Source of the DNA: an uncultured Flavobacteriaceae bacterium
Lineage (GTDB): Bacteria; Bacteroidota; Bacteroidia; Flavobacteriales; Flavobacteriaceae
Length of the DNA: 64,000 nucleotides
Reading direction: 5' to 3'
Assembly: GCA_947500385.1 (NCBI GenBank)
Contig: CANMSA010000016.1
Location: 1 to 64,000 of the forward strand
Shown: positions 1 through 64,000 of the stretch, in pieces
How the letters are laid out: each line of letters starts with the position of its first letter
How positions within the stretch are numbered: position 1 is the stretch's first letter
Made by a program: the position numbers and the translations under genes
Notes under the pieces: model-generated
What the model saw: only the letters and a program-made list of their open reading frames with translations
Told to the model about the DNA's origin: nothing
Databases searched by the model: none

Positions 1-78
1 GAAGTCCTTCTTGATCGCCGAGATCACGCGTATAGCCGTCAAAGAATGGCCCCCCAGCTCGAAAAAATTGTCGTGGAT
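1..78 (-). repeat. PCP segment nearly identical to 3255-3332
   Basis: These 78 bases, which encode the phosphopantetheine region of the carrier domain, match 3255-3332 with only about four mismatches by eye. The match stops abruptly on the adenylation-domain side. The other side lies outside the window. The identity is much higher than between the flanking A domains, which suggests gene conversion or module shuffling. Confidence 0.85.
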
Positions 79-1743
79 ACTGAATTCATGAGCAAACACT
101 TTACCCCAGATGGAATAAAGCTTAGCTTGAATTTCCCCTTTTGGTTTTTCAGCACTATTCAGTTTCTGATTGATAAGCGCCTTCAGTTTCCTTTTTAAAT
201 TTAAAACATCTAATTTGCCATTTTTGTTCTTAGGGAGTTCATTTGACAAATGAAATAAATGAGGACGCAAAGTAGCCGGGAGCTTTTGAGAAATATACTC
301 TTTTAATTTTTCCTGATTTAGTGATGAATCATCCCTACATTGAACAAACGCTCCTAAAATCTTGAATTCTTCGTTGTAAATCGTCTTTACATGTTCTACC
401 CCACTCCGACAGGAAATAACCGCTTCTATTTCCGCTAGTTCAACGCGAATCCCGTTTATTTTTAATTGGTCATCCTTTCTTCCTTTGAACCAATAATATC
501 CCTCTTCATCCATCAGTGCAAAATCACCGGTTTTATAGATGACATCTTCACTACTAAACAAGGGGTGTTTAATAAATACCTGATCAGTTAGTTTTTTATT
601 CTGGTAATATCCCAATGTCCTGTAGTCGGTTTTAATAAATAGCTCCCCGATTTGCCCCTGTTGCAAAGGCATCAGGTCATCTCCAAGAAGAATCGCCTTA
701 CAGCCGCTAATAGGTTTTCCAATAGAAACCATACTTTCCTCCCCTAAGCGATCAATCCAATTTGCGAATTTTATCATCGTGGTTTCTGAGGCTCCGTAAA
801 GATTAATCAGCTGGGTCTTTTGCCCGAACTTGCGCCTCCATTTCATTACATCATCTTTATAAAGTATTTCTCCCGAAAGTAATAAGTGGCGTAAGTCCGT
901 TAACTGAACCGTATCCTCTTGAGCCACCATTAACTCGCGCAAAAAAGTAGGCACACAATGAATGATGTTGATTGTATTTTCAGTTATCCAATCGATCAAA
1001 CCATCCATTTTGATCAAGCCATTGTTCAAAGGGGGGATACAAATGGTTCCTCCGCTACAAATAGGAACGAATACATCCCGCAAAAAAGCATCAAAATTGG
1101 GAGAGGTAAATTGACTAACCCTTGTCCCGACAGGTATTTTTAATGCCTCTATTTCCCAATTAATGAAATGGTCCAGCCCATTATAATTTCCCAAAATACC
1201 CTTTGGTTCCCCTGTAGATCCAGAAGTGAAGTAAAGATAACATGGGTCCTGTTTACCAAGATTTTTGATAGTACTTTCATCTTCCTCACCATCATCTTTG
1301 ATATTGAGCAACTGCCCATTTTCCTCAATCATCTCCTCCTCAGCGATTATCTGAAGAATAGTGTTTCCCTGAATTTTCCCGCGGTCTTTTGCATTCCTAC
1401 AAATCTCATATCCCGAAGCATCCGTAATAATCCATGAAGGCTGATACGCAACCAGTAGTTTATTGATATAAGCAACGGGAAACTTCACGTCAATGGGTAC
1501 AAAGATTTTCCCAGCCTTCATAATCCCTAGTAGTGATTGAATTACGGTCGGTCGGGATTGCAAAAGAACAAAACATAGTTTATTGGCCTCACTATTCTTT
1601 GTCCCTAGCGCATAAGCGATCTTGTTACTAAAGGAATGAATTTGGTGATAGGTATACGACCTACTATGGGTTAAGATTGCTTTATGGTCTGGATATGCCA
1701 AAACACTTTCCCGAAACTTGGTTATCACATTTGGAATGTTCAT
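1..1743 (-). CDS. Non-ribosomal peptide synthetase, A-PCP, cut by left window edge
   Basis: The 581 visible codons start at an ATG (1743) and run off the window while still open. An adenylation domain fills about residues 1-495, with YFTSGSTGEPKG, NLYGASETTM, YKTGDFA and GRKDDQLKINGIR motifs and the NGK lysine. A peptidyl-carrier domain follows, with its phosphopantetheine serine in FFELGGHSL near residue 566. The binding-pocket residues, aligned to GrsA by eye, read D-A-R-H-L-S-L-M-I-K, almost the same as in the upstream NRPS. There is no N-terminal condensation domain, so the C domain ending the upstream NRPS must serve this module. The gene lies 50 bp downstream of that gene in one operon. 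The substrate is inferred to be aspartate-like. Further modules and a release domain must lie outside the window. Confidence 0.93.
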   Translation of the reverse strand, partial: MNIPNVITKFRESVLAYPDHKAILTHSRSYTYHQIHSFSNKIAYALGTKNSEANKLCFVLLQSRPTVIQSLLGIMKAGKIFVPIDVKFPVAYINKLLVAYQPSWIITDASGYEICRNAKDRGKIQGNTILQIIAEEEMIEENGQLLNIKDDGEEDESTIKNLGKQDPCYLYFTSGSTGEPKGILGNYNGLDHFINWEIEALKIPVGTRVSQFTSPNFDAFLRDVFVPICSGGTICIPPLNNGLIKMDGLIDWITENTINIIHCVPTFLRELMVAQEDTVQLTDLRHLLLSGEILYKDDVMKWRRKFGQKTQLINLYGASETTMIKFANWIDRLGEESMVSIGKPISGCKAILLGDDLMPLQQGQIGELFIKTDYRTLGYYQNKKLTDQVFIKHPLFSSEDVIYKTGDFALMDEEGYYWFKGRKDDQLKINGIRVELAEIEAVISCRSGVEHVKTIYNEEFKILGAFVQCRDDSSLNQEKLKEYISQKLPATLRPHLFHLSNELPKNKNGKLDVLNLKRKLKALINQKLNSAEKPKGEIQAKLYSIWGKVFAHEFSIHDNFFELGGHSLTAIRVISAIKKDF

Positions 1744-1793
1744 AACGAATAATGATTTTAAGGATTAGGTTCAATTAACCGGATAATCCTATT

Positions 1794-4700
1794 TTAATTA
1801 AAGAACTTGGCGAGTTGCTCCTTTTTCTCTTCCATCTCGCTTTTGGAAATATTTCCAAGTTCCTGCGTCATTCTATCGGGCTTGTCCAAAACACTTTTAA
1901 TTACTTCTTTAAAGTGTTTTGCCAGCGAACTCACGAATGCCCCTTTAATTCTTCTATTATCATGTAAGAATGTAATATTGATATGGTTTTTTTGTTCCCT
2001 TACGTATAGCGTAATATCCTGTTTGTGTATGCTTTTATCAAGATGGAGCTGTTGGACGGACAACCCTTCAACACACAAATCATAGTCCTCCATAAAATTG
2101 ATCGTATTCAACACCACCTTGAAAATGGGGTTTTCATTTTCCCTTCTTGGTATTTGTAAACCGCTTACAATTGTTTCAAATGGAATGTAACTGTAAGTAT
2201 AAGCTTCTAACGTGGTGTCCTTGATTTGGGACAATAAGCTTAAAAAAGAGATATTTTTGGTCAAATCGCATCGTAACGCAATCGTATTTAAAAAATTCCC
2301 CACCACGACACTGTCTTCTTCCCTTATTCTATTTGAAATGGGACTACCGATACAAATGTCCTTGTCACCCGTAAATCTATGGAGCGCTAAGCTATATATA
2401 CCTAACATAAACATGAATAGACTTACATTTTCTTGCTTACATAGCTTCGTAATCTTATTATGTTGTTTTGTGTTTATTTCATATTGAATTGGAATCAGCT
2501 CTTCCTTCTCGTCAATTTTTACCTTTGGTAGATTTAAAGTGTTTAGCTTATTTAATTTGATATTCCAATATTCATGGCATTCTTTCAGCTTTTGTTCTTT
2601 AAACGAATTTCTTTGCCAAATGGCATAATCCGAATATTGATGTGTCTTTGGAGGCAGTGTTAAACCCTTTCCCAAAAACCGATGTTCGTATAATTGTATA
2701 AATTCGTTAATCAATATTGGCGTAGACAATGCATCGGAAGCAATATGGTGCACCGTGAAAATCAAAACATATTGCTGTTCTCCCCACTCAATCAAGTGCA
2801 CTCTTATCATATGATCTTTTTTTAGATCAAAAGGGATATTTATAATATCTTTTAAGTCGGTATCGGTAGGAAAACCATGGGTTCTTTGAAACGTAATATT
2901 CGGTTTTTTCCCTAATATTTTTTTTTGAAAAACCTTGTTATTGCTTTCGTAATAAGTTGTAGCCAATATCTCATTACGTTCGACCAATGCGTTTAAAGCA
3001 TGATTTAGTGCTGTTTTATCTACAATCCCTTTGAGCTTAAATACGGCGGATATATGATGATCGACCGTACCCTTGAGTTGGTCAATAAACCATATACTTT
3101 CCTGTGCAAACGACAGCGGAATTTTGTTTGGCCTGTCTTGATCTTTGGGTAAATGGTGGCCGTCTTCCGGCATCTTATCCATGCCCTCTATTTTTTTCGC
3201 TAATTCACAGACGGTTTGATGCGCGAAAAAATCCGGAATGGACAGGCTAACCTGGAAGTCCTTCTTGATCGACGAGATCACGCGTATCGCAGTCAAAGAA
3301 TGGCCCCCAAGCTCGAAAAAATTGTCGTGGACCCCCACGCGTTCCGCTCCCAGCAGCGAACGCCATATCCCCACAAGCCTTTCCTCGGTCTCGTTGCGGG
3401 GGGCGGTGTGGACCTCCCCTAATTCGCGCAGGTGCCCAAGGAACATTTCACGTAGGCGGGCCACATCGGTCTTACCATTGCTGTTTACGGGAAACGCCTC
3501 TTTGACGAGATAAATGCCGGGCAACATGTAAGTGGGAAGGTGCGCCTTGCAAAAAACCGATGCTTCTTCGGCGGATATCCCCGAACGGCTCTTTACAAAT
3601 GCGCAGAGCAAGGATTTCGGCTCCTCATAGAGCACATGAACATCTTCCACTGATGGATGGGAACGAAGGTGGTTCTCTATCTCTCCCAATTCTATCCGTA
3701 TTCCACGTAGTTTGATCTGGTCGTCCTTTCTTCCACGGAACTCGTAAACACCATCGCTGCGCCTTACCGCCAAATCGCCCGTCTTGTACATACGGTCCCC
3801 TTCCTTGAGCATGGGATGCCCAACAAAACAACTATCGGTCATCTCTTGGTCGCCATAATAGCCCAGGCTACTATAGGCGGTCTTGATGTAAAGCTCTCCC
3901 ACTACCCCGTCGTCTACAATCTCTAAATTTGAATTGAATATAATTGCTTTTGCCCCCGATATGGGGACGCCTATCGGAATACTTCCCTTCACGTCCTTCT
4001 CCTGGTCTATTTTGTAGGCGAACTTCACCATAGTGGTCTCTGTTGCACCATACAAGTTCACCAACTGGGCGGATTGGTAGAAACGGTCGCACCAGTTGGC
4101 AATATCCTCACCGTACAAACGCTCTCCAGACAATAGAACATACCGTAAATCGGACAATGGAACGCGTTCGCCCTCCGATTCGGATATCAACTCCCTAAAG
4201 AAAGTGGGAACGCAATGGATTAAATTGATCTTTTGTCCCTGAAGCCATGACGGTACAAGGGATGTTTGTACAACACCACCCTCTCGAGGGGGTATACAAA
4301 GTGTACCACCACTGCACAAGGCCACAAATACATCTCTTAGAAAGGCATCGAACCCCACGCCCGTAAACTGGCCGACCCGTATCCCCTCTTCCACTTCCAA
4401 GTATCGCAACTCCCAATCAATAAAATGATTTAGTCCTCGATACACCCCCAAGACCCCTTTTGGCGCACCCGTGGAGCCCGATGTAAAATACAGATAGCAT
4501 GGATCATTCGGTCGCAGATCGATGCTGGGAGACGTAGCCGAGCGATTCGGTGTTAGTGCCCTCTTATATTCCTCCCAATCCAGCGCTTGTCCTCCGAAAG
4601 GAGATAGGTCGTAGCTACTTACCCTTGGTAAAATGGTAAGCCTGGAACGTATCGAGGTATAACGTGACACGGTACCCGCATCTAAAATCAACCAGCCCGG

Positions 4701-5024
4701 ACGATACCGATTCAATAAATAAATGATACGTGCGTCTGGGTAATTTGCACTAATAGGCACATAGACCTTACCGGACCTGAAAATACCCAATAAAGATTCT
4801 ACATAGGCTATGGGGGAGCTCACCAATACGAAACACAGCTCAGATCTATTTTCCGAGCAAGTATCCAAAAAAGAAGACAAAGATAAGGTGGCATCATATA
4901 ATGACCTATAACTTATCGAAAGTGAATTACTCTCCAAAGCCAACTTGTCGGGAGTTCGTGCCACCCAGTTGTCGAATAAGGACAATACGTTTGTATAAGG
5001 GTAATCGGCTGATTGCTCTCTCAT
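1794..5024 (-). CDS. Non-ribosomal peptide synthetase, A-PCP-C
   Basis: This 1076-residue protein activates one amino acid and condenses it onward. The A domain covers about residues 1-515 (YFTSGSTGAPKG, NLYGATETTM, YKTGDLA, RKDDQIKLRGIR, NGK). The PCP covers about 540-610, with its serine in FFELGGHSL near 575. The C domain covers about 640-1060, with the catalytic motif HHIASDA near 757 (canonical HHxxxDG, with glycine replaced by alanine). The pocket code read by eye is D-A-R-H-L-S-L-M-V-K. The protein accepts the chain from the C-terminal C domain of the PKS protein and passes it to the A-PCP protein downstream. Its A-PCP half is visibly GC-richer than its C half. It starts 7 bp after the hydroxylase gene, so coupled expression is likely. 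Hydroxy- or D-aspartate as substrate is an inference. Confidence 0.95.
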   Translation of the reverse strand: MREQSADYPYTNVLSLFDNWVARTPDKLALESNSLSISYRSLYDATLSLSSFLDTCSENRSELCFVLVSSPIAYVESLLGIFRSGKVYVPISANYPDARIIYLLNRYRPGWLILDAGTVSRYTSIRSRLTILPRVSSYDLSPFGGQALDWEEYKRALTPNRSATSPSIDLRPNDPCYLYFTSGSTGAPKGVLGVYRGLNHFIDWELRYLEVEEGIRVGQFTGVGFDAFLRDVFVALCSGGTLCIPPREGGVVQTSLVPSWLQGQKINLIHCVPTFFRELISESEGERVPLSDLRYVLLSGERLYGEDIANWCDRFYQSAQLVNLYGATETTMVKFAYKIDQEKDVKGSIPIGVPISGAKAIIFNSNLEIVDDGVVGELYIKTAYSSLGYYGDQEMTDSCFVGHPMLKEGDRMYKTGDLAVRRSDGVYEFRGRKDDQIKLRGIRIELGEIENHLRSHPSVEDVHVLYEEPKSLLCAFVKSRSGISAEEASVFCKAHLPTYMLPGIYLVKEAFPVNSNGKTDVARLREMFLGHLRELGEVHTAPRNETEERLVGIWRSLLGAERVGVHDNFFELGGHSLTAIRVISSIKKDFQVSLSIPDFFAHQTVCELAKKIEGMDKMPEDGHHLPKDQDRPNKIPLSFAQESIWFIDQLKGTVDHHISAVFKLKGIVDKTALNHALNALVERNEILATTYYESNNKVFQKKILGKKPNITFQRTHGFPTDTDLKDIINIPFDLKKDHMIRVHLIEWGEQQYVLIFTVHHIASDALSTPILINEFIQLYEHRFLGKGLTLPPKTHQYSDYAIWQRNSFKEQKLKECHEYWNIKLNKLNTLNLPKVKIDEKEELIPIQYEINTKQHNKITKLCKQENVSLFMFMLGIYSLALHRFTGDKDICIGSPISNRIREEDSVVVGNFLNTIALRCDLTKNISFLSLLSQIKDTTLEAYTYSYIPFETIVSGLQIPRRENENPIFKVVLNTINFMEDYDLCVEGLSVQQLHLDKSIHKQDITLYVREQKNHINITFLHDNRRIKGAFVSSLAKHFKEVIKSVLDKPDRMTQELGNISKSEMEEKKEQLAKFFN
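3255..3332 (-). repeat. PCP segment nearly identical to 1-78
   Basis: This is the second copy of the 78-base carrier-domain segment. It encodes the LGGHSLTAIRVIS region of the A-PCP-C synthetase. Beyond 3332 the two genes diverge immediately. The copy also sits where base composition changes from GC-rich (A-PCP) to AT-rich (C domain), so it may mark a recombination point. Confidence 0.85.
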
Positions 5025-5031
5025 AATAATT

Positions 5032-5991
5032 CTATGATATCATTGAAACCAAAATTTTCCGAGATCCTTGGAACGGAGATCTCCCATGGCTCATCAACAC
5101 ATTATCCAGTACCATCAAATCCCCTACCTCCCATTGGAATACGCTGGTATGATCACGGGTCACTTGGCGGATCTCGTCCAACATCTCCAAGGGTATCGCA
5201 CTCCCATCACCGAAACAGGCATATTGGGGCATCGCCTCCGGCGTACCTGAGTACAACTCCATCAATGCAGCATATATCTCTTCACCATTGGTACTGGGAT
5301 GGAACTGATCTGCCTGGTTGAACCATACTTCCTCACCGGTATCGGGATGAAGGACCGTAGCGGGTCTCGTATGGATCAATCGAAGATTATCGCCCGACCA
5401 CTGATAATCGATCCCTTGGCCACTGCAATAGGAGGATACCACTGTACGGTCATCCGTTTCAAAGGTCGATTGCCATGAAGGTCCGGCACCCAAGCCGCCA
5501 TGAAGGTTCCGTATGTAGCGAACCCCCTTGTCCCTAAAAACGGCACGCGTAGTCTTGGAAAGTGACCGAAGGATCAAACGACTGTCCGCTACCAATGTAC
5601 TACCGCCTTCTTCCGCGGCTTGTACGCAACAGAAAAAAATATAACGCGGCCAGAAAGATGTATACGACAGCTCATTGTGCAAGGAAATAAATGACTCCGA
5701 TGGATGTTCAGTGGACGTGTATACTCTATTGCCCAACTTTGTCCTAGGGGAGTTGCCGTCAACATAATCCAGAGAGGAGCCCGGAAACAACGATACCGAA
5801 GCAGACAGCTTGTCACCATCGTCTATACCGTAACCCCGAAATAAAACCGCTCCCTTACAGGATAGAATGGCGGTGATATCGGACAGGTTATCCCCGATAT
5901 AGGACCCAAGGTCCGAAAAACCATCATTGCCGATCAAATGGGGGTACCCGTCGGAAATGGATCGACTACCGTAAAAATCATCTTTTAACAT
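5032..5991 (-). CDS. TauD/TfdA-type Fe(II)/2-oxoglutarate oxygenase (SyrP-like hydroxylase)
   Basis: The 319-residue protein is a cytoplasmic non-heme iron dioxygenase. The iron-binding triad is visible as His105 and Glu107 (SLHNELSY) plus His302 near the C terminus (LMSHGRSPF). Arg311 or Arg304 is placed to bind 2-oxoglutarate. The stretch WPRYIFFCC followed by EEGGSTLVADSR is typical of the SyrP-like subgroup, whose founding member hydroxylates carrier-bound aspartate during syringomycin synthesis. Its place between the racemase and the NRPS, with a 7-bp overlap on the former and a 7-bp gap to the latter, supports a tailoring role on a carrier-bound amino acid. Beta-hydroxylation of aspartate is an inference. 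Oxidation of another residue or of the acyl chain is possible. The gene shares the raised GC of the adjoining A-PCP region. Confidence 0.88.
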   Translation of the reverse strand: MLKDDFYGSRSISDGYPHLIGNDGFSDLGSYIGDNLSDITAILSCKGAVLFRGYGIDDGDKLSASVSLFPGSSLDYVDGNSPRTKLGNRVYTSTEHPSESFISLHNELSYTSFWPRYIFFCCVQAAEEGGSTLVADSRLILRSLSKTTRAVFRDKGVRYIRNLHGGLGAGPSWQSTFETDDRTVVSSYCSGQGIDYQWSGDNLRLIHTRPATVLHPDTGEEVWFNQADQFHPSTNGEEIYAALMELYSGTPEAMPQYACFGDGSAIPLEMLDEIRQVTRDHTSVFQWEVGDLMVLDNVLMSHGRSPFQGSRKILVSMIS

Positions 5992-6749
5992 ATCTTGATT
6001 CTTTTTTTTGATAAATGGTCAACTTTAGCGATTCCACTTATTTGTCTTGCTACTATATCCAGCGGGTCAATAACAATACTTTGATCTAACCGACTCCAAT
6101 CTTTTTTCGTAAGTAAGTGTAATTCCGTACATCCGGCTATCGTATGTTTAAGACCATACTTGTCAATGACATTTCTGAATTGATTTACAACGGCCGACGG
6201 ACCGATCCCCATTTTTAAATGGGTATATATAATGGAATGAACTTCCTTTTGATCGTTAGGTGTCAGAAAGCAAACCTGTTCTTTTATAACATCCCAATCA
6301 GGATGTGATTCCAAAATTTTCATTTTGCAAGTACCGCTAGATGACATAAACAAAAAGTGTTTTGTATCCTGTTTGATACAGTCTACTACGATATCTACCA
6401 AAGAGATAATTTTGTTCTTCAAGGAAACTGGCAATTGAGGAATAAGGTGATGAATTGTGAAACAACAAATCACAAATTTTGTCGCTCCCATTTGTTCCAG
6501 ATTGGATAATATTTCCACCAACCTCTTATACAAAACCGATTCGTTTCCCTCAATAAAACTTGTAGTTCTATCCGGAATAGAGGGGTCGGAATAATGAATG
6601 ATGAACGGGGCTGCCTGTTCATTCGCGTTGAACTTATGGTAATGATATATTCTTTTAATAAATTCCGAACTGGCCAGTGGCCCCATACCGCCCACAACAC
6701 CATACACAGCAGGTGATTTTATTTTTTCCAAGTAAGGCTTCTCTTCCAT
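5985..6749 (-). CDS. Aspartate/glutamate racemase family protein
   Basis: The 254-residue protein belongs to the PLP-independent Asp/Glu racemase family. It opens with the family signature VGGMGPLAS. Both catalytic cysteines are present: Cys96 in CCFTIHH and Cys207 in AGCTELHLL. The first motif is unusual because the asparagine that normally follows the cysteine (CNTxH) is phenylalanine here. Length is normal for the family. It overlaps the hydroxylase gene by 7 bp and lies 17 bp after the PKS gene. A racemase inside an NRPS operon most simply supplies a D-acidic residue, as McyF is thought to do in microcystin clusters. Aspartate is preferred over glutamate because of the NRPS pocket codes. 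No epimerisation domain is visible in the NRPS proteins, which also fits. Confidence 0.88.
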   Translation of the reverse strand: MEEKPYLEKIKSPAVYGVVGGMGPLASSEFIKRIYHYHKFNANEQAAPFIIHYSDPSIPDRTTSFIEGNESVLYKRLVEILSNLEQMGATKFVICCFTIHHLIPQLPVSLKNKIISLVDIVVDCIKQDTKHFLFMSSSGTCKMKILESHPDWDVIKEQVCFLTPNDQKEVHSIIYTHLKMGIGPSAVVNQFRNVIDKYGLKHTIAGCTELHLLTKKDWSRLDQSIVIDPLDIVARQISGIAKVDHLSKKRIKIC

Positions 6750-6766
6750 ATCTTTTACTTTTTAAT

Positions 6767-9700
6767 TCAATCACTAAAAAAATCAGACGTCCTTTTTTTC
6801 TTTTCGACTTTCTTCAATTCTGAAGACATATCCATACTGGAAATTGTACGTTCGGGATTATCCAAAGCAGATTTGACGAGTTCGAAATAATTATGTTTAA
6901 ACCTTTGCATGCTCGTGTCACTAAATAAGTTTCTGTTATAGAGAAACTTTATTTTTAAACTATCATGATTATCTGTTAAATATATAGTAAGGTCCGATTT
7001 AAAATCCATCTCATAATCGGTCAAGTGCTCTATTTGTGCATTGCCGATATGTGTCAAATCAGAAATTGAAGGATAATGAACAAGTGAAATTTGAAACAAT
7101 GGATTATCAGCGTTCTTATTACGTCCTAGTTTCAAACTATTTAGTACATCTGTAATGGGGACCTGTTGTCTGGCATAGGCTTGCCTAGTGATACCGCTCA
7201 CTGCGCCAAGTAATTTTTTAAATATTGTAGCCTCTGTAAACTGGGTCCTTAATACAACGGTATTCATAAACAAACCTATTGTTGATTGCCATTCAACACC
7301 AGTTCTATTAGCCATGGGGCAGCCTATACCAATATCATTTGCTTCCGTATACTTATGTATTAACACTTTTAAGATAGAAAGAATCACCACAAACGGTGTC
7401 ACCCCCTCCTGGACAGCTAATTCCTTTATTTTTTTTGTGTAATAACTGTTTAGTTCCAGTGTCACCTTTCCTCCTCTAGTAGTATGGGGAAGCCCAATAT
7501 TATCATAGGGAAGTGGGGCTTTCTTAAGACCCGCAAGTTGATTTTTCCAATACCGCAAATCTTCCTGTCTTTGCTTTGGTTTATGGAAGCGTTCCTGCCT
7601 CAAGACAAAATCAGAGTATTGTTTTTGGAGCTTTGGTAAATTAGGCGAAAGCCCCCGCTCCAATGTGTCGTAGATTTCTTTGAATTCCTGTTGTAAAATT
7701 GACATTGACCAACCATCAAATGCAATGTGGTGTGCTACAATCACAAGAACATATTCTAGCTGTTTGACTTTTAGCAAATCGACCCGAATGGGATGATCCC
7801 GAGATAAATCAAAAGGCAAACTGATTTTTTGTTGAATACTGTCCACCCTACTCAAACGCTCCTTTTGTAGTTCTAAATCTTCATAACCAATATTCCATTT
7901 GCCGATGGGCAATATTTCTTGATATGGCATGCCATCTAGTTCCTTGTAGACAGTTCTTAGAATTTCGTGCCTTTCAACAATCTGCTTAAGCGCTTCACCT
8001 ACGAAATCCGTATTCACATCACCTTTCAAGCTCATCACCGTGGCAAGGTGTTCATTTACACTTCCTTTTAACTTATCAACAAACCAAACTATCTTTTGTC
8101 CTGTTGATAGGGGCAAGTATGCTTGCTCCTCTATCGTTAATTCATCCATGTCAATTTTGTTGGAATTTCCTGTATCTTCATCCAACAATTCTTGTACAAC
8201 GTAATGGGCACTTTTAGCTACCGTAGGATTATCGAGCATTAAAGAAAGAGGGAGATTAATACCTATCACACTCGAAAGTGCATTCCTGAGTTCCATCAGT
8301 CTTAATGAGTCAAACCCTTCATGGATAAGTGAAGTGTGCTTTGAAAGACTGTTTGAATTTGGAAGTCCTAGAATTATTCTCACTTCTTTCAGAATTATTC
8401 CTTCCACAAGACTGATCTTCCCTTCCTCATCAAGTTGTGCCAACTCGTCCAGAACCCCTTCACTTTTGGGCTTTTCCATTGTATCGGAATCGAAAACAAT
8501 GTTATCATAAAATGCAGGTACAGTTTTCCAATGCTCCCTGAGTTTTTGTGTAAAAACTTTTCTATTAATGGATATGGGAATGGTCCTTTTTTCACTGGTC
8601 TTCAGAATGTCTTGCATAATTTCAAAACCGTCATCCCCTGCTATCCGATTTAAACCAAAACTTTCCGACATGACATCACTTTTGGATAGCATTCCACGTT
8701 CACTTATCCATCCTCCCCAATTGATGCTACATGCAGTTAAATCCTGATGTGTTCTATATTGCACCAAACCATCTAAAAATGCATTTGCAGCGGCATAATT
8801 CGCCTGTCCTTCCGTACCTAATACGGCAGATACCGATGAAAACAATACAAAGTATTCTATTGGGTGCTGCTTCGCGATACGATGTAAATTCCAACCTCCC
8901 AATACCTTAGGCAGGAATGCCTTTTTGAATTGATCAGGTGTTTGATTGATTAGTATGGAATCATGTATTGCGCCTGCCAAATGAAACATGGCTTTTAACG
9001 GATATTCCTTGGGCACAGTAGAAATCAATTCTTTTAGCCGTTCATAATTTCCGATATCCTGAATCGCTACGGTAACTTTTACACGGGACTCAAGCTCGCG
9101 GATTACCTGATTCACTTTTTCACTAGGTTCATTGCGTCCCAATAAGATAAGATGATCAACAGATGTAGTCTTGACCAACCACTTAAAAAGGTCTAGACCC
9201 AAACCTCCAAAAGCCCCTGTAATCAATGCCGTTCCCCTTAACGACCTAATATCCCTCTCTTGGTCCGTATTTTCAGGGATTGGCTTCTTCGTTAAGCGCA
9301 AACCATAGATATTTGATCTGTTCAACAAGAGCTGTTTTTCCCTATTATTGGAATAGTTCCCTAATATTTTTAACAGTAACTCAGTATCTATCCTGTCAGG
9401 CACTACATCTATTAGCCCTAAGAAAATTTCAGGATGTTCCTGAATGAAGACCCTTGCCAAGCCCCAAAGTGGTGAACACTTCAAATTTTGCCGAATGTCA
9501 AATTCATTGTCGACATTTTGAGCCCCGCTGGTAATCCACCACGTCTTATTGTATCTAGGAAGCTTTCCTGATGACAGTAGCTTGACCAGGGATTGCAAAA
9601 ACTTCAGTCCCATAAGACTGATAGTCTCCGTATCTTCATAAAATCTCCCTTCCTCGGTTTCACAAAAGGAACTCCATACTATTATGATATTCGTGAGCCT

Positions 9701-12700
9701 ATCTAACGAAAAGCTTAAATCAAATAGGTTGATATCTTGCATTTCGTGTAGCTTCATGCCAGACGCTTTAAGCCCATTTACTATGTTTTCATTTACTACG
9801 CCTTTTTCCCGGGTAATTACCAGCCACTCACCACTATTGGTGTCATTTAAATCCAAATCAATATGTTGCCATTCTAGGGTGTAATGCTCATTTTCGGATA
9901 TCGCTAAACTTCTTCGGAGTTCAAGGGCAGGTATGGATTTTAACAATATCTCTTTGATACCACCAATATAGTCGCCAGAGGGCGAATAAAACTTTGCACT
10001 AACTTGAATTATAGTCTCTCTCTGCTTGGCCTGAAGTAGGCCAACCTCTATCCATACCTCATCAAGACCATCTCTAACAAGCTGATAGGAATTTAAGGAA
10101 AGGGGTAAAAACAAATTGGTCCCATTCTTTATGAGTAAAGCCGCTATTTGGAAAGCACTATCAAGTATACTTGGGTGAAGTACGTATTGACCATTTTGGG
10201 TGTCATCGGGTAAAGATACCCTAGCCAGCACTTTTCCTTCCGACAAATAGAGTTTTTTTATAATCTTGAACATTGGACCATAATGGAGTCCAACTTCCGA
10301 CAATTGGGCGTAAAATGTATTTAAATCCTGAGGAGTATATTCTGATTGAATCTGTGAAGGACTAAATTTAAGTACCCTTTTATTTTTGGTCTTTTTTTTC
10401 CTTAAAATACCTTCACAATATTTCTTCCATTTTCTCTCTTCAGTTTTCTTGTTTTCGCTGGAATATACCTTAATCTCTAGATGACCATGTGGTTCGTAGT
10501 TTGCTACAACTTGGAAAAGTACATTTTCAATTGATGTAATATTTAGCGGAGACAATAATGACAGTTCTGCCAGTTCATATTCGTCTTTTTGAATTTTGAT
10601 AAAACGTTGCACAATTTCAGCAAAGCCAGCTGCGGGATAAACCATGTAGTCCAATACCACGTGGTCACGCCAAAACTTTTCGTCCTTTAAATCCAGCGTA
10701 AACTCATAAACGTAATCATTTCCCGCTACATCTATTTTTCTATAACTCTTGTATTCTGGCTTTTCTAACGAAGTGGTAACCCAGAATTTTTTCCTCTGAA
10801 ATGGGTAGGTTGGCAAACTTATTCTATTCGTTTCGCGATTTTTGTAAAAAGCATCCCAGTTTACATCCCCCCCCGACTTATACCATAAACTTAAGCTCCT
10901 TAACATTTGCTCTGAATCTGGTCGGCCTTTTCGCAATGAGGGAAGCCAAAGGGCATTATCACTTTTCTTGACGTTTTGCATGCCCATAGCGATCAAAACA
11001 GGGTTAGGTCCCAATTCCAAATAACTATTCACTCCTTCTGATTCCAATAAAGCCATTCCCGTTTTGAAAGAGACCATTTCACGTATATGGGCGACCCAAT
11101 ATTTGGATGTACACATTTCCTTTCCCACAAAGCCACCTGTGACATTACTCACAATAGGAATTTGAGGCGAACAAAGTGTAATATTGGAAACTACTTCTTT
11201 AAAAGCAGCGGTTATTGGTTCCATCAATGGCGAATGGAATGCATGTGATACGTTCAAGTAGCGACTTTTTATACTTCGCTTGGTCAATAGTATTTTGATA
11301 TGGGCAAGTGTACTTTTAACACCCGACAATACTATTTGCTTTGGGCCATTCTCAGCGGCAATCGAGATTTCATCCGCATAGTCTTTTATAAATGATGTAA
11401 CTGTATATATGTCACTAGCCACGGTTAGCATGCCGCCACCCGACGGGAGCGCTTGCATTAATTTCGCCCTTTGAGCAACCAAGTTCAAACCATCTGTCAA
11501 ACTGAATACTCCAGCCACACAGGCAGCGGTCAATTCCCCTATACTGTGTCCCAAAAGGATATCAGGGGTGACACCCCAACTCAACCATAACTGCGACAGT
11601 GAATATCCTATGGAAAATATTGCAGGCTGCGTATAAGCTGTCTTATCCAGCAAATAATTACCATTCACCTGCTCGTCATTGAAAAGAACCTTCAGCAAAT
11701 TATTCTCGAGATATGAATCCAAAAAAAGGGCGCATTCATCCATTGATTTTTTGAATACGGGTTCTTGTAGGTACAGCGCTTTGCCCATTTGAAAATATTG
11801 CGAGCCCTGTCCCGTAAACAGAAAGGCGGTTTTGACAGATTGCGACCTTTCGTTTTGCACATTTAACCCACTTTTAGTGGTCTCCAATGCAGTTTTAAAG
11901 TCATGTTTATTATTGACCAAATAAACGTCTCGATGAGAAAAATGGTTTCTAGCGATACCCAAACTGTAGGCTATATGATCCAAGTTCACATCTGGGTTTC
12001 TTTCAATAAATCGAGTAAGCTGCTTTCGTTGCGATACTAAGGCTTGAGAACTTTTACCAGAAATAGGAAGAATATGATGGCTACGAGGCCTCCATTTATC
12101 TTTACTTGATTTACCACGTGTTTGTGGTGCTTCCTCCACAATCATATGGGCATTTACTCCTCCAAACCCAAAAGAACTTACACCAGCAGTGCGTGTACCA
12201 TTGTTATCTACTTCCCATGCCTGTAATAACTTCGGTATTTTGATATTTAAACTTTCCCATGGTATGTGTGTATTGGGTTGGTGAAAATGGAGTTGACCAG
12301 GTATTTGTTTCTGTTGCAAGCACAATAATGTTTTAATCAGTCCCGTAATTCCTGCTGCTGATTCAAGATGTCCAATATTCGCTTTCACAGATCCAACGAT
12401 CAAGGGGGAAGCATTATCTGGATCTTCACTTCTGTATGCCTGATGGAGTGCTTCAATTTCTATTGGATCACCCAATGCGGTTCCAGTACCATGTGCTTCG
12501 ACATATTGCACACTAGAAGGCGATATTTTCGCTTTGTTTACAGCACTCTGAATCACTTTTTGTTGAGAATATCCGTTAGGAGCAGTAAGCCCATTGGAGT
12601 AGCCATCTTGCCGTATTGCAGAACCCCTAATAATCCCTTGTATGGAATCGCCATCAGCCAAAGCAACAGAAAGAGGTTTTAACATTACTAGGCCACAACC

Positions 12701-15457
12701 TTCACTTCTTACATAGCCATTGGCACTTTCATCAAAAACCTTGCATCTTCCTACTGGTGATAAAAAGTTAGCTTGGGACAAGGCTATAGAGATGTCAGGG
12801 GTAAGAATGAGGTTTACACCGCCAGCAATAGCCATAGTGCACTCTCCATCCTTAATACTTTGAATGGCCAGATGCACACTGGTCAATGAAGATGAGCACG
12901 CGGTATCCACAGCGAGACTTGGACCGGAAAAATCGTAAAAATATGATAATCTATTAGCGCATATACTGAGCGCACCTCCCAAACCGCTATAAATATTATA
13001 ATCACTTTTTTTAAGTAGATCGCTATAATTACTATGACTTATTCCCAAGAATACGCCTGTAGGAGATCCTTTTAAATCGGAAAGTGTATATCCGGTTCTC
13101 TCAAGAAGCTCGTAGCTCAATTCCAATAAAATGCGTTGCTGCGGATCCATTTGTATTGCTTCACGTTCACCGACCCCAAAGAACGACGCGTCAAAATACC
13201 CTACATCATCAATAAAACCTCCCTTGCTCGTGGCCATCTTACCTTTTGTAGGAATTTCACTAAAGTAATGAGCTGTATTCCATCGGCTATTTGGTACGGT
13301 TTCAATAAGGTCTTTTTGCAGCACCAAATTCTCCCAAAATTCTTCTGGACTATGCGCACCTGGCAAACGGCACGCCATACCTACGACAGCTATTGAATCC
13401 TCAACATTGTTTTCAATTCTACCGGTATCATTTTCAAATCTGTCATTTCCAGATAAGTAAAGAGAAAGACTTGCAATATCCGGAAAGCTAAACAAAGAGA
13501 TAGGGGACACTTCTTTTTGCAAATATTCACTTAAATCACCAGCGAACTGGACCACTTGCAATGAACTTAATCCTAATTCCGCAAAAGCTTTAGTTACAGG
13601 CACATTTCCCGACCAATCGAGTTTTTGAGCGAGATATTTTTGCATCCACATTGAAAGATCATTGGACTTAAAACGAATAGGTTGGCCTTTCTGTAGATGG
13701 TGTTTTTGAACTTGTATTTTATCACCTTCCACCGACCAGCTGTGCAAGATTCCTTCAAACAATCCTTTTTCATACCATTCCTTACATTGCACCCTTTTGA
13801 TTTTACCACTGGACGTTTTGGGAATTTTTCCCGGATTCAGCAAAAGGATTCTTTGAACAGACAATTCGTTTGAATACATAACTTCCTTGCAGATGCTATG
13901 CACTACTGACGAGGCATCAAAGTTTCGTACAAAGGTTCTCTTGATTTCTTGAACCACCACCAAGAATTTCTTTCCTTCCCTTTCTACTGTAAAGACCGCC
14001 CCAGCATGTTCTTGAAGCGCTACATTACAGGATTGGACTGATTTCTCAATATCTTGCGGAAAATGATTTGCTCCATTTATAATGAACATTTCCTTAAGTC
14101 TTCCAGTAATATAGAGTTCCTCTCTATGAAAAAAACCCATATCCCCAGTTCTCAAATAAGGTCCGCTCGATGTCTCTTCGTCAGCGATAACGGCCTGGAA
14201 GGTTTTTCGAGTTTTTTCGATGTTGTTCCAGTACCCGAGCGCAACGCTCGCTCCTGATATCCAGATTTCTCCTACAGCGAATTCATCGCACATCAAACAA
14301 CTTATAGGGTCAACGACTTTCACGGATAGGTCATGATAAGGCAAACCACAACTAACGAGCTTTACAAACTCGGAGGTCATTTTTTTCTGGTGTTTGACCG
14401 ATTTTACGCGACCATTCTGTAACGACTTTTGATCCACTACCAAAACCTTAGGGGCAAACGTTTTATAAGATCCAGTCACCATCAAGGTAGTCTCTGCCAT
14501 GCCATAACAAGGATAAAAAGCCTCATTCTTAAAACCACAGGAAGCAAAATAGTCGCAAAATCTGAGCATTGTAGCACTATCTATGGGTTCCGCACCATTA
14601 AAAGCAAGACTCCATGAACTTAAATCCAATTCTGTACGGTCTTCCTCTTTTATATGTTTCACACAGAGGTCAAATGCAAAATTGGGACCTCCACTAATAT
14701 TCGCTTTGTATTTAGTTATCGCTTTTAACCATCGAATAGGTTTTTGAATAAACGCAGCAGGTGGCATGAAGACCAAAGTGCCTCCTGAGTAAATCGGTTG
14801 TAATAGATTACCAATCAAACCCATGTCATGATATACAGGAAGCCAACCTACTACAACCGGGTCTTCATCATGGACATATGTTTCTTTTGTGGCCTGAAGG
14901 TTATGCATCAAGTTTTGATGACTTACCATCACCCCTTTTGGATTCCCAGTGGATCCCGAGGTATATTGTAGAAAGGCAATATCATTTGACAAAAATTGCG
15001 GTAAGTCCTTTTCGCTATGTTCTGTAATAGTATCAGTGATGCACCAATCCAAGGAGTTTAGACAATTTACCTCGATGAACCATTTTTTATTTTTACCACG
15101 AATCGTACTATCGCTTAAAATCAAACTTGGACCACAATCAACTACAATATTCTCCAGGCTACCGAGTCTACGCTTTCCAGAAGGAGGATAAGCGGGTACC
15201 GCAATAACTCCCGCCATTAGACATCCTAAAAAACAAACGACAAATTCAATCCCTGAAGGGTATAATAATATAGCTCTATCCCCGGGATCTAATTGTTCCG
15301 AAATAAGATATGCGACGGTTCTTACTTTTTGGTAAAGTTCCGCATATGTGATTTTGTCGGTTTCCTCTTCTCCATTTTGCAAAAAAGTATAAACTATTTT
15401 ATCCGGAGAGGATTTGGCCCGATATCGTAGTATTTCATCTATGAGTTTTTCCTTCAC
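6767..15457 (-). CDS. Hybrid FAAL-ACP-KS-AT-DH-KR-ACP-C lipopeptide synthase
   Basis: This 2896-residue protein starts the product. Approximate domains are as follows. FAAL 1-590 carries QYTSGSTGNPKG, the YHDMGLIG loop and YGMAETT, and loads a fatty acid as acyl-AMP. ACP1 has its serine near 633 (GLSSLQ). KS spans 687-1115, with Cys853 in DTACSSS and the EAHGTGT and NIGHLE histidines. AT spans 1215-1515, with GHSIGE and the HAFH motif that favours malonyl-CoA. DH spans 1570-1865, with H-x8-P near 1599 and D-x3-Q near 1763. KR has TGAFGGLG near 2077 and Tyr2222 in ANYAAANAF. ACP2 has Ser2384. C spans 2440-2880, with HHIAFDG near 2575. No methyltransferase or enoylreductase was seen. The expected result is a fatty acid lengthened by one ketide, reduced and possibly dehydrated, then joined to an amino acid. 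It is the first gene of the operon. Confidence 0.95.
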   Translation of the reverse strand: MKEKLIDEILRYRAKSSPDKIVYTFLQNGEEETDKITYAELYQKVRTVAYLISEQLDPGDRAILLYPSGIEFVVCFLGCLMAGVIAVPAYPPSGKRRLGSLENIVVDCGPSLILSDSTIRGKNKKWFIEVNCLNSLDWCITDTITEHSEKDLPQFLSNDIAFLQYTSGSTGNPKGVMVSHQNLMHNLQATKETYVHDEDPVVVGWLPVYHDMGLIGNLLQPIYSGGTLVFMPPAAFIQKPIRWLKAITKYKANISGGPNFAFDLCVKHIKEEDRTELDLSSWSLAFNGAEPIDSATMLRFCDYFASCGFKNEAFYPCYGMAETTLMVTGSYKTFAPKVLVVDQKSLQNGRVKSVKHQKKMTSEFVKLVSCGLPYHDLSVKVVDPISCLMCDEFAVGEIWISGASVALGYWNNIEKTRKTFQAVIADEETSSGPYLRTGDMGFFHREELYITGRLKEMFIINGANHFPQDIEKSVQSCNVALQEHAGAVFTVEREGKKFLVVVQEIKRTFVRNFDASSVVHSICKEVMYSNELSVQRILLLNPGKIPKTSSGKIKRVQCKEWYEKGLFEGILHSWSVEGDKIQVQKHHLQKGQPIRFKSNDLSMWMQKYLAQKLDWSGNVPVTKAFAELGLSSLQVVQFAGDLSEYLQKEVSPISLFSFPDIASLSLYLSGNDRFENDTGRIENNVEDSIAVVGMACRLPGAHSPEEFWENLVLQKDLIETVPNSRWNTAHYFSEIPTKGKMATSKGGFIDDVGYFDASFFGVGEREAIQMDPQQRILLELSYELLERTGYTLSDLKGSPTGVFLGISHSNYSDLLKKSDYNIYSGLGGALSICANRLSYFYDFSGPSLAVDTACSSSLTSVHLAIQSIKDGECTMAIAGGVNLILTPDISIALSQANFLSPVGRCKVFDESANGYVRSEGCGLVMLKPLSVALADGDSIQGIIRGSAIRQDGYSNGLTAPNGYSQQKVIQSAVNKAKISPSSVQYVEAHGTGTALGDPIEIEALHQAYRSEDPDNASPLIVGSVKANIGHLESAAGITGLIKTLLCLQQKQIPGQLHFHQPNTHIPWESLNIKIPKLLQAWEVDNNGTRTAGVSSFGFGGVNAHMIVEEAPQTRGKSSKDKWRPRSHHILPISGKSSQALVSQRKQLTRFIERNPDVNLDHIAYSLGIARNHFSHRDVYLVNNKHDFKTALETTKSGLNVQNERSQSVKTAFLFTGQGSQYFQMGKALYLQEPVFKKSMDECALFLDSYLENNLLKVLFNDEQVNGNYLLDKTAYTQPAIFSIGYSLSQLWLSWGVTPDILLGHSIGELTAACVAGVFSLTDGLNLVAQRAKLMQALPSGGGMLTVASDIYTVTSFIKDYADEISIAAENGPKQIVLSGVKSTLAHIKILLTKRSIKSRYLNVSHAFHSPLMEPITAAFKEVVSNITLCSPQIPIVSNVTGGFVGKEMCTSKYWVAHIREMVSFKTGMALLESEGVNSYLELGPNPVLIAMGMQNVKKSDNALWLPSLRKGRPDSEQMLRSLSLWYKSGGDVNWDAFYKNRETNRISLPTYPFQRKKFWVTTSLEKPEYKSYRKIDVAGNDYVYEFTLDLKDEKFWRDHVVLDYMVYPAAGFAEIVQRFIKIQKDEYELAELSLLSPLNITSIENVLFQVVANYEPHGHLEIKVYSSENKKTEERKWKKYCEGILRKKKTKNKRVLKFSPSQIQSEYTPQDLNTFYAQLSEVGLHYGPMFKIIKKLYLSEGKVLARVSLPDDTQNGQYVLHPSILDSAFQIAALLIKNGTNLFLPLSLNSYQLVRDGLDEVWIEVGLLQAKQRETIIQVSAKFYSPSGDYIGGIKEILLKSIPALELRRSLAISENEHYTLEWQHIDLDLNDTNSGEWLVITREKGVVNENIVNGLKASGMKLHEMQDINLFDLSFSLDRLTNIIIVWSSFCETEEGRFYEDTETISLMGLKFLQSLVKLLSSGKLPRYNKTWWITSGAQNVDNEFDIRQNLKCSPLWGLARVFIQEHPEIFLGLIDVVPDRIDTELLLKILGNYSNNREKQLLLNRSNIYGLRLTKKPIPENTDQERDIRSLRGTALITGAFGGLGLDLFKWLVKTTSVDHLILLGRNEPSEKVNQVIRELESRVKVTVAIQDIGNYERLKELISTVPKEYPLKAMFHLAGAIHDSILINQTPDQFKKAFLPKVLGGWNLHRIAKQHPIEYFVLFSSVSAVLGTEGQANYAAANAFLDGLVQYRTHQDLTACSINWGGWISERGMLSKSDVMSESFGLNRIAGDDGFEIMQDILKTSEKRTIPISINRKVFTQKLREHWKTVPAFYDNIVFDSDTMEKPKSEGVLDELAQLDEEGKISLVEGIILKEVRIILGLPNSNSLSKHTSLIHEGFDSLRLMELRNALSSVIGINLPLSLMLDNPTVAKSAHYVVQELLDEDTGNSNKIDMDELTIEEQAYLPLSTGQKIVWFVDKLKGSVNEHLATVMSLKGDVNTDFVGEALKQIVERHEILRTVYKELDGMPYQEILPIGKWNIGYEDLELQKERLSRVDSIQQKISLPFDLSRDHPIRVDLLKVKQLEYVLVIVAHHIAFDGWSMSILQQEFKEIYDTLERGLSPNLPKLQKQYSDFVLRQERFHKPKQRQEDLRYWKNQLAGLKKAPLPYDNIGLPHTTRGGKVTLELNSYYTKKIKELAVQEGVTPFVVILSILKVLIHKYTEANDIGIGCPMANRTGVEWQSTIGLFMNTVVLRTQFTEATIFKKLLGAVSGITRQAYARQQVPITDVLNSLKLGRNKNADNPLFQISLVHYPSISDLTHIGNAQIEHLTDYEMDFKSDLTIYLTDNHDSLKIKFLYNRNLFSDTSMQRFKHNYFELVKSALDNPERTISSMDMSSELKKVEKKKRTSDFFSD

Positions 15458-15637
15458 TTTACTCCAAAATCAGAATTTTAACTAAGATAACCCCACCGAC
15501 TGATCTTAAAATAGGGGTTTACACTCCTTAGTGATTTTTGAATTTAATAAACCTAATTGTGCAGTTTCATTACAAGTGAACTATACCGCCAATAAAGACA
15601 GCTTCCCGTAGTCATAACCACATGTGACTAAAGGCTA

Positions 15638-15664
15638 TTTCTGAGTGTTCTTAACACTCAGAAA
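15638..15664. promoter_or_regulatory. Perfect 12-bp inverted repeat upstream of the lipopeptide operon
   Basis: The arms TTTCTGAGTGTT and AACACTCAGAAA are perfect complements separated by CTT. The element lies 181 bp upstream of the PKS start and 67 bp upstream of a doubtful plus-strand frame. It could be an operator for the biosynthetic operon or a transcribed hairpin. There is no clear T-run, so a terminator is less likely. Confidence 0.55.
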
Positions 15665-15730
15665 AGTCACTGTAAGCCATTGAATACATAGAACAGAAAT
15701 AAACGAAAGACGTCTATTTAAAGACTTGTT

Positions 15731-16096
15731 ATGTTAAACACGACGTCTTTAATAAGCGATACAACAAAGATTCCAATTAAGCCTAAGAGAAATTATTCAT
15801 CCCTAGAATTAAAAATCCAGATGGATGAAATTAAGCGGGATATATATCTGGGTAAAAAGTTCTCCAAGCACCTTAACTTGGGATGTACAAAAATTAGAGG
15901 CGGCTCTAATAAACTATTGAGAATAGAAAATATACACGTTTTTAGGTTTTTGATTAGGTACCGTATTTTTGCCATTTTGTCTAAGTATCGATGTAATCCA
16001 ACCTTTAATACAACTTTCTTAAAACTGTACTTAGGAGAATCAATCGGGAATTTTATAGTCCATATGAAATCAATATTTTCATTTTTAGAAAGTTAA
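15731..16096 (+). CDS. Possible small hypothetical protein, unrecognised
   Basis: An open frame of 121 codons starts at an ATG and is divergent from the lipopeptide operon. The product would be basic, with a charged N-terminal half and a hydrophobic C-terminal third. No domain, signal peptide or helix-turn-helix was recognised. It is the only substantial frame in an otherwise gene-free stretch of about 1.4 kb. A hairpin repeat resembling a terminator lies about 370 bp downstream on the same strand. It may equally be non-coding, since codon usage looks unremarkable and no homologue came to mind. Confidence 0.25.
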   Translation: MLNTTSLISDTTKIPIKPKRNYSSLELKIQMDEIKRDIYLGKKFSKHLNLGCTKIRGGSNKLLRIENIHVFRFLIRYRIFAILSKYRCNPTFNTTFLKLYLGESIGNFIVHMKSIFSFLES

Positions 16097-16462
16097 ATGG
16101 AACTAAGTGCCATCAAATAGACCGTCAATAAATCGCGTAACAAGGTTTTTGTACGGCGTTAATATCGTTTAAAACACAGGAATTTCGAAAATGGGTTTGA
16201 ATCCTGTCGAGGAAAAACATAAAATGCAACTATTTACTTTTGTGGTGTGGTGCTTTCTACTAACAGAATATACTCCTTATTAAAAACTTATCTAGATTTA
16301 GGTTATGTTTTGTCAGACTCCTTGATTTTATTTGGGCCCAATTGATTAACTTTAGCATATCGAAAGCCGTTTCGGCCATTTTAGGTGTCCTAGAAGGTGT
16401 CTTATTGAGAATTATGAAATATAAAATACTGGTTTTTAAGGGTTAACTTATTAGGGTTTAAC

Positions 16463-16521
16463 TCTGTCATCCCGACATAGCGAAAAGTGATTTGCGAAAG
16501 CAGGTCACTTTTTTTTGTTTC
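16463..16521 (+). repeat. Dispersed GNRA-hairpin repeat, copy 1 (terminator-like)
   Basis: The element begins CTGTCATCCCGACATAGCG and continues into a hairpin. Its stem AAAAGTGA/TCACTTTT (16483-16490 with 16505-16512) extends inward through two U-G pairs and TGC/GCA to a GAAA tetraloop, followed by a run of eight T. It is essentially identical to 31460-31517, apart from one T. Form and position suggest a mobile or repeated transcription terminator acting on the plus strand. Confidence 0.8.
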
Positions 16522-16858
16522 CAAGAAGAATCTAATGAACATTTTGGCAGGATTTGGAACTTACAACACGAAATCGGGTTTCGGTTCGATAGATAAGCTT
16601 TGAATTTTGGTCTTTAATCAAACGCTTTTTTTCTCTTACGGCCTTTGGAAATAAAAGTTAGCTTGTCATGTCAATGATACATCTTGAACTTCGTACCCTT
16701 TTCCAAATTAGGGAGTACTTCGTAGGCATGGGAAAACCAAGAAAGTTTTAACAGGGAAATCGGTCGATTTTTGAACTTTGTTCAAGGAATCTAGAAAAAC
16801 GATGAGGATATTAAAATCTCCTGTTCATCCCCCAATCTTTAAAACAACTTTTGTTGTA

Positions 16859-16878
16859 AAACTAGGTTAATCTAGTTT
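16859..16878 (-). terminator. Short hairpin after the polyamine/VOC operon
   Basis: The arms AAACTAG and CTAGTTT form a 7-bp stem around a 6-base loop. On the minus strand the stem is followed by TTTT counting its own end. It lies about 30 bp after the VOC gene stop, where a terminator would be expected. The stem is AT-rich, so the call is tentative. Confidence 0.45.
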
Positions 16879-16908
16879 ATCCTAAATTTGAAGAAATATC
16901 TTATCAGC

Positions 16909-17322
16909 TTATGACGCGAAGACTTCAAGATTGTTTTTAAAACTTTTAAACTCTATCATATACCCATTGGGATCTTTGATGAAAAAGGAAAGATGTTCCC
17001 CAATTTTATTTTCCATAAAAGTTGCTTCCGTGGTCACTTCCAGATGGGATTGAAAAAGTTTGCTGTAGAGTTTCCCCCATTCATCAATAGATACGATAAC
17101 ACCAAAATGAAATGCTGGTAAAATGTTATCACCAAGCTTGTAGTTCTTAAAATCGAAACTAAATGTACCCGCTTCTGTAAATGTCAACTGGTTATTATAT
17201 AAACTAATATCGATCCATTTGTCTGCTTCTCTTCCTTGGGTCGAACCAAGAATGTTAATGTAAAAATCCTTCGTTTTCTCTATATCCTCACAAGGTAGTG
17301 CTAAGTGAAATTGTGCTCTCAT
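16909..17322 (-). CDS. VOC (glyoxalase/bleomycin-resistance) family protein
   Basis: The 137-residue protein has the paired beta-alpha-beta-beta-beta layout of the vicinal oxygen chelate superfamily. It starts RAQFHLALPCEDIEKTKDFY, and a second half contains PAFHFGVIV and ends DPNGYMIEFKSF. His6, the histidine in AFHFG, and the glutamate in MIEF are placed as metal ligands. The substrate cannot be told from the sequence. Family members include glyoxalases, dioxygenases and drug-binding proteins. The start codon overlaps the stop of the Nudix gene by 4 bp, so translation is probably coupled. It is the last gene of the operon that starts with arginine decarboxylase. A link to polyamines is not evident. 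Confidence 0.85.
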   Translation of the reverse strand: MRAQFHLALPCEDIEKTKDFYINILGSTQGREADKWIDISLYNNQLTFTEAGTFSFDFKNYKLGDNILPAFHFGVIVSIDEWGKLYSKLFQSHLEVTTEATFMENKIGEHLSFFIKDPNGYMIEFKSFKNNLEVFAS

Positions 17323-17738
17323 AGGGTTTTAACTTCAGTTGTTTTAAAATACTTTTTAACTGCCTTACGGTCTTCTTTATCCAAATATTGGACGGCTTCG
17401 TGCCAATGAATCCATAGGATACTTTTGAATTTTTCAGGCTCTAATAGATGTAAATTCTTGATCTTCTTGATAGTCACGAAATAATGTTTGAACACTTCTC
17501 TTCTGTCCTTTGTTATATTCCTCTTGGTTAGAAAATAGGAAAGTTCTTTAACATTAAGCTCTACCCCAATCTCTTCTTCGGTTTCACGTATAAGTGCGTG
17601 GCAACCGGTTTCCCACTTTTTTTGGACACCACCAGGCAATGTATATTGTTTATTTGGGCCAACCTTTTCCAAAACCAAAAGGGTACTGTCTTGAATAGCG
17701 AGCAATCTTGATTTATTGATGCTTTTTTTGAATTTCAT
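17319..17738 (-). CDS. Nudix hydrolase
   Basis: The 139-residue protein has a complete Nudix box, GX5EX7REUXEEXGU, at about residues 37-59 (GVQKKWE, then RETEEEIGV). The box binds the divalent metal used to cleave a nucleoside-diphosphate-linked substrate. Length is typical for a single-domain Nudix enzyme. The substrate is not predictable. The gene overlaps the VOC gene by 4 bp and follows the acidic protein gene by 21 bp, in the operon headed by arginine decarboxylase. A housecleaning role is the usual guess for such enzymes and is not supported by anything specific here. Confidence 0.9.
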   Translation of the reverse strand: MKFKKSINKSRLLAIQDSTLLVLEKVGPNKQYTLPGGVQKKWETGCHALIRETEEEIGVELNVKELSYFLTKRNITKDRREVFKHYFVTIKKIKNLHLLEPEKFKSILWIHWHEAVQYLDKEDRKAVKKYFKTTEVKTL

Positions 17739-17759
17739 TTAGTATGGATTGTCTTCGTG

Positions 17760-18071
17760 TTATTCATCCTCTTGATCAAAAGCGTCCTGCACAGCTGATG
17801 GATCGTCATCATCATAGGCCTCATAATCTTCTTCATTATATTCATCCATTACCTTTTCAAGCTTCTCGCTCACTTTTATCAAGTACTTTGTATCGTCTGT
17901 GATAATTTCCACTGCCTCAACCAGTTCGTAATTTGCATTTCTGAATGAAATGATATCCTTGTCGTCGTATCCATCTGGATATTTTGCGACAACCAGTGAC
18001 AAAATCTCCGGTGTTAATTTTTTAAAATCAACAAGTACTCTTTTTAAGTTTGGATTATTTGAACTTTTCAT
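17760..18071 (-). CDS. Small acidic hypothetical protein
   Basis: The 103-residue protein is unrecognised. It has an ordered, mixed-charge N-terminal two thirds (LKRVLVDFKKLTPEILSL onward) and a strongly acidic tail rich in Asp and Glu from about residue 78. There is no signal peptide or membrane segment, so it is probably cytoplasmic. The gene lies 2 bp after the deoxyhypusine-synthase-like gene, so the two are almost certainly co-translated and may act together. The acidic tail might bind cationic partners such as polyamines or basic proteins, but that is speculation. Confidence 0.75.
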   Translation of the reverse strand: MKSSNNPNLKRVLVDFKKLTPEILSLVVAKYPDGYDDKDIISFRNANYELVEAVEIITDDTKYLIKVSEKLEKVMDEYNEEDYEAYDDDDPSAVQDAFDQEDE

Positions 18072-18073
18072 AA

Positions 18074-19048
18074 TTACATATCTAATAGGTAAGCAAATAT
18101 CAATGGTGCTACAATGGTGGCATCGCTTTCAATAATAAACTTGGGCGTACTAATATCCAATTTGCCCCAAGTAATTTTTTCGTTGGGCACTGCCCCGCTA
18201 TAAGAACCATAGCTTGTGGTTGAATCGCTAATTTGGCAGAAATAACTCCAGAAAGGCGTGTCTGTGAGTTCCATGTCTTGATACAGCATAGGTACCACGC
18301 AAATAGGGAAATCACCGGCAATACCGCCGCCTATCTGAAAGAAGCCAATGCCATTTTCTGAATTTTTGGTATACCAATCTGCGAGGTAAGTCATATACTC
18401 AATACCCGATTTCATGGTACTTGCCTTGAGTTCTCCCTTCATCACATAACTTGCAAATATGTTACCCATGGTACTGTCTTCCCATCCGGGGACTATTATG
18501 GGTAGGTTCGCTTCAGCTGCAGCGAACATCCAAGAGTCTTTGATATCTATTTCGTAATGTTTTTCCAGTACTCCGGATAGCAACAATTTGTACATGAACT
18601 CGTGTGGAAAGTAGCGTTCTCCTTTCGCTTCGGCATCCTTCCAAATGGCAACAATGTGTTCTTGAATTCTTCGGAATGCTTCTTCTTCTGGAATACAGGT
18701 GTCCGTGACGCGATTTAACCCGCGTTCCAGTAATCCCCGTTCATCATCAGGAGTTAAATCCCGATAGTAGGGCACTCGCTCATAGTGACTATGTGCGACA
18801 AGATTCATGATATCTTCTTCCAAATTTGCACCGGTACACGAAATGATCTGGACTTTGTCCTTTCGAATCATTTCGGCAAAAATTTTACCCAATTCGGCAG
18901 TACTCATTGCACCTGCCAACGACACTAGCATTTTTGAGCCTTTGTTCAATTGTTCTTCATATGCTTTTGCCGCATCTACAAGGGTAGCCGCATTGAAATG
19001 CAAATAGTACTTTTCTATGAAATTGGAAATGGCACCTTTAGTCTTCAT
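18074..19048 (-). CDS. Deoxyhypusine synthase family protein
   Basis: The 324-residue protein has the family's NAD-binding features (LVSLAGAMSTAELG, IISCTGANLEED, and FFQIGGGIAGDFP). It also has a lysine at 296 in ITWGK, matching the lysine that forms the enzyme-butylimine intermediate in eukaryotic deoxyhypusine synthase. Bacteria lack eIF5A, so it probably transfers the aminobutyl group to another amine, for example making homospermidine or acting on agmatine or putrescine. Its overlap of 11 bp with the agmatinase gene and closeness to arginine decarboxylase support a polyamine role. The exact acceptor is unknown. Confidence 0.9.
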   Translation of the reverse strand: MKTKGAISNFIEKYYLHFNAATLVDAAKAYEEQLNKGSKMLVSLAGAMSTAELGKIFAEMIRKDKVQIISCTGANLEEDIMNLVAHSHYERVPYYRDLTPDDERGLLERGLNRVTDTCIPEEEAFRRIQEHIVAIWKDAEAKGERYFPHEFMYKLLLSGVLEKHYEIDIKDSWMFAAAEANLPIIVPGWEDSTMGNIFASYVMKGELKASTMKSGIEYMTYLADWYTKNSENGIGFFQIGGGIAGDFPICVVPMLYQDMELTDTPFWSYFCQISDSTTSYGSYSGAVPNEKITWGKLDISTPKFIIESDATIVAPLIFAYLLDM

Positions 19049-19973
19049 CTTTAAATTTTATATAGTTCCCTAAACGGTTTGAGTCTTCATATGCGTCCTC
19101 ATAATTATTTTCAGACCCTTCGTTATGAAACTTATAACTCAACATCTTATAGTATAATTTGGCGGCAAGGAAGTCTGACGATTTATCGATTTCATTAGGA
19201 CATAACTCCACGATATCAAAGCCTACTACATTTTTTTCTGCGAATACTTGCTTCAAAAAATCCAGTGTCTCATACCAAAGCAGTCCTCCCGGTTCCGGCG
19301 TTCCCGTACTTGGCAGTATTGAAGGGTCAAAAGCGTCTAAATCGAAGGTGATGAATACATTATCCGTCATTTGGTCGATGGAAGAATCCATCCAAGAATC
19401 ATCGATGGCCATGTCATGGGCAAAATAGGTTTTGTCCAAATTCATGATTGATTTCTCCTTTACATCCATAGAACGAATGCCCACTTGAATTAGATTGGTG
19501 TTCTGACTTGCTTCATATACGGCACAGGCATGATTGCAAGAACTGCCCTCATAACTTTTGCGTAAATCTGCATGCGCATCAATATGCAGTACCGTTAAGC
19601 TGGGAAACATTTCATGGAATGCCCTAATGGTTCCGATGGATATGGAATGTTCCCCTCCGAAAACGGTAACGAACTTGTTCTTTTTTATAAATCTTTTGGT
19701 TTCTTGGTGAACGGCGTCTACCATGGCTTCAGGTGTTGCATTGACCGTAACAGCATCTGCGAGATAAATACCATTTTTGTAAACTTCCGAATCGGTTTCG
19801 ATGTCGTATAGTTCCATATTTTCCGAAGCTTCTAAAAAGGCTTTTGGTCCTTTATCGGCTCCTTTGCCCCAAGTGCTTGTGCCATCATAGGGTACAGGAA
19901 TCAGAACTATTTTTGAGCTGTCCAATGCCGCATAATTATCTGGAATACCTGCGTAATTCGTATTGGTTTTCAT
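19038..19973 (-). CDS. speB: Agmatinase / ureohydrolase
   Basis: The 311-residue protein is a binuclear manganese ureohydrolase. The metal ligands are visible as His109 (GGEHS), Asp132, His134 and Asp136 (DAHAD), and Asp211 and Asp213 (TFDLDAFD). Agmatinase would convert agmatine to putrescine and urea. Agmatine is the likely substrate because the gene sits 16 bp after an arginine decarboxylase gene and overlaps the deoxyhypusine-synthase-like gene by 11 bp. The C terminus carries an acidic, asparagine-rich extension beyond the core. Arginase or another guanidino hydrolase activity cannot be excluded from sequence alone. Confidence 0.9.
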   Translation of the reverse strand: MKTNTNYAGIPDNYAALDSSKIVLIPVPYDGTSTWGKGADKGPKAFLEASENMELYDIETDSEVYKNGIYLADAVTVNATPEAMVDAVHQETKRFIKKNKFVTVFGGEHSISIGTIRAFHEMFPSLTVLHIDAHADLRKSYEGSSCNHACAVYEASQNTNLIQVGIRSMDVKEKSIMNLDKTYFAHDMAIDDSWMDSSIDQMTDNVFITFDLDAFDPSILPSTGTPEPGGLLWYETLDFLKQVFAEKNVVGFDIVELCPNEIDKSSDFLAAKLYYKMLSYKFHNEGSENNYEDAYEDSNRLGNYIKFKDED

Positions 19974-19989
19974 GCTAATTTGAATAGAA

Positions 19990-21459
19990 TTAATAAGATG
20001 CTTTTATTACGTTTGAAATTTCTTCGCTACTGGATGTGACATTCGCAATTGCCTTGTTGATGTTATAATCGTATCCAAGAATAGACAGCATTTCTTCAGA
20101 GGTTTGCTGCTCTGAAAATAGTGAACTGTTCAACTCACCTTCTTCATTACGATGAAGTATAATATGTTTTGGCGCCGGAATTAAACAATGTTGTAAACCG
20201 CCATAACCGCCTATACTCTCTTGATATGCACCGGTATTGAAAAAACCGATATATAGTGGTTTCTGTTTATTGTATTTTGGTAGGTAAATAGCATTCATAT
20301 GTTGTTCACTATTATAGTAGTCATCGCTATCGCAAGTGAGCCCCCCAAGTAGTACACGTTCGTACTCTTTATCCCAACCATTGATTGCCAGCATTACAAA
20401 GCGCTTATTGATAGCCCAAGTATCCGGCATTGTTGTGATGAAAGAGGAATTTATCATATTCCATTTTTCACGATCGTTTTGTTGTTTCTGGTACAAAACT
20501 TCATAAATGATTCCGCCACTCTCTCCTACTGTAAAGCTTCCGAATTCCGTAAAAATATTGGGAACGGCAACGCCAGCCGCATCGCAGGTCTGTTTGATTT
20601 GTCGTATGATTTCATCTACCATATAGGCATAATCATAATCAAAGGCCAAGGAGTTTTTTATAGGAAAGCCACCTCCAATATTTAGACTATCAAGACTGGG
20701 ACATATTTTTTTTAAGTCCACATATACTTGCATACATTTCAGCAACTCATTCCAATAGTAGGCATTGTCCCTTATACCAGTATTGATAAAAAAGTGAAGC
20801 ATCTTCAAAGTGACCTTGGAATTCTCCTTAATCTCTTTTCTGTAAAAAGGCACAATATTTTTATATCCAATACCCAATCGCGAGGTATAGAACTCAAACT
20901 TTGGTTCTTCTTCCGAGGCAATACGAATACCAATATTATAAGTGCCCTCTATAGCTTCACTAAGTAGGTTGATTTCCTCATAATTGTCAATAATGGTGAT
21001 ACAGTTTTTATGCCCATTGTTGATTAATCGGGCAATGTTCTGAACATACTGGTCACGTTTAAATCCATTGCTGATTACATAAACATCATCATTTATTTTG
21101 CCTTGAGCTTTAAGGTTCTCTATGATATCAATATCGAAGGCTGATGATGTTTCTATATGAATATCATTCTTTATGACTTCATCAAGTACATGCCTAAAAT
21201 GTGAACTCTTTGTGCAATAACAATAGTTATAGGAACCTGAGTAGTTATGCGCTTTGATAGCATTTTCGAACCAGTTCTTTGCTCTACTTATATTTTCAGA
21301 TATTTTAGGTAAGTAGGTGAATTTTAATGGTGCTCCATACTGTTTTACAAGCGCCATCAAATCTATTCCGTGGAAATTTAGTTCGTTGTTTTCGATAGTA
21401 AACTCTTCCTGCGGAAAATCAAAAGTCTGGTCGATTAGGTCGACGTATTTTGTTTTCAT
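19990..21459 (-). CDS. speA: Arginine decarboxylase, PLP fold type III
   Basis: The 489-residue protein is a fold-III PLP decarboxylase. The Schiff-base lysine is likely Lys84 in YCYCTKSSHFRHV, followed by an alanine-racemase-like barrel (IHIETSSAFDID, SNGFKRDQYV). The glycine-rich phosphate loop is LNIGGGFPI, and the C-terminal beta domain has GGLTCDSDDYY and FFNTGAYQE. It is shorter than the roughly 630-residue enterobacterial SpeA, as is usual for Bacteroidota versions. It converts arginine to agmatine, the substrate of the following agmatinase. It is the first gene of the six-gene operon, so the promoter should lie in 21460-21990, though I see no clear -7 box there. Confidence 0.88.
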   Translation of the reverse strand: MKTKYVDLIDQTFDFPQEEFTIENNELNFHGIDLMALVKQYGAPLKFTYLPKISENISRAKNWFENAIKAHNYSGSYNYCYCTKSSHFRHVLDEVIKNDIHIETSSAFDIDIIENLKAQGKINDDVYVISNGFKRDQYVQNIARLINNGHKNCITIIDNYEEINLLSEAIEGTYNIGIRIASEEEPKFEFYTSRLGIGYKNIVPFYRKEIKENSKVTLKMLHFFINTGIRDNAYYWNELLKCMQVYVDLKKICPSLDSLNIGGGFPIKNSLAFDYDYAYMVDEIIRQIKQTCDAAGVAVPNIFTEFGSFTVGESGGIIYEVLYQKQQNDREKWNMINSSFITTMPDTWAINKRFVMLAINGWDKEYERVLLGGLTCDSDDYYNSEQHMNAIYLPKYNKQKPLYIGFFNTGAYQESIGGYGGLQHCLIPAPKHIILHRNEEGELNSSLFSEQQTSEEMLSILGYDYNINKAIANVTSSSEEISNVIKASY

Positions 21460-22063
21460 TCTATGTATATGAAAGATTAGAAAATATAGGTTTTGCCCTT
21501 TGTTGCAAAGTCCGATACATTTCTAAAAATCAGATACGAAAAATAAAAGTGGCCGAGGGTTCAAAAAGAATTTGCTCGAACCGCAGTTTAGTAGTATATA
21601 TTTTAGAAGTCAGCCTGAGTATTCGGCTCCTCATTCCTGAGGCAGCTTTTGGAGTAGACTTCTTTATCCTCCTAAGCCCGAACATGAAAAAAGATTTCAT
21701 TCTGGTTATGGCAATGCGTCTTTTTAACGGACTCATTATAGAATAAATGTACTAAAAATTTGGATTGAGATTATTTTTTGGTGAAAATTTCTGTTTTTTT
21801 AGTGATTATACTAAAACCCATTCTAAATTGGTGGTCAATCAAACTTTCTAAAATAATGTTAGACCTCAAAATGGGAACTCTGGCTAAGCGAATCGCCTTA
21901 GTTAGAAGATAGTCTTAAAAAAAGAGCGGTTTTTAGGACTGGTAGTTGGCACACTCAGCTTTATTTCACCGCTTTTTGATACAAAATAATATATGTCGAT
22001 AAAATTTAAATATTTCGACATATATTTGTATTGTGTCGATACCATCGACATAGTTGTAATCAT
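21460..22063. other. Divergent intergenic region between speA and the Fic gene
   Basis: The speA operon leaves to the left and the Fic gene to the right. Short open frames on both strands around 21450-21746 look non-coding. The right end holds the TGTCGA operator array and the -7 box of the Fic gene. The middle contains a weak inverted repeat around an AGCGGT/ACCGCT pair near 21923-21975, whose meaning is unclear. Confidence 0.55.
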
Positions 22064-22070
22064 ATGTCGA
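21991..22070. promoter_or_regulatory. TGTCGA operator array of the Fic gene
   Basis: Three related sites occur within 80 bp. The first is a perfect 9-bp inverted repeat ATATGTCGA/TCGACATAT (21991-21999 and 22015-22023). The second is a perfect 7-bp inverted repeat TGTCGAT/ATCGACA with a 3-bp spacer (22034-22050). The third is a half site ATATGTCGA (22062-22070). They bracket the -7 box, the predicted transcription start and the start codon, as expected for repression, perhaps by the Fic protein's own helix-turn-helix. Confidence 0.75.
22021..22028 (+). promoter_or_regulatory. Bacteroidota-type -7 box (TATATTTG)
   Basis: TATATTTG fits the TAnnTTTG consensus exactly. It lies 36 bp before the preferred ATG of the Fic gene and overlaps the first operator. 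No good TTG at the -33 position was seen. Confidence 0.55.
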
Positions 22071-23149
22071 ATTCAATGTATAATCGGAACGAACCCTATA
22101 ACGATTTACCTTTACTGCCACCCAAAGTAGAACTAGAAACCAAAAAGGTTTTAAAGCAAGCTATTGCTGCTACACGGGTATTGGCAGAGTTAAAGGGCAG
22201 GGCAGATGAAATTCCGAATCAATCCATGCTTATCAATGCAATCACCTTGCAGGAAGCAAAAGATAGTTCCGAAATTGAGAATATTGTAACTACTGATGAT
22301 AATCTCTATCAAGCTTTTAGTGCTAATACAAATACAACCGATGCACAAACCAAAGAAGTATTGCGATATCGACAAGCCTTATGGGAAGGTTACAACAACT
22401 TAGATAAAAGACCTTTATCTACAAATACTTTTGTGTCCATAGTACAGACTATTAAAGAGAATAATTCAGGTATTCGTAAAACAACCGGAACAAGAATAAC
22501 CAGTAATAATAAAACCATTTATACACCACCAGAAGGTGAGAAGGTTATCAGGGACTTGCTGAAAAACTTAGAGGACTTTGTACATGCAGAAAATGGTATA
22601 GACGATTTGGTGCGATTAGCGGTAATGCACTACCAATTTGAAGCCATTCACCCATTTCCTGATGGTAACGGAAGAACAGGAAGGGTTTTGAATATTCTCT
22701 ATTTAGTAGATAAAGGTTTATTAGATGCACCCATTTTATATTTGAGTAAGTACATCATCGAGAATAAAAATCAGTATTATACAAAATTAAGAGCCGTTAC
22801 TGAAAAACAAGATTGGGAAGGATGGATTTTATACATGTTGAAAGGAATCGAAGAAACAGCAAAATATACCCTTGAAAAGATTAACACTATTAATACTTTG
22901 ATGGATGAAACTATTGCCATTGCAAAAGAAAAACTACCATCTCGTGTATATTCAAAAGAATTGATAGAATTACTCTTTGAGCAACCGTATTGTAAGGTTA
23001 AGTTTTTGGTGGATAAAGGTATTGCCAAGCGTCAAACCGCAGCTGAATATTTACAGGAACTTGAAAAAATAGGTATTCTTAAATCTCAAAAGGTTGGGGT
23101 TGAGAACTTATTTTTGAATGTAGAGTTGTTTAAGGCTCTTAAGGAATAA
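22064..23149 (+). CDS. Fic family protein (AMPylase) with C-terminal winged helix
   Basis: The 361-residue protein has the complete Fic active-site motif HPFPDGNGRTGR, which transfers AMP or another nucleotide group to a target side chain. An N-terminal SSEIEN matches the autoinhibitory helix motif [S/T]xxxE[G/N] of class II Fic proteins, where the glutamate blocks ATP binding. The C-terminal region from about residue 285 looks like a winged helix (VKFLVDKGIAKRQTAAEYLQEL), common in this subgroup and able to bind DNA. The ATG at 22064 is preferred. A TTG 33 bp upstream is also in frame but would lie inside an operator. Targets are unknown. No separate antitoxin gene is adjacent. Confidence 0.92.
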   Translation: MSNSMYNRNEPYNDLPLLPPKVELETKKVLKQAIAATRVLAELKGRADEIPNQSMLINAITLQEAKDSSEIENIVTTDDNLYQAFSANTNTTDAQTKEVLRYRQALWEGYNNLDKRPLSTNTFVSIVQTIKENNSGIRKTTGTRITSNNKTIYTPPEGEKVIRDLLKNLEDFVHAENGIDDLVRLAVMHYQFEAIHPFPDGNGRTGRVLNILYLVDKGLLDAPILYLSKYIIENKNQYYTKLRAVTEKQDWEGWILYMLKGIEETAKYTLEKINTINTLMDETIAIAKEKLPSRVYSKELIELLFEQPYCKVKFLVDKGIAKRQTAAEYLQELEKIGILKSQKVGVENLFLNVELFKALKE

Positions 23150-23460
23150 AAATAGTACAAATTAAATTCATTATTTAGGTAACTTTGGAGTATGCCAAAA
23201 AGCTCTACTAATTTAAGAAACAGGGTAAACAAGCTCTACTTACCAAAGACTAAACCCCTAATGCCTTTATTTGAAGTACATAATCAGATACTTGAAATGG
23301 TTAAATGGATGCTGTCATCCCGACGAACCACTTTTCAAGTGGTACCAATCCCTGCTAATTCATTGATTATCAGGTATTTTCATTTTCCTTGCATTCATAT
23401 GATATTGAAGGCTTCCCCTTCTTTAAATCAAAAATTCAAAAATCTTTTGGAAAGCTTATG
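23150..23460. other. Intergenic region after the Fic gene
   Basis: No convincing gene was found. A 90-codon plus-strand frame crosses a repeat element and lacks any recognisable feature. The region holds a third, diverged copy of the hairpin repeat at 23312-23343. Confidence 0.5.
23312..23343 (+). repeat. Diverged copy of the CTGTCATCCCGAC hairpin repeat
   Basis: The 13-base head CTGTCATCCCGAC matches the two full copies. It is followed by a different hairpin, ACCACTT/AAGTGGT around TTC (23327-23343). Like the copy at 31460 it lies downstream of a plus-strand gene (Fic). The head match alone could be chance, but head plus hairpin plus position make a related element plausible. Confidence 0.45.
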
Positions 23461-24345
23461 TTAGATGCGCTTTAGTACCTTAATGATACCATTGAGTGCA
23501 TATTTACCTTCTTTCATTACCGGTAATAAAGGCCAGATATGTGGCATGTTTTCACCCTCAATTACTTTAATATTCACATTAGCATTCGTTAATTTTTCAA
23601 CTGCTAGTTTTTGGTCAGGATAGGTGATATCGTTTTCAGCTAAGTAGAAGATAGTCTCAGGAAATTTTTCAAAACTTCCATATAGTGGTGAAATCATTTT
23701 ATTTTTTAAGTCAATATCACCAACACACATTTTTTTAGCACTAAGTAGACCAGCTTTTGAGAGTATGGGGTCTTTTACTTCGAATTCATCAATATCAGTA
23801 TTAGACATAGAAGCATCCATTACTGGAGATATAAGAATTAATTTATTGGGAATTGGTTTATCGTTAGCAATCAATCGTTGGGTTAGAGCAATTATTAACG
23901 TGCCGCCAACAGAATCACCCAACAACCTAATATGATTTGGGTTAAACCCCATTAAGGCCTCGCTATAAATTGCATCTATATTCTTTGAGATTTCTTGAAT
24001 TTGATATTCGGGTGCTTTAGGATAATTACACATCCATATGGTATAATCGGTGTTTTTTACAATTTGCTTTATTGCATCCCAATGGTGTTGCCCTGGACCC
24101 GAAATAAATGCGCCACCGTGTATGAATATCAATAATTTATTCGAAGCTTGTTTTATTTCTGTTATATCGGATTTAGCAATTTGAAAATATCTAGATACGT
24201 TATGCTTAAAAAATGCTCCTTTAGGTCGGTAGACATCCTCTTTTCTTATTTTTTGATAAGGCACTGGGGCTTTACTAAAGTTCTCTTTTAAACCTTTTAG
24301 CTTTATGACTAAAAGTGTAATGTAATATGTTAGACTTTGTTTCAT
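23461..24345 (-). CDS. Alpha/beta hydrolase, HSL (hormone-sensitive lipase) type
   Basis: The 294-residue protein has the HGG oxyanion motif (FIHGGAF), the nucleophile in GDSVGG, an aspartate in AENDITYPDQ and a histidine in MPHIWP, so the triad is complete. Such enzymes hydrolyse short-chain esters. The N-terminal hydrophobic stretch (SLTYYITLLVIKL) is short and may anchor the protein rather than export it. It is the last gene of a minus-strand run that starts at 29347, 55 bp after the DUF4386-like gene. The substrate is unknown. Confidence 0.88.
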   Translation of the reverse strand: MKQSLTYYITLLVIKLKGLKENFSKAPVPYQKIRKEDVYRPKGAFFKHNVSRYFQIAKSDITEIKQASNKLLIFIHGGAFISGPGQHHWDAIKQIVKNTDYTIWMCNYPKAPEYQIQEISKNIDAIYSEALMGFNPNHIRLLGDSVGGTLIIALTQRLIANDKPIPNKLILISPVMDASMSNTDIDEFEVKDPILSKAGLLSAKKMCVGDIDLKNKMISPLYGSFEKFPETIFYLAENDITYPDQKLAVEKLTNANVNIKVIEGENMPHIWPLLPVMKEGKYALNGIIKVLKRI

Positions 24346-24400
24346 ATTTTTTGTAAATAATCTTCATCATTCAATGCTAAAAAACATTTGTGTAATTAAA

Positions 24401-25048
24401 TCATTTTGCCATTTTAGGTCCTTTTATAACAAACCATAAAATAAAAATGACTTCACCTATAGTAAGTGCTTCCATAACTTCACTTATTAATAACATCTCA
24501 GGAAATACTATTGCCGTAAACGCTCCAAATAAATATCCAATACCGGCTACATATAAAGCGTAACCCATTACTTTCGGAAAGTACCCAGATGTAATGGCCA
24601 ATGACCCAAGTGGAAATAACCATAAGCCCCAAAATATGTAAGCAATTGTGATTCCGTAGTGACTCATTTTAATGTGTCTCATCATTTCCTCTGGACGGTC
24701 AAGTAATTCAATAGCTTCAAGTAAATGTACATTACCATACATAGCAATAGGTATAGCAACCAGGTTTAAAATAAGCATTAACTGTGCTTTTGTAGAACTT
24801 ACAGATTTAAACACCCAATACAGCAATATGGGTATGAGTATCGCTAGTAACTGAGTAATAATATTGGCAACAATTCCTAAACGGAAAATAATCTCATTTG
24901 ATTTAATATTAGCTGACGTTTCAATTGGATTATCTTTCACATAAAATAGAGAAGGAATATACATTAATGCTAGCATTCCTATAACCATCCAGAGCGGATA
25001 AAGTATTTTTATTGTTAGAGAAATTTTACGAAGTGATAATGTTTTCAT
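24401..25048 (-). CDS. DUF4386-like integral membrane protein
   Basis: The 215-residue protein has about six hydrophobic segments. They include YPLWMVIGMLALMYIPSL, IITQLLAILIPILLYWVF, LILNLVAIPIAM, YIFWGLWLFPLGSLAI and the last ITIGEVIFILWFVI-like stretch. The pattern, with a conserved GYxPKxMG loop and a late glycine-rich helix, fits the DUF4386 family of unknown function. It is encoded between two exported or hydrolase genes in an AT-rich operon. No catalytic residue can be named. Confidence 0.75.
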   Translation of the reverse strand: MKTLSLRKISLTIKILYPLWMVIGMLALMYIPSLFYVKDNPIETSANIKSNEIIFRLGIVANIITQLLAILIPILLYWVFKSVSSTKAQLMLILNLVAIPIAMYGNVHLLEAIELLDRPEEMMRHIKMSHYGITIAYIFWGLWLFPLGSLAITSGYFPKVMGYALYVAGIGYLFGAFTAIVFPEMLLISEVMEALTIGEVIFILWFVIKGPKMAK

Positions 25049-25115
25049 TTTTAAATTTATTTGCTTTTTTTAATCTGTTCTAATACTGTAAAATTTATTC
25101 GCCCGAATTCATAAA

Positions 25116-25850
25116 CTATTTTATTAGTCTCATTATCATTTTACGACCCCTAAAATCAATTTCTTGATTTAGTAGTTTTCTTGTTGACTTATCTATGAAA
25201 TAGGTACTTATTGCTGTACTATTAGAAATATCATCTGTAGTTTCAACTTTCCAAACCTCTTTTAATTCTCCATCGAAATGAATTGTTGTTTCCTCTGTAT
25301 TCTTTATTGTTGCAGTAATAACACCTGTTTTTGATTTTGGGTTATAGTCAAAAATGGAAATGGTATTTATATAACCTTCATTTAAAGGAAGTAATCTTAT
25401 GAGCTGCGGATAAAAATTACTGTCAAAAAACGATTGTTCAGCTGTTTCAGAAATTTCTGTTTTGATATTGGTCTGTTTATCTAAATAATAACCCGTTATC
25501 TCTTTGTCAAACTTTAAAACCATATCCCTTTGCTGGTTGTATGAAGAATGGTAGATAGGTTTAAAATTGTTGGTGCTAACCACTGTACTGTCAATCCATT
25601 TACTAGGTGATTGGTTCATGTCAACCGTTGTAATAATGGATATATTATCCTTGTTTTTCTGAATTTCAGTAAGTATATCTCCTATCTGGATTTCAGTTGA
25701 ATCTTGAATCATAAACCACGACATTGTATATGTGCCAGATTTAAATAAATTCAAATTTGCATCATGGTTATTAGGATTTAAAATTGGTTGACCGTATGAG
25801 AAGTATATGCTAAATAGAAAGGATAGTAAAATTAAAAGTGTATTTTTCAT
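25116..25850 (-). CDS. Hypothetical exported protein
   Basis: The 244-residue protein has a signal peptide (NTLLILLSFLFSIYFSYGQ, cut near residue 20) and then a beta-rich domain. Repeated strands with TYTMSWFMIQDSTEIQIGD and later FDGELKEVWKVE recall periplasmic DUF3108-type proteins that report on outer-membrane material, but the match is by appearance only. It lies 12 bp after an alpha/beta hydrolase gene. The function is unknown. Confidence 0.75.
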   Translation of the reverse strand: MKNTLLILLSFLFSIYFSYGQPILNPNNHDANLNLFKSGTYTMSWFMIQDSTEIQIGDILTEIQKNKDNISIITTVDMNQSPSKWIDSTVVSTNNFKPIYHSSYNQQRDMVLKFDKEITGYYLDKQTNIKTEISETAEQSFFDSNFYPQLIRLLPLNEGYINTISIFDYNPKSKTGVITATIKNTEETTIHFDGELKEVWKVETTDDISNSTAISTYFIDKSTRKLLNQEIDFRGRKMIMRLIK

Positions 25851-25862
25851 TTATAGAATTTG

Positions 25863-26774
25863 TTAATGATTTTCTTTTAAGATGATTTTCTCAATATGTA
25901 GATTATGCTTTTTACTGTGAACATGTTTTGAATCTTGTAATAATGTCACACTTTCCAAACTTGGAAATAATTTTTTTGCTCTTTCAATCATTTTTTTTCC
26001 AGGAAAAAGAATGTCATCCTCTGCAGCAAAAATTGTGAGGGGTGTTGTAATGACAGCTGCTTTACGCTTACTGATTACTGGGATAGGCGAGAAGTCCATA
26101 TCAAAATACAAGAATACTCTTGACAGATATTTAATAGCGAATTCGTCAGGTTCTGTGAAGACTTCAGATAGAAACTTTTGGATATACTTCAGCTTCTTTG
26201 TCTTCATAAATCGTTTCATTGGGATGAATATTTTAAATAAAGCTTTAAGTGGATTTCCGTTCACTATATAAGCAGGAGCCGTTAGATAGACTTCTTTAAT
26301 TTTACTTTCATCAAATTCTAAAGTTTTTAAAATCACTAGTCCACCAAAAGAAAAACCAGCTAAGGTGACGTTTTGTAATTTTAAAACGTCTATTACTTCA
26401 TTCATCCATTTTCCGTATGCATCATCTTTCATACTTAATCGAGTTTCAGCACTCTTATTGGGTTGCGCTAAAACATCTATAGCGTAAACTTTAAAGTACA
26501 TGCTTAAATTAGGGTATGTTTCAAGAGAAATAGGGGCACATCCATTTGACCCATGTATTAATAACATAGGTGGGTTTTCTGGTTTACCTGTTGTAATTAT
26601 GTTCGTTTCTCCATATGAAGTATCTATTTTTAAGTATTCAAAATCTATATTGAGCTCATTCAACTTTTGGTCATATAAACCTAAAATTTCTTCCTTGCCT
26701 TTGATTGATTTAAAAAGCGACATTAGTATTGCTGTTTTGTTTAATTTCTCTTTGTTATAATGGTTATTACTCAA
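25863..26774 (-). CDS. Alpha/beta hydrolase
   Basis: The 303-residue protein has the classical fold. There is a PPMLLIHGSNG strand and oxyanion loop, a nucleophile elbow GFSFGG, an acid in AAEDDILFPG and a final histidine in DSKHVHS. There is no signal peptide, so it is probably cytoplasmic. The layout resembles esterases and carboxylesterase-type hydrolases rather than lipases with a lid. Its start overlaps the preceding lipoprotein gene by 8 bp, which implies coupling. The substrate cannot be predicted. Confidence 0.88.
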   Translation of the reverse strand: MSNNHYNKEKLNKTAILMSLFKSIKGKEEILGLYDQKLNELNIDFEYLKIDTSYGETNIITTGKPENPPMLLIHGSNGCAPISLETYPNLSMYFKVYAIDVLAQPNKSAETRLSMKDDAYGKWMNEVIDVLKLQNVTLAGFSFGGLVILKTLEFDESKIKEVYLTAPAYIVNGNPLKALFKIFIPMKRFMKTKKLKYIQKFLSEVFTEPDEFAIKYLSRVFLYFDMDFSPIPVISKRKAAVITTPLTIFAAEDDILFPGKKMIERAKKLFPSLESVTLLQDSKHVHSKKHNLHIEKIILKENH

Positions 26775-27225
26775 CTCTTATATATTCAGTGTAATAGCTT
26801 GAAACGAGATTTTCAATATCACAAAAACTCTTTGGTTCATGATAACCGATTCTTAAAATGGTATTTGTTAACTCAAAAATGGTAGGGTTGTTTGTTTCTT
26901 CGGTAATTGTAAAAGTTAAATTATCTTCATTGATAGACCAAGTTCCAATATCATTGTAATCTTCTTCACAGTCACCGTTTATTAAAATGAATTTGGTAAT
27001 ACTTAAGGTGCCATTTTCAAAAAAAGTCATTCTTCCAGTTTGTTCACAGTTGTTCAAATCATTAGACTCTTCACTTCCAGTATAACAAATACTAACTTCT
27101 TTTACCGCTTTCCATACACCAACAGTTAAGTTTGGATTTAACTTAGGTGAATCATCATTATTTGAGCAAGATGATAAGGTTAAAAGTCCTGTTAACACGA
27201 TGCTCAATAATTTTATATTTTCCAT
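26767..27225 (-). CDS. Lipocalin-like lipoprotein
   Basis: The 152-residue protein has a lipoprotein signal peptide with lipobox LTLSSC (Cys20). The mature part begins VGVWKAVKEV and has GRMTFFENGTLSI, then a GTWSINEDNLTFTI strand pair. This pattern is typical of the small lipocalin-like domains of Bacteroidota. Such proteins are thought to bind small ligands at the cell surface or in the periplasm. It overlaps the following hydrolase gene by 8 bp. The ligand is unknown. Confidence 0.82.
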   Translation of the reverse strand: MENIKLLSIVLTGLLTLSSCSNNDDSPKLNPNLTVGVWKAVKEVSICYTGSEESNDLNNCEQTGRMTFFENGTLSITKFILINGDCEEDYNDIGTWSINEDNLTFTITEETNNPTIFELTNTILRIGYHEPKSFCDIENLVSSYYTEYIRVE

Positions 27226-27305
27226 TTTTACTAATTTGTGTTTTGCAAAACACCAATGTTATTAATCATCTTTTTGAAAATAGACTAAAGAGAAGAAAAA
27301 GTATT

Positions 27306-28022
27306 TTAATTATTCGTTCTGATTTTTTGCCCTCTTTTTGGTTCTCCTCTTTCTACAAAAATATCATCTATATAGAACTCTTTAAATTGTGCTGGAAGCC
27401 CTATCCCGTCTAAATAATTTGGTGTGTTCTGTAAATGATAATGTAAATGTGTTCCCGTAGAACTGCCACTATTTCCTAATTCACCTACTTTTTGACCTTG
27501 TAATACCGCGTCTCCTATGGCAACCACAATCGTACCTTTTTTTAAATGAGCTAAAAAAGAGTATTCTCCATTCAAATGGTCAATAATGATATAGTTGCCC
27601 CCAAGGTTGGTATTGTTGATATTAGGATTAATAGTCCCTGGGCTTGTATTATCATCAATAGTATTTTCTAGTGAAACAATAACCCCATCAGCAGGTGCAT
27701 TGATACGAGCTCCAAAACCAAAAGCCTCTTCGTTGGTGCTTCCATCTCCGGAGACAGCTCGTTCTCCTTCAATTTTTATCATGTCATATGCATATCGTTG
27801 ACCACTTGAGCGCTGAAAAAAATGATTCCCTCCGTTGGCATGTGTTTTGCCTCCTACAGTAAGATACCACTCCCCTTCAAAGGGTAATTCTAAATCAGTA
27901 ATTGTTTGGTAGTTCAAGTAGATGTCCTCATCTAGTTTCCCTTCATCCCCAATTAAAGTATCGGCACAAGAGCTTAGTATTAAAACGAATAAACAATATG
28001 ATACTAGTTTCAAATGTTTCAT
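27306..28022 (-). CDS. M23 family metallopeptidase lipoprotein
   Basis: The 238-residue protein has a lipobox at Cys19 (LILSSC) and an M23 (LytM-like) peptidase domain from about residue 60. Zinc ligands are visible as Asp80 in QRYAYD and His192/His194 in GTHLHYH. The first ligand of the textbook HxxxD motif is an arginine here. A histidine upstream (His67 in GGNHFFQR) probably takes that place, as in the QRYAxD branch of the family. Such enzymes cut peptidoglycan cross-bridges or act as envelope regulators. The gene starts 2 bp before the end of the beta-barrel gene upstream in the operon, so they are likely co-expressed. Confidence 0.87.
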   Translation of the reverse strand: MKHLKLVSYCLFVLILSSCADTLIGDEGKLDEDIYLNYQTITDLELPFEGEWYLTVGGKTHANGGNHFFQRSSGQRYAYDMIKIEGERAVSGDGSTNEEAFGFGARINAPADGVIVSLENTIDDNTSPGTINPNINNTNLGGNYIIIDHLNGEYSFLAHLKKGTIVVAIGDAVLQGQKVGELGNSGSSTGTHLHYHLQNTPNYLDGIGLPAQFKEFYIDDIFVERGEPKRGQKIRTNN

Positions 28023-28024
28023 AA

Positions 28025-28750
28025 TTAAAATTTATAATTTATACCTAGATTAATCTGGTGTTGTAATTCCCTAAAAGCATTTGATATTTGTAGCCTGTCG
28101 TAGTTAAAATTATAATGTGCTGTTAAATCAAAGTGTTTTGATAGTGTATAGTAGTATTTCGTAGTCCATATGAAACCTTGATATTTACTTAATGAGTAAA
28201 AGCTCTCCTCAAATGTTGATATTCTCCAAAGTATAAATGGAATGGATAGTGTAGATACTATTGAATTTTTACTATTTAATCGGTAGTTGATACGTCCTGC
28301 AATTCCAAGTTTTTGTTGAAAGTCGTATTGTTTCCAATCATAAAAAGAGGAGATATTTGTTTGAGTTTGTATACCCAAGTGTATGTTAACCTTCTCATTT
28401 TTATAAACTTGCTTTAATAAGGAAAAATTCAGTACCAATTTTGAGTATTGAGGATTAGGCTCTGGAATTATATTGGTTTCTAATTCTGAATCTAAATAAC
28501 TTAAATCTGCTTCAAATAGTTTCACTCTTTTAGTGGTGCGTGAATATTTTAATTGGTAGTTCAACGAGCTGTAATCGTAACGTGAGACCGGTGCAAACGA
28601 AAGATTTTTAAGATAGCCAATGGTATAACCAGTTGAGAATTGTAAACCGTTTTTTTTCTGTGGTACGCTTTCTTGAGCGATTATAATGGAAACAGAGAAT
28701 ACAAAAACTAAAAAAAGGAATTTTTTATTCATAAAAATTTTATTCTTCAA
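28025..28750 (-). CDS. Hypothetical outer-membrane beta-barrel protein
   Basis: The 241-residue protein has a signal peptide ending near FVFSVSIIIAQ and then about ten amphipathic strands rich in Tyr and Phe. It ends INLGINYKF, a typical barrel-terminal strand with C-terminal phenylalanine. A second methionine at residue 7 is an equally good start. The family is unrecognised. It lies 33 bp after a similar barrel gene and 2 bp before the M23 gene, which suggests a small envelope module. Confidence 0.75.
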   Translation of the reverse strand: MKNKIFMNKKFLFLVFVFSVSIIIAQESVPQKKNGLQFSTGYTIGYLKNLSFAPVSRYDYSSLNYQLKYSRTTKRVKLFEADLSYLDSELETNIIPEPNPQYSKLVLNFSLLKQVYKNEKVNIHLGIQTQTNISSFYDWKQYDFQQKLGIAGRINYRLNSKNSIVSTLSIPFILWRISTFEESFYSLSKYQGFIWTTKYYYTLSKHFDLTAHYNFNYDRLQISNAFRELQHQINLGINYKF

Positions 28751-28783
28751 TTGAAATAATTGTAGTTTAAGGTTGTTTTGAAC

Positions 28784-29347
28784 TTAAAATTGATAACCTA
28801 TTCTTAAATGTAAATTCATTTCTGGCCCACCTTTATCTTTAGCGTAACCGGCGCGTTTAGCAAATGTGTAACTATATCCTGCACCAATTCCGACTTCATA
28901 GTTGAAGTGTTTTCCTATGTTTCGCCTAATTCCCCAAGTTGGTATAATAGAAATATCACTTACTACAGGTGCATTGTCAGAATTGAACAGGACAAACCAA
29001 TCAGGATGATAGCTTGTTTTCAAAGCAATGAAATTGCCATTATTGCCATCAGTTCTTTTTGATTTGCTCGAGCGTTCCTTGAGGTTGTAATAGAATCTCG
29101 GTTCAACACTGATAACTGGGGTCAATACAAATGGACTATCGTCATAAAAAGTACTTTCCCAAATACCAAAATCAAAACCAATTTCTGTTCTCAATGCTAT
29201 GGAACTTGATAATTTTACTTCGTTATAGCCCCAAAGCCCTAATACTCCAGTCTGTATGCCATAAATGGAATTTTCGACGCTACTGGTTTGAGCGCTGATA
29301 ATTGAAAATAGTGTACAAAAAATTGTGGTAAGAATAATTTTTTTCAT
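28784..29347 (-). CDS. Hypothetical outer-membrane beta-barrel protein
   Basis: The 187-residue protein has a signal peptide (KKIILTTIFCTLFSIISAQ) and short aromatic strands such as VEPRFYYNL and YEVGIGAGYSYTF. It ends LHLRIGYQF with C-terminal phenylalanine, as in small eight-stranded outer-membrane barrels. It is the first gene of the eight-gene minus-strand run and is divergent from the LytS-type kinase gene across 165 bp, so shared regulation is plausible. No specific function can be given. Confidence 0.78.
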   Translation of the reverse strand: MKKIILTTIFCTLFSIISAQTSSVENSIYGIQTGVLGLWGYNEVKLSSSIALRTEIGFDFGIWESTFYDDSPFVLTPVISVEPRFYYNLKERSSKSKRTDGNNGNFIALKTSYHPDWFVLFNSDNAPVVSDISIIPTWGIRRNIGKHFNYEVGIGAGYSYTFAKRAGYAKDKGGPEMNLHLRIGYQF

Positions 29348-29512
29348 GATTGTTTTTTGATGATTGATGAAATTCTAAATTGATAGAGCAAAAGAATCAA
29401 AAAAGCATTCACAAATAGTATTTACTTGATAAGCGTTGCATTTGTATTGACGAACGTGACAAGTTGGTAGAGAACAAATAAATTATACTTTTCTTTATAA
29501 TAAATTGTAGTA

Positions 29513-30550
29513 ATGAGGATATCCAATATTAGCCTTATAGCTAGTCATCTTGCTTTTTGGTTGCTAAATTATTGGCTAGTAGCTATTGGTTCTGATTTTA
29601 ATTGGAATGGGTTTTCGGCTGCCAATGGTAGTCTTACCTATGCATATATTTACGGTCTTCTTTTCAATGCTACTTTGTTTTACCTTCAGGTTTTTTGGCT
29701 ATACCCGCACTATTATAAGAATAACAGAAATAGATATTATCTTTTCACAGGTATCAGTATTATTTTGATATCTGTACTAGAATCTTTTTCAGACTATCTA
29801 ATGTATGAGGCATATGCTATAGAAAAACCTTTTTTATGTGGTTTTATAAGTAGTTTGTTGGTACATCTAGTTTATGTGGTAGCTGGATTTTATTATGCGC
29901 TTAAGCTTGCTTTTAAAAAATCTGAAATCCTGAAACAGAAACTTTTAGAAGAAAACTACAAATCGGAATTAAAGTATTTGAAGGCTCAATTAAATCCCCA
30001 TTTTTTATTTAACGGAATCAATAATGTGTATCATTTAATAGGTAAGAACAATACCTTAGCAAAAGAAACACTCCATCAATTTTCAGACTTATTGCGTTAT
30101 CAACTTTATGAAAGCAATACGCATATTGTGTTGGAAAAGGAATTAGATACCGTTTTAAAGTATATTAAAATAGAAGAAACTCGGCGTGGTGATGATATTT
30201 CATTAACATATGATATTAATTCAGCAGAACCCAACTTAAAAATAGCACCCTTACTGTTGATTCCTTTTATCGAAAATGCTTTTAAGCATTGTAGCAATCA
30301 TATGGATAGAACTAAAAATACTATTGTAATAAGAATAAAAGCAGCGGGAGGGAAGGTTTATTTAGATGTTGTAAATAGTTATGATTCGTCAAGTCAATCT
30401 AATAGCGGAGGGGGTATAGGACTACAAAATGTAAAAAAACGGTTATCTATGTTATATTCCGGTCGGCATGAGCTTTCGATACAAAAACAGAATGAGACTC
30501 ATAGTGTTACTCTTGTAATCAACTTAAAAAAAGAGAATGAAACCACTTAA
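29513..30550 (+). CDS. LytS/YehU-type sensor histidine kinase
   Basis: The 345-residue protein has four hydrophobic segments in its first 135 residues and no large sensor domain. A cytoplasmic coiled stretch leads to the kinase core. The phospho-acceptor motif LNPHFLFNGINN is that of the His_kinase family. The N box is PFIENAFKH and the G box GGGIGLQNVKKRL. It should phosphorylate the LytTR regulator whose gene overlaps its end by 14 bp. The signal is unknown. The divergent run of envelope genes at 23461-29347 is the natural target candidate. Confidence 0.92.
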   Translation: MRISNISLIASHLAFWLLNYWLVAIGSDFNWNGFSAANGSLTYAYIYGLLFNATLFYLQVFWLYPHYYKNNRNRYYLFTGISIILISVLESFSDYLMYEAYAIEKPFLCGFISSLLVHLVYVVAGFYYALKLAFKKSEILKQKLLEENYKSELKYLKAQLNPHFLFNGINNVYHLIGKNNTLAKETLHQFSDLLRYQLYESNTHIVLEKELDTVLKYIKIEETRRGDDISLTYDINSAEPNLKIAPLLLIPFIENAFKHCSNHMDRTKNTIVIRIKAAGGKVYLDVVNSYDSSSQSNSGGGIGLQNVKKRLSMLYSGRHELSIQKQNETHSVTLVINLKKENETT

Positions 30551-31214
30551 ATGTCTCATTATTGATGACGAACCTATAGCGCGCGAGGGTATTGCTGACT
30601 ACTGTAAAGAGGTTCCATTTTTACATGTCACAGCACTTTGTAAAAATGTTTTGCAAGCAAATCATTATTTATCTTTAAATCAAATCGATTTAATTTTTTT
30701 AGACATTAACATGCCAATACAATCGGGTATTGATTGGTTAAAAGATTTAGGTAAATCTCCTGCTGTAATTATGACAACTGCTTATGAAAATTATGCTTTG
30801 GAAAGTTATTCGTATCATGTTTTAGATTATTTGGTAAAACCGATATCATTTGAGCGTTTTTTACAGGCTGTAAATAAAGTAAGTGCATATTACAGTAAAA
30901 TGGCAACGGATACGGTTTTGTTCTTAAAAAGTGACAAGCAACTTAAAAAAGTACATGTGGCAGCTATTTTATTTGCGGAGGCCATGCAGAATTATATAAA
31001 AGTTGTCACGACAGATGAAACTATTATTACCAAAATATCATTAAAAGATTTTAAAGACCAACTTCCAGAAGATGGCTTTATTCAAACACATAAATCTTAT
31101 ATAATATCTAAATACAATGTGGATAAGATTGTAGGTAATAAAATCCATATTTTAAATTATGAAATTCCTATCAGTGTTCGACTAAAAGCAAATGTTCTCG
31201 AAAGTTTTAAATAA
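30537..31214 (+). CDS. LytTR family response regulator
   Basis: The 225-residue protein has an N-terminal receiver domain. The acidic pocket is DDEP, the phospho-acceptor aspartate lies in IFLDINMP, a conserved threonine in MTTAY and a lysine in YLVKPI. The C-terminal LytTR DNA-binding domain spans about residues 125-225 (ILFAEAMQNYIKV, then FIQTHKSYIISKYNV). It forms a two-component system with the overlapping LytS-type kinase. LytTR proteins bind paired 9-bp direct repeats. Candidate repeats of this general form occur upstream of the Crp/Fnr gene at 59541-59590, but a link is speculative. Confidence 0.94.
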   Translation: MKPLKCLIIDDEPIAREGIADYCKEVPFLHVTALCKNVLQANHYLSLNQIDLIFLDINMPIQSGIDWLKDLGKSPAVIMTTAYENYALESYSYHVLDYLVKPISFERFLQAVNKVSAYYSKMATDTVLFLKSDKQLKKVHVAAILFAEAMQNYIKVVTTDETIITKISLKDFKDQLPEDGFIQTHKSYIISKYNVDKIVGNKIHILNYEIPISVRLKANVLESFK

Positions 31215-31586
31215 AAAAATATTTACCTGAACTTTAAACCTAGGCTTATTTTTTTGTTTAGTAAGATGTTTCGATGTTTTGGTTAGTATCTTTAATTTGT
31301 AACAAATAATTCATTAAGCTACTTTTCTTTAACTATATTTAGATTATAAATAACTACATCATTTGTGTCTATTTGGTTTATAAATGGCAAAACGGTGTAC
31401 AGCTTTAAATAAGCAGGGTAAAATACTGAAAGTCAATATGATAGATGTGCTATTTTAAGTCTGTCATCCCGACATAGCGAAAAGTGATTTGCGAAAGCAG
31501 GTCACTTTTTTTGTTTCGAAAAATGTTATATGCCATTTTGGAAAGGCAGTTTTTCCCCTTTTCGTTCTTATCTACGAACATTGTTT
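31215..31586. other. Convergent intergenic region
   Basis: The LytTR gene ends on the left and the aminotransferase gene ends on the right. No gene was seen. The region is AT-rich and contains the second full copy of the hairpin repeat (31460-31517), which may end transcription from both sides. Confidence 0.6.
31460..31517 (+). repeat. Dispersed GNRA-hairpin repeat, copy 2 (terminator-like)
   Basis: This copy matches 16463-16521 at every base except for one fewer T in the T-run. The 13-pair stem, GAAA loop and following T-run are intact. It lies 245 bp after the LytTR gene and 69 bp after the end of the convergent aminotransferase gene, which fits a bidirectional terminator. Confidence 0.8.
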
Positions 31587-32906
31587 TCAAAGTTCCAAAC
31601 TTCTTAAATAGGTCGTCATCCGATCCAGGGCAACCACTAAATGTGTATATGGTACTGCCGTGAAAACAATTCGGAACAAGCCCTTTTTTTGATGCCCGAA
31701 ACCATCTCCCGGCGTTAAAAGTACCCCTGTATTCTTATAAATATCCATCCAGAGTTTCTCCTGTCCCGCATCACTATCGTCTTTCAGGTACTTTGAAAAA
31801 TCTGCCCACACAAAAAAACTACCCCTGCTAGGAATAAATGGAATCTTGTTTTTACGTAAATGTCGCACCAACAGTTTATAGCTTTTGGTCAAACGTTTTT
31901 TGTTCTCGCCTATGTACCGCTCAACAAAAACTGAATTTTTCAACAGCTCCCCTATGGCCCATTGCGTTATGTTCGACACCAAGTGTGGAACATTTACATT
32001 CTCAAAACCTTTCATAAAATGCCGATTTAGGGAGTGCACGACCCCTACCCGAAGGCCCGACATGGCAAAGTCTTTCGAAAAAGCATACCATAGATGTAGG
32101 TAATCGCTATTGTGCTCATGCATTATTCTGGCAAACGAGACATATGTTTCGCTAGTTGGGTAATCATCCTTAAGCATTTCATCTGCTGTATCGACCAAGG
32201 AAAGTCCATAAATTTCATTCACGATCAAATGCACCTTGTGCTCCGTACACCAGGTCGCCAAAACGGTCAACTGTTTTTGGGTATACCTACATCCGGTAGG
32301 ATTGTCGGGAGAGGTAATCAACAATATCTTAAAACACTTTTCCTTGGCGCTTAACTCATCCCAGACTGCATCTAAATGTTCCGTCGTCACCGGTGCTGCC
32401 GCACCTATCTCCTCTAGATCGTAATGTGTTTGAAGGTTGTAGCGTTCCACACCGCTTTTTAACCCCAGATCATTGGTATACATAGGATACGACGGGGCGG
32501 GGATTACCACCACATCGCCTGGATTGGCAAGTACAAATGCACTGGCTTCGATAATGGCCGAGGCACCGGCCGAAAGTCCAATAGATTCTACCGGGATAGC
32601 ACATTTCGTAAGATGCTCTTCCATGAACTCGACTACTACCTCCCGTACACTACCATTCCCCAACATATCGGTGTAATTCAGCACCCAGTCGGGCACCTCA
32701 GACCTTTGAAAGATCGTATTCAGCTGTGTTTTGATTTCTGAGGACATTAGCTGGTTTTCGGCAATGTTCAATGGGAATGCTCCGGTCGGGTTTTCATCGG
32801 GCGAATACAGATTTTGGACCGCTTCCGTGAATATCTCAAAATCGATGCGTGCCGGGTTTTGGGCAAGACTGTTTCCTCGATTTGATAAGCTGGGTATACT
32901 ATTCAT
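31587..32906 (-). CDS. Class I/II aminotransferase, ACC-synthase-like
   Basis: The 439-residue protein is a fold-I PLP enzyme. The PLP lysine is in YAFSKDFAMSGLRVG (near residue 278 from the chosen start). The substrate and cofactor motifs NPTG (ITSPDNPTGCRY) and NEIYGLS are present, and the C-terminal arginine motif is FRIVFTA. The spacing and SKDFxxSGxRxG form resemble 1-aminocyclopropane-1-carboxylate synthase and related aminotransferases, but the reaction is undecided. The ATG at 32906 is preferred. A TTG 39 bp upstream is in frame but lies inside a palindromic operator. The gene stands alone, with a strong inverted repeat just before it. Confidence 0.88.
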   Translation of the reverse strand: MNSIPSLSNRGNSLAQNPARIDFEIFTEAVQNLYSPDENPTGAFPLNIAENQLMSSEIKTQLNTIFQRSEVPDWVLNYTDMLGNGSVREVVVEFMEEHLTKCAIPVESIGLSAGASAIIEASAFVLANPGDVVVIPAPSYPMYTNDLGLKSGVERYNLQTHYDLEEIGAAAPVTTEHLDAVWDELSAKEKCFKILLITSPDNPTGCRYTQKQLTVLATWCTEHKVHLIVNEIYGLSLVDTADEMLKDDYPTSETYVSFARIMHEHNSDYLHLWYAFSKDFAMSGLRVGVVHSLNRHFMKGFENVNVPHLVSNITQWAIGELLKNSVFVERYIGENKKRLTKSYKLLVRHLRKNKIPFIPSRGSFFVWADFSKYLKDDSDAGQEKLWMDIYKNTGVLLTPGDGFGHQKKGLFRIVFTAVPYTHLVVALDRMTTYLRSLEL

Positions 32907-32910
32907 TGTT

Positions 32911-32960
32911 TGTAGTTCTATACATTGTTGGGTAGCTCCATACAAATGTATAGAACTACA
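32911..32960 (-). promoter_or_regulatory. Perfect 16-bp inverted repeat overlapping a -7 box
   Basis: The arms TGTAGTTCTATACATT (32911-32926) and AATGTATAGAACTACA (32945-32960) are perfect complements 18 bp apart. On the minus strand the distal arm contains TACATTTG (32950-32943), a match to the TAnnTTTG -7 consensus. The repeat ends 4 bp before the aminotransferase ATG. This layout fits a repressor dimer, or pair of dimers, covering the promoter and the leader. No regulator gene is adjacent. Confidence 0.75.
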
Positions 32961-33029
32961 AAATTAAAATACCTATAATCAACACTAATTGCTGGATTCT
33001 GAGAAGCGCATAGTCACAAAGAAGAGCAA

Positions 33030-33058
33030 AAAGGCGATTTGCTGTGCAAACCGCCTTT
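33030..33058 (-). terminator. Hairpin terminator after the beta/gamma-crystallin gene
   Basis: The arms AAAGGCG-A-TTTGC and GCAAA-C-CGCCTTT pair with one internal mismatch around the loop TGT. On the minus strand the stem is followed by a short T-run. It lies about 50 bp after the stop of the gene at 33106. Confidence 0.75.
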
Positions 33059-33105
33059 GGTTTTCATTTACCGGGCATGCTAAAATTTAGTATCACATTG
33101 ATTCA

Positions 33106-33867
33106 TTACACTTTGCTCCACTGACAACTACTAAGTTGATCCCCTAACTTATAAATCTTCAAATCGGGTACATAATGAGTTCCGCATTCAAATTCTATAC
33201 TATGCCCGGTACAATTGTTATGCTTGAATACTTCCAATTTCATTCCTTTTGGCACCAACGCCTGGAGTGAAGAAGCCTTATCGTCGAAACCGATAGTCTC
33301 AAAATTCCCTATATCATCACCTACTTTTACATGCTTTTTTTTACCTCTGTATGTGTCATGTTCAAAAATCACTAAACCTTGTTTGCTTAGCGCTTTCGGA
33401 GGAGTGATTTTTTTAGATAGCACTTTCAGGAAATTATGGATCGCTTTTTCATGCCCTTTATCAAAATCTAAAAACGCTACTTTATCTTTATGTTCTTCTA
33501 ATTTATCAAAATATTCACTTGCGTTGGTGCCCAAATACGCATCGGCCGCTAGGGCGACGGGGTGGAAAAAATTAATAGTTGTAGCCAACCCACCATCTCT
33601 TTTCTCTACGATCATTTTTTGATGACTCGTAGGGGTAATAAGGCCTCCTTTTTTTTTAAATCCAAACCAATATTGATCGTCTATCCTATTGCTCAAATGA
33701 TGGGATATTTGGCCATACACAATCAGCTCTCCATCACAATTGTGTTTTATGGATATCGGCATTACATTAAACTCATGTTCTTTGGAACCGCCCAGCTCCA
33801 TGATTTTTACTTTTTTTACTGCAGGCCCCTTAATTGCTGCTTGGATTGACTTACTTGAAATACTCAT
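33106..33867 (-). CDS. Protein with C-terminal beta/gamma-crystallin domain
   Basis: The 253-residue protein has an unrecognised N-terminal part (about residues 1-160) and a beta/gamma-crystallin domain from about 163. Two Greek-key motifs are visible: VIFEHDTYRG with DDKASS, and LEVFKHNNCTG with GDQLSS. The DDKASS and GDQLSS sequences match the calcium-binding signature (N/D)(N/D)xx(S/T)S of microbial crystallins, so calcium binding is likely. No signal peptide is evident. The N-terminal part contains strands with YGQISHHLSNR and INFFHPVALAAD but no known motif. It lies 25 bp after the CHAP-type gene. The role is unknown. Confidence 0.82.
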   Translation of the reverse strand: MSISSKSIQAAIKGPAVKKVKIMELGGSKEHEFNVMPISIKHNCDGELIVYGQISHHLSNRIDDQYWFGFKKKGGLITPTSHQKMIVEKRDGGLATTINFFHPVALAADAYLGTNASEYFDKLEEHKDKVAFLDFDKGHEKAIHNFLKVLSKKITPPKALSKQGLVIFEHDTYRGKKKHVKVGDDIGNFETIGFDDKASSLQALVPKGMKLEVFKHNNCTGHSIEFECGTHYVPDLKIYKLGDQLSSCQWSKV

Positions 33868-33892
33868 AACTTAAAATTTTACGTAATTAGTA

Positions 33893-34615
33893 CTAATTGA
33901 TTTTTTCAAAAAAATTGTTGATCGATAGGGACAAATCCAACACCTTGGTCATGTACTTCCTGGTAGGCGTATCAAAAATACCGTTGGGTTTTAATTGTTG
34001 ATTTGTAGATTGAAACATGATAAGGGCTTCCGCCGTTCTAGACCCAAAAACACCATCGGAAGTACCTAGTTCGTACCCCAATTTTTTAAGACATTCCTGT
34101 AAAACTCTTACCTCATTACCAGTGCCGCCTTCCTTCAACTCTTCCGATGAAAGAAGTATTTTTTTTATGGGCCTAAGACGTCTAAACCCTATTAACTTTT
34201 CTTGCCCTTTGCTGGTTATAGACACTTGCCCCCCTTGATTGCCTCCAAGGCACTGAATTCTGCCATCATGTGTAAAACCCATAAAAATACCGACATGTCC
34301 TTGCCACGAGTTGGGGTCGACCCTCCAGAACACTACTACATCACCGAGTTCTGGATTGGTGACCGACATACCCACATGACGCCAGCTTTTGGCCGCTTTT
34401 GAAAAAGAACGTTCCAGATCCGCTTTCTCGGCGCACCAATTCATAAAAATACTGCACCATGCCTCATCATCAGAGTCCACATTATTGAATCCGGCCTCTT
34501 CTGCATATTGCAAAATCTTCCTATTGTTTCCTTTTCCTTTTATTCGTTTTACCCCAAGTTCATTTGAAGCAATTGCAATCATATTCTTCATCTCTTTGTT
34601 TTTTATTGTTTTCAT
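33893..34615 (-). CDS. CHAP/TIGR02594-type amidase with peptidoglycan-binding domain
   Basis: The 240-residue protein starts with a cysteine-peptidase-like domain of the TIGR02594/CHAP type. The probable catalytic cysteine is in EAWCSIFMNWCAEKA and the histidine in WQGHVGIFMG. A second domain from about residue 160 is a peptidoglycan-binding type 1 repeat (VRVLQECLKKLGY, then DGVFGSRTAEALIMFQ). This is the layout of cell-wall hydrolases and endolysins. No clear signal peptide was seen. It lies 32 bp after the haloperoxidase gene and upstream of the crystallin gene. No other phage gene surrounds it, so a phage remnant is possible but unsupported. Confidence 0.85.
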   Translation of the reverse strand: MKTIKNKEMKNMIAIASNELGVKRIKGKGNNRKILQYAEEAGFNNVDSDDEAWCSIFMNWCAEKADLERSFSKAAKSWRHVGMSVTNPELGDVVVFWRVDPNSWQGHVGIFMGFTHDGRIQCLGGNQGGQVSITSKGQEKLIGFRRLRPIKKILLSSEELKEGGTGNEVRVLQECLKKLGYELGTSDGVFGSRTAEALIMFQSTNQQLKPNGIFDTPTRKYMTKVLDLSLSINNFFEKIN

Positions 34616-34647
34616 ACCCTACTTAAAGGAATGATTTTCATTTTCGG

Positions 34648-35985
34648 CTAGTTCCTTGTTGGCAACAAAAAAGTACTGGTCGTAAAATCACCGACCGTTG
34701 CCCCCAGTCTGTTGCCTTCTTCCGAATCATATCGAAAGTGAATCCCCAAATAAATGCGTGAAAGGGAAGCTTCGAGTCCCGCTTGCGAAAAACTATCAAA
34801 AGAACGGGTGGGTGGATCCAACGGTAGTTTCTCCGAAAAAGGCCCTGCCGCATCCACTTCCGCGGTTATCATGGTAAAGGCATACGAATCTCCTTTCCCA
34901 AGGGTATTCGCCAAAACCGTCATCGCCGCCGTACTGGCCGTGCCATGGGCCGACGGGTAGGACGGAAAGGCGTACGTGTGCTTGTGCAAATTGTTCCATT
35001 CCGCGTCTTGTTCCGTATCCGGATTGGTGTCATTATCCGCCCAACGAATCGCAGTGTAAGGGCGCCAATGATTATAATGGAACTTATTATCAAACACGCT
35101 GATATAGGCATCATAGATGGTCATATTCAACAAGGCAAAAAGCCGCGCAGATTCCCATAGATCAAGGTTCTCTTTAATAACCAGGTCACGTGCCAACCTG
35201 TTATGCGAATTTTCAACAAAATCTTTCCACCATAATGCCAAATGTTGCTCATCGGCACTTCGCATACTACTTTCGAACCCACCATATTCCTTGACTTCAT
35301 TAAAAGCGTTCGTATAGGCCTCGCTATTAATCGCTGGCGGTGGCGGCGATCTAAATTGATCTGAAGCCATAAGTAAAAAGGGCTTCGCAACCGCCCAACC
35401 TGCACCAAAAACAAACCCTTCGGGAGTACCGCTATGTTCGTTAAATTCTGCATATACCCCGGGCGCCATAGGATGCCAGGAATATTCGGCCTGTCCGTTC
35501 CACTGGTCATTGGCGCGATCGGCAACTATCTTTTCAGCTGTTTCCCGGCCCAAGAGTATACCTTGGTTTTTAGATTCCCCCTCCCCTATTGGTGCCAACC
35601 ATTTATTCAGTTCTGTGGCAAGTTCCTGCTCCTTATCCGGGAACTGGCTTATCCCTATCTCAAAAGCTGCCTGGGCAACGGCAGCCACAGGGTCTGCCAT
35701 GGAATAATTGGTTGTTTCAAAGGAGAGTTTATCATATCTGAGATCTATTACGTTCAACGCATTGTGCATCGCTACATGCATCATTGCCTCTGTTCTAACT
35801 CCTTTTAAGGTCAGTAGTTTATCTTCCTCGACCGCTAGGGCCAGTATCTTTTCATTCCAAGAAGTGATGACCTTTGGATCAATGTTTTTCTCTATAATAT
35901 CATCGGATCCGCAACCCAATGCCAAACTCGAAATTAGGTAACACCCAATAACGGATACTATGAATAGTCGTAAAGTAGTTTTCAT
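34648..35985 (-). CDS. Vanadium-dependent haloperoxidase-like lipoprotein
   Basis: The 445-residue protein has a lipobox-like LALGC near residue 25 and a PAP2/vanadium haloperoxidase domain in its second half. The vanadate-binding motifs are KFHYNHWRP (KX6RP), PSYPSAHG (Ser345, His347) and SRIYLGIHFRYD (Arg410, His416). The axial vanadate ligand would be His416. The canonical SGH is SAH here. The family oxidises halides with hydrogen peroxide. Marine Bacteroidota members include an iodoperoxidase in Zobellia. A phosphatase of the same fold is the alternative, and substrate or halide preference cannot be read from sequence. It fits exposure to halide- and peroxide-rich algal surfaces. Confidence 0.87.
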   Translation of the reverse strand: MKTTLRLFIVSVIGCYLISSLALGCGSDDIIEKNIDPKVITSWNEKILALAVEEDKLLTLKGVRTEAMMHVAMHNALNVIDLRYDKLSFETTNYSMADPVAAVAQAAFEIGISQFPDKEQELATELNKWLAPIGEGESKNQGILLGRETAEKIVADRANDQWNGQAEYSWHPMAPGVYAEFNEHSGTPEGFVFGAGWAVAKPFLLMASDQFRSPPPPAINSEAYTNAFNEVKEYGGFESSMRSADEQHLALWWKDFVENSHNRLARDLVIKENLDLWESARLFALLNMTIYDAYISVFDNKFHYNHWRPYTAIRWADNDTNPDTEQDAEWNNLHKHTYAFPSYPSAHGTASTAAMTVLANTLGKGDSYAFTMITAEVDAAGPFSEKLPLDPPTRSFDSFSQAGLEASLSRIYLGIHFRYDSEEGNRLGATVGDFTTSTFLLPTRN

Positions 35986-36099
35986 CTGTGTTTGTTTTAT
36001 TGTTTTTGTATAAACCAGATATCAGCAGGCATTAAACAGCTATATCGGTATGAAGAATAAAAAAATCCATAGCCTATAGGCGATATGATGTTGCCTAGT

Positions 36100-36312
36100 T
36101 TATCTGAATAAATCGATATCGTTGAAGTCAATTTGAGTTGCCTTCCGCACATCGCGAACGATGATATGAACCCAGTAACATAGCACCAAAATGAACTCGA
36201 TTGCGATCAAAATCCAACTACTCAACCCTTTGGTTAAAAAGCTAAGTGGCTCAGCAAGCAAGGCAGCGGTATTGAATAAAAATAGGAGGCCAACGCCAAT
36301 AGTAAATTTCAT
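36100..36312 (-). CDS. Small two-helix membrane protein
   Basis: The 70-residue protein has two hydrophobic helices, FTIGVGLLFLFNTAALLAE and SSWILIAIEFILVLCYWVHIIV, and a charged C-terminal tail. The family is unrecognised. It stands alone between the haloperoxidase and AraC genes on the same strand, with 114 bp to the former. Coding status rests on the clean hydrophobic pattern and a good ATG. Confidence 0.6.
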   Translation of the reverse strand: MKFTIGVGLLFLFNTAALLAEPLSFLTKGLSSWILIAIEFILVLCYWVHIIVRDVRKATQIDFNDIDLFR

Positions 36313-36525
36313 AATATCTGAATTTAAAGGTTCTTAAAACCTAGAGCAACACCTATTGTCCTCTAGAATGAAGATTGCTCAATGGTTCCTTGAACCAAGG
36401 GCAGCCTCTTGTACACAAAGATTGTTCGAACATCTCTTAAAATGGATAAGCCGAAATTAGTAGCAATTGCACAAACTAAATATGCTGAGAAAGTCAAAAA
36501 ATACGTCAGTTCAACAAACGTATTT

Positions 36526-37404
36526 TTAACCCATGGGAAGTGTCTTTTTGTATTTTAAAGGGGTAAGGTTGTAGATTTCCTTAAAAGCCTTAATGAAATG
36601 GGAGGTATTTTCAAAACCGCTGTCCATCGCTATTTCATTGATATTTAGTTCGGTAGTTTTTAGTAGAAATTGAGCGTGCTCCAACCGCTTGTTTTTTAGC
36701 CATTTACCAGGTGGCATTCCAAACTGTTTTTTAAAGTCCCTACGGAAAGAAGCTAGACTTCTGCCCGTCATATCGGCGAATTCTTCCATTTTCAAGTTAA
36801 AGAAGAAATGCTCCTCCATGATAGATCGCAGATCCTTTTTCTTATTGGAAACCGCCATTCTAAAATATTGGGTTACCAAAGGGTTTCTATTGTTACCGAT
36901 AATGTTTAGCACGAGCTCTTTAAACTTCAATTTCAATAGGCTCTTGGAAGGGGGGCTGGACTGGGAAAGGTAATTTAACAAACTACCAAAATAATCGATC
37001 AACGTTTGATCCAGTCTGAGCGGAATGACAGCTTCGGATTCATCCGTTTTGGGTAATTTTTCAAGGGTATCCAACTCATTCCTAAGGGCGGAAGCAATAA
37101 ACTCATCGGGCATAAAAATAATCAAGGCGCAAAACTCACCATCATCTATCTTAAAAACCCGATGCGCACCACGGGTTAAAAAAGCCGCATCGCCCACCCT
37201 GAAAGTAAAGTCCGCCTTAGGGGTGCGCCATCTGGCCCCGCCTTTGATAATATAGCAGAAATAATTTTTTTGAACCCAGTAATTAATTGGGGAACCCTCC
37301 AAAGGGCAATCGTAAGCAGCGAACAATAACTCATCTACCTTTACCTGTTTAAAAAGTGGATTGGCCTCTAAAAAGTTATACCAGTTAAAAATATCCTTCC
37401 TCAT
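36526..37404 (-). CDS. AraC family transcriptional regulator
   Basis: The 292-residue protein has an N-terminal cupin-like sensing domain (FRVGDAAFLTRGAHRVF). A C-terminal AraC DNA-binding domain covers about residues 185-290, with two helix-turn-helix units: MEEFADMTGRSLASFRRDFKK and INEIAMDSGFENTSHFIKAFKE, followed by NLTPLKYKK. The N-terminal sequence YFCYIIKGGARWRTPKADF resembles the ExsA-like branch. The inducer and target are unknown. The closest gene is the small membrane protein 213 bp downstream. Confidence 0.93.
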   Translation of the reverse strand: MRKDIFNWYNFLEANPLFKQVKVDELLFAAYDCPLEGSPINYWVQKNYFCYIIKGGARWRTPKADFTFRVGDAAFLTRGAHRVFKIDDGEFCALIIFMPDEFIASALRNELDTLEKLPKTDESEAVIPLRLDQTLIDYFGSLLNYLSQSSPPSKSLLKLKFKELVLNIIGNNRNPLVTQYFRMAVSNKKKDLRSIMEEHFFFNLKMEEFADMTGRSLASFRRDFKKQFGMPPGKWLKNKRLEHAQFLLKTTELNINEIAMDSGFENTSHFIKAFKEIYNLTPLKYKKTLPMG

Positions 37405-37656
37405 TGATGAATGCCTGTTTTAGCTTCGCCTAGTCTAAAATTAATATTTTTTCTGTTTTGAACTTCTTAAAAAGAAAAGAAGTAAACGACCTCGGGTCTT
37501 TCGTCAGCAGAAACCGCTACTTGAAGCCGTGACAAGCACATGAGGCATTAACAGGGAAATCAAAGTTGATTTCGACGCCTTGGTCCATCATAACGGCTAC
37601 ATGAAGGCGGGCAAGCGTCGGAGCATTTTAAATCTCGATTATCGAGCAAAAGTGAT

Positions 37657-38187
37657 TTATTTTAAATCATATGTCAAAACTTGCAGCCCATCATCAAAAG
37701 ATTCCTTTTCGACCAACTTCATTACCTGTGAGGCAGTGCTGTCCCCAAAAAGTCGAATCCCGTCTCCTAGGACTATCGGGTTCAGTTTTAGTTTCAGCCG
37801 ATCAATTAGTCCATTATCAAGGAGCCATCCGGCAAATTGTCCACCACCACATAAATAGATGTCGGTTTTCGCTGTGCGGGTTATTTCCTTTATTCGTTCT
37901 ACGGTTCTTTTTTCGATATGAACGGTTTCGGCCGTTTTTTCAATTTCAAGCGTTTCAGAAAAGATATGATGTTCCATATGTGGGTAAGCGGGCTGCCCGG
38001 GTTCCAATCCATATTGAAACCCGAATTCGTAGGTTTTTCGTCCCATAATAACCGAACTAAACGCTTGTAAATCCCTTTGGTACGCTTCGACCGCTTCTCC
38101 CTGCTGAATAAATTTGCTAATATCTCCGTTTACTCCGGAAATAAAGCCATCTAAAGAGCTTGCCACGTAATAGATAATCTTGTTCAT
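37657..38187 (-). CDS. Dihydrofolate reductase family protein (RibD C-terminal type)
   Basis: The 176-residue protein begins KIIYYVASSLDGFISG, the signature strand of DHFR/RibD-C proteins. It continues with VIMGRKTYEFG and IYLCGGGQFAGWLLD, which form the NADPH site. It is probably a cytoplasmic NAD(P)H-dependent reductase. True dihydrofolate reductase activity is unlikely in this branch. The gene is isolated. A short antisense-free overlapping frame at 38117-38359 was not accepted as a gene. Confidence 0.88.
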   Translation of the reverse strand: MNKIIYYVASSLDGFISGVNGDISKFIQQGEAVEAYQRDLQAFSSVIMGRKTYEFGFQYGLEPGQPAYPHMEHHIFSETLEIEKTAETVHIEKRTVERIKEITRTAKTDIYLCGGGQFAGWLLDNGLIDRLKLKLNPIVLGDGIRLFGDSTASQVMKLVEKESFDDGLQVLTYDLK

Positions 38188-38424
38188 AGAGTCTTTTATA
38201 AGCCATCAAATGTAAGAAATACATTGCAAATACCACCAGGATTTGTATGATCGTAACGGTATACATTATGGTCGGCAATAAATACGGTAAAGCCCGCAAT
38301 CCATCAAACACCTGCGTGAAATTGACATTGCCTTTTATTGTCCTAAGACAACTCAACACCGGTTAACGTGTCCTTTTCCCTCAAAAAAAACTATCTTATG
38401 GTCTAGAACCCTAATGACCAAACG

Positions 38425-41214
38425 TTGAAATATTTCTACCTGCTACTTATTTTTGCTACACCCCTGGTGGCGCAAGAATTACCTCCCATTCAGAATTTCT
38501 CCCCAAAAGACTACCATGGCGAGAATCAAAATTGGGCTATTTCCCAATCTGCGGAGAAGCTCATCTATGTTGCCAATAGCGCTGGCCTTTTAGAATACAA
38601 TGGGGCTGCCTGGAAACGATACCCCTCTCCAAATGAAACTATTATAAGGTCTGTGCAGGTAGTAGGTGAACGCATCTATACGGGCTGTTTTATGGAGTTT
38701 GGTTACTGGAAAAAAAACAACACGGGCATTTTGGAGTATTCCTCACTTACCAAAGAATTGAACGTGACCCTATTGGAAGATGAGGAGTTTTGGACCATTA
38801 TCAATCTCGATGATTGGATTGTTTTTCAATCGCTTAAACGCATTTATATCCTCAATATAAAAACGAACGAAGTCAAAACGATAGACTCCGAGAATACCAT
38901 TACCAAGATGTTCAAATTGGGCGAGAGCATCTACTTTCAAAGAGTCGGCAAAGGAATATTCAAAATAAAAGCTGGTAGAGACACCCCTGTCTTCGAGGGA
39001 GAAATCACCAAAGATGACGAGGTGATCGACATTTTTGGTACTGAGAAAAACCCATTGATCTTAACCAAAAGCAGTGGGTTCTATAAGATGTCTGAAAACG
39101 GTATCATCCCCGCTCCTAACTTTCCCAATCAACTTCTATCGGGGCTCAACCTATATGACGGTGCACGACTCCGAGACGGAGGCTTTGTTTTGGGAACCAT
39201 CTCGGACGGCCTGCTATATCTTAATGAAGAGGGTGCTATTCAACTCTGGATCAATCAAAATAATGGCCTATCGAACAACACGGTCTTGGCCCTTTTCGAA
39301 GACTTGGAACGGAATATATGGCTAGGGCTAGACAATGGCATCAGTTATGTAAATACCGACACTCCCTTTAAGGTATTCTACGATGACAAAGGCATTCTTG
39401 GGAGTGTTTATGCCTCTGCAATCAATAAGGGGTACCTGTATCTAGGAACCAATCAGGGGCTTTTTTATAAGAAATTGGGCAGTACCGATAGTTATACGTT
39501 TATCGAAGGGACCCAAGGACAGGTTTGGTGTTTGGAAGAAATAGAAGGTACCTTATTGTGCGGACATCATAAAGGAACCTATAGCGTTGATGGGAATCAA
39601 ATAAGGAAAATCGCTTCGATTCCCGGAACTTGGGAAATATCCCGACCCGATCAAAGACCGGACCTCTTACTTCAGGGAAACTACGACGGCTTATACGTTT
39701 TAGAAAAATCGGCCAATTCTTGGACCCTCAAAAACAAAATCAATGGTTTCAACAACTCCTCAAGGTACTTTGAAAGTATTGACAATGAAATTTTTGTAAA
39801 CCATGAATACAACGGAGTATTTAAGATAAAAGTAGACGATGCATTCTTCAATGTACTATCGGTCGCCATAGACACCTCCATACAAGGATCTAATTCGGGA
39901 ATCGTTCGTTATAATGAAGACCTACTCTATGCCTATAAAAAAGGGATTTTTAAGTATAACCCTAGCAGTGGCACCTTTCTGAAGGACAGCCTTTTGAGTA
40001 AAGTATATACCGAAGAATCGTATGAATCGGGAAAGCTGGTCTTGGATCAAAAAGAAAATCTATTGTGGGTTTTTACCAAATCGAACATCAGTTACATCTC
40101 CCCCGCCGCGCTCTCTTCTACTCCCAAGATAAAGAGCATTCCATTGACAAAGGAAATGAGAAATGGTATCCTCGGCTACGAACATATCATTCGGCTCAAT
40201 GATGACAGTGATTACTTGATCGGTACCGCTTCCGGTTACATTACCATAGACCTCGAGGCATTAAAACCACAAGATTTTGAAGTACACCTAGAATCGGTCA
40301 TCAACAGTGGGGAAAAGAACAACAAGCGGTATATTGATCGTAAGACCGAAAGTAAATTCGATAGCGAAGAAAATACCCTAAAAATATCTTACTATGTCCC
40401 GGAGTTCAATAAATTTTTAAGTCCGCATTACCAATTTCAACTGGATGGCATGTATGAGGAGTGGAGCGATTGGTCTGAACAAGGTGAGGTCGTTTTCGAA
40501 AACCTGCCCTACGGTGACTATACCTTTAAGGTGAGGGGCCGCATAGGGGAATCTATTTCCAACAATACGGCTTCCTATTCCTTTACCATTGCCAAACCAT
40601 GGTATATATCCAATCTGCTGCTAGTGTTGTACGCCCTTGGAGTGGTGCTGTTTTCCATATTTATGCATACCTCTTACAAACGATACTATAAAAAGCAGCG
40701 AGAGAAACTGATTGAAAAAAACAAACGGGAACTAGAACTTGCGCAGGTACAAAATGAAAAGGAAATCATTCGATTAAAAAACGAACAATTACAATTGGAT
40801 GTCAAGGGCAAAGGGAAAGAACTGGCCGCCTCGACCATGAGCATCATCAAAAAAAATGAATTACTCACCACCATCAAGAACGAATTAGGCCATGTCTCAG
40901 ACAAGGATGCGGTAAAACCGGTCATCAAAATCATTGACAAAAGCCTTAGGCAAAATGATGACTGGGAGCTATTTCAGGAAGCGTTTAACAATGCCGACAG
41001 TGCATTTTTAAAAAATATAAAGACCCTGCATCCAAACTTGTCCCCCAACGATTTAAAATTATGTGCGTATTTACGACTCAATCTATCTTCCAAAGAGATT
41101 GCACAACTACTTCATATTTCTGCAAGAAGTGTTGAAATTAAAAGATATCGACTTCGTAAAAAACTACAACTGCAACGCGAAGACAATCTGGTCAACTACA
41201 TTTTGGAGCTCTAG
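38425..41214 (+). CDS. Membrane-spanning three-Y sensor with LuxR-type HTH, regulator of the glucan locus
   Basis: The 929-residue protein starts at TTG. Upstream ATGs run into stops, and the frame opens directly with a signal peptide (YFYLLLIFATPLVAQ). The periplasmic part holds a beta-propeller of Reg_prop-type repeats to about residue 600 (ENIWLGLDNGISYVNTD is typical) and a Y_Y_Y domain at about 640-722. One transmembrane helix lies near 728-752. A coiled coil follows, then a LuxR-type HTH from about 865 (SPNDLKLCAYLRLNLSSKEI, then ISARSVEIKRYRLRKKL). There is no histidine kinase or receiver. Such proteins are taken to sense oligosaccharides in the periplasm and control the adjacent polysaccharide locus directly from the membrane. 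The terminator-separated genes at 41531-58169 are the obvious target. Confidence 0.9.
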   Translation: MKYFYLLLIFATPLVAQELPPIQNFSPKDYHGENQNWAISQSAEKLIYVANSAGLLEYNGAAWKRYPSPNETIIRSVQVVGERIYTGCFMEFGYWKKNNTGILEYSSLTKELNVTLLEDEEFWTIINLDDWIVFQSLKRIYILNIKTNEVKTIDSENTITKMFKLGESIYFQRVGKGIFKIKAGRDTPVFEGEITKDDEVIDIFGTEKNPLILTKSSGFYKMSENGIIPAPNFPNQLLSGLNLYDGARLRDGGFVLGTISDGLLYLNEEGAIQLWINQNNGLSNNTVLALFEDLERNIWLGLDNGISYVNTDTPFKVFYDDKGILGSVYASAINKGYLYLGTNQGLFYKKLGSTDSYTFIEGTQGQVWCLEEIEGTLLCGHHKGTYSVDGNQIRKIASIPGTWEISRPDQRPDLLLQGNYDGLYVLEKSANSWTLKNKINGFNNSSRYFESIDNEIFVNHEYNGVFKIKVDDAFFNVLSVAIDTSIQGSNSGIVRYNEDLLYAYKKGIFKYNPSSGTFLKDSLLSKVYTEESYESGKLVLDQKENLLWVFTKSNISYISPAALSSTPKIKSIPLTKEMRNGILGYEHIIRLNDDSDYLIGTASGYITIDLEALKPQDFEVHLESVINSGEKNNKRYIDRKTESKFDSEENTLKISYYVPEFNKFLSPHYQFQLDGMYEEWSDWSEQGEVVFENLPYGDYTFKVRGRIGESISNNTASYSFTIAKPWYISNLLLVLYALGVVLFSIFMHTSYKRYYKKQREKLIEKNKRELELAQVQNEKEIIRLKNEQLQLDVKGKGKELAASTMSIIKKNELLTTIKNELGHVSDKDAVKPVIKIIDKSLRQNDDWELFQEAFNNADSAFLKNIKTLHPNLSPNDLKLCAYLRLNLSSKEIAQLLHISARSVEIKRYRLRKKLQLQREDNLVNYILEL

Positions 41215-41530
41215 GAAAGCGCAAAAAAAGACAAAATATAGTATGAAACTGTCTTTTTTTGACTCAACAGTACCGGATTGCGCCACAACATGATTGATTT
41301 TCACCTCAACATTACCTATACAGCGCTGTATTTTAACACTATTTTAGAGCTTGTTGAGAGTTTTACTTTTTTTCCTAAACAATTCTGTCGATTCCTTAAT
41401 TAAAAGGGGGTTTGAATGCCATAATGATAAAAACCTCTCTCTTTTTTTAAGGGTGTATATTTTTTGTAGTGGTAAATTTTATGGTATCCCTAGTTTTTGA
41501 ACATAAGTTTAACCGTTCAAAAAATGCTCT
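41215..41530. other. Intergenic region before the glucan operon
   Basis: It contains the terminator of the regulator gene at its left end. The rest is AT-rich and should hold the promoter of the catabolic operon. TATATTTTTTG near 41455 and TAGTTTTTG near 41492 resemble but do not match the -7 consensus, so no promoter is called. Confidence 0.5.
41223..41260 (+). terminator. Terminator after the regulator gene
   Basis: AAAAAAAGACA (41223-41233) pairs with TGTCTTTTTTT (41250-41260) around a 16-base loop, giving a stem that ends in a T-run. It lies 9 bp after the stop and separates the regulator from the enzymes. Confidence 0.7.
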
Positions 41531-44500
41531 ATGAATTCAATCCAAAACAAACTACTCAAACTTACATTCTTATTATGTACTTCAGTATTCTTTGCCCAAA
41601 CGGACAAGGTTGCCGTTGTCAAGAATGAGAACGGAACACATTTGGTCGTGAACGGGGAACCCTTCATGATCAATGGTATGAACTGGGACTACATCCCCAT
41701 TGGCACCAACACGGTCAACGCCAATTTCTGGAAGAAATCCGATGACATCATCAAGGCGGGTTTGGATACCGAAATGTCGCTTCTAAAAAACATGAATGTC
41801 AATGTAATACGTCAATACACCGGCGTTCCCGCAAGATGGATCAAATACATTTACGAGAACTACGGTATTTATACGATGCTGAACGATTCTTTTGGACGGT
41901 ACGGACTTACCTTGGATGGGGTATGGACGCCCGTTACCGATTACTCGGACCCACGTACGCAAGAATACTTACTATCGGAAGTAAAGGCCTTGGTAAACGA
42001 ATACCAAAATACACCGGGTCTTTTATTGTACCTACTAGGAAACGAAAACAACTATGGTCTCTTCTGGGCAGGAGCTGAAACGGAGGATTTCCCGGATGGC
42101 GAAGAGAAAATCAATGCCGTAGGGGAACTACGAGGAAGGCCCATGTACCGATTAATGAACGAAGCCTCTAAAATGATCAAAGCTATGGATGCTTCCCATC
42201 CCGTGGCCATTTGTAACGGGGATGTCTTGTTCATTGACATCGTCGCGGAAGAGTGTAAAGACGTGGACATCTATGGCACCAACACCTATCGGGGTGTTTC
42301 CTTCGGGGACATGTTCCAAGTGGTCAAGGAAAAGTTGGACAAACCGATTATGTTCACCGAGTTTGGTGCGGATGCCTTTAACGCGGTCAAAAACCAAGAA
42401 GATCAAAAAATGCAAGCCTATTACATGGTCAATAACTGGAAAGAGATCTACCAAAATGCAGCGGGCTTGGGAAAAGCGGAAAATTCTTTGGGAGGATTTA
42501 CCTTTCAATTTTCAGACGGTTGGTGGAAAGCAGGTTTTGATGATCGAAAAGACGCAGACTCACATCAGACAGAGGCGACCTGGAACGGTGGTGGGTATAC
42601 CCTTGATATCGCGTACGAGGGAGCCAACAATATGAATGAGGAATGGTTCGGTATTTGCGCCAAGGGGGCTACCGATCCTCGGGGGCTTTACGAACTATAT
42701 CCGCGAGCGGCGTACTACGCCTTAAAAGAAGCACACCAGTTAAACCCCTATGCCGAAGGGGTTAACCCAGACTTTGTCTCCAACCATTTTAACAACATCG
42801 AATTGATGGACGCCGTGTTAAAGGCCCGAGGGGATAAGGCAGCTTTGATCGGTGAGGCAAGTAGTAAAATTAGACTCAGCAACCTGCAAGCAAAATTTAC
42901 CACCTTTAGCACTGGGGGAACGCTATTAACGACCCCTGACGATGCTGACCCGGAAGAGGTAACATACCCTAGGGAGTTGGGTTTTGATCATATGCAATCC
43001 TATTTCGTAGGGGTACAAGGCGAACCTGCTTCCAATATGAAGGCAGAAGTGAACTTCAACATTTTAGGGAATGTAGCCGCGAACCCGATTGATGAAGTAT
43101 TCTATGAAAATAGAGGGCGGCCCGTAGCGGTGAACTCCGACGAAGGGGATGTAATCCTAAACGATTTTAATAGAGTACAAGTGTACAACGCTTCTTTCGA
43201 ATGGAACGCCAAGAACTTTGATGTTCGAGGGTTCTACAGAACCGGGCATTATCACTGGGGGTATGAAGGGGATTTTTTCGGACTATACCCGGAAGCAAAC
43301 TATGGCCCCAACTTGGATATTTACAACGGTGAAATTTCTGGTATCGAAGTAGATGGAAAAGGTCCCTTAAAGGGATTAAAAGCCGCCTTTGGCCCGCAAT
43401 TATGGTGGGGCGCCAACCCGGCCGTTCTTTTAAAATACCGAAAGAAAATAGGGCATTATGAAGTGACAGGTATTTTTCATGAAGACATCGATAATTTTGG
43501 AACCATCGTTTCCTCGCTGGCCGTTCCCAATCCGAGAACCAGAAGAGCAACCCTACAAGTAGAACGGGAACTTGGAAATTTTGAGTTCACCTTTGGTGGT
43601 ATTTGGGGAGGGCAACCTTTAAATGGAAGAGAATTCCAATTTACAGAAGGAGAATCCGGAAATTACACCGTTTTCACAGATGAAGTAAATACAAAAGACA
43701 ACTGGGGAGGAAAGGCGAAAATAATGTTCTCAAAAGGTGGATTTAACTGGTATGCGCAGGGAGCGGCCATGGGACTGGTCGCCAATGGGGGTGCCGATTA
43801 TACCCGAACCTTTACCGGGTGGAAGTTAAAAGACAGCGGAAGCGGCAACCAAACCAACTTCTTGACCGGTTTTACCTTTAATGTAGGCAACATACAAATA
43901 GCGCCGAACTTCTTATGGCAAAAACCCATTGTAGGACCTATGCCCAATGATGTTCAAGGTCCGGGAAGACTACGAAACATTCTTGCCGATCCCTTTGTGG
44001 TCAGAGGCAATAGGGAAACAGTAGCAGGTGAATTACTTCTTACTTTTGATCCTACTCCCGGTACTTGGATGTACGAATGGGACAATGATCGATCCGAAGA
44101 TGCAAAACTGGCCGCCAGTGTAGGTTTCGTATTTCGCCACCACCCCACCGCCCAAGATGCCGCTATCGGGTTTTTAGGAACTCGTGCCCTATTCGCGTTT
44201 CCAAATTCTGCACCTGCGCAAGATTTGTGGGAAACACACGCCCGTATCGTTTCCAAAGTGAATTCAGATTTGGGAATCATCTCCAATCTATACTTTGGGA
44301 ATGCGCAAGCCAGAGGTAGTGATGATCGTTTGATCGAACGTTTTGGGGGTGATATTCGCATGTTATACAAGAATATAAAGCTACAGCACGCCTTTAAGAT
44401 AAACGATTGGGGACCTTTTGATTACCATCGTGATTTTAACCTCACCTACCCCGTGCAATTAATGTTAGACCTTTCTACAACCATCGGCAAACCAGATTGG

Positions 44501-44686
44501 TTTATTCTACCAAGTACCCAGATAGGAATTAGGGGCACATGGCGATCCTTAAACGAGTTCTCCCCGAGATACCTGCCGAATGCAACTACGGGGTTCTCGA
44601 CAGAACCGAATATCAGTCCGGTCGGGTTTAGTGATGGGTCAGAGTGGGAAATTAGAACATACATTCATATCAACATAGGCAAATAA
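41531..44686 (+). CDS. Clan GH-A glycoside hydrolase fused to an outer-membrane beta-barrel
   Basis: The 1051-residue protein has a signal peptide (LLKLTFLLCTSVFFAQ). An N-terminal (beta/alpha)8-type glycosidase (about residues 25-440) carries a likely acid/base Glu172 in LLGNENNYG and a likely nucleophile Glu277 in MFTEFGADAF. This recalls the GH2 catalytic barrel (NGEPFMINGMNWDYIP start). From about residue 455 to the end, aromatic amphipathic strands with tight turns continue (YFVGVQGEP, then WWGANPAVLLKYRKK, then WEIRTYIHINI). They look like a porin-type beta-barrel. The enzyme would therefore be anchored in, or act at, an outer-membrane pore. The GH family is uncertain. It is the first gene of the locus, 11 bp before a binding lipoprotein gene. 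Confidence 0.8.
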   Translation: MNSIQNKLLKLTFLLCTSVFFAQTDKVAVVKNENGTHLVVNGEPFMINGMNWDYIPIGTNTVNANFWKKSDDIIKAGLDTEMSLLKNMNVNVIRQYTGVPARWIKYIYENYGIYTMLNDSFGRYGLTLDGVWTPVTDYSDPRTQEYLLSEVKALVNEYQNTPGLLLYLLGNENNYGLFWAGAETEDFPDGEEKINAVGELRGRPMYRLMNEASKMIKAMDASHPVAICNGDVLFIDIVAEECKDVDIYGTNTYRGVSFGDMFQVVKEKLDKPIMFTEFGADAFNAVKNQEDQKMQAYYMVNNWKEIYQNAAGLGKAENSLGGFTFQFSDGWWKAGFDDRKDADSHQTEATWNGGGYTLDIAYEGANNMNEEWFGICAKGATDPRGLYELYPRAAYYALKEAHQLNPYAEGVNPDFVSNHFNNIELMDAVLKARGDKAALIGEASSKIRLSNLQAKFTTFSTGGTLLTTPDDADPEEVTYPRELGFDHMQSYFVGVQGEPASNMKAEVNFNILGNVAANPIDEVFYENRGRPVAVNSDEGDVILNDFNRVQVYNASFEWNAKNFDVRGFYRTGHYHWGYEGDFFGLYPEANYGPNLDIYNGEISGIEVDGKGPLKGLKAAFGPQLWWGANPAVLLKYRKKIGHYEVTGIFHEDIDNFGTIVSSLAVPNPRTRRATLQVERELGNFEFTFGGIWGGQPLNGREFQFTEGESGNYTVFTDEVNTKDNWGGKAKIMFSKGGFNWYAQGAAMGLVANGGADYTRTFTGWKLKDSGSGNQTNFLTGFTFNVGNIQIAPNFLWQKPIVGPMPNDVQGPGRLRNILADPFVVRGNRETVAGELLLTFDPTPGTWMYEWDNDRSEDAKLAASVGFVFRHHPTAQDAAIGFLGTRALFAFPNSAPAQDLWETHARIVSKVNSDLGIISNLYFGNAQARGSDDRLIERFGGDIRMLYKNIKLQHAFKINDWGPFDYHRDFNLTYPVQLMLDLSTTIGKPDWFILPSTQIGIRGTWRSLNEFSPRYLPNATTGFSTEPNISPVGFSDGSEWEIRTYIHINIGK

Positions 44687-44697
44687 AAAATAGCAAG

Positions 44698-46131
44698 ATG
44701 AAAAACATACACTATACAAACACAAGGTTTTCACTTTTGTTGGCATTCATTTTTAGCGTGTTTGCAAGTTGTGAAAGGGATGTTTCGGATGATGTGGCCT
44801 TTGCCACCTTTCCGGCAACAGGAGATATTTTTACCGATACCCCTGTAGGCTTGGGAACTAATTTCTATTTCCCTTACGGGCCAAGTCCTGAGAACCCTCC
44901 CGGGTCAAAACCAACAGCTTGGTCGGTTGACGACGAAGTGAGTTTTATAGGAGAAGCTTCGATGCGCTTTGATGTGCCAAATGCTGATGACCCCGAAGGA
45001 AACTTTGCGGGCGCCATCTTTAGAATTGACGGGGAAGGTTCAGGTCGCGACCTCAGCGGTTTTGACGCGTTGACCTTTTATGCAAAAGCAAGTCAGAATG
45101 TGAATATCGGGGAGTTCGGTTTTGGGGAGGACTTCGGAGAAAACAAATATGTGGTCACCAGACAAAATGTGGCGTTGACCACCAATTGGGTAAAGTATAC
45201 CATTCCAATTCCCGATCCATCAAAACTGGTACGGGAGCGGGGAATGTTCCGATACTCTGCCGGCGCTGTTGATGGCTTGGGCTTTACCTTTTGGGTAGAT
45301 GAACTGCGATTCGAAAAATTGGGAACCATTGCCCAACCACAACCCGCCATCTTTAATGGAAACGATTTGGTGCAACAAACCTTTAATGGCTCAAATATCC
45401 TTATCAACGGGCTTACCCAGACGTACAATTTAGAATCCGGTATCAATCAAACCGTTGTTGCAGCACCTTCCTACTTTACGTTCAGCTCTAGCGATCCCGA
45501 TGTGGCCCAGGTGAGCGAACTTGGCGCAGTATCTGTCGTAGGGCCAGGTACCTCCGAAATCACGGCTATTTTGGCCGGAGTAAGGGCAAAGGGCTCCTTA
45601 GCGGTCACCTCGACCGGTACCATTACCTCTGCTCCGGTACCCACTGCTCCGGCGGCAGAAGTTATTTCGCTCTTTAGCAACCAATACACCAATGTACCGG
45701 TAGATACGTTCAGGGCAGATTTTGGGAGCACCGGCTTCAGTGAGATTACCGTGAACGGTGATGATTTCAAGTTCTATTCAAGTTTGGATTTTGTGGGAAT
45801 CCAATTCCAAAACCCGACCATCGATGCGACCGGAAAAAGTTCCTTGTTCCTAGACATTTATACCAATGACGTGGCCTCGGGCAATTTTCAAATACAGGTT
45901 AGGGACCGCGGCGCCAATGGCCAATTGGACACCGATATTTTTACCGGAAATCCCATAGAGGACGACGCAGAAGTGCGGTTGGATTTAACGCCCGCCGAAC
46001 TTCCGGTAGGGCAATGGATAACGGTCGAGATTCCCCTCAACGGGAATTTGGCCGCGCAAAAAAACAATCTGGCCCAAATCGTTTTTGTCGGCGGGATCGA
46101 TTTCTTATTAGACAATGTATACATCCGATAA
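44698..46131 (+). CDS. Multidomain glycan-binding lipoprotein
   Basis: The 477-residue protein has a lipobox at Cys25 (SVFASC). The first domain (about 40-210) is a jelly-roll, carbohydrate-binding-like module (LSGFDALTFYAKA, then FTFWVDELRFEK). A Big_2-like immunoglobulin domain follows (about 225-305, SSDPDVAQVSELGAVSVVGPG). The C-terminal module (about 315-477) starts PAAEVISLFSNQYTNVPVDTF and ends DFLLDNVYIR. This module is a diverged relative of the tandem repeats in the protein at 46987-49935. It is probably a surface glycan-binding protein that takes the place of SusD-like partners. There is no catalytic motif. It lies 11 bp after the GH-barrel fusion and 24 bp before the GH16 gene. 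Confidence 0.85.
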   Translation: MKNIHYTNTRFSLLLAFIFSVFASCERDVSDDVAFATFPATGDIFTDTPVGLGTNFYFPYGPSPENPPGSKPTAWSVDDEVSFIGEASMRFDVPNADDPEGNFAGAIFRIDGEGSGRDLSGFDALTFYAKASQNVNIGEFGFGEDFGENKYVVTRQNVALTTNWVKYTIPIPDPSKLVRERGMFRYSAGAVDGLGFTFWVDELRFEKLGTIAQPQPAIFNGNDLVQQTFNGSNILINGLTQTYNLESGINQTVVAAPSYFTFSSSDPDVAQVSELGAVSVVGPGTSEITAILAGVRAKGSLAVTSTGTITSAPVPTAPAAEVISLFSNQYTNVPVDTFRADFGSTGFSEITVNGDDFKFYSSLDFVGIQFQNPTIDATGKSSLFLDIYTNDVASGNFQIQVRDRGANGQLDTDIFTGNPIEDDAEVRLDLTPAELPVGQWITVEIPLNGNLAAQKNNLAQIVFVGGIDFLLDNVYIR

Positions 46132-46155
46132 AGAAGGAAAGCAAAAAAGAAAAAA

Positions 46156-46971
46156 ATGAAAAATAGAACGAAAAAGATAAGTACCTTACTACTGCCTTTA
46201 CTGCTATTGGTCGGTTGTAATACAGATGAAACACAGACCGTCGTAAACTTCACCGAATTGGTCATGCAAGACGAATTTGATACCGATGGTGCGCCCAACA
46301 GCACTTTATGGAAGTCCGAGATCGGTACAGGTGTAAATGGATGGGGCAATAATGAACTGCAATACTATACCGATCGTAGTGAGAATGTAAAAGTAGAAAA
46401 CGGCGTTTTGTTGATTACGGCCAACGAAGAATCTTTCGAAGGATCCTCGTATACCTCGGCAAGACTAATCACAGACGGGTTGTTCGAACAGCAATACGGG
46501 CGGTTTGAAGCACGTATTCGACTGCCGTATGGACAAGGTGTTTGGCCGGCATTTTGGATGCTGGGTGCCTATGACGATGGTACAATTTGGCCAAACATCG
46601 GCGAAATAGATATTATGGAGTTTCGGGGGCAAGAGCCCACTACCATCTTAGGCAGTGTACACGGCCCTGGCTATTCGGGTGGGGCAGCTATTTCAAAAAG
46701 CTTCACCCTGCAAAACGATCGCTTTGATACCGGCTTCCATATTTTCGGAATCGAATGGGGGCCCGCCTACGTCAACTTTTATGTAGACGATATCTTATAC
46801 AATCAAATCACTCCTGAAGATGTTACCGGCGAATGGGTTTTTGACCATCCCTTTTACATTTTGATGAATGTAGCCGTGGGCGGTTCTTTTGTCGGCGCCC
46901 CAAATGAAGAAACAAATTTTCCCCAAAGTATGTTGGTAGACTACGTAAGGGTATACAAAAATGCAAACTAA
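46156..46971 (+). CDS. GH16 endo-beta-1,3-glucanase (laminarinase) lipoprotein
   Basis: The 271-residue protein has a lipobox at Cys21 (LLLVGC), so it should sit on the outer membrane. The GH16 catalytic motif ExDxxE is present as Glu150-Ile-Asp152-Ile-Met-Glu155 in NIGEIDIMEF, with the methionine typical of laminarinase-type (GH16_3) members. WPAFWMLG, FHIFGIEWGP and VDYVRVYK are further family marks. It would cut beta-1,3-glucan chains (laminarin) outside the cell into oligosaccharides for uptake. It sits between the two binding lipoprotein genes. A lichenan-type mixed-linkage activity is possible as well. Confidence 0.95.
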   Translation: MKNRTKKISTLLLPLLLLVGCNTDETQTVVNFTELVMQDEFDTDGAPNSTLWKSEIGTGVNGWGNNELQYYTDRSENVKVENGVLLITANEESFEGSSYTSARLITDGLFEQQYGRFEARIRLPYGQGVWPAFWMLGAYDDGTIWPNIGEIDIMEFRGQEPTTILGSVHGPGYSGGAAISKSFTLQNDRFDTGFHIFGIEWGPAYVNFYVDDILYNQITPEDVTGEWVFDHPFYILMNVAVGGSFVGAPNEETNFPQSMLVDYVRVYKNAN

Positions 46972-46986
46972 ACTAATACTTAAACT

Positions 46987-49935
46987 ATGAAAGAGTTACT
47001 CAATTCAGCAAAACGCTTTTCAGTTCTTTTCCTGGTCTTTGCCTTTCTTGGCTGTACGGATGATGATGATGGCAATCTCCCCCAGGTAGTCTCAGGCTTT
47101 ACCTTTACCCTTAATGCAGATACCGGTACCGTTACCTTTATTAACATATCAGAGGAAGCAAACACCTACGCATGGGATTTTGGGGATGGTACCACTTCTA
47201 CCGAAATCAATCCTATAAAAACATTCCCCTCAGGTACCTATACCGTTTCTTTAACGGCATCGAATGTTGCGGGATCTTCCGAAACATTTGAAGATACGTT
47301 TACCGTCGCTTTAAAAGAGCAGGTAATGCTACCGATTACTTTTGACGGTACCAATGTAGATTATGACGCCACCACCTTCGGAGGAGCTACTTTCGAGGTT
47401 GTCGCGAACCCTGACCTGTCCGGGACCAATGATGTCGCCTCCAATGTAGGGGCCATTACAAATGCAGGCGCCGAATTTGAAGGCGTCTACTTTGACTTAG
47501 GCACCCAAGTTGATTTAGCGACCGATAAGACCATCACGATGAACTTTTGGTCAGATGTGGCGATTGCGGTCTTGGTAAAACTCGAAGAAGGCACTGGTGC
47601 AGATACAGAATTCTCGGTGATGCATGCAGGAACCGGATGGGAAACGTTAGCATTCGATTTTACTTCAGCTGATAAATATTCAAGACTTACCATGTTTGTC
47701 GATGGGCCTGGAACTACAACAGGTACGTTCTACATCGATGATGTTGAACAAAGTACCACCACTGGCGGTGGGGACGACCCCGTACCCCCTACTATGGGAG
47801 CTGCGGCACCTACCCAAGCAGCGGCAGATGTCATTTCCATTTTTAGTGATGCCTTTACAGATGTACCCAATGGCGGCTTTAACAATTATGGCGCCGCGGC
47901 CTTTGAGCAAGTAGACCTGTCGGGAAATGCTGTTCTAAAATATACCTTTGTAGAAGGCGATGGAGGCGGTTTCCAAGTAATCGAGTTGGGCGGTGATCAA
48001 ATCGATGCAGCGGCAGCGGGTATGACCAATTTCCGTTTTGACCTATGGTTCCCGAATGCAGTAGACGATACCTCGTCCTTCCTTATGAAACTGGTTGATA
48101 TTCCTGCAAGCGGTGCTACGGAAGGCCTGATCAATATCGGTATGAGTTCTACTCCTGCAATGGCGCAGGGTATGTGGCTTTCATTTGATATTCCATTTAG
48201 TGAATTGGAAAGCAACGGACTGGGAGCAAAAAGTAATCTTCAGCAAGTAGTCATAGACTTAATGAATGTAGGGGAAGTTTATGTTGACAACATTTATTTC
48301 TACAAGGCCGGTAGCACCGGTGGCCCGGTAGCACCGACAACCGCGGCTCCAACTCCTATGGAAGCGGCGGCAGATGTCATCTCCATTTTTAGCGATGCCT
48401 ATACCAATGTTCCCAATGGAGGCTTCAACAACTACGGGGCGGCGGCCTTTGAACAAGTAGACCTTTCGGGCAATGCGGCTTTAAAATACACTTTTGTAGA
48501 GGGTGATGGAGGAAACTTCCAAGTAATCGAACTGGGAGGCGACCAAATCGATGCAGCGGCAGCGGGTATGACCAATTTCCGTTTTGACGCTTGGTTCCCC
48601 AACGAAGTAGATGCCAACTCAACATTTCTAATGAAAGTCGTAGACATCCCCGCTAGCGGGGCTACCGAAGGGCAAATCAATATTGGCGCGGCATCGAGCC
48701 CGGCAATGGCCCAAGGATCATGGCTATCTTTCGATATTCCATTCACCGAATTAGAGGGGAATGGTCTGGGCGGCAAAAGCAACATACAGCAAGTGGTGAT
48801 CGATCTGTTGACCTCTGGAGAGGTATATCTTGACAATATTTACTTCTACAAGCCCGCAGGAGGTGGCGGGCCCGTAGCCCCCACCATGGCAGCAGCGGCC
48901 CCATCGCAAGCAGCGGCCGACGTTATTTCCATATTCAGTGATGCGTACTCCGATGTTCCAAACGGTGGATTCAACAACTATGGTGCAGCTGCCTTTGAGC
49001 AGGTAGATCTCTCTGGCAACAGTGTACTTAAATATACCTTTGTAGAAGGTGGAGGCGGCAACTTCCAGGTAATCGAATTGGGTGGTGATCAAATAGATGC
49101 CGCCGCGGCGGGCATGACCAACTTCCGCTTTGATCTGTGGTTCCCGAACGCTGTAGACGCCAATTCTACTTTCTTGATGAAGGTAGTAGATATCCCCGCC
49201 GCTGGGGCCACTGAAGGGCAAATCAATATTGGCCCTTCCTCTAACCCGGCGATGTCCCAAGGTGCATGGTTATCTTTTGATATTCCACTTACCGAATTAC
49301 AAAGCAATGGTCTTGGCGGAACGAGCAACATACAACAAGTGGTCATCGATTTGATGACCGCCGGGGAAGTGTATATAGACAATATTTACTTCTATAAGAC
49401 TAGCGGCGGTAGCGGTTCAGCTCCCGATTTCCCCTTCACTTTCGAAGATGCTGGAAACTACTTTGGAGCGTTCGATAATGGCGCTACCGCGGCGAATATT
49501 GACAACCCGCAAACTACAGGAAATACCTCATCTAAAGTACTTGAGTTGAACAAAGTATTGAACTCGGCTTGGTACTCAGGGGTCTTTTTTGACAAATCGT
49601 TGCGCGATGTTAATGCACCCCTTGTACAGACCGATAACGGAACGGTTTTTAAAGTAAAAATGTGGTCTCCAAAAGCCAATATCAATGTGCGTATGAGATT
49701 ACAAGGTGACAATGATGGGGATATAAACACCCCCGTAGATCCCGCTTTTAACGTAGATGTAAACTTGGCGACCGCGAATGAATGGGTTACTTTGACCTTT
49801 GATTTCACAGCACAAGTCGGGGCCAATTCCTTCTCTTACGAAGAGTTTGTGATACAACCTGATTTGGATGAATCGAACATGGTAGATGTTAATCCCGGTT
49901 TAATATTTTACATAGACGACATCACTCAAGAATAA
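46987..49935 (+). CDS. PKD and tandem-repeat glycan-binding lipoprotein
   Basis: The 982-residue protein has a lipobox at Cys23 (FAFLGC) followed by an Asp-rich stretch. A PKD domain (about 36-110) has the signature YAWDFGDGTTS. A jelly-roll module (about 112-258) is followed by three tandem repeats of 182 residues each (about 267-812), each beginning AAADVISIFSDA and ending VYxDNIYFYK. A last jelly-roll module (about 815-982) ends PGLIFYIDDI. No catalytic motif was seen. The repeats resemble carbohydrate-binding modules, so this is probably a long surface glycan-binding protein that gives multivalent grip on laminarin. A terminator follows the gene. Confidence 0.88.
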   Translation: MKELLNSAKRFSVLFLVFAFLGCTDDDDGNLPQVVSGFTFTLNADTGTVTFINISEEANTYAWDFGDGTTSTEINPIKTFPSGTYTVSLTASNVAGSSETFEDTFTVALKEQVMLPITFDGTNVDYDATTFGGATFEVVANPDLSGTNDVASNVGAITNAGAEFEGVYFDLGTQVDLATDKTITMNFWSDVAIAVLVKLEEGTGADTEFSVMHAGTGWETLAFDFTSADKYSRLTMFVDGPGTTTGTFYIDDVEQSTTTGGGDDPVPPTMGAAAPTQAAADVISIFSDAFTDVPNGGFNNYGAAAFEQVDLSGNAVLKYTFVEGDGGGFQVIELGGDQIDAAAAGMTNFRFDLWFPNAVDDTSSFLMKLVDIPASGATEGLINIGMSSTPAMAQGMWLSFDIPFSELESNGLGAKSNLQQVVIDLMNVGEVYVDNIYFYKAGSTGGPVAPTTAAPTPMEAAADVISIFSDAYTNVPNGGFNNYGAAAFEQVDLSGNAALKYTFVEGDGGNFQVIELGGDQIDAAAAGMTNFRFDAWFPNEVDANSTFLMKVVDIPASGATEGQINIGAASSPAMAQGSWLSFDIPFTELEGNGLGGKSNIQQVVIDLLTSGEVYLDNIYFYKPAGGGGPVAPTMAAAAPSQAAADVISIFSDAYSDVPNGGFNNYGAAAFEQVDLSGNSVLKYTFVEGGGGNFQVIELGGDQIDAAAAGMTNFRFDLWFPNAVDANSTFLMKVVDIPAAGATEGQINIGPSSNPAMSQGAWLSFDIPLTELQSNGLGGTSNIQQVVIDLMTAGEVYIDNIYFYKTSGGSGSAPDFPFTFEDAGNYFGAFDNGATAANIDNPQTTGNTSSKVLELNKVLNSAWYSGVFFDKSLRDVNAPLVQTDNGTVFKVKMWSPKANINVRMRLQGDNDGDINTPVDPAFNVDVNLATANEWVTLTFDFTAQVGANSFSYEEFVIQPDLDESNMVDVNPGLIFYIDDITQE
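47785..49422 (+). repeat. Three tandem 546-bp repeats encoding 182-residue modules
   Basis: The anchor GCGGC(A/C)GA(T/C)G occurs at 47821, 48367 and 48913, exactly 546 bp apart. The encoded modules are very similar over most of their length, with most nucleotide changes synonymous by eye. Linkers between modules are rich in Gly, Pro, Ala and Ser. The pattern implies recent duplication within the gene. Confidence 0.95.
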
Positions 49936-49957
49936 TCAAATTGACCAACACCGACGT

Positions 49958-49994
49958 AAAAGGCTAGCTACAACAAGATCGGCTAGCCTTTTTT
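49958..49994 (+). terminator. Terminator inside the glucan locus
   Basis: AAAAGGCTAGC and GCTAGCCTTTT form an 11-bp stem with a 13-base loop followed by T. It lies 22 bp after the repeat-protein stop and about 40 bp before the phosphorylase start. It divides the surface genes from the cytoplasmic and inner-membrane genes. Confidence 0.85.
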
Positions 49995-50031
49995 ACCCCC
50001 GCCAAAGTTGTTGGTTTCCGAAAACATACGA

Positions 50032-53000
50032 ATGCCACATAAAAATAACCATATCGGAGGGGTGAAACTGGTTCAAGACCCCAAGGAGGTTTCTGGAAAA
50101 CTAGTGCAGTTCGAAAACGAACACTATTACAAGATTTCCAATTACGATGCCATGCGCCCATTCTTCATGAGTATTGTAAGCAATTCCAATCACTGGCTGT
50201 TCATTGCAAGTAACGGCGGTTTGACAGCAGGGAGACAGAATTCCGAATCTGCCCTATTCCCCTATTATACCGATGATAAAATCACCGAATCCGCTCATAT
50301 CACGGGAAGTAAGACGCTTTTGCAGGTACATCTATTCGACAACACCTACTTATGGGAACCATTTTCCGACCGCTATAGTGGAATCTATAAAATACAGCGC
50401 AACTTATATAAAAACATCTTAGGCAACAAAGTAGTGTTCGAAGAGGTGAATGAGGATCTGGGATTAACGTATCGGTACCAATGGAATTCAAGTATTCGCT
50501 TCGGGTTTGTTAAAAAGGGGACCCTGATAAACAACAGATCGAACGAGGTGGAAGTGTCGGTCCTGGATGGTATTCAAAACATTATGCCCTATGGCGTGAA
50601 TACCAGTCTTCAAAATGCCAGCAGTAATTTGATAGATGCGTACAAGAAAAATGAGCTTGAGGTAGCCACCGCACTCGGAATTTATTCACTAAGTGCCATT
50701 ATCGTTGATCGGGCCGAACCTAGCGAGGCGCTCAAAGCCACCACCGTCTGGTCGGCAGGTATCGAGGCATCTCAATACCTGATTTCTTCTAGGCAGATAG
50801 CAGCATTCAGGAAAGGACAAGGAGTTACTACCGAAGTGGATATACGAGCAGAAAAAGGCGCTTACTTTATGTATGCCGATATCACCCTTACGATAAACGA
50901 TAAAAAACAATGGATTACGGTTGCTGAAGTAAATCAGTCCAGTACTAAGATAAGTGAACTAACCGAACTGTTGAAAGATAAGGTCAAATGTCTGGCACTG
51001 GTTGAAAAAGATATTGAAAACGGTTCCAGTGCATTGCTTGAACTAAATGGGGCCGCTGACGCGTTACAGCTTACGGCAGATACCCTTCGCAACGCCAGGC
51101 ATTTTTCAAATACCTTGTTCAATATCATGCGAGGCGGCATTTTTGACCACCACTATGAAATCGAAAAGGCAGACTTTATTGACTACTTAAAAAAGGCCAA
51201 CAAAGAGTTATCACAACTGCAAAAAGAGCGGTTAGAGGAGTTCCCCATGAGATTTGATGTCGCGGTGCTTCGAAAAGCGGCACAGGCCAGCGCCAATTCC
51301 GATTTTAAGCGTTTGGCGCTAGAATACATGCCATTAAAGTTTAGTAGAAGACATGGAGATCCCAGTAGACCATGGAACAAGTTTTCTATCAACACAACGG
51401 ATGATAAGGGAAATAAAGTATTGGATTATGAGGGGAACTGGCGCGATATTTTTCAAAACTGGGAAGCATTGGCACATTCGTATCCGGTTTTTATTGATAG
51501 TATGATCCATAAATTTCTAAATGCAACCACCTTTGATGGATATAATCCGTATCGTGTTACCAAAGACGGATTTGATTGGGAAGCGATCGAACCGGATGAT
51601 CCCTGGTCGTACATTGGTTATTGGGGAGATCATCAAATTATTTACCTTCTAAAATTCCTAGAGTTCAGCGAGAACCACTTCCCGGATACGCTTGCATCAT
51701 ACTTCAACGAAGACATCTTTGTGTATGCCAATGTCCCTTATAAAATAAAAAGGTATGAGGCCATTTTGAAAGACCCAAAAGATACCATAGTCTTCGATGA
51801 CACCTTGGATGAAGAAATCCGAAAAGAACGCCTTAAAATAGGGGCGGATGCGGCCTTGCTTAAAAGTCAAGACCGGGAAATTTACAGGGTAAACCTGTTA
51901 GAAAAATTATTGGCGCCGGTATTGGCGAAAATTTCCAACTTCATACCCGAAGGGGGCATTTGGATGAATACCCAACGACCAGAATGGAATGATGCCAACA
52001 ATGCCTTGGTAGGTAACGGAGTTTCAATGGTGACCCTGTATTATCTAAGAAGATTTCTAAGCTTTTTTGAAAAACTGGTAGAGCATCTCCCCGACAACAG
52101 TTTCTACATTTCTCAAGAATTGATCACTTTTTTCAACAACATCCGAGGTACCCTTAATCAAAATTTATCCTTGCTTTCTTCGTCTATTTCCGATACCGAT
52201 CGTAAAACTATTATGGACGGACTAGGGATTGCCGGAAGCGACTATCGCGCCACAATTTACAAGCAAGGCTTCGCCAATAAAAAAGCATCGGTTACCAAAG
52301 ACGATTTGTTACAATTTACCGAAGTAGCTTTAAAATTCTTGGAACACAGCATCGATGCCAACCAACGAACGGATAAATTGTTTCATTCTTACAACCTAAT
52401 GACCGTCACCAATGAAAATGAAGTATCAATAAGCCACCTTTCGGAAATGTTGGAAGGTCAAGTAGCGGTCCTCAGTGCCGGATACATTAATAGTAAAATG
52501 TCATTGGAGGTGTTAGACGCCCTTAAGGCAAGTACCCTCTTCAGATCTGATCAATACAGCTACCTCCTCTACCCCAACAAAGAACTGCCGAGGTTTGTAA
52601 ACAAGAATACGATTCGGCCCCAAAGTATTAAAGATTCGCAATTGGTCCGTACACTTTTGAAGAACGGCAATATTTCAGTAATCGAACAGGATGTTCAGGG
52701 CAATTATCATTTCAACGGCTCCTTTAATAACGCAGAGAGTCTTTCAAAAGCATTATCTGCACTACCCAATGAAACCTATGGGCCACTGGTACGAAAAGAA
52801 AGACAGTCATTTCTAAACGCTTTCGAGGCAGTTTTTGACCATAAGTCCTTTACCGGTAGATCGGGTACTTTCTTTGGATATGAGGGCTTAGGTTCGATTT
52901 ATTGGCACATGGTCTCCAAACTACTGTTAAGCGTGCAAGAAACCTGTTTGACGGCCTTTGCTACCGGAGAGCGTAAAGAAACCATCGGTCGCCTCTTAGA

Positions 53001-53493
53001 GCATTATTATGAGATAAACGAAGGAATCGGCGTGCATAAATCCCCTGAGCTGTACGGTGCCTTTCCGATAGACCCTTATTCACATACCCCTGCCGGAAAA
53101 GGAGCGCAACAACCTGGTATGACGGGTCAGGTGAAGGAAGACATTCTTAGCAGGTTCGGGGAACTGGGGGTATTCGTAAAAAAAGGATGTTTGGTTTTTA
53201 ATCCTTGTTTGCTTCGCAAAGCCGAATTCTTAAAAAACCCGCAGACCTTTCAATATACCAACGTGGCAGGTGACATTAAAACGATTACCATAGCCGCAGG
53301 ATCCCTTTGTTTTACCTACTGTCAAGTACCTGTCGTGTACCAATTAAACAAGGAAGAAGGTGTATCTGTATTGTACGAAAACCAATCTCCTGTTTCTCTA
53401 GAAGGCTTGGAACTGGACCTGGAAACAAGTCAAAAGATTTTTAGACGCTCTGGTGAAATCGAACAAATAACGGTATCCATAGCGGCACCCTAA
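50032..53493 (+). CDS. GH149-type beta-1,3-oligoglucan phosphorylase
   Basis: The 1153-residue protein has no signal peptide and should be cytoplasmic. Its size and layout match GH149 within the GH94/GH149/GH161 phosphorylase clan. An N-terminal beta-sandwich is followed by an alpha/alpha barrel, with the catalytic general acid likely Asp654 in RPEWNDANNALVGNG. This equals the WND motif of cellobiose phosphorylases. It would split beta-1,3-gluco-oligosaccharides with phosphate into glucose 1-phosphate. The ATG at 50032 is preferred over an in-frame TTG 24 bp upstream, which is close to the terminator. It is followed after 10 bp by the GH17 lipoprotein gene. GH161 is the alternative, but its members are usually shorter. 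Confidence 0.82.
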   Translation: MPHKNNHIGGVKLVQDPKEVSGKLVQFENEHYYKISNYDAMRPFFMSIVSNSNHWLFIASNGGLTAGRQNSESALFPYYTDDKITESAHITGSKTLLQVHLFDNTYLWEPFSDRYSGIYKIQRNLYKNILGNKVVFEEVNEDLGLTYRYQWNSSIRFGFVKKGTLINNRSNEVEVSVLDGIQNIMPYGVNTSLQNASSNLIDAYKKNELEVATALGIYSLSAIIVDRAEPSEALKATTVWSAGIEASQYLISSRQIAAFRKGQGVTTEVDIRAEKGAYFMYADITLTINDKKQWITVAEVNQSSTKISELTELLKDKVKCLALVEKDIENGSSALLELNGAADALQLTADTLRNARHFSNTLFNIMRGGIFDHHYEIEKADFIDYLKKANKELSQLQKERLEEFPMRFDVAVLRKAAQASANSDFKRLALEYMPLKFSRRHGDPSRPWNKFSINTTDDKGNKVLDYEGNWRDIFQNWEALAHSYPVFIDSMIHKFLNATTFDGYNPYRVTKDGFDWEAIEPDDPWSYIGYWGDHQIIYLLKFLEFSENHFPDTLASYFNEDIFVYANVPYKIKRYEAILKDPKDTIVFDDTLDEEIRKERLKIGADAALLKSQDREIYRVNLLEKLLAPVLAKISNFIPEGGIWMNTQRPEWNDANNALVGNGVSMVTLYYLRRFLSFFEKLVEHLPDNSFYISQELITFFNNIRGTLNQNLSLLSSSISDTDRKTIMDGLGIAGSDYRATIYKQGFANKKASVTKDDLLQFTEVALKFLEHSIDANQRTDKLFHSYNLMTVTNENEVSISHLSEMLEGQVAVLSAGYINSKMSLEVLDALKASTLFRSDQYSYLLYPNKELPRFVNKNTIRPQSIKDSQLVRTLLKNGNISVIEQDVQGNYHFNGSFNNAESLSKALSALPNETYGPLVRKERQSFLNAFEAVFDHKSFTGRSGTFFGYEGLGSIYWHMVSKLLLSVQETCLTAFATGERKETIGRLLEHYYEINEGIGVHKSPELYGAFPIDPYSHTPAGKGAQQPGMTGQVKEDILSRFGELGVFVKKGCLVFNPCLLRKAEFLKNPQTFQYTNVAGDIKTITIAAGSLCFTYCQVPVVYQLNKEEGVSVLYENQSPVSLEGLELDLETSQKIFRRSGEIEQITVSIAAP

Positions 53494-53503
53494 AAACACA
53501 AAC

Positions 53504-54778
53504 ATGAAAAATTTAGCAAGATTAGGAGGTGTTCTCCTTTTAACGGTATTCACCTTCTCATGTAAAAACGATTCAAAAACCGAAAACAAGACAACTACGT
53601 TGAAAGAGGTAAAAACGATAAGCGCAAAGGATATTTTGGGAAACCCCGATTACCTGGCCATTTCCTATGGCGGGTATCGCAAAACGTCACGGGACATGCA
53701 ACCCACAGTCGATGAGATCAAGGAGGATATGAAACTTCTATCGGCGATGGGCGTAGGTATCTTGCGTACCTACAATGTGCAAATGGCACATGCATCAAAC
53801 GTTCTCAAGGCAATTACGGCACTGAAACAGGAAAATCCCGAATTTGAAATGTACGTGATGCTCGGCGCGTGGATCGATTGTAAAAATGCATGGACCGATA
53901 AGGTGCCAGACCACGATGTTGAAAGTGAACAAAATGCCGAGGAAATACGGCGTGCAGTCACCCTTGCAAACCAGTACCCGGATATTGTAAAGATCATCGC
54001 CGTAGGAAATGAGGCCATGGTAAAATGGGCCACCAGTTATTACGTGCAACCTACGACCATCTTAAAGTGGGTGGATCACCTACAGGCCTTGAAAAAAGAA
54101 GGTGCCTTGGCAAAAGACCTATGGATCACAAGTTCCGATAATTTTGCCTCTTGGGGTGGTGGAGATCCAGAATATCATGTACCAGATTTGAACAAGCTCA
54201 TCGGCGCCGTTGATTATCTCTCGGTGCATACCTACCCCATGCACGACACCCATTACAATCCGGCATTTTGGGGTACGCCCGCAATAGAGAAAAACAAAAC
54301 AGATCTTGAAAAAATAGATGCGGCCATGGCCAGGGCCAAGACCTATGCAATGAACCAATACGATAGTGTAAAAAGCTATATGGAAGGTTTGGGAATACAG
54401 AAACCCATCCATATTGGCGAAACAGGCTGGGCCACTATTTCAAACCGTCATTATGGCCCTGAAGGCTCCAAGGCGACCGATGAGTTCAAAGAAGCTCTTT
54501 ATTACCAACACATGCGCGATTGGACCGCGGAAGTAGGAATCGCCTGCTTCTATTTTGAGGGCTTCGACGAACAATGGAAAGACGCTGCCAACCCCCTGGG
54601 ATCGGAAAATCATTTTGGTTTGATCAACCTTAAAAGCGAAGCGAAGTATGCACTTTGGAACTTGGTAGATGACGGAGTCTTTGAAGGCCTTACCAGAGAC
54701 GGAAAACCGATAACCAAAACCTTCAACGGCAGCCTAGAGGAACTCATGAAAACGGTACTTGTACCACCTTCGAATTAG
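53504..54778 (+). CDS. GH17 beta-1,3-glucanase lipoprotein
   Basis: The 424-residue protein has a lipobox at Cys20 (FTFSC). The GH17 barrel shows acid/base Glu170 in IAVGNEAMVKW and nucleophile Glu306 in IHIGETGWAT, with the chain start YLAISYGGYR. GH17 enzymes hydrolyse beta-1,3-glucans, and related lipoproteins in marine Flavobacteriia act on laminarin. The 136-residue spacing between the catalytic glutamates is larger than in the two other GH17 domains of this locus (90), so it belongs to a different subgroup. It is expected on the cell surface or in the periplasm. Confidence 0.92.
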   Translation: MKNLARLGGVLLLTVFTFSCKNDSKTENKTTTLKEVKTISAKDILGNPDYLAISYGGYRKTSRDMQPTVDEIKEDMKLLSAMGVGILRTYNVQMAHASNVLKAITALKQENPEFEMYVMLGAWIDCKNAWTDKVPDHDVESEQNAEEIRRAVTLANQYPDIVKIIAVGNEAMVKWATSYYVQPTTILKWVDHLQALKKEGALAKDLWITSSDNFASWGGGDPEYHVPDLNKLIGAVDYLSVHTYPMHDTHYNPAFWGTPAIEKNKTDLEKIDAAMARAKTYAMNQYDSVKSYMEGLGIQKPIHIGETGWATISNRHYGPEGSKATDEFKEALYYQHMRDWTAEVGIACFYFEGFDEQWKDAANPLGSENHFGLINLKSEAKYALWNLVDDGVFEGLTRDGKPITKTFNGSLEELMKTVLVPPSN

Positions 54779-54848
54779 CCCGCTAATTAAGACCATGTAC
54801 CTAAAACCAGTGGTATTACAACCAGTAACTAACTAAAAACTTACAACT

Positions 54849-57221
54849 ATGTCAAATCTACAAACAGCTGCAAAAGACAACGTTCCTATGGGACAAAAGA
54901 TTGCCTTCGGTATCGGGATGCTTGCCAACCAAATGTTTCCTGCAGCCCTTGGAATTTTCATGGTGGTTTTGGTACAGGACTTAGGTTTTCCCGGCTGGAT
55001 GTGGGGGGTAATTTACTTTTTTCCAAGACTTTTTGATTCGTTTACCGATCCCATTATGGGATACATCTCGGATAATACAAAATCCAAATGGGGAAGACGA
55101 CGACCGTATGTCATTTTAGGGGGAATCATCTTAGGGGTCTCGTTTATTATGATGTGGCAACTATATAAGGGAGCCGGAGTGGATTACAATTTCACATACT
55201 TTATGATTTGGTCATTTATATTTTACTTGGGGATTACCATCTTTAGTGTGCCCTATGTAGCTATGGGCTATGAAATGAGCAATGATTTTCATGAACGTAC
55301 CAGTATTATGGCAACGGCCCAATGGATAGGGCAATGGGCTTGGGTGATTGCCCCATGGTTTTGGATTATCATGTATGATCCAGAGTGGTTTGAATCTGCA
55401 GAAGTCGCGACCAGATCTCTTGCCGTTTGGGTCGGGATTATTTTTGCACTCTGCGCAATTGTTCCTGGTGTATTTATCAAAAGTAAATCAACGGTCGACG
55501 AAGCGTATTCCCCCTTAAAGTTAAAATATATAGGAAATAGCCTAAAGGAAATAGGCTATGGTTTTGCAAGTGCCTTCACAATGAAATCATTCAGACAACT
55601 ATGCATCGCCACATTCCTAGTGTACAATGCGTTCATGACCATTGCTTCTTTTTCATTCTTTATAATCGTCTATCATCTTTTTGATGGTGACGCCGGTGCT
55701 GCAGGAATTTGGCCTACTCTTTTCGGATGCTTGGGAGCATTGGGAACTACTTTTTTTGTGATTCCGATCGTAACAAAAATGTCGAAAAAAATGGGCAAAA
55801 AAAAGGCATTTCTCGTATCACAGGGCATCTCTATCATAGGGTACATTATGCTCTGGTTTCTCTTTATTCCCGGCAAGCCATATATGTTCATCATTGCCTT
55901 GCCCTTTTTCTCCTTTGGAATTGGGAGCCTCTTTGTACTGATGATGTCTATGACCGCCGACGTAATTGATTTGGACGAATTGAATACCGGCCTTAGAAGG
56001 GAAGGTACCTTCGGAGCTATTTACTGGTTGATGGTAAAATTTGGTTTTGCCATCGCAGGAGGGCTAAGTGGCGTCATTATGAGCACGGTAGGGTTCGACT
56101 CGGGTGCTCCTGTTCAACCAGATGGTGCTATTGAGGGCTTACGGTTGGCTTTTTCGGGAATCCCTATTATGGGAACGGTCGTTGCAATGATAGTAATGCG
56201 CAATTACGATGTTACCGAACAACGCGCAGGCGAGATACGGGAAGCGCTGGAAAAGAGAAAAGGGCAAAAACCCTCTGGCTATGCCAAAATGAAGTTGCTC
56301 TCCGAAATACACATGAACGACCTATCGGAGCAACAATTAAAAGAAAAATTTCCAGATTTTTTCACCTCAAAGGTCGATTTCACCCCAATGTCCGAAGCGG
56401 CATTGCAAGCCGAATTCTCGACCGTATTTAAAGCGGGAATGCCTGGGCTTTGTTTTAGTGCCTATACATCAGGACAAGAACCAGGAGATACGATTACCGA
56501 GGAGCAAATACGAAAACGGTTGATGGTATTGCAACCATATACACAATGGATTCGAGTTTTCTCCTGTACCAACGGACATGAAAAAATACCGGCCATCGCA
56601 AAAGAAATGGGCTTTAACACCATGGTGGGTGCCTGGTTAAGCAATGAAACAGCTGAAAACGAACTAGAAATCAATGCCCTGATCAAGCTAATGAAAGAAG
56701 GGACGGTAGATATAGCCGCTGTCGGGAACGAAGTACTTTATCGCGATGAATTGAGCGAAGAAATCATAATCGATTACATACAACGGGTCAAGAAAGAAGC
56801 AAATTACATACCAGTGGGATACGTTGACGCCTACTACGAATTCATAAACAGACCGGCCTTGACCGCTGAATGTGACATTATTCTGGCGAACTGTTATCCT
56901 TTTTGGGAGGGCTCCGACATTCGCACTGCAGGCCTGTACTTACAGGAAATGTATCGCAAAACAAGTGATGCTGCCAACGGCAAAAAGGTGATTATTACAG
57001 AAACCGGATGGCCAAGCAAAGGCGATGTTGTGGAAGGCGCGGTACCGTCGAAAGAAAATGTGATGAAATATTATATAAAAATACAACAATGGGCAGCAGC
57101 GGAAAAGGTCGATTTGTTTTACTTCTCCTCTTTCGACGAGTCCTGGAAAATACATTCAGAAGGATGGGCGGGCACCTCTTGGGGACTTTGGGATGCCGAA
57201 GAAAACTTTAAATACGAATAA
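54849..57221 (+). CDS. MFS (GPH-type) sugar transporter fused to a GH17 domain
   Basis: The 790-residue protein joins two proteins. Residues 1 to about 455 form a twelve-helix transporter of the glycoside-pentoside-hexuronide family, with the signature DSFTDPIMGYISDNTKSKWG and RRRPY. A linker with KRKGQKPSGYAKMKLLSE leads to a GH17 domain (about 495-790), with Glu628 in AVGNEVLYRDE and Glu718 in IITETGWPSKG. Both termini of such transporters are normally cytoplasmic, so the GH17 domain would face the cytoplasm at the exit of the channel. The domain is a close relative of the separate GH17 encoded next. The likely role is import of beta-glucan oligosaccharides with immediate cleavage or transglycosylation. 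Confidence 0.93.
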   Translation: MSNLQTAAKDNVPMGQKIAFGIGMLANQMFPAALGIFMVVLVQDLGFPGWMWGVIYFFPRLFDSFTDPIMGYISDNTKSKWGRRRPYVILGGIILGVSFIMMWQLYKGAGVDYNFTYFMIWSFIFYLGITIFSVPYVAMGYEMSNDFHERTSIMATAQWIGQWAWVIAPWFWIIMYDPEWFESAEVATRSLAVWVGIIFALCAIVPGVFIKSKSTVDEAYSPLKLKYIGNSLKEIGYGFASAFTMKSFRQLCIATFLVYNAFMTIASFSFFIIVYHLFDGDAGAAGIWPTLFGCLGALGTTFFVIPIVTKMSKKMGKKKAFLVSQGISIIGYIMLWFLFIPGKPYMFIIALPFFSFGIGSLFVLMMSMTADVIDLDELNTGLRREGTFGAIYWLMVKFGFAIAGGLSGVIMSTVGFDSGAPVQPDGAIEGLRLAFSGIPIMGTVVAMIVMRNYDVTEQRAGEIREALEKRKGQKPSGYAKMKLLSEIHMNDLSEQQLKEKFPDFFTSKVDFTPMSEAALQAEFSTVFKAGMPGLCFSAYTSGQEPGDTITEEQIRKRLMVLQPYTQWIRVFSCTNGHEKIPAIAKEMGFNTMVGAWLSNETAENELEINALIKLMKEGTVDIAAVGNEVLYRDELSEEIIIDYIQRVKKEANYIPVGYVDAYYEFINRPALTAECDIILANCYPFWEGSDIRTAGLYLQEMYRKTSDAANGKKVIITETGWPSKGDVVEGAVPSKENVMKYYIKIQQWAAAEKVDLFYFSSFDESWKIHSEGWAGTSWGLWDAEENFKYE

Positions 57222-57260
57222 TGCTATTTCCCCTTCAGGAATAGTAGAGAACAACATACT

Positions 57261-58169
57261 ATGTCATACCGAAAAGAGCATCATTTTTCACTACCGAACA
57301 CCAACTATAGCAAACATGCCGGAGTTGATTTCAAGGACTATTCCAAGGAGCAATTAGAACAGTTATGGAATGACACGCTTAAGAGCGGCATGCATGGCAT
57401 CTGCTTTAGCATGTATGAAGATGGCCAGGGTCCTGGTGATATCATCACCGAAACGCAGGTGCGCCGAAGAATCGATATATTAAAGCCATATACCAAATGG
57501 GTGCGTTCGTTTTCATGTATAGAAGGGAACGAACACATTCCCAAAGTTGCCAAGGAAAATGGTTTAAAAACGATGGTAGGCGCTTGGCTGGGGCATGATT
57601 TAGCATTAAACGAACAAGAAATCGATGGGCTGATCAAGCTGGGAAAAGAAGGGAATGTAGACATTGCTGCCGTCGGTAACGAAGTAATGTATCGCGGAGA
57701 CCTGACGGAAGAACAGCTATTGGCATACATAAGAAGAGTAAAAGAGGCCTTACCTACTGTCACAGTAGGCTATGTGGATGCCTATTACGAATTCACCCAG
57801 CGGCCAAACATTACCGCGGCCTGCGATGTGGTGCTTTCAAATTGCTATCCTTTCTGGGAAGGTTGCCCCATAGAACATTCCTTGAACCATATGCAGGCTA
57901 TGCATGGGGAAGCCAAAGCGGCGGGAGGTAGGAAAAAAGTAATTATCACCGAAACCGGGTGGCCCAGTGAAGGGGGAAGCTTTAAAGGGTCGTTCGCATC
58001 CCGGGAGAATGCCATGAAATACTTTATCAACACCCAAGTTTGGGGAGCTAAAGAGGCGATTGAAATCTTTTACTTTTCGTCATTCGATGAATCTTGGAAA
58101 ACCGGTGATGAAGGCGACGTCGGAGCTTATTGGGGATTATGGGATAAAGACGAAAACTTAAAATTTTAG
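57261..58169 (+). CDS. Cytoplasmic GH17 family protein
   Basis: The 302-residue protein lacks a signal peptide and consists of a single GH17 barrel, with Glu141 in AVGNEVMYRGD and Glu231 in IITETGWPSEG. It is strikingly similar to the GH17 domain of the preceding transporter fusion, sharing GYVDAYYEF, NCYPFWEG and FYFSSFDESWK. The two therefore arose by duplication, and the fusion probably formed by loss of a stop between transporter and enzyme. It lies 40 bp after the fusion gene and ends the locus before a terminator. It may hydrolyse or transglycosylate imported oligosaccharides alongside the phosphorylase. Confidence 0.92.
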   Translation: MSYRKEHHFSLPNTNYSKHAGVDFKDYSKEQLEQLWNDTLKSGMHGICFSMYEDGQGPGDIITETQVRRRIDILKPYTKWVRSFSCIEGNEHIPKVAKENGLKTMVGAWLGHDLALNEQEIDGLIKLGKEGNVDIAAVGNEVMYRGDLTEEQLLAYIRRVKEALPTVTVGYVDAYYEFTQRPNITAACDVVLSNCYPFWEGCPIEHSLNHMQAMHGEAKAAGGRKKVIITETGWPSEGGSFKGSFASRENAMKYFINTQVWGAKEAIEIFYFSSFDESWKTGDEGDVGAYWGLWDKDENLKF

Positions 58170-58206
58170 AGGGTGTTCCTCCATTTTTTAGTACCTAGAA
58201 CAGAAG

Positions 58207-58236
58207 AAGGCGATCGTTTGGATCGATCGCCTTTTG
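58207..58236. terminator. Terminator at the end of the glucan locus
   Basis: AAGGCGATCG (58207-58216) pairs perfectly with CGATCGCCTT (58224-58233) around a 7-base loop, followed by T. It ends the plus-strand locus and lies just after the convergent SRPBCC gene, so it may serve both. Confidence 0.85.
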
Positions 58237-58252
58237 CTATCTTCTTATGTTC

Positions 58253-58735
58253 TTAACCTTCAAGAAGCTGCTGTATCTTTAAGAGTTCTTTTTCCAGCAC
58301 GGCAGCATAATCCTCACCCATATATTTTTTGAAACCTTTCTTCGAAAGGCCATTGTACCAAACCTCAATCACAATTTTACTGCCAGTATCGGTAGCTTCT
58401 ACCGATCGCTTTAGGTTGAGCGTTCCCGATGATAGTTTATGCCGTACGGTATAGCTCTTGTTTTCTTCCCAATCGATGATGTAAAAGTTTACCACTTGTG
58501 CATTCGAAGTTACCAAACTGCCTTGAGCCCTGTCAGCAAACTCCCCTTTTAAACGTGCATCTATAATATGGCTGTCCCATTGTTTCCAGATAGCCACATC
58601 CGAAAGTAAATTCCATGAATCTTCGACCGATGCTGTTAATTCAATGGATTTTGTATAGTTCTTATCGGAGCTTTTCATTTGACCCGTTAGTGCGAGCGAT
58701 AGAAAAAAGGTCCCCACAAAAATTGCTGTTTTCAT
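58253..58735 (-). CDS. SRPBCC family exported protein
   Basis: The 160-residue protein has a signal peptide (TAIFVGTFFLSLALTG) and a START-like SRPBCC (polyketide cyclase/dehydrase) fold. It starts YTKSIELTASVEDSWNLLSDVAIWKQWDSHI and ends in a long helix (DYAAVLEKELLKIQQLLEG). These domains bind hydrophobic ligands. Export is unusual but not unique in this family. It converges on the glucan locus and has no evident functional link to it. The ligand is unknown. Confidence 0.85.
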   Translation of the reverse strand: MKTAIFVGTFFLSLALTGQMKSSDKNYTKSIELTASVEDSWNLLSDVAIWKQWDSHIIDARLKGEFADRAQGSLVTSNAQVVNFYIIDWEENKSYTVRHKLSSGTLNLKRSVEATDTGSKIVIEVWYNGLSKKGFKKYMGEDYAAVLEKELLKIQQLLEG

Positions 58736-58907
58736 AGTGTTGGTTTTAATCGTTTAAAATTTTAAAGACAGTATGTCTTTTCAAGAGGAAAGTTCTTGAA
58801 TTTTAAAACCAACAATTGTGTCAAATGACACACTAACAAAATTTTAAGAAACAGAAGTAGGAGTAAAAATCGGGGAATCTAAATAGCGGGACAAGGATCT
58901 AATTTGT

Positions 58908-59489
58908 TTAGACCAAAATGTTCTTTCTTCGAATGCGATGCAAGGTTTCTCGCGAAGTGCCCAAATAAGATGCAATTGTTGCAATAGACGCGTTTTGAAT
59001 GATCAAAGGGTTATTTTTTAAAAGATCAAGGTAGCGTTGTTCAATAGATTTGTTAGAAATCGCTTTTAGTTGATTCAACATTTTCGTTAAGGTCTTTGTA
59101 ATAACATCCTTTACAAAATTGCTCCATTTTACATTCGTATTTACGAGCGCATCGTATTTTTCTTTTTGAAGGATGTAGAGTGTACAATCTGTAAGGGCAA
59201 CACATGAATCTTGGCTTGTTTTCCGTTCCGAAAAACTTTCTAAATTGGTACAAAAACATGGGCCATCATGTAAATTAAGCGTCACTTTTTCACCTTCCTC
59301 GTTATAATTATATTGGTGTAATACCCCTTCTCCAACAAAATAAACGACATCCACGACCATCCCTTGTTTGAATAGTACCGTTCCCTTCGACACCGATACC
59401 TTTTCAAAATGGTTTATGAGATATCCTAAATCGTCTTTCGAAAGATTATGGGATTCTTTAAAAAAATGTTGTAACGCGTCCATTGCCAA
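58908..59489 (-). CDS. Crp/Fnr family transcriptional regulator
   Basis: The 193-residue protein has an N-terminal cyclic-nucleotide-binding-type beta-barrel (VSVSKGTVLFKQGMVVDVVYFVGEG). A C-terminal winged helix follows, with the recognition helix in SIATIASYLGTSRETLHRIRRK. No iron-sulfur cysteine cluster is evident, and the cAMP-binding RS motif is not clear, so the effector is unknown. Upstream on the same strand lie three direct repeats at exact 20-bp spacing. Targets may include the exported-enzyme genes that follow upstream in the window. Confidence 0.92.
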   Translation of the reverse strand: MAMDALQHFFKESHNLSKDDLGYLINHFEKVSVSKGTVLFKQGMVVDVVYFVGEGVLHQYNYNEEGEKVTLNLHDGPCFCTNLESFSERKTSQDSCVALTDCTLYILQKEKYDALVNTNVKWSNFVKDVITKTLTKMLNQLKAISNKSIEQRYLDLLKNNPLIIQNASIATIASYLGTSRETLHRIRRKNILV

Positions 59490-59540
59490 AGATTTACTTT
59501 AAAATTAGGCAAAAAAGGAAATGACATCATCCATTACTAT

Positions 59541-59590
59541 GTTAAACTGTCATATTTGACCTTAGATTGTCCTATACTACCTTAAACTGT
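59541..59590 (-). promoter_or_regulatory. Three direct repeats with 20-bp period upstream of the Crp/Fnr gene
   Basis: GTTAAACTGT (59541), CTTAGATTGT (59561) and CTTAAACTGT (59581) begin exactly 20 bp apart. Read on the minus strand they are ACAGTTTAA-like, close to the direct repeats bound by LytTR regulators. They lie 52-101 bp before the Crp/Fnr start and partly inside the end of the hydrolase gene. The regulator is unknown. Confidence 0.5.
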
Positions 59591-60500
59591 GGATCCATTC
59601 GAACATGCGCTCAGGCCATCCGCCGAGGTACGCATCTTTGGTTGCAAGTGAAAACCCATGGCCTCCCTTTGGATAAATATGCATGGTCGCCGAAACGCCT
59701 TTCGATTTTAACGCCTTGTAAAAAAGCAAACTGTTTTCAACGGGTACGGCCGCATCGTCCGTAGCATGGAACAAAAATGTCGACGGTGTATTTTCCGTGA
59801 CCTGCTTCTCCATTGAAAAAAATGCAACAAGGTCTTTGTTTGGTTTGTCCCCGATTAAATTCATTTGAGATCCCAAATGGGTACTAGGTTCCCCAAAAGT
59901 AATAACAGGATACCCCAAAGCCATAAAATTAGGTTTGGCACTTAAGGTGTCATAAGCGTCTTGCTCCTTGTACAGGGGAGCATCGTAATGGATTCCCAAG
60001 GACGCGGCCAGATGACCTCCTGCTGAAAAACCGATAATTCCTATTCTATCCGAACGAATACCAAATTCCTTTGCCATTCCGCGAACGATCCGAAGCGCTC
60101 TCTGTGCATCTATCAAGGGTACATAGTGCTTCTGTTTTTGGGAGGTATCGGAGGGAAGGCGGTATTTCACAACAATTCCGGCAATCCCTTTTCCGTTTAA
60201 AAATTTGGCAATATCGCTTCCCTCCCAATCATATGCCAATATTCCGTAGCCACCCCCGGGAAAAATAAGCATCGCTTCGCCCGTGGCATTTTGTTTCGAG
60301 GGTAAATATACTTCGATAGTCGGTTCCTGCACATTTGAGACGATCAAAATATCCTCTGTTTTCCGAACTTCCTGCTCATTGGCACCGATACTATTGGGAA
60401 TCTTATCCTTGGGCCATAAGGGAATCAATGCATCTTGGGAGTTCCCTTTCGCTGCTATTAGCAGCATTAAAATAAACGTAACAATGCCGAGTGTCTTCAT
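59577..60500 (-). CDS. Exported alpha/beta hydrolase (esterase)
   Basis: The 307-residue protein starts at the ATG at 60500, which opens a signal peptide (TLGIVTFILMLLIAAKGNSQ). An in-frame ATG 81 bp upstream would bury this signal. The hydrolase shows FPGGGYGILAYDWEG as the oxyanion loop, GFSAGGHLA as the nucleophile elbow, an acid in HATDDAAVP and a histidine in GGHGFS. The form resembles acetyl-xylan-esterase-like or BD-FAE-type esterases, so deacetylation of polysaccharides is possible. It follows the sulfatase gene by 22 bp and is likely co-transcribed with it. Confidence 0.88.
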   Translation of the reverse strand: MKTLGIVTFILMLLIAAKGNSQDALIPLWPKDKIPNSIGANEQEVRKTEDILIVSNVQEPTIEVYLPSKQNATGEAMLIFPGGGYGILAYDWEGSDIAKFLNGKGIAGIVVKYRLPSDTSQKQKHYVPLIDAQRALRIVRGMAKEFGIRSDRIGIIGFSAGGHLAASLGIHYDAPLYKEQDAYDTLSAKPNFMALGYPVITFGEPSTHLGSQMNLIGDKPNKDLVAFFSMEKQVTENTPSTFLFHATDDAAVPVENSLLFYKALKSKGVSATMHIYPKGGHGFSLATKDAYLGGWPERMFEWIHSLR

Positions 60501-60522
60501 TTTCAAGTATCTATTATTTACG

Positions 60523-62052
60523 CTAAAACCCGGGAACGGGTTCGCCGGGTCGTATTGGTGTTCCTTGCCAAACGGGCACACTGTCTTTGTATTCCAAAAC
60601 GCGCTGATAGTTTCCTACGTAGGGCGAATGGTTTTGTTCTGGCAACCACTGCCTTAAACTATCTACGACCGAGCGATGTACGGGACTACCGATAAGGTTT
60701 TCCCATTCATTAGGGTCTGTTTTGGTATCATACAATTCCTCGCTCCCATCTGCGTATCGAATATAGCGCCAGTCATTGGTTCGCACCGCATGATTGTTCC
60801 AGTTATTGGTAGTAATGGCCGGCCAGGGGCGCGGGGTTTCACTATCGGTCAATTGAGGCACCAAACTATGCCCTTCCAAACCATTTTTAGAGGGCAATCC
60901 ACAAAGCTCGTTAAGGGTGGGGTAAATATCCAATAACTCCACAGGTTCGGAACAACGTTTGCCCACACCAATGTCCTTTCCGGAAAAAATTAAAGGAACC
61001 CTGGTAGCGCGTTCCCAGAGCGTATTTTTTCCTGATATTTCTTTTTCACCCAAATGAAAGCCATGATCGGACCATAGTACAATGATCGTGTTATCTTGCT
61101 GTCCGCTCACCGCCAAAGCGTCCAATACCCTACCCACCTGATCATCGACAAACGAAATTGAGGCCAGATAAGCCTGAACAAAAAGGGTGTCCTGCTTTTT
61201 TTCCCGGAACCATTTCCAACGCGGTTCGGGAACGTCCCAATGATTGTACCAGGACGAACGTGGCGTATCGGCACGGTCGTTGGCAAGCGTTGGCGGCATG
61301 ACTACCGAATCGTTGGGATACTTCTTAAAATGTTCCGTGGGAGCGAACAAGGGAACATGGGGCAGAAAAAACCCGACTCCCAAGAAATAGGGTTCCTCCG
61401 GAGCATTTTTTAACACATCAACCGCCCAAGTGGCGATATCATAATCTTGGATATCTTCTTTTTTTAGTCCAAAATCGCCCCAATCTACCCAGGGATTGTT
61501 ACCTCCGGGCGTTTCACCGGCCAATTTTGCGGGTGGGGCGGTCTTTACTCCCGAAGCCGGTCCCAAACGATCGAACTCCACCGGGTCTTTTCCCTTTCCA
61601 TATCCTCCGTGAAATATTTTACCGGTAGCATAGGTCGCATAGCCGTTCGCAGAAAAATATTGTGGTATGGTTACCATGTTTTTAAGATCGGGGACTTGGC
61701 GTATCCAAGGTGAAAGACCATAAATTCCGGTAGTGGAAGGCCGGTATCCCGTTAACAGGCTGGTTCGGGAAGGGTTGCAGATCGGAGATTGGGTGTGTGC
61801 ATTGGTAAACAAGGTACCCATGGCCGCCAAACGATCAATATTGGGGGTTTGTACCTGCGGATGTCCTTTTAGACATCCTACCCAATCGTTGAGATCATCA
61901 ACAGCAATAAACAACACATTGGGTTTGTTTTGCGCTCCCCGGTCATCCGCTGTATTTTCTTTGCAAGAAACCGTCATGAACAATGAAATAGAAGCCCATA
62001 AAAGGCCCTTCCAAGGGAATTTTATGCGATGGTTCGGTTCACAACTCCTCAT
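60523..62052 (-). CDS. Sulfatase lipoprotein, iduronate-2-sulfatase-like
   Basis: The 509-residue protein starts at the ATG at 62052, which overlaps the preceding gene by 14 bp and opens a lipoprotein signal with lipobox near Cys30 (FMTVSC). An upstream in-frame ATG would bury it. The formylglycine motif CNPSR (Cys92) is complete, and metal ligands appear in FIAVDDLND and LWSDHGFHLGEKE. The layout is that of the S1_7-like, iduronate-2-sulfatase-like branch, which in marine bacteria removes sulfate from algal or host polysaccharides. It needs a formylglycine-generating enzyme encoded elsewhere. The substrate is unknown. It does not obviously belong to the laminarin locus, since laminarin is not sulfated. 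Confidence 0.92.
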   Translation of the reverse strand: MRSCEPNHRIKFPWKGLLWASISLFMTVSCKENTADDRGAQNKPNVLFIAVDDLNDWVGCLKGHPQVQTPNIDRLAAMGTLFTNAHTQSPICNPSRTSLLTGYRPSTTGIYGLSPWIRQVPDLKNMVTIPQYFSANGYATYATGKIFHGGYGKGKDPVEFDRLGPASGVKTAPPAKLAGETPGGNNPWVDWGDFGLKKEDIQDYDIATWAVDVLKNAPEEPYFLGVGFFLPHVPLFAPTEHFKKYPNDSVVMPPTLANDRADTPRSSWYNHWDVPEPRWKWFREKKQDTLFVQAYLASISFVDDQVGRVLDALAVSGQQDNTIIVLWSDHGFHLGEKEISGKNTLWERATRVPLIFSGKDIGVGKRCSEPVELLDIYPTLNELCGLPSKNGLEGHSLVPQLTDSETPRPWPAITTNNWNNHAVRTNDWRYIRYADGSEELYDTKTDPNEWENLIGSPVHRSVVDSLRQWLPEQNHSPYVGNYQRVLEYKDSVPVWQGTPIRPGEPVPGF

Positions 62053-62764
62053 TACAAGGCCATTTAAAATTTGCCACTTTCTCGTTCGATGCCTTTCCGT
62101 AATTATAGTGCCACCATTCGGTGCGTACCGACCAAAAACCATGGGCTTCCATCGTTTCTTTTAACAGGATCCGATTGTCCAGAATTTCCTGGGGTAGTTC
62201 CGTCATATCATGATAGGCTTTCTTTCCAAAAAAATCAAAATCGGTTCCCATGTCAAGTTCCTCTCCATCCAAGGTTTCCAAGGTAATATCTACCGCCCCT
62301 CCCTTGTTATGAATTGATCCTTTTTTTGGGTTTGCCACGTATTGTGGATTTGGCACAATTTTCCACATTTTATACTGCACGGAATTGGGACGGTAACAAT
62401 CAAAAAACTTAATCCTTACTCCTTTTTTTTTAAACACTTTGTTGGCCGCTATCAATACTTTGGCCGTCTTTACCCTTGTATAACATTCGGCACAATCATA
62501 TACTTTCTCCTTTAAAAAATTATTGTTCGTAGCGTAGCGCATATCATACGAAAAGCCATCACTAAAGTCGGCCAAACGAACAAAAGTAGTATCGGCCAAA
62601 CCATCGAAAGATCGGAGTTTTTTGGTGGGTTTCAGGGTTACTACCAGGGTATCCAATGACGTGGTCCCATCGGTTGACGGAACCTGATCTATTTTTTTTT
62701 GCGAAGGGTCCTCTTTACAAGAAATCACTATACTGCTTAGTAAAAAAAAGAAAAAAAATCTCAT
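62039..62764 (-). CDS. D-alanyl-D-alanine dipeptidase (VanX-like, M15D) lipoprotein
   Basis: The 241-residue protein has a lipobox at Cys16 (SIVISC) and a VanX-type M15 zinc peptidase domain. The ligands are His152 and Asp159 in SIHNKGGAVD and His219 in EWWHYNY, where Glu216 would be the catalytic base. The substrate is probably D-Ala-D-Ala or a related peptide from peptidoglycan turnover. A vancomycin-resistance role is not implied, because no vanH/vanA-like genes are near. It overlaps the sulfatase gene by 14 bp, which suggests translation coupling despite different tasks. Confidence 0.92.
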   Translation of the reverse strand: MRFFFFFLLSSIVISCKEDPSQKKIDQVPSTDGTTSLDTLVVTLKPTKKLRSFDGLADTTFVRLADFSDGFSYDMRYATNNNFLKEKVYDCAECYTRVKTAKVLIAANKVFKKKGVRIKFFDCYRPNSVQYKMWKIVPNPQYVANPKKGSIHNKGGAVDITLETLDGEELDMGTDFDFFGKKAYHDMTELPQEILDNRILLKETMEAHGFWSVRTEWWHYNYGKASNEKVANFKWPCNEEL

Positions 62765-62819
62765 TTGAAGTCTTAATTTTAAATTCGAGCTGCTCTTTAA
62801 TTACTGTTGGGTAGCATGC

Positions 62820-63917
62820 CTACTCTTCAATGGCCAAAGCTAACCTTTTAAAAAATTCATTGTATACAAATGGCTTTCCTTTTTCCGGATTTCCGTCCTC
62901 ACCCCTACGAACGAATACCATATTCCATTCGGGAATTACGAAACACATATTATTGTGCAAACCACTTGCGTAATAGAGCGACTTTGGGGCATCGGGCATG
63001 TGCATTTTGCCAGTAGGCATTTCACCATTTACCCACCAATTGTACCCATAACAACCACGCCCATCTACTTTTTTACGATCCGTATCGGCCACCGCGTTTG
63101 TAAATACTTGATTGGAAGTTGCTTTTTGAACCCATTTTTTGGAAAGTAGCTGTTTCCCGTTCCAATTACCCTGATTTAAGTAAAAAAGCCCAAAACGGGC
63201 CAATTGCTCCGCGTTGATCATGACCCCCGTACAACCATTATTGATCGGTAAGCCGTCAATATCCTGTTCGGTTCCCCATTCATAGTTCCCAAGACCAATC
63301 GCTGTCCCTATCTGATCATCAAAAATGGTCTTGAGTGTTTTTCCGGTTTTTAGGGTCAATAAACGACCAAACATCATCTGTGCTTCGTCCCAATAGGCGT
63401 ACTTGGTCCCAGGGTCAAACAATGCAGAATCGATTACATAGGGTGTCCAAGACCAATCTTCGCTTGGTTCGTTCCAACGACTCACCCCTTTTCCACTATA
63501 GCCAGAGGTCATGCTCGCAAAATGTTTAAGCTGCGCCAAAGGATATAAACCTGATAAGGCCGTATCGATATCCTTAGCATAGCTATCTTCGCTCAAGATA
63601 CCTTTATCGCTAAGAATACCTAAAACAGTACTGGTAAAGGATTTGCTGGAAGAATAAATATTATGCTGTTTATAGATACTGTCGCCTTTATAAATGTTAT
63701 AACCATTGCGTACTATAAAAACTTCCTCAAGGCCATCTTCACCAGACTCAGAGGCCAAGTACGCTAAGGCCGACTTCAATTTTTCACTGTTTACTCCCAA
63801 AGCTTCGGGCGACTTCTCTGACCATTGTGTCGAAGGGAACACTGCAGGCAAGGGTTCCTTTTTTTTTTCACAGGAAACGAACAACACCGAACAAAACAAG
63901 ATGAATAGATATCGCAT
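62820..63917 (-). CDS. Serine hydrolase lipoprotein, beta-lactamase/class C type
   Basis: The 365-residue protein has a lipobox at Cys16 (VLFVSC). The serine-active motif SxxK is Ser89 to Lys92 in IYSSSKSFT, and the second motif YxN is in YGYNWW. It belongs to the broad beta-lactamase-related serine hydrolase family (Pfam Beta-lactamase), whose members include esterases and D-aminopeptidases. Real beta-lactam hydrolysis should not be assumed. It is 55 bp before the VanX-like gene and is the first gene of this group in the window, with its promoter in the last 83 bp. Confidence 0.9.
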   Translation of the reverse strand: MRYLFILFCSVLFVSCEKKKEPLPAVFPSTQWSEKSPEALGVNSEKLKSALAYLASESGEDGLEEVFIVRNGYNIYKGDSIYKQHNIYSSSKSFTSTVLGILSDKGILSEDSYAKDIDTALSGLYPLAQLKHFASMTSGYSGKGVSRWNEPSEDWSWTPYVIDSALFDPGTKYAYWDEAQMMFGRLLTLKTGKTLKTIFDDQIGTAIGLGNYEWGTEQDIDGLPINNGCTGVMINAEQLARFGLFYLNQGNWNGKQLLSKKWVQKATSNQVFTNAVADTDRKKVDGRGCYGYNWWVNGEMPTGKMHMPDAPKSLYYASGLHNNMCFVIPEWNMVFVRRGEDGNPEKGKPFVYNEFFKRLALAIEE

Positions 63918-64000
63918 AGATTAACTTTTTATTCTTTGCAACAAACCAAGAAATATTGGTAGATGCATAGGCATGATCAACCTTTTAGTTTCTTTTTATG

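Follow-up and report, generated by a model that had tools for sequence, protein, structure and literature searches.

Known systems

The closest described system is FbGH17B (FORMB_24740) of Formosa sp. Hel1_33_131, a biochemically characterised fusion of an MFS transporter and a GH17 domain, whose published description reports an exo-beta-1,3-glucosidase active on debranched laminarin, calls the MFS-GH17 architecture common in marine Flavobacteriia and proposes that transport and hydrolysis are coupled (Unfried et al. 2018, PMC6246565). The architecture itself is already known since 2018, and an earlier sequence-only reading of the locus studied here, which knew of no characterised GH17 example and put forward the same coupling idea, has to be corrected on this point.

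MlGH17B of Muricauda lutaonensis, a characterised free beta-1,3-glucanosyltransglycosylase, is described as lacking a signal peptide and as encoded downstream of an MFS gene in its PUL (PMC11005184). The same description links the acceptor-site Tyr (Tyr136 in MlGH17B) to transglycosylation, cites Qin et al. 2015 for the complete loss of transfer by RmBgt17A once the matching Tyr was changed to Ala, and gives for FbGH17B a Met at this position together with retained equivalents of Trp191 and Glu192. The link to a transporter and the missing Tyr are considered there as possible causes of the unseen transglycosylation of FbGH17B. The activity of MlGH17B is very low below DP5. GH149 phosphorolyses from DP2 upward.

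The fusion and its cluster

The window is a stretch of 64,000 nt of an uncultured Flavobacteriaceae bacterium (assembly GCA_947500385.1, contig CANMSA010000016.1, positions 1 to 64,000). It holds a laminarin cluster (Table 1) in which GH149, GH16, GH17 and MFS genes are grouped as in GH149-containing Bacteroidetes PULs (PMC5827456) and in the Muricauda laminarin PUL (PMC13188888). A LuxR-type regulator, found in many Muricauda laminarin clusters (PMC13188888), is also present; in the window's copy the GerE match (22.6 bits) is slightly below the cut-off of 23.5. Muricauda, as described, encodes MFS and GH17B separately, whereas they are fused in the window.

Table 1. Features of the cluster and segments of the fusion protein in the window
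Feature	Coordinates	Strand	Remarks
Regulator, first gene of the cluster	38425..41214	+	929 aa, Y_Y_Y domain, LuxR-type C terminus
GH2-type TIM-barrel protein	41531..44686	+	1051 aa, PF02836
Lipoprotein-like protein with Big_2 domain	44698..46131	+	477 aa; leader by eye
GH16, putative laminarinase, lipoprotein-like leader	46156..46971	+	PF00722 E 7.5e-27
PKD protein, putative binding protein	46987..49935	+	982 aa; repeated blocks seen by eye
GH149 beta-1,3-glucan phosphorylase	50008..53493	+	NF058639 1781 bits vs equivalog cut-off 1150
GH17 with lipoprotein-like leader	53504..54778	+	PF00332 E 3e-5, 24.3 bits, below curated cut-off 28.2
Fusion, transporter half	54849..56258	+	residues 1-470, MFS_2, 12 TM
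Fusion, linker	56259..56363	+	residues 471-505; pLDDT <50 at 472-479
Fusion, GH17 half	56364..57221	+	residues 506-790; Glu628, Tyr631, Trp686, Glu687, Glu718
Free GH17	57261..58169	+	302 aa, predicted cytoplasmic; Glu141, Tyr144, Trp199, Glu200, Glu231

The fusion (54849-57221) is a single unbroken frame of 790 aa in the ORF list of the window. Residues 20-457 match Pfam MFS_2 (PF13347) with E 9.6e-67 and 225.8 bits (cut-off 27), and TIGR00792, the GPH symporter family, scores 181.2 bits over its full model against a curated cut-off of 231.35. Residues 713-790 match Pfam Glyco_hydro_17 (E 1.1e-9), and the GH17 half matches RmBgt17A (4wtp) by phmmer over residues 542-771 (E 1.4e-30). The catalytic residues Glu628, in GNEVLYR, and Glu718, in TETGWPS, are 90 residues apart, and the composition that the sequence-only reading had given for this protein holds. 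We considered as of the FbGH17B kind a protein with an N-terminal MFS_2 and a C-terminal GH17 in one frame, encoded in a laminarin cluster beside a GH17A-type gene; the window's fusion has both features, as does FbGH17B in its published description. Its linker is ~10 residues longer than in the rows with Leu or Met at the acceptor position (alignment A1).

In the structure models, the MFS half has TM scores of 0.72-0.83 to MelB/MFSD2A, with 16-20% identity among the top matches, and it has in common with these two transporters the 12-helix fold and PF13347. The GH17 half reaches TM 0.87 to 4wtr at 29% identity, and it shares both its fold and its Tyr/Trp/Glu triad with RmBgt17A, a fungal GH17 beta-1,3-glucanosyltransferase (4wtp/4wtr/4wts). 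MelB and MFSD2A are not known to carry an enzyme domain, and RmBgt17A is a secreted single-domain fungal enzyme. Location of the GH17 half on the cytoplasmic side, as the earlier reading had it from the topology of the transporter family, is supported by the predicted distribution of charge, since 32 Lys/Arg lie in predicted-inside segments vs 3 in predicted-outside ones, and the modelled MelB/MFSD2A-like fold agrees with it. The whole-fusion model has a pTM of 0.56, too low to show reliably where the GH17 cleft lies with respect to the transporter exit.

The GH17 with lipoprotein-like leader sits directly upstream of the fusion, in the MlGH17A/FbGH17A position; both this gene and the GH149 gene had been passed over in the earlier reading. 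No hydrophobic leader was seen by eye in the GH149 protein, whose start may be later than the TTG, the NF058639 match beginning at residue 26. SusC/D genes were absent from the five upstream genes scanned in the cluster. Likewise, no GH30 was found among the scanned cluster genes, nor PF02055 in the window's genome (99.86% complete), whereas the FbGH17B cluster, as published, has a GH30 gene.

Acceptor-site residues

We considered as a candidate transglycosylase any GH17 domain with both the catalytic Glu pair and the Tyr/Trp/Glu acceptor triad. The fused domain and the free GH17 both have these residues, and in the free GH17 the Glu pair is likewise 90 residues apart. Precisely, we mapped the residues of MlGH17B named in PMC11005184 by their offset from the acid/base Glu, and of these 22 published residues the fused domain has all 22 and the free GH17 has 21; MlGH17B, compared in this way, is a single module, unlike the window's fusion. 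The GH17 half is predicted to be active because catalytic and mapped contact residues are present. At the position of MlGH17B Tyr136 the fusion has Tyr631 rather than Leu or the Met reported for FbGH17B, and the window's fused GH17 may thus rebuild sugars, not only cut them.

The free GH17 begins with MSYRKEHHFSLPN, where no hydrophobic leader was seen by eye. The sequence-only reading had called it a paralogue of the fused domain with the same motifs and spacing; the motifs and spacing stand, but the description is incomplete, since the free GH17 is, by its sequence, a member of an old separate lineage, related to the MlGH17B transglycosylase (PMC11005184), and not a recent copy of the fused domain.

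Fused GH17 domains among relatives

Fusions occur as unbroken ORFs in 49 distinct proteins, the window's included, each with its stop codon within the stretch and no run of N, and two of the genomes concerned (G238 and G357) are single contigs. The earlier reading had asked for such a search in related genomes, and it leaves the fusion a genuine one, with homologues that are not always encoded separately. New here are two groups of fused GH17s, with the Tyr kept in the window's, the conflicting trees of the two halves described below, and the co-occurrence of the module with GH149. The two groups hold 48 of the 49 fused GH17s. In the window's group (12 rows) the acceptor position has Tyr in 11 rows and Phe in one; Leu or Met stands there in 36 of the 49, separate from the window's group. 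A branch with 99% support divides 48 of the 49 from 83 free GH17s, so the fused state would be old and lasting in that GH17 lineage; L110 is a fusion apart, whose GH17 is of the free type and has Tyr. Many relatives have unfused neighbouring MFS and GH17 genes, and in 13 of 33 named loci the MFS gene is intact with no GH17B in the examined stretch, so that the GH17 domain is dispensable for the carrier.

Other candidate fusions were discarded. Open frames of ~1020-1140 aa suggested larger fusions, and the four that were opened (G067 L085, G170 L086, G108 L087 and G057 L089) are separate ORFs, with G155, G282, G073, G396 and G414 left out. A 730-aa GH30+MFS ORF in L045, which spans a run of N, is an artefact of scaffolding. 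Full-length matches with internal stops occurred in 11 genomes; nine were opened (L008, L065, L066, L068, L072, L073, L075, L084 and L092), each of them being two adjacent genes, and G087 and G302 were left out.

Conflicting trees of the two halves

The trees of the MFS and GH17 halves conflict, and the AU test rejects in both directions (47 of the 49 rows; L116 and L123, of another MFS lineage, were omitted and L110 was counted as 'Ltype'). Identity correlates at 0.04-0.25 across the junction vs 0.66-0.69 within halves of one domain (46 of the 49 rows, omitting L110, L116 and L123). In the same 46 rows, the nearest relatives of L069 among nine listed were L059 for the MFS half (93%), L052 for the fused GH17 (77%) and L057 for the free GH17 (85%), while the GH17 halves of L059 and L069 are 49% identical. 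On the MFS tree of 107 rows the fused/unfused state needs 17 changes, at least 12 of them forced by starred branches; an earlier tree of 109 rows, with 16 changes and 13 forced, included two bad L045 rows (the N-run artefact and an MFS cut by a contig end).

Tree conflict and low correlation across the junction suggest that the halves were re-paired repeatedly, long ago. In the five discordant pairs examined, identity at fourfold sites is 28-53% for MFS and 21-45% for GH17, which disfavours an origin of the mosaic in recent transfer; these sites are mostly saturated, so the re-pairing events would be old.

Proposed role and alternatives

The explanation we prefer, to which we give an even chance, is a protein for uptake and processing of laminarin oligosaccharides whose GH17 half is predicted both to hydrolyse and to transglycosylate. 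GH16 and the lipoprotein-like GH17, judged by family and leader, would cut laminarin outside the inner membrane; the MFS half, by its MelB-type fold and locus, would carry short beta-1,3-gluco-oligosaccharides across it; and the GH17 half, which the computed topology places at the cytoplasmic face on a loose linker, would act on them like MlGH17B, its transfer activity being predicted because the acceptor-site Tyr absent in FbGH17B is kept. GH149 and the free GH17 would then act on a common cytoplasmic pool, giving glucose-1-phosphate and glucose, and the covalent link would concentrate the enzyme at the transporter exit. Vectorial processing as proposed in the sequence-only reading, and with it a direct hand-over of substrate from transporter to GH17, is possible; since the halves were re-paired, a hand-over interface finely co-adapted between them is less to be expected. 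The preferred explanation is favoured by the residues shared with MlGH17B, by the activity of FbGH17B on debranched laminarin and by the co-occurrence of the module with GH149 in the family. Against it count the low activity of MlGH17B below DP5, as the sugars admitted by a MelB-like carrier may all be short, the activity of GH149 from DP2 and the loci in which an intact MFS gene has no GH17B.

The fused GH17 could instead be a plain exo-hydrolase that frees glucose from oligosaccharides, the Tyr not being decisive. FbGH17B, the sole characterised fusion found, is reported to be such an enzyme (PMC6246565) and also keeps the Trp191 and Glu192 equivalents (PMC11005184), but it has Met where the window's protein, which belongs to a separate group, has Tyr631, and the effect of the Tyr to Ala change on RmBgt17A (Qin et al. 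2015, as cited in PMC11005184) points the other way; we regard this reading as somewhat unlikely. That the fusion only secures co-production and membrane anchoring, transport and catalysis being uncoupled, would fit the unfused genes side by side in many relatives, the exchange of halves and the predicted looseness of the linker, and yet it sits poorly with the branch that sets 48 of the 49 fused GH17s apart from the free ones, and we hold it unlikely.

Instead of recombination, the conflict between the halves might also reflect hidden paralogy or errors in the trees, as some trees were quick with long rows flagged, the tested groups were picked after the trees had been seen, and the events are old, with fourfold sites mostly saturated. 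Against this, the 47-row trees are the careful ones, the conflict is visible in raw identities (the L059/L069 pair) and correlation within domains far exceeds that across the junction, which makes an artefact improbable. A sequencing or assembly error that joined two genes could draw on the relatives with separate adjacent genes, but with 49 distinct unbroken fusions, two of them from single-contig genomes and none with a run of N, its probability is negligible.

Returning to the transglycosylating uptake protein, a wider and more tentative possibility is that the fusions form a modular platform, in which one laminarin transporter scaffold was joined anew time and again, its junction staying fixed behind the last helix, to a Tyr-type GH17 (predicted transglycosylating), a Leu/Met-type one (hydrolysing) or none, so that the exit chemistry was swapped between species and the window's protein would be a transporter-bound glucanosyltransferase. 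If true, this would add a novel activity to those of transporter fusions. The near-identical transporters of L059 and L069, joined to differing GH17s, provide natural fusions with and without the Tyr, which make testable which of the two causes considered for FbGH17B applies. The conflict between the halves bears on the need for co-adaptation in fused transporter-enzymes; here seemingly none is needed.

Co-occurrence with GH149 and GH30

GH30 was found in 39 of the 49 fusion genomes and is not universal in the FbGH17B kind. In the 47-row set PF02055 is absent from 6 of 12 Tyr-type genomes vs 4 of 35 others (Fisher p 0.01); a tie of the Tyr-type fusion to GH30 loss is not borne out by independent pairs taken from the MFS tree (median p 1 over 5 pairs), and the association is a lead only.

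A reading modelled on the MalP/MalQ pair of E. coli would have GH17 transfer make the GH149 substrate; this is weakened, since GH149 is active from DP2 and so has no need of chain-lengthening. Among the 397 genomes of the family surveyed, the MFS/GH17 module and GH149 are together in 130 of the 145 with either, the module occurring without its partner in 7 and GH149 in 8.

Domains, fold and predicted topology of the fusion

A transporter and a GH17 barrel are joined in one protein, as the sequence-only reading had claimed: the frame is single and unbroken over 790 residues, and both domains were matched. The Pfam match to GH17 was lengthened by phmmer, against the fungal glucanosyltransferase RmBgt17A. 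In an AlphaFold2 model built with 13 sequences (mean pLDDT 79, pTM 0.56), the first half resembles MFSD2A and MelB (TM by target 0.72-0.83) and the second half RmBgt17A (TM 0.87, 2.3 A, 29% identity). At residues 472-479 the pLDDT falls below 50, therefore a loose linker seems to join the modelled halves; about 10 additional linker residues are found in the Tyr-type rows (4 of 13, types defined below) of our alignment of fusions. The cytoplasmic position proposed earlier for the GH17 half is upheld as a prediction, since the transporter half has twelve helices and its charges are strongly biased, with 32 Lys/Arg in segments placed inside versus 3 outside (computed on one sequence, with helices taken from the model).

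Features of the window (cluster genes numbered in order from 38425)
Feature	Position	Order; strand	Basis
Y_Y_Y/LuxR-like regulator		1; all cluster genes on one strand	
GH2-type barrel protein		2; same	
Big_2 protein		3; same	
GH16		4; same	
PKD protein		5; same	
GH149 phosphorylase		6; same	
Lipoprotein-like GH17		7, just before the fusion; same	
Fusion	54849-57221	8; same	
MFS_2 of the fusion	residues 20-457		Pfam
Glyco_hydro_17 of the fusion	residues 713-790		Pfam
GH17 of the fusion, lengthened	residues 542-771		phmmer
Free GH17	57261-58169	9; same	
Hybrid NRPS/PKS-like genes (1076 and 2896 aa), TauD-like and racemase-like gene between them	1794-15457	(-)	by eye, from translations
Deoxyhypusine synthase-like, agmatinase-like and arginine decarboxylase-like (polyamine) neighbours	18074-21459	(-)	by eye
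Esterase-like and sulfatase-like genes, downstream of the laminarin cluster	59577-62142	(-)	by eye

Gene cluster and distribution

The cluster resembles in layout the Muricauda laminarin PULs and the GH149 loci, as reported in the available excerpts of PMC13188888 and PMC5827456, respectively; neither SusC nor SusD was found by Pfam in the five genes of 38425-49935. We searched 397 genomes of the family group, presumably Flavobacteriaceae. An MFS/GH17 match (E <=1e-30) was present in 137 and GH149 (E <=0.001) in 138; 130 genomes had both, 7 only the former and 8 only the latter (Fisher p 7e-85, with genomes counted as independent and relatedness uncorrected).

A full-length match without a stop was found in at least 25 of the 397 family genomes, the window's included (G048 and G416 by match alone), and in at least 12 of 395 genomes from the phylum; of these, the window's genome and G180 also belong to the family set. 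These counts are lower bounds, as the fusions of loci L110, L116 and L123, split into pieces by the search, come on top. Among 33 named loci, 12 were fused, 6 had the MFS gene with a separate adjoining free GH17, and 13 had an intact MFS and no GH17B in the stretch examined; in the remaining two, the MFS reaches the contig end (L045) or has no intact ORF (L056). The L056 match spans about 1330 bases, contains no N and has a sole ORF of 182 aa, and reflects either disruption of the transporter gene or faulty assembly. In each of loci L085 and L089, a single cluster contains two free GH17s together with two MFS genes (types of about 46-47% and 71%), all of them unfused.

Two types of fused GH17

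After removal of identical sequences and of own-genome copies (L001-L004), our set comprised 49 fusion proteins, 83 free GH17 sequences and 60 unfused MFS, two of the latter later found bad. A quick-method GH17 tree places 48 fused domains on one side of a branch with 99% support and all 83 free GH17s on the other; being unrooted, this tree says nothing on whether the fused or the free state is older. The remaining fused domain, that of L110, groups with the free GH17s and marks a separate fusion event: this 820-aa protein, from another family (G455), carries the same MFS type (72% identity) with a free-type GH17. In L116 (855 aa) and L123 (831 aa), a Leu-type fused GH17 stands on a different MFS lineage, 40-42% identical to the window's MFS.

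Twelve of the 48 domains, the window's among them, form one group (99% in the quick tree, 99/97 in a careful 47-row tree). At the position of Tyr136 of MlGH17B, a free Muricauda lutaonensis enzyme, this group has Tyr in 11 and Phe in 1. The residue is Leu in 28 and Met in 8 of the other 36, and in the free GH17s it is Tyr (78/83) or Leu (5/83). Across the 49 fused loci, a Leu/Met fusion is accompanied by a free enzyme with Tyr in 29, Tyr with Tyr, as in the window, in 10, Leu with Leu in 5 and Phe with Tyr in 1; in 4 the free partner is absent from the stretch examined.

To map positions, we counted from the acid/base Glu. PMC11005184 prints the nucleophile as Glu233; we took 223 to be meant, since the remaining residues are all offset by 34 from RmBgt17A. 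Of the 22 MlGH17B residues named in the available part of that paper, the window's fused GH17 retains 22 and its free GH17 21 (Ser275 to Asp). Tyr136, Pro50, Tyr168 and Ser275 vary; most of the 22 are invariant in fused and free sets alike and therefore not diagnostic of type.

The same excerpts describe MlGH17B as a transglycosylase 53% identical to the GH17 module of FbGH17B, from the Formosa fusion, in which Tyr136 is Met and Trp191 and Glu192 are retained (PMC11005184). The architecture has been known since 2018 (Unfried et al. 2018, PMC6246565, seen in part), and the earlier statement that no characterised GH17 example was known was mistaken, FbGH17B having been characterised in that work. 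In the open-licence literature, we found no papers under other names for the fusion or on vectorial MFS-GH fusions and, among the papers listed, no title that concerned an exchange between the halves. The window's fusion belongs to a distinct Tyr-type branch, in which we found no characterised protein.

Conflicting histories of the two halves

The most interesting addition to the known architecture is that, judged from sequence comparison, the fusion gene is a mosaic. The MFS tree (107 rows) interleaves fused and unfused transporters: it needs 17 changes between the two states, of which starred branches force at least 12 (16 and at least 13 in an earlier tree including the two bad rows). When 47 MFS halves were placed in a careful tree, the Tyr type required 6 changes, at least 5 of them forced, and 0% of 200 bootstrap trees had it with a single change, whereas it forms one group in the careful GH17 tree (100% of bootstrap trees). 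Constraining groups chosen post hoc from the trees cost 379 log-likelihood units for the Tyr type on MFS data (AU p 7.6e-91), and, on GH17 data, 176 for the window's MFS group (the window, L005, L006, L057 and L035; p 1.9e-6) and 171 for L059 with L069 (p 7.4e-62). Raw identities agree with this conflict: L059 and L069 share 93% in the MFS versus 49% in the GH17, and the window and L035 share 89% versus 55%.

As a control, identities were correlated over 1035 pairs of 46 loci (Spearman). Correlations within a domain, each domain being split in two, were 0.66 (MFS) and 0.69 (GH17), versus only 0.04-0.25 over the junction. In a comparison of whole parts they were 0.14 (MFS with fused GH17), 0.24 (MFS with free GH17) and 0.20 (fused with free GH17). 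The lipoprotein GH17 gave 0.00 with the MFS and 0.48 with the free GH17, and GH149 gave 0.71 with the free GH17 (15 pairs only). Neither half of the fusion therefore follows the remaining locus closely, and the link between the two is no stronger than that between separate genes. A fine scan placed the identity drop at residues 461-490, just after the last helix. Since most fourfold sites are saturated, the discordance is old.

Proposed function

Computation showed the fusion itself, its fold, the predicted side of the GH17 half, an intact active site and the locus. We infer that the substrate would be laminari-oligosaccharides and that the GH17 half would act on them at the carrier's exit, with transfer chemistry. 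That this half is active, cytoplasmic and transfer-capable on imported oligosaccharides is a prediction that we regard as evenly balanced. Three points speak against a tight hand-over of substrate from transporter to GH17 half: the transporter often lacks the domain, the halves are exchangeable, and MlGH17B, in the excerpts available, prefers DP5 or more.

GH30 (PF02055), which would remove beta-1,6 branches, was not found in the window's genome, although it is present in 39 of 49 genomes bearing fusions. The sulfatase-like gene beyond the cluster, by eye, hints at another polysaccharide.
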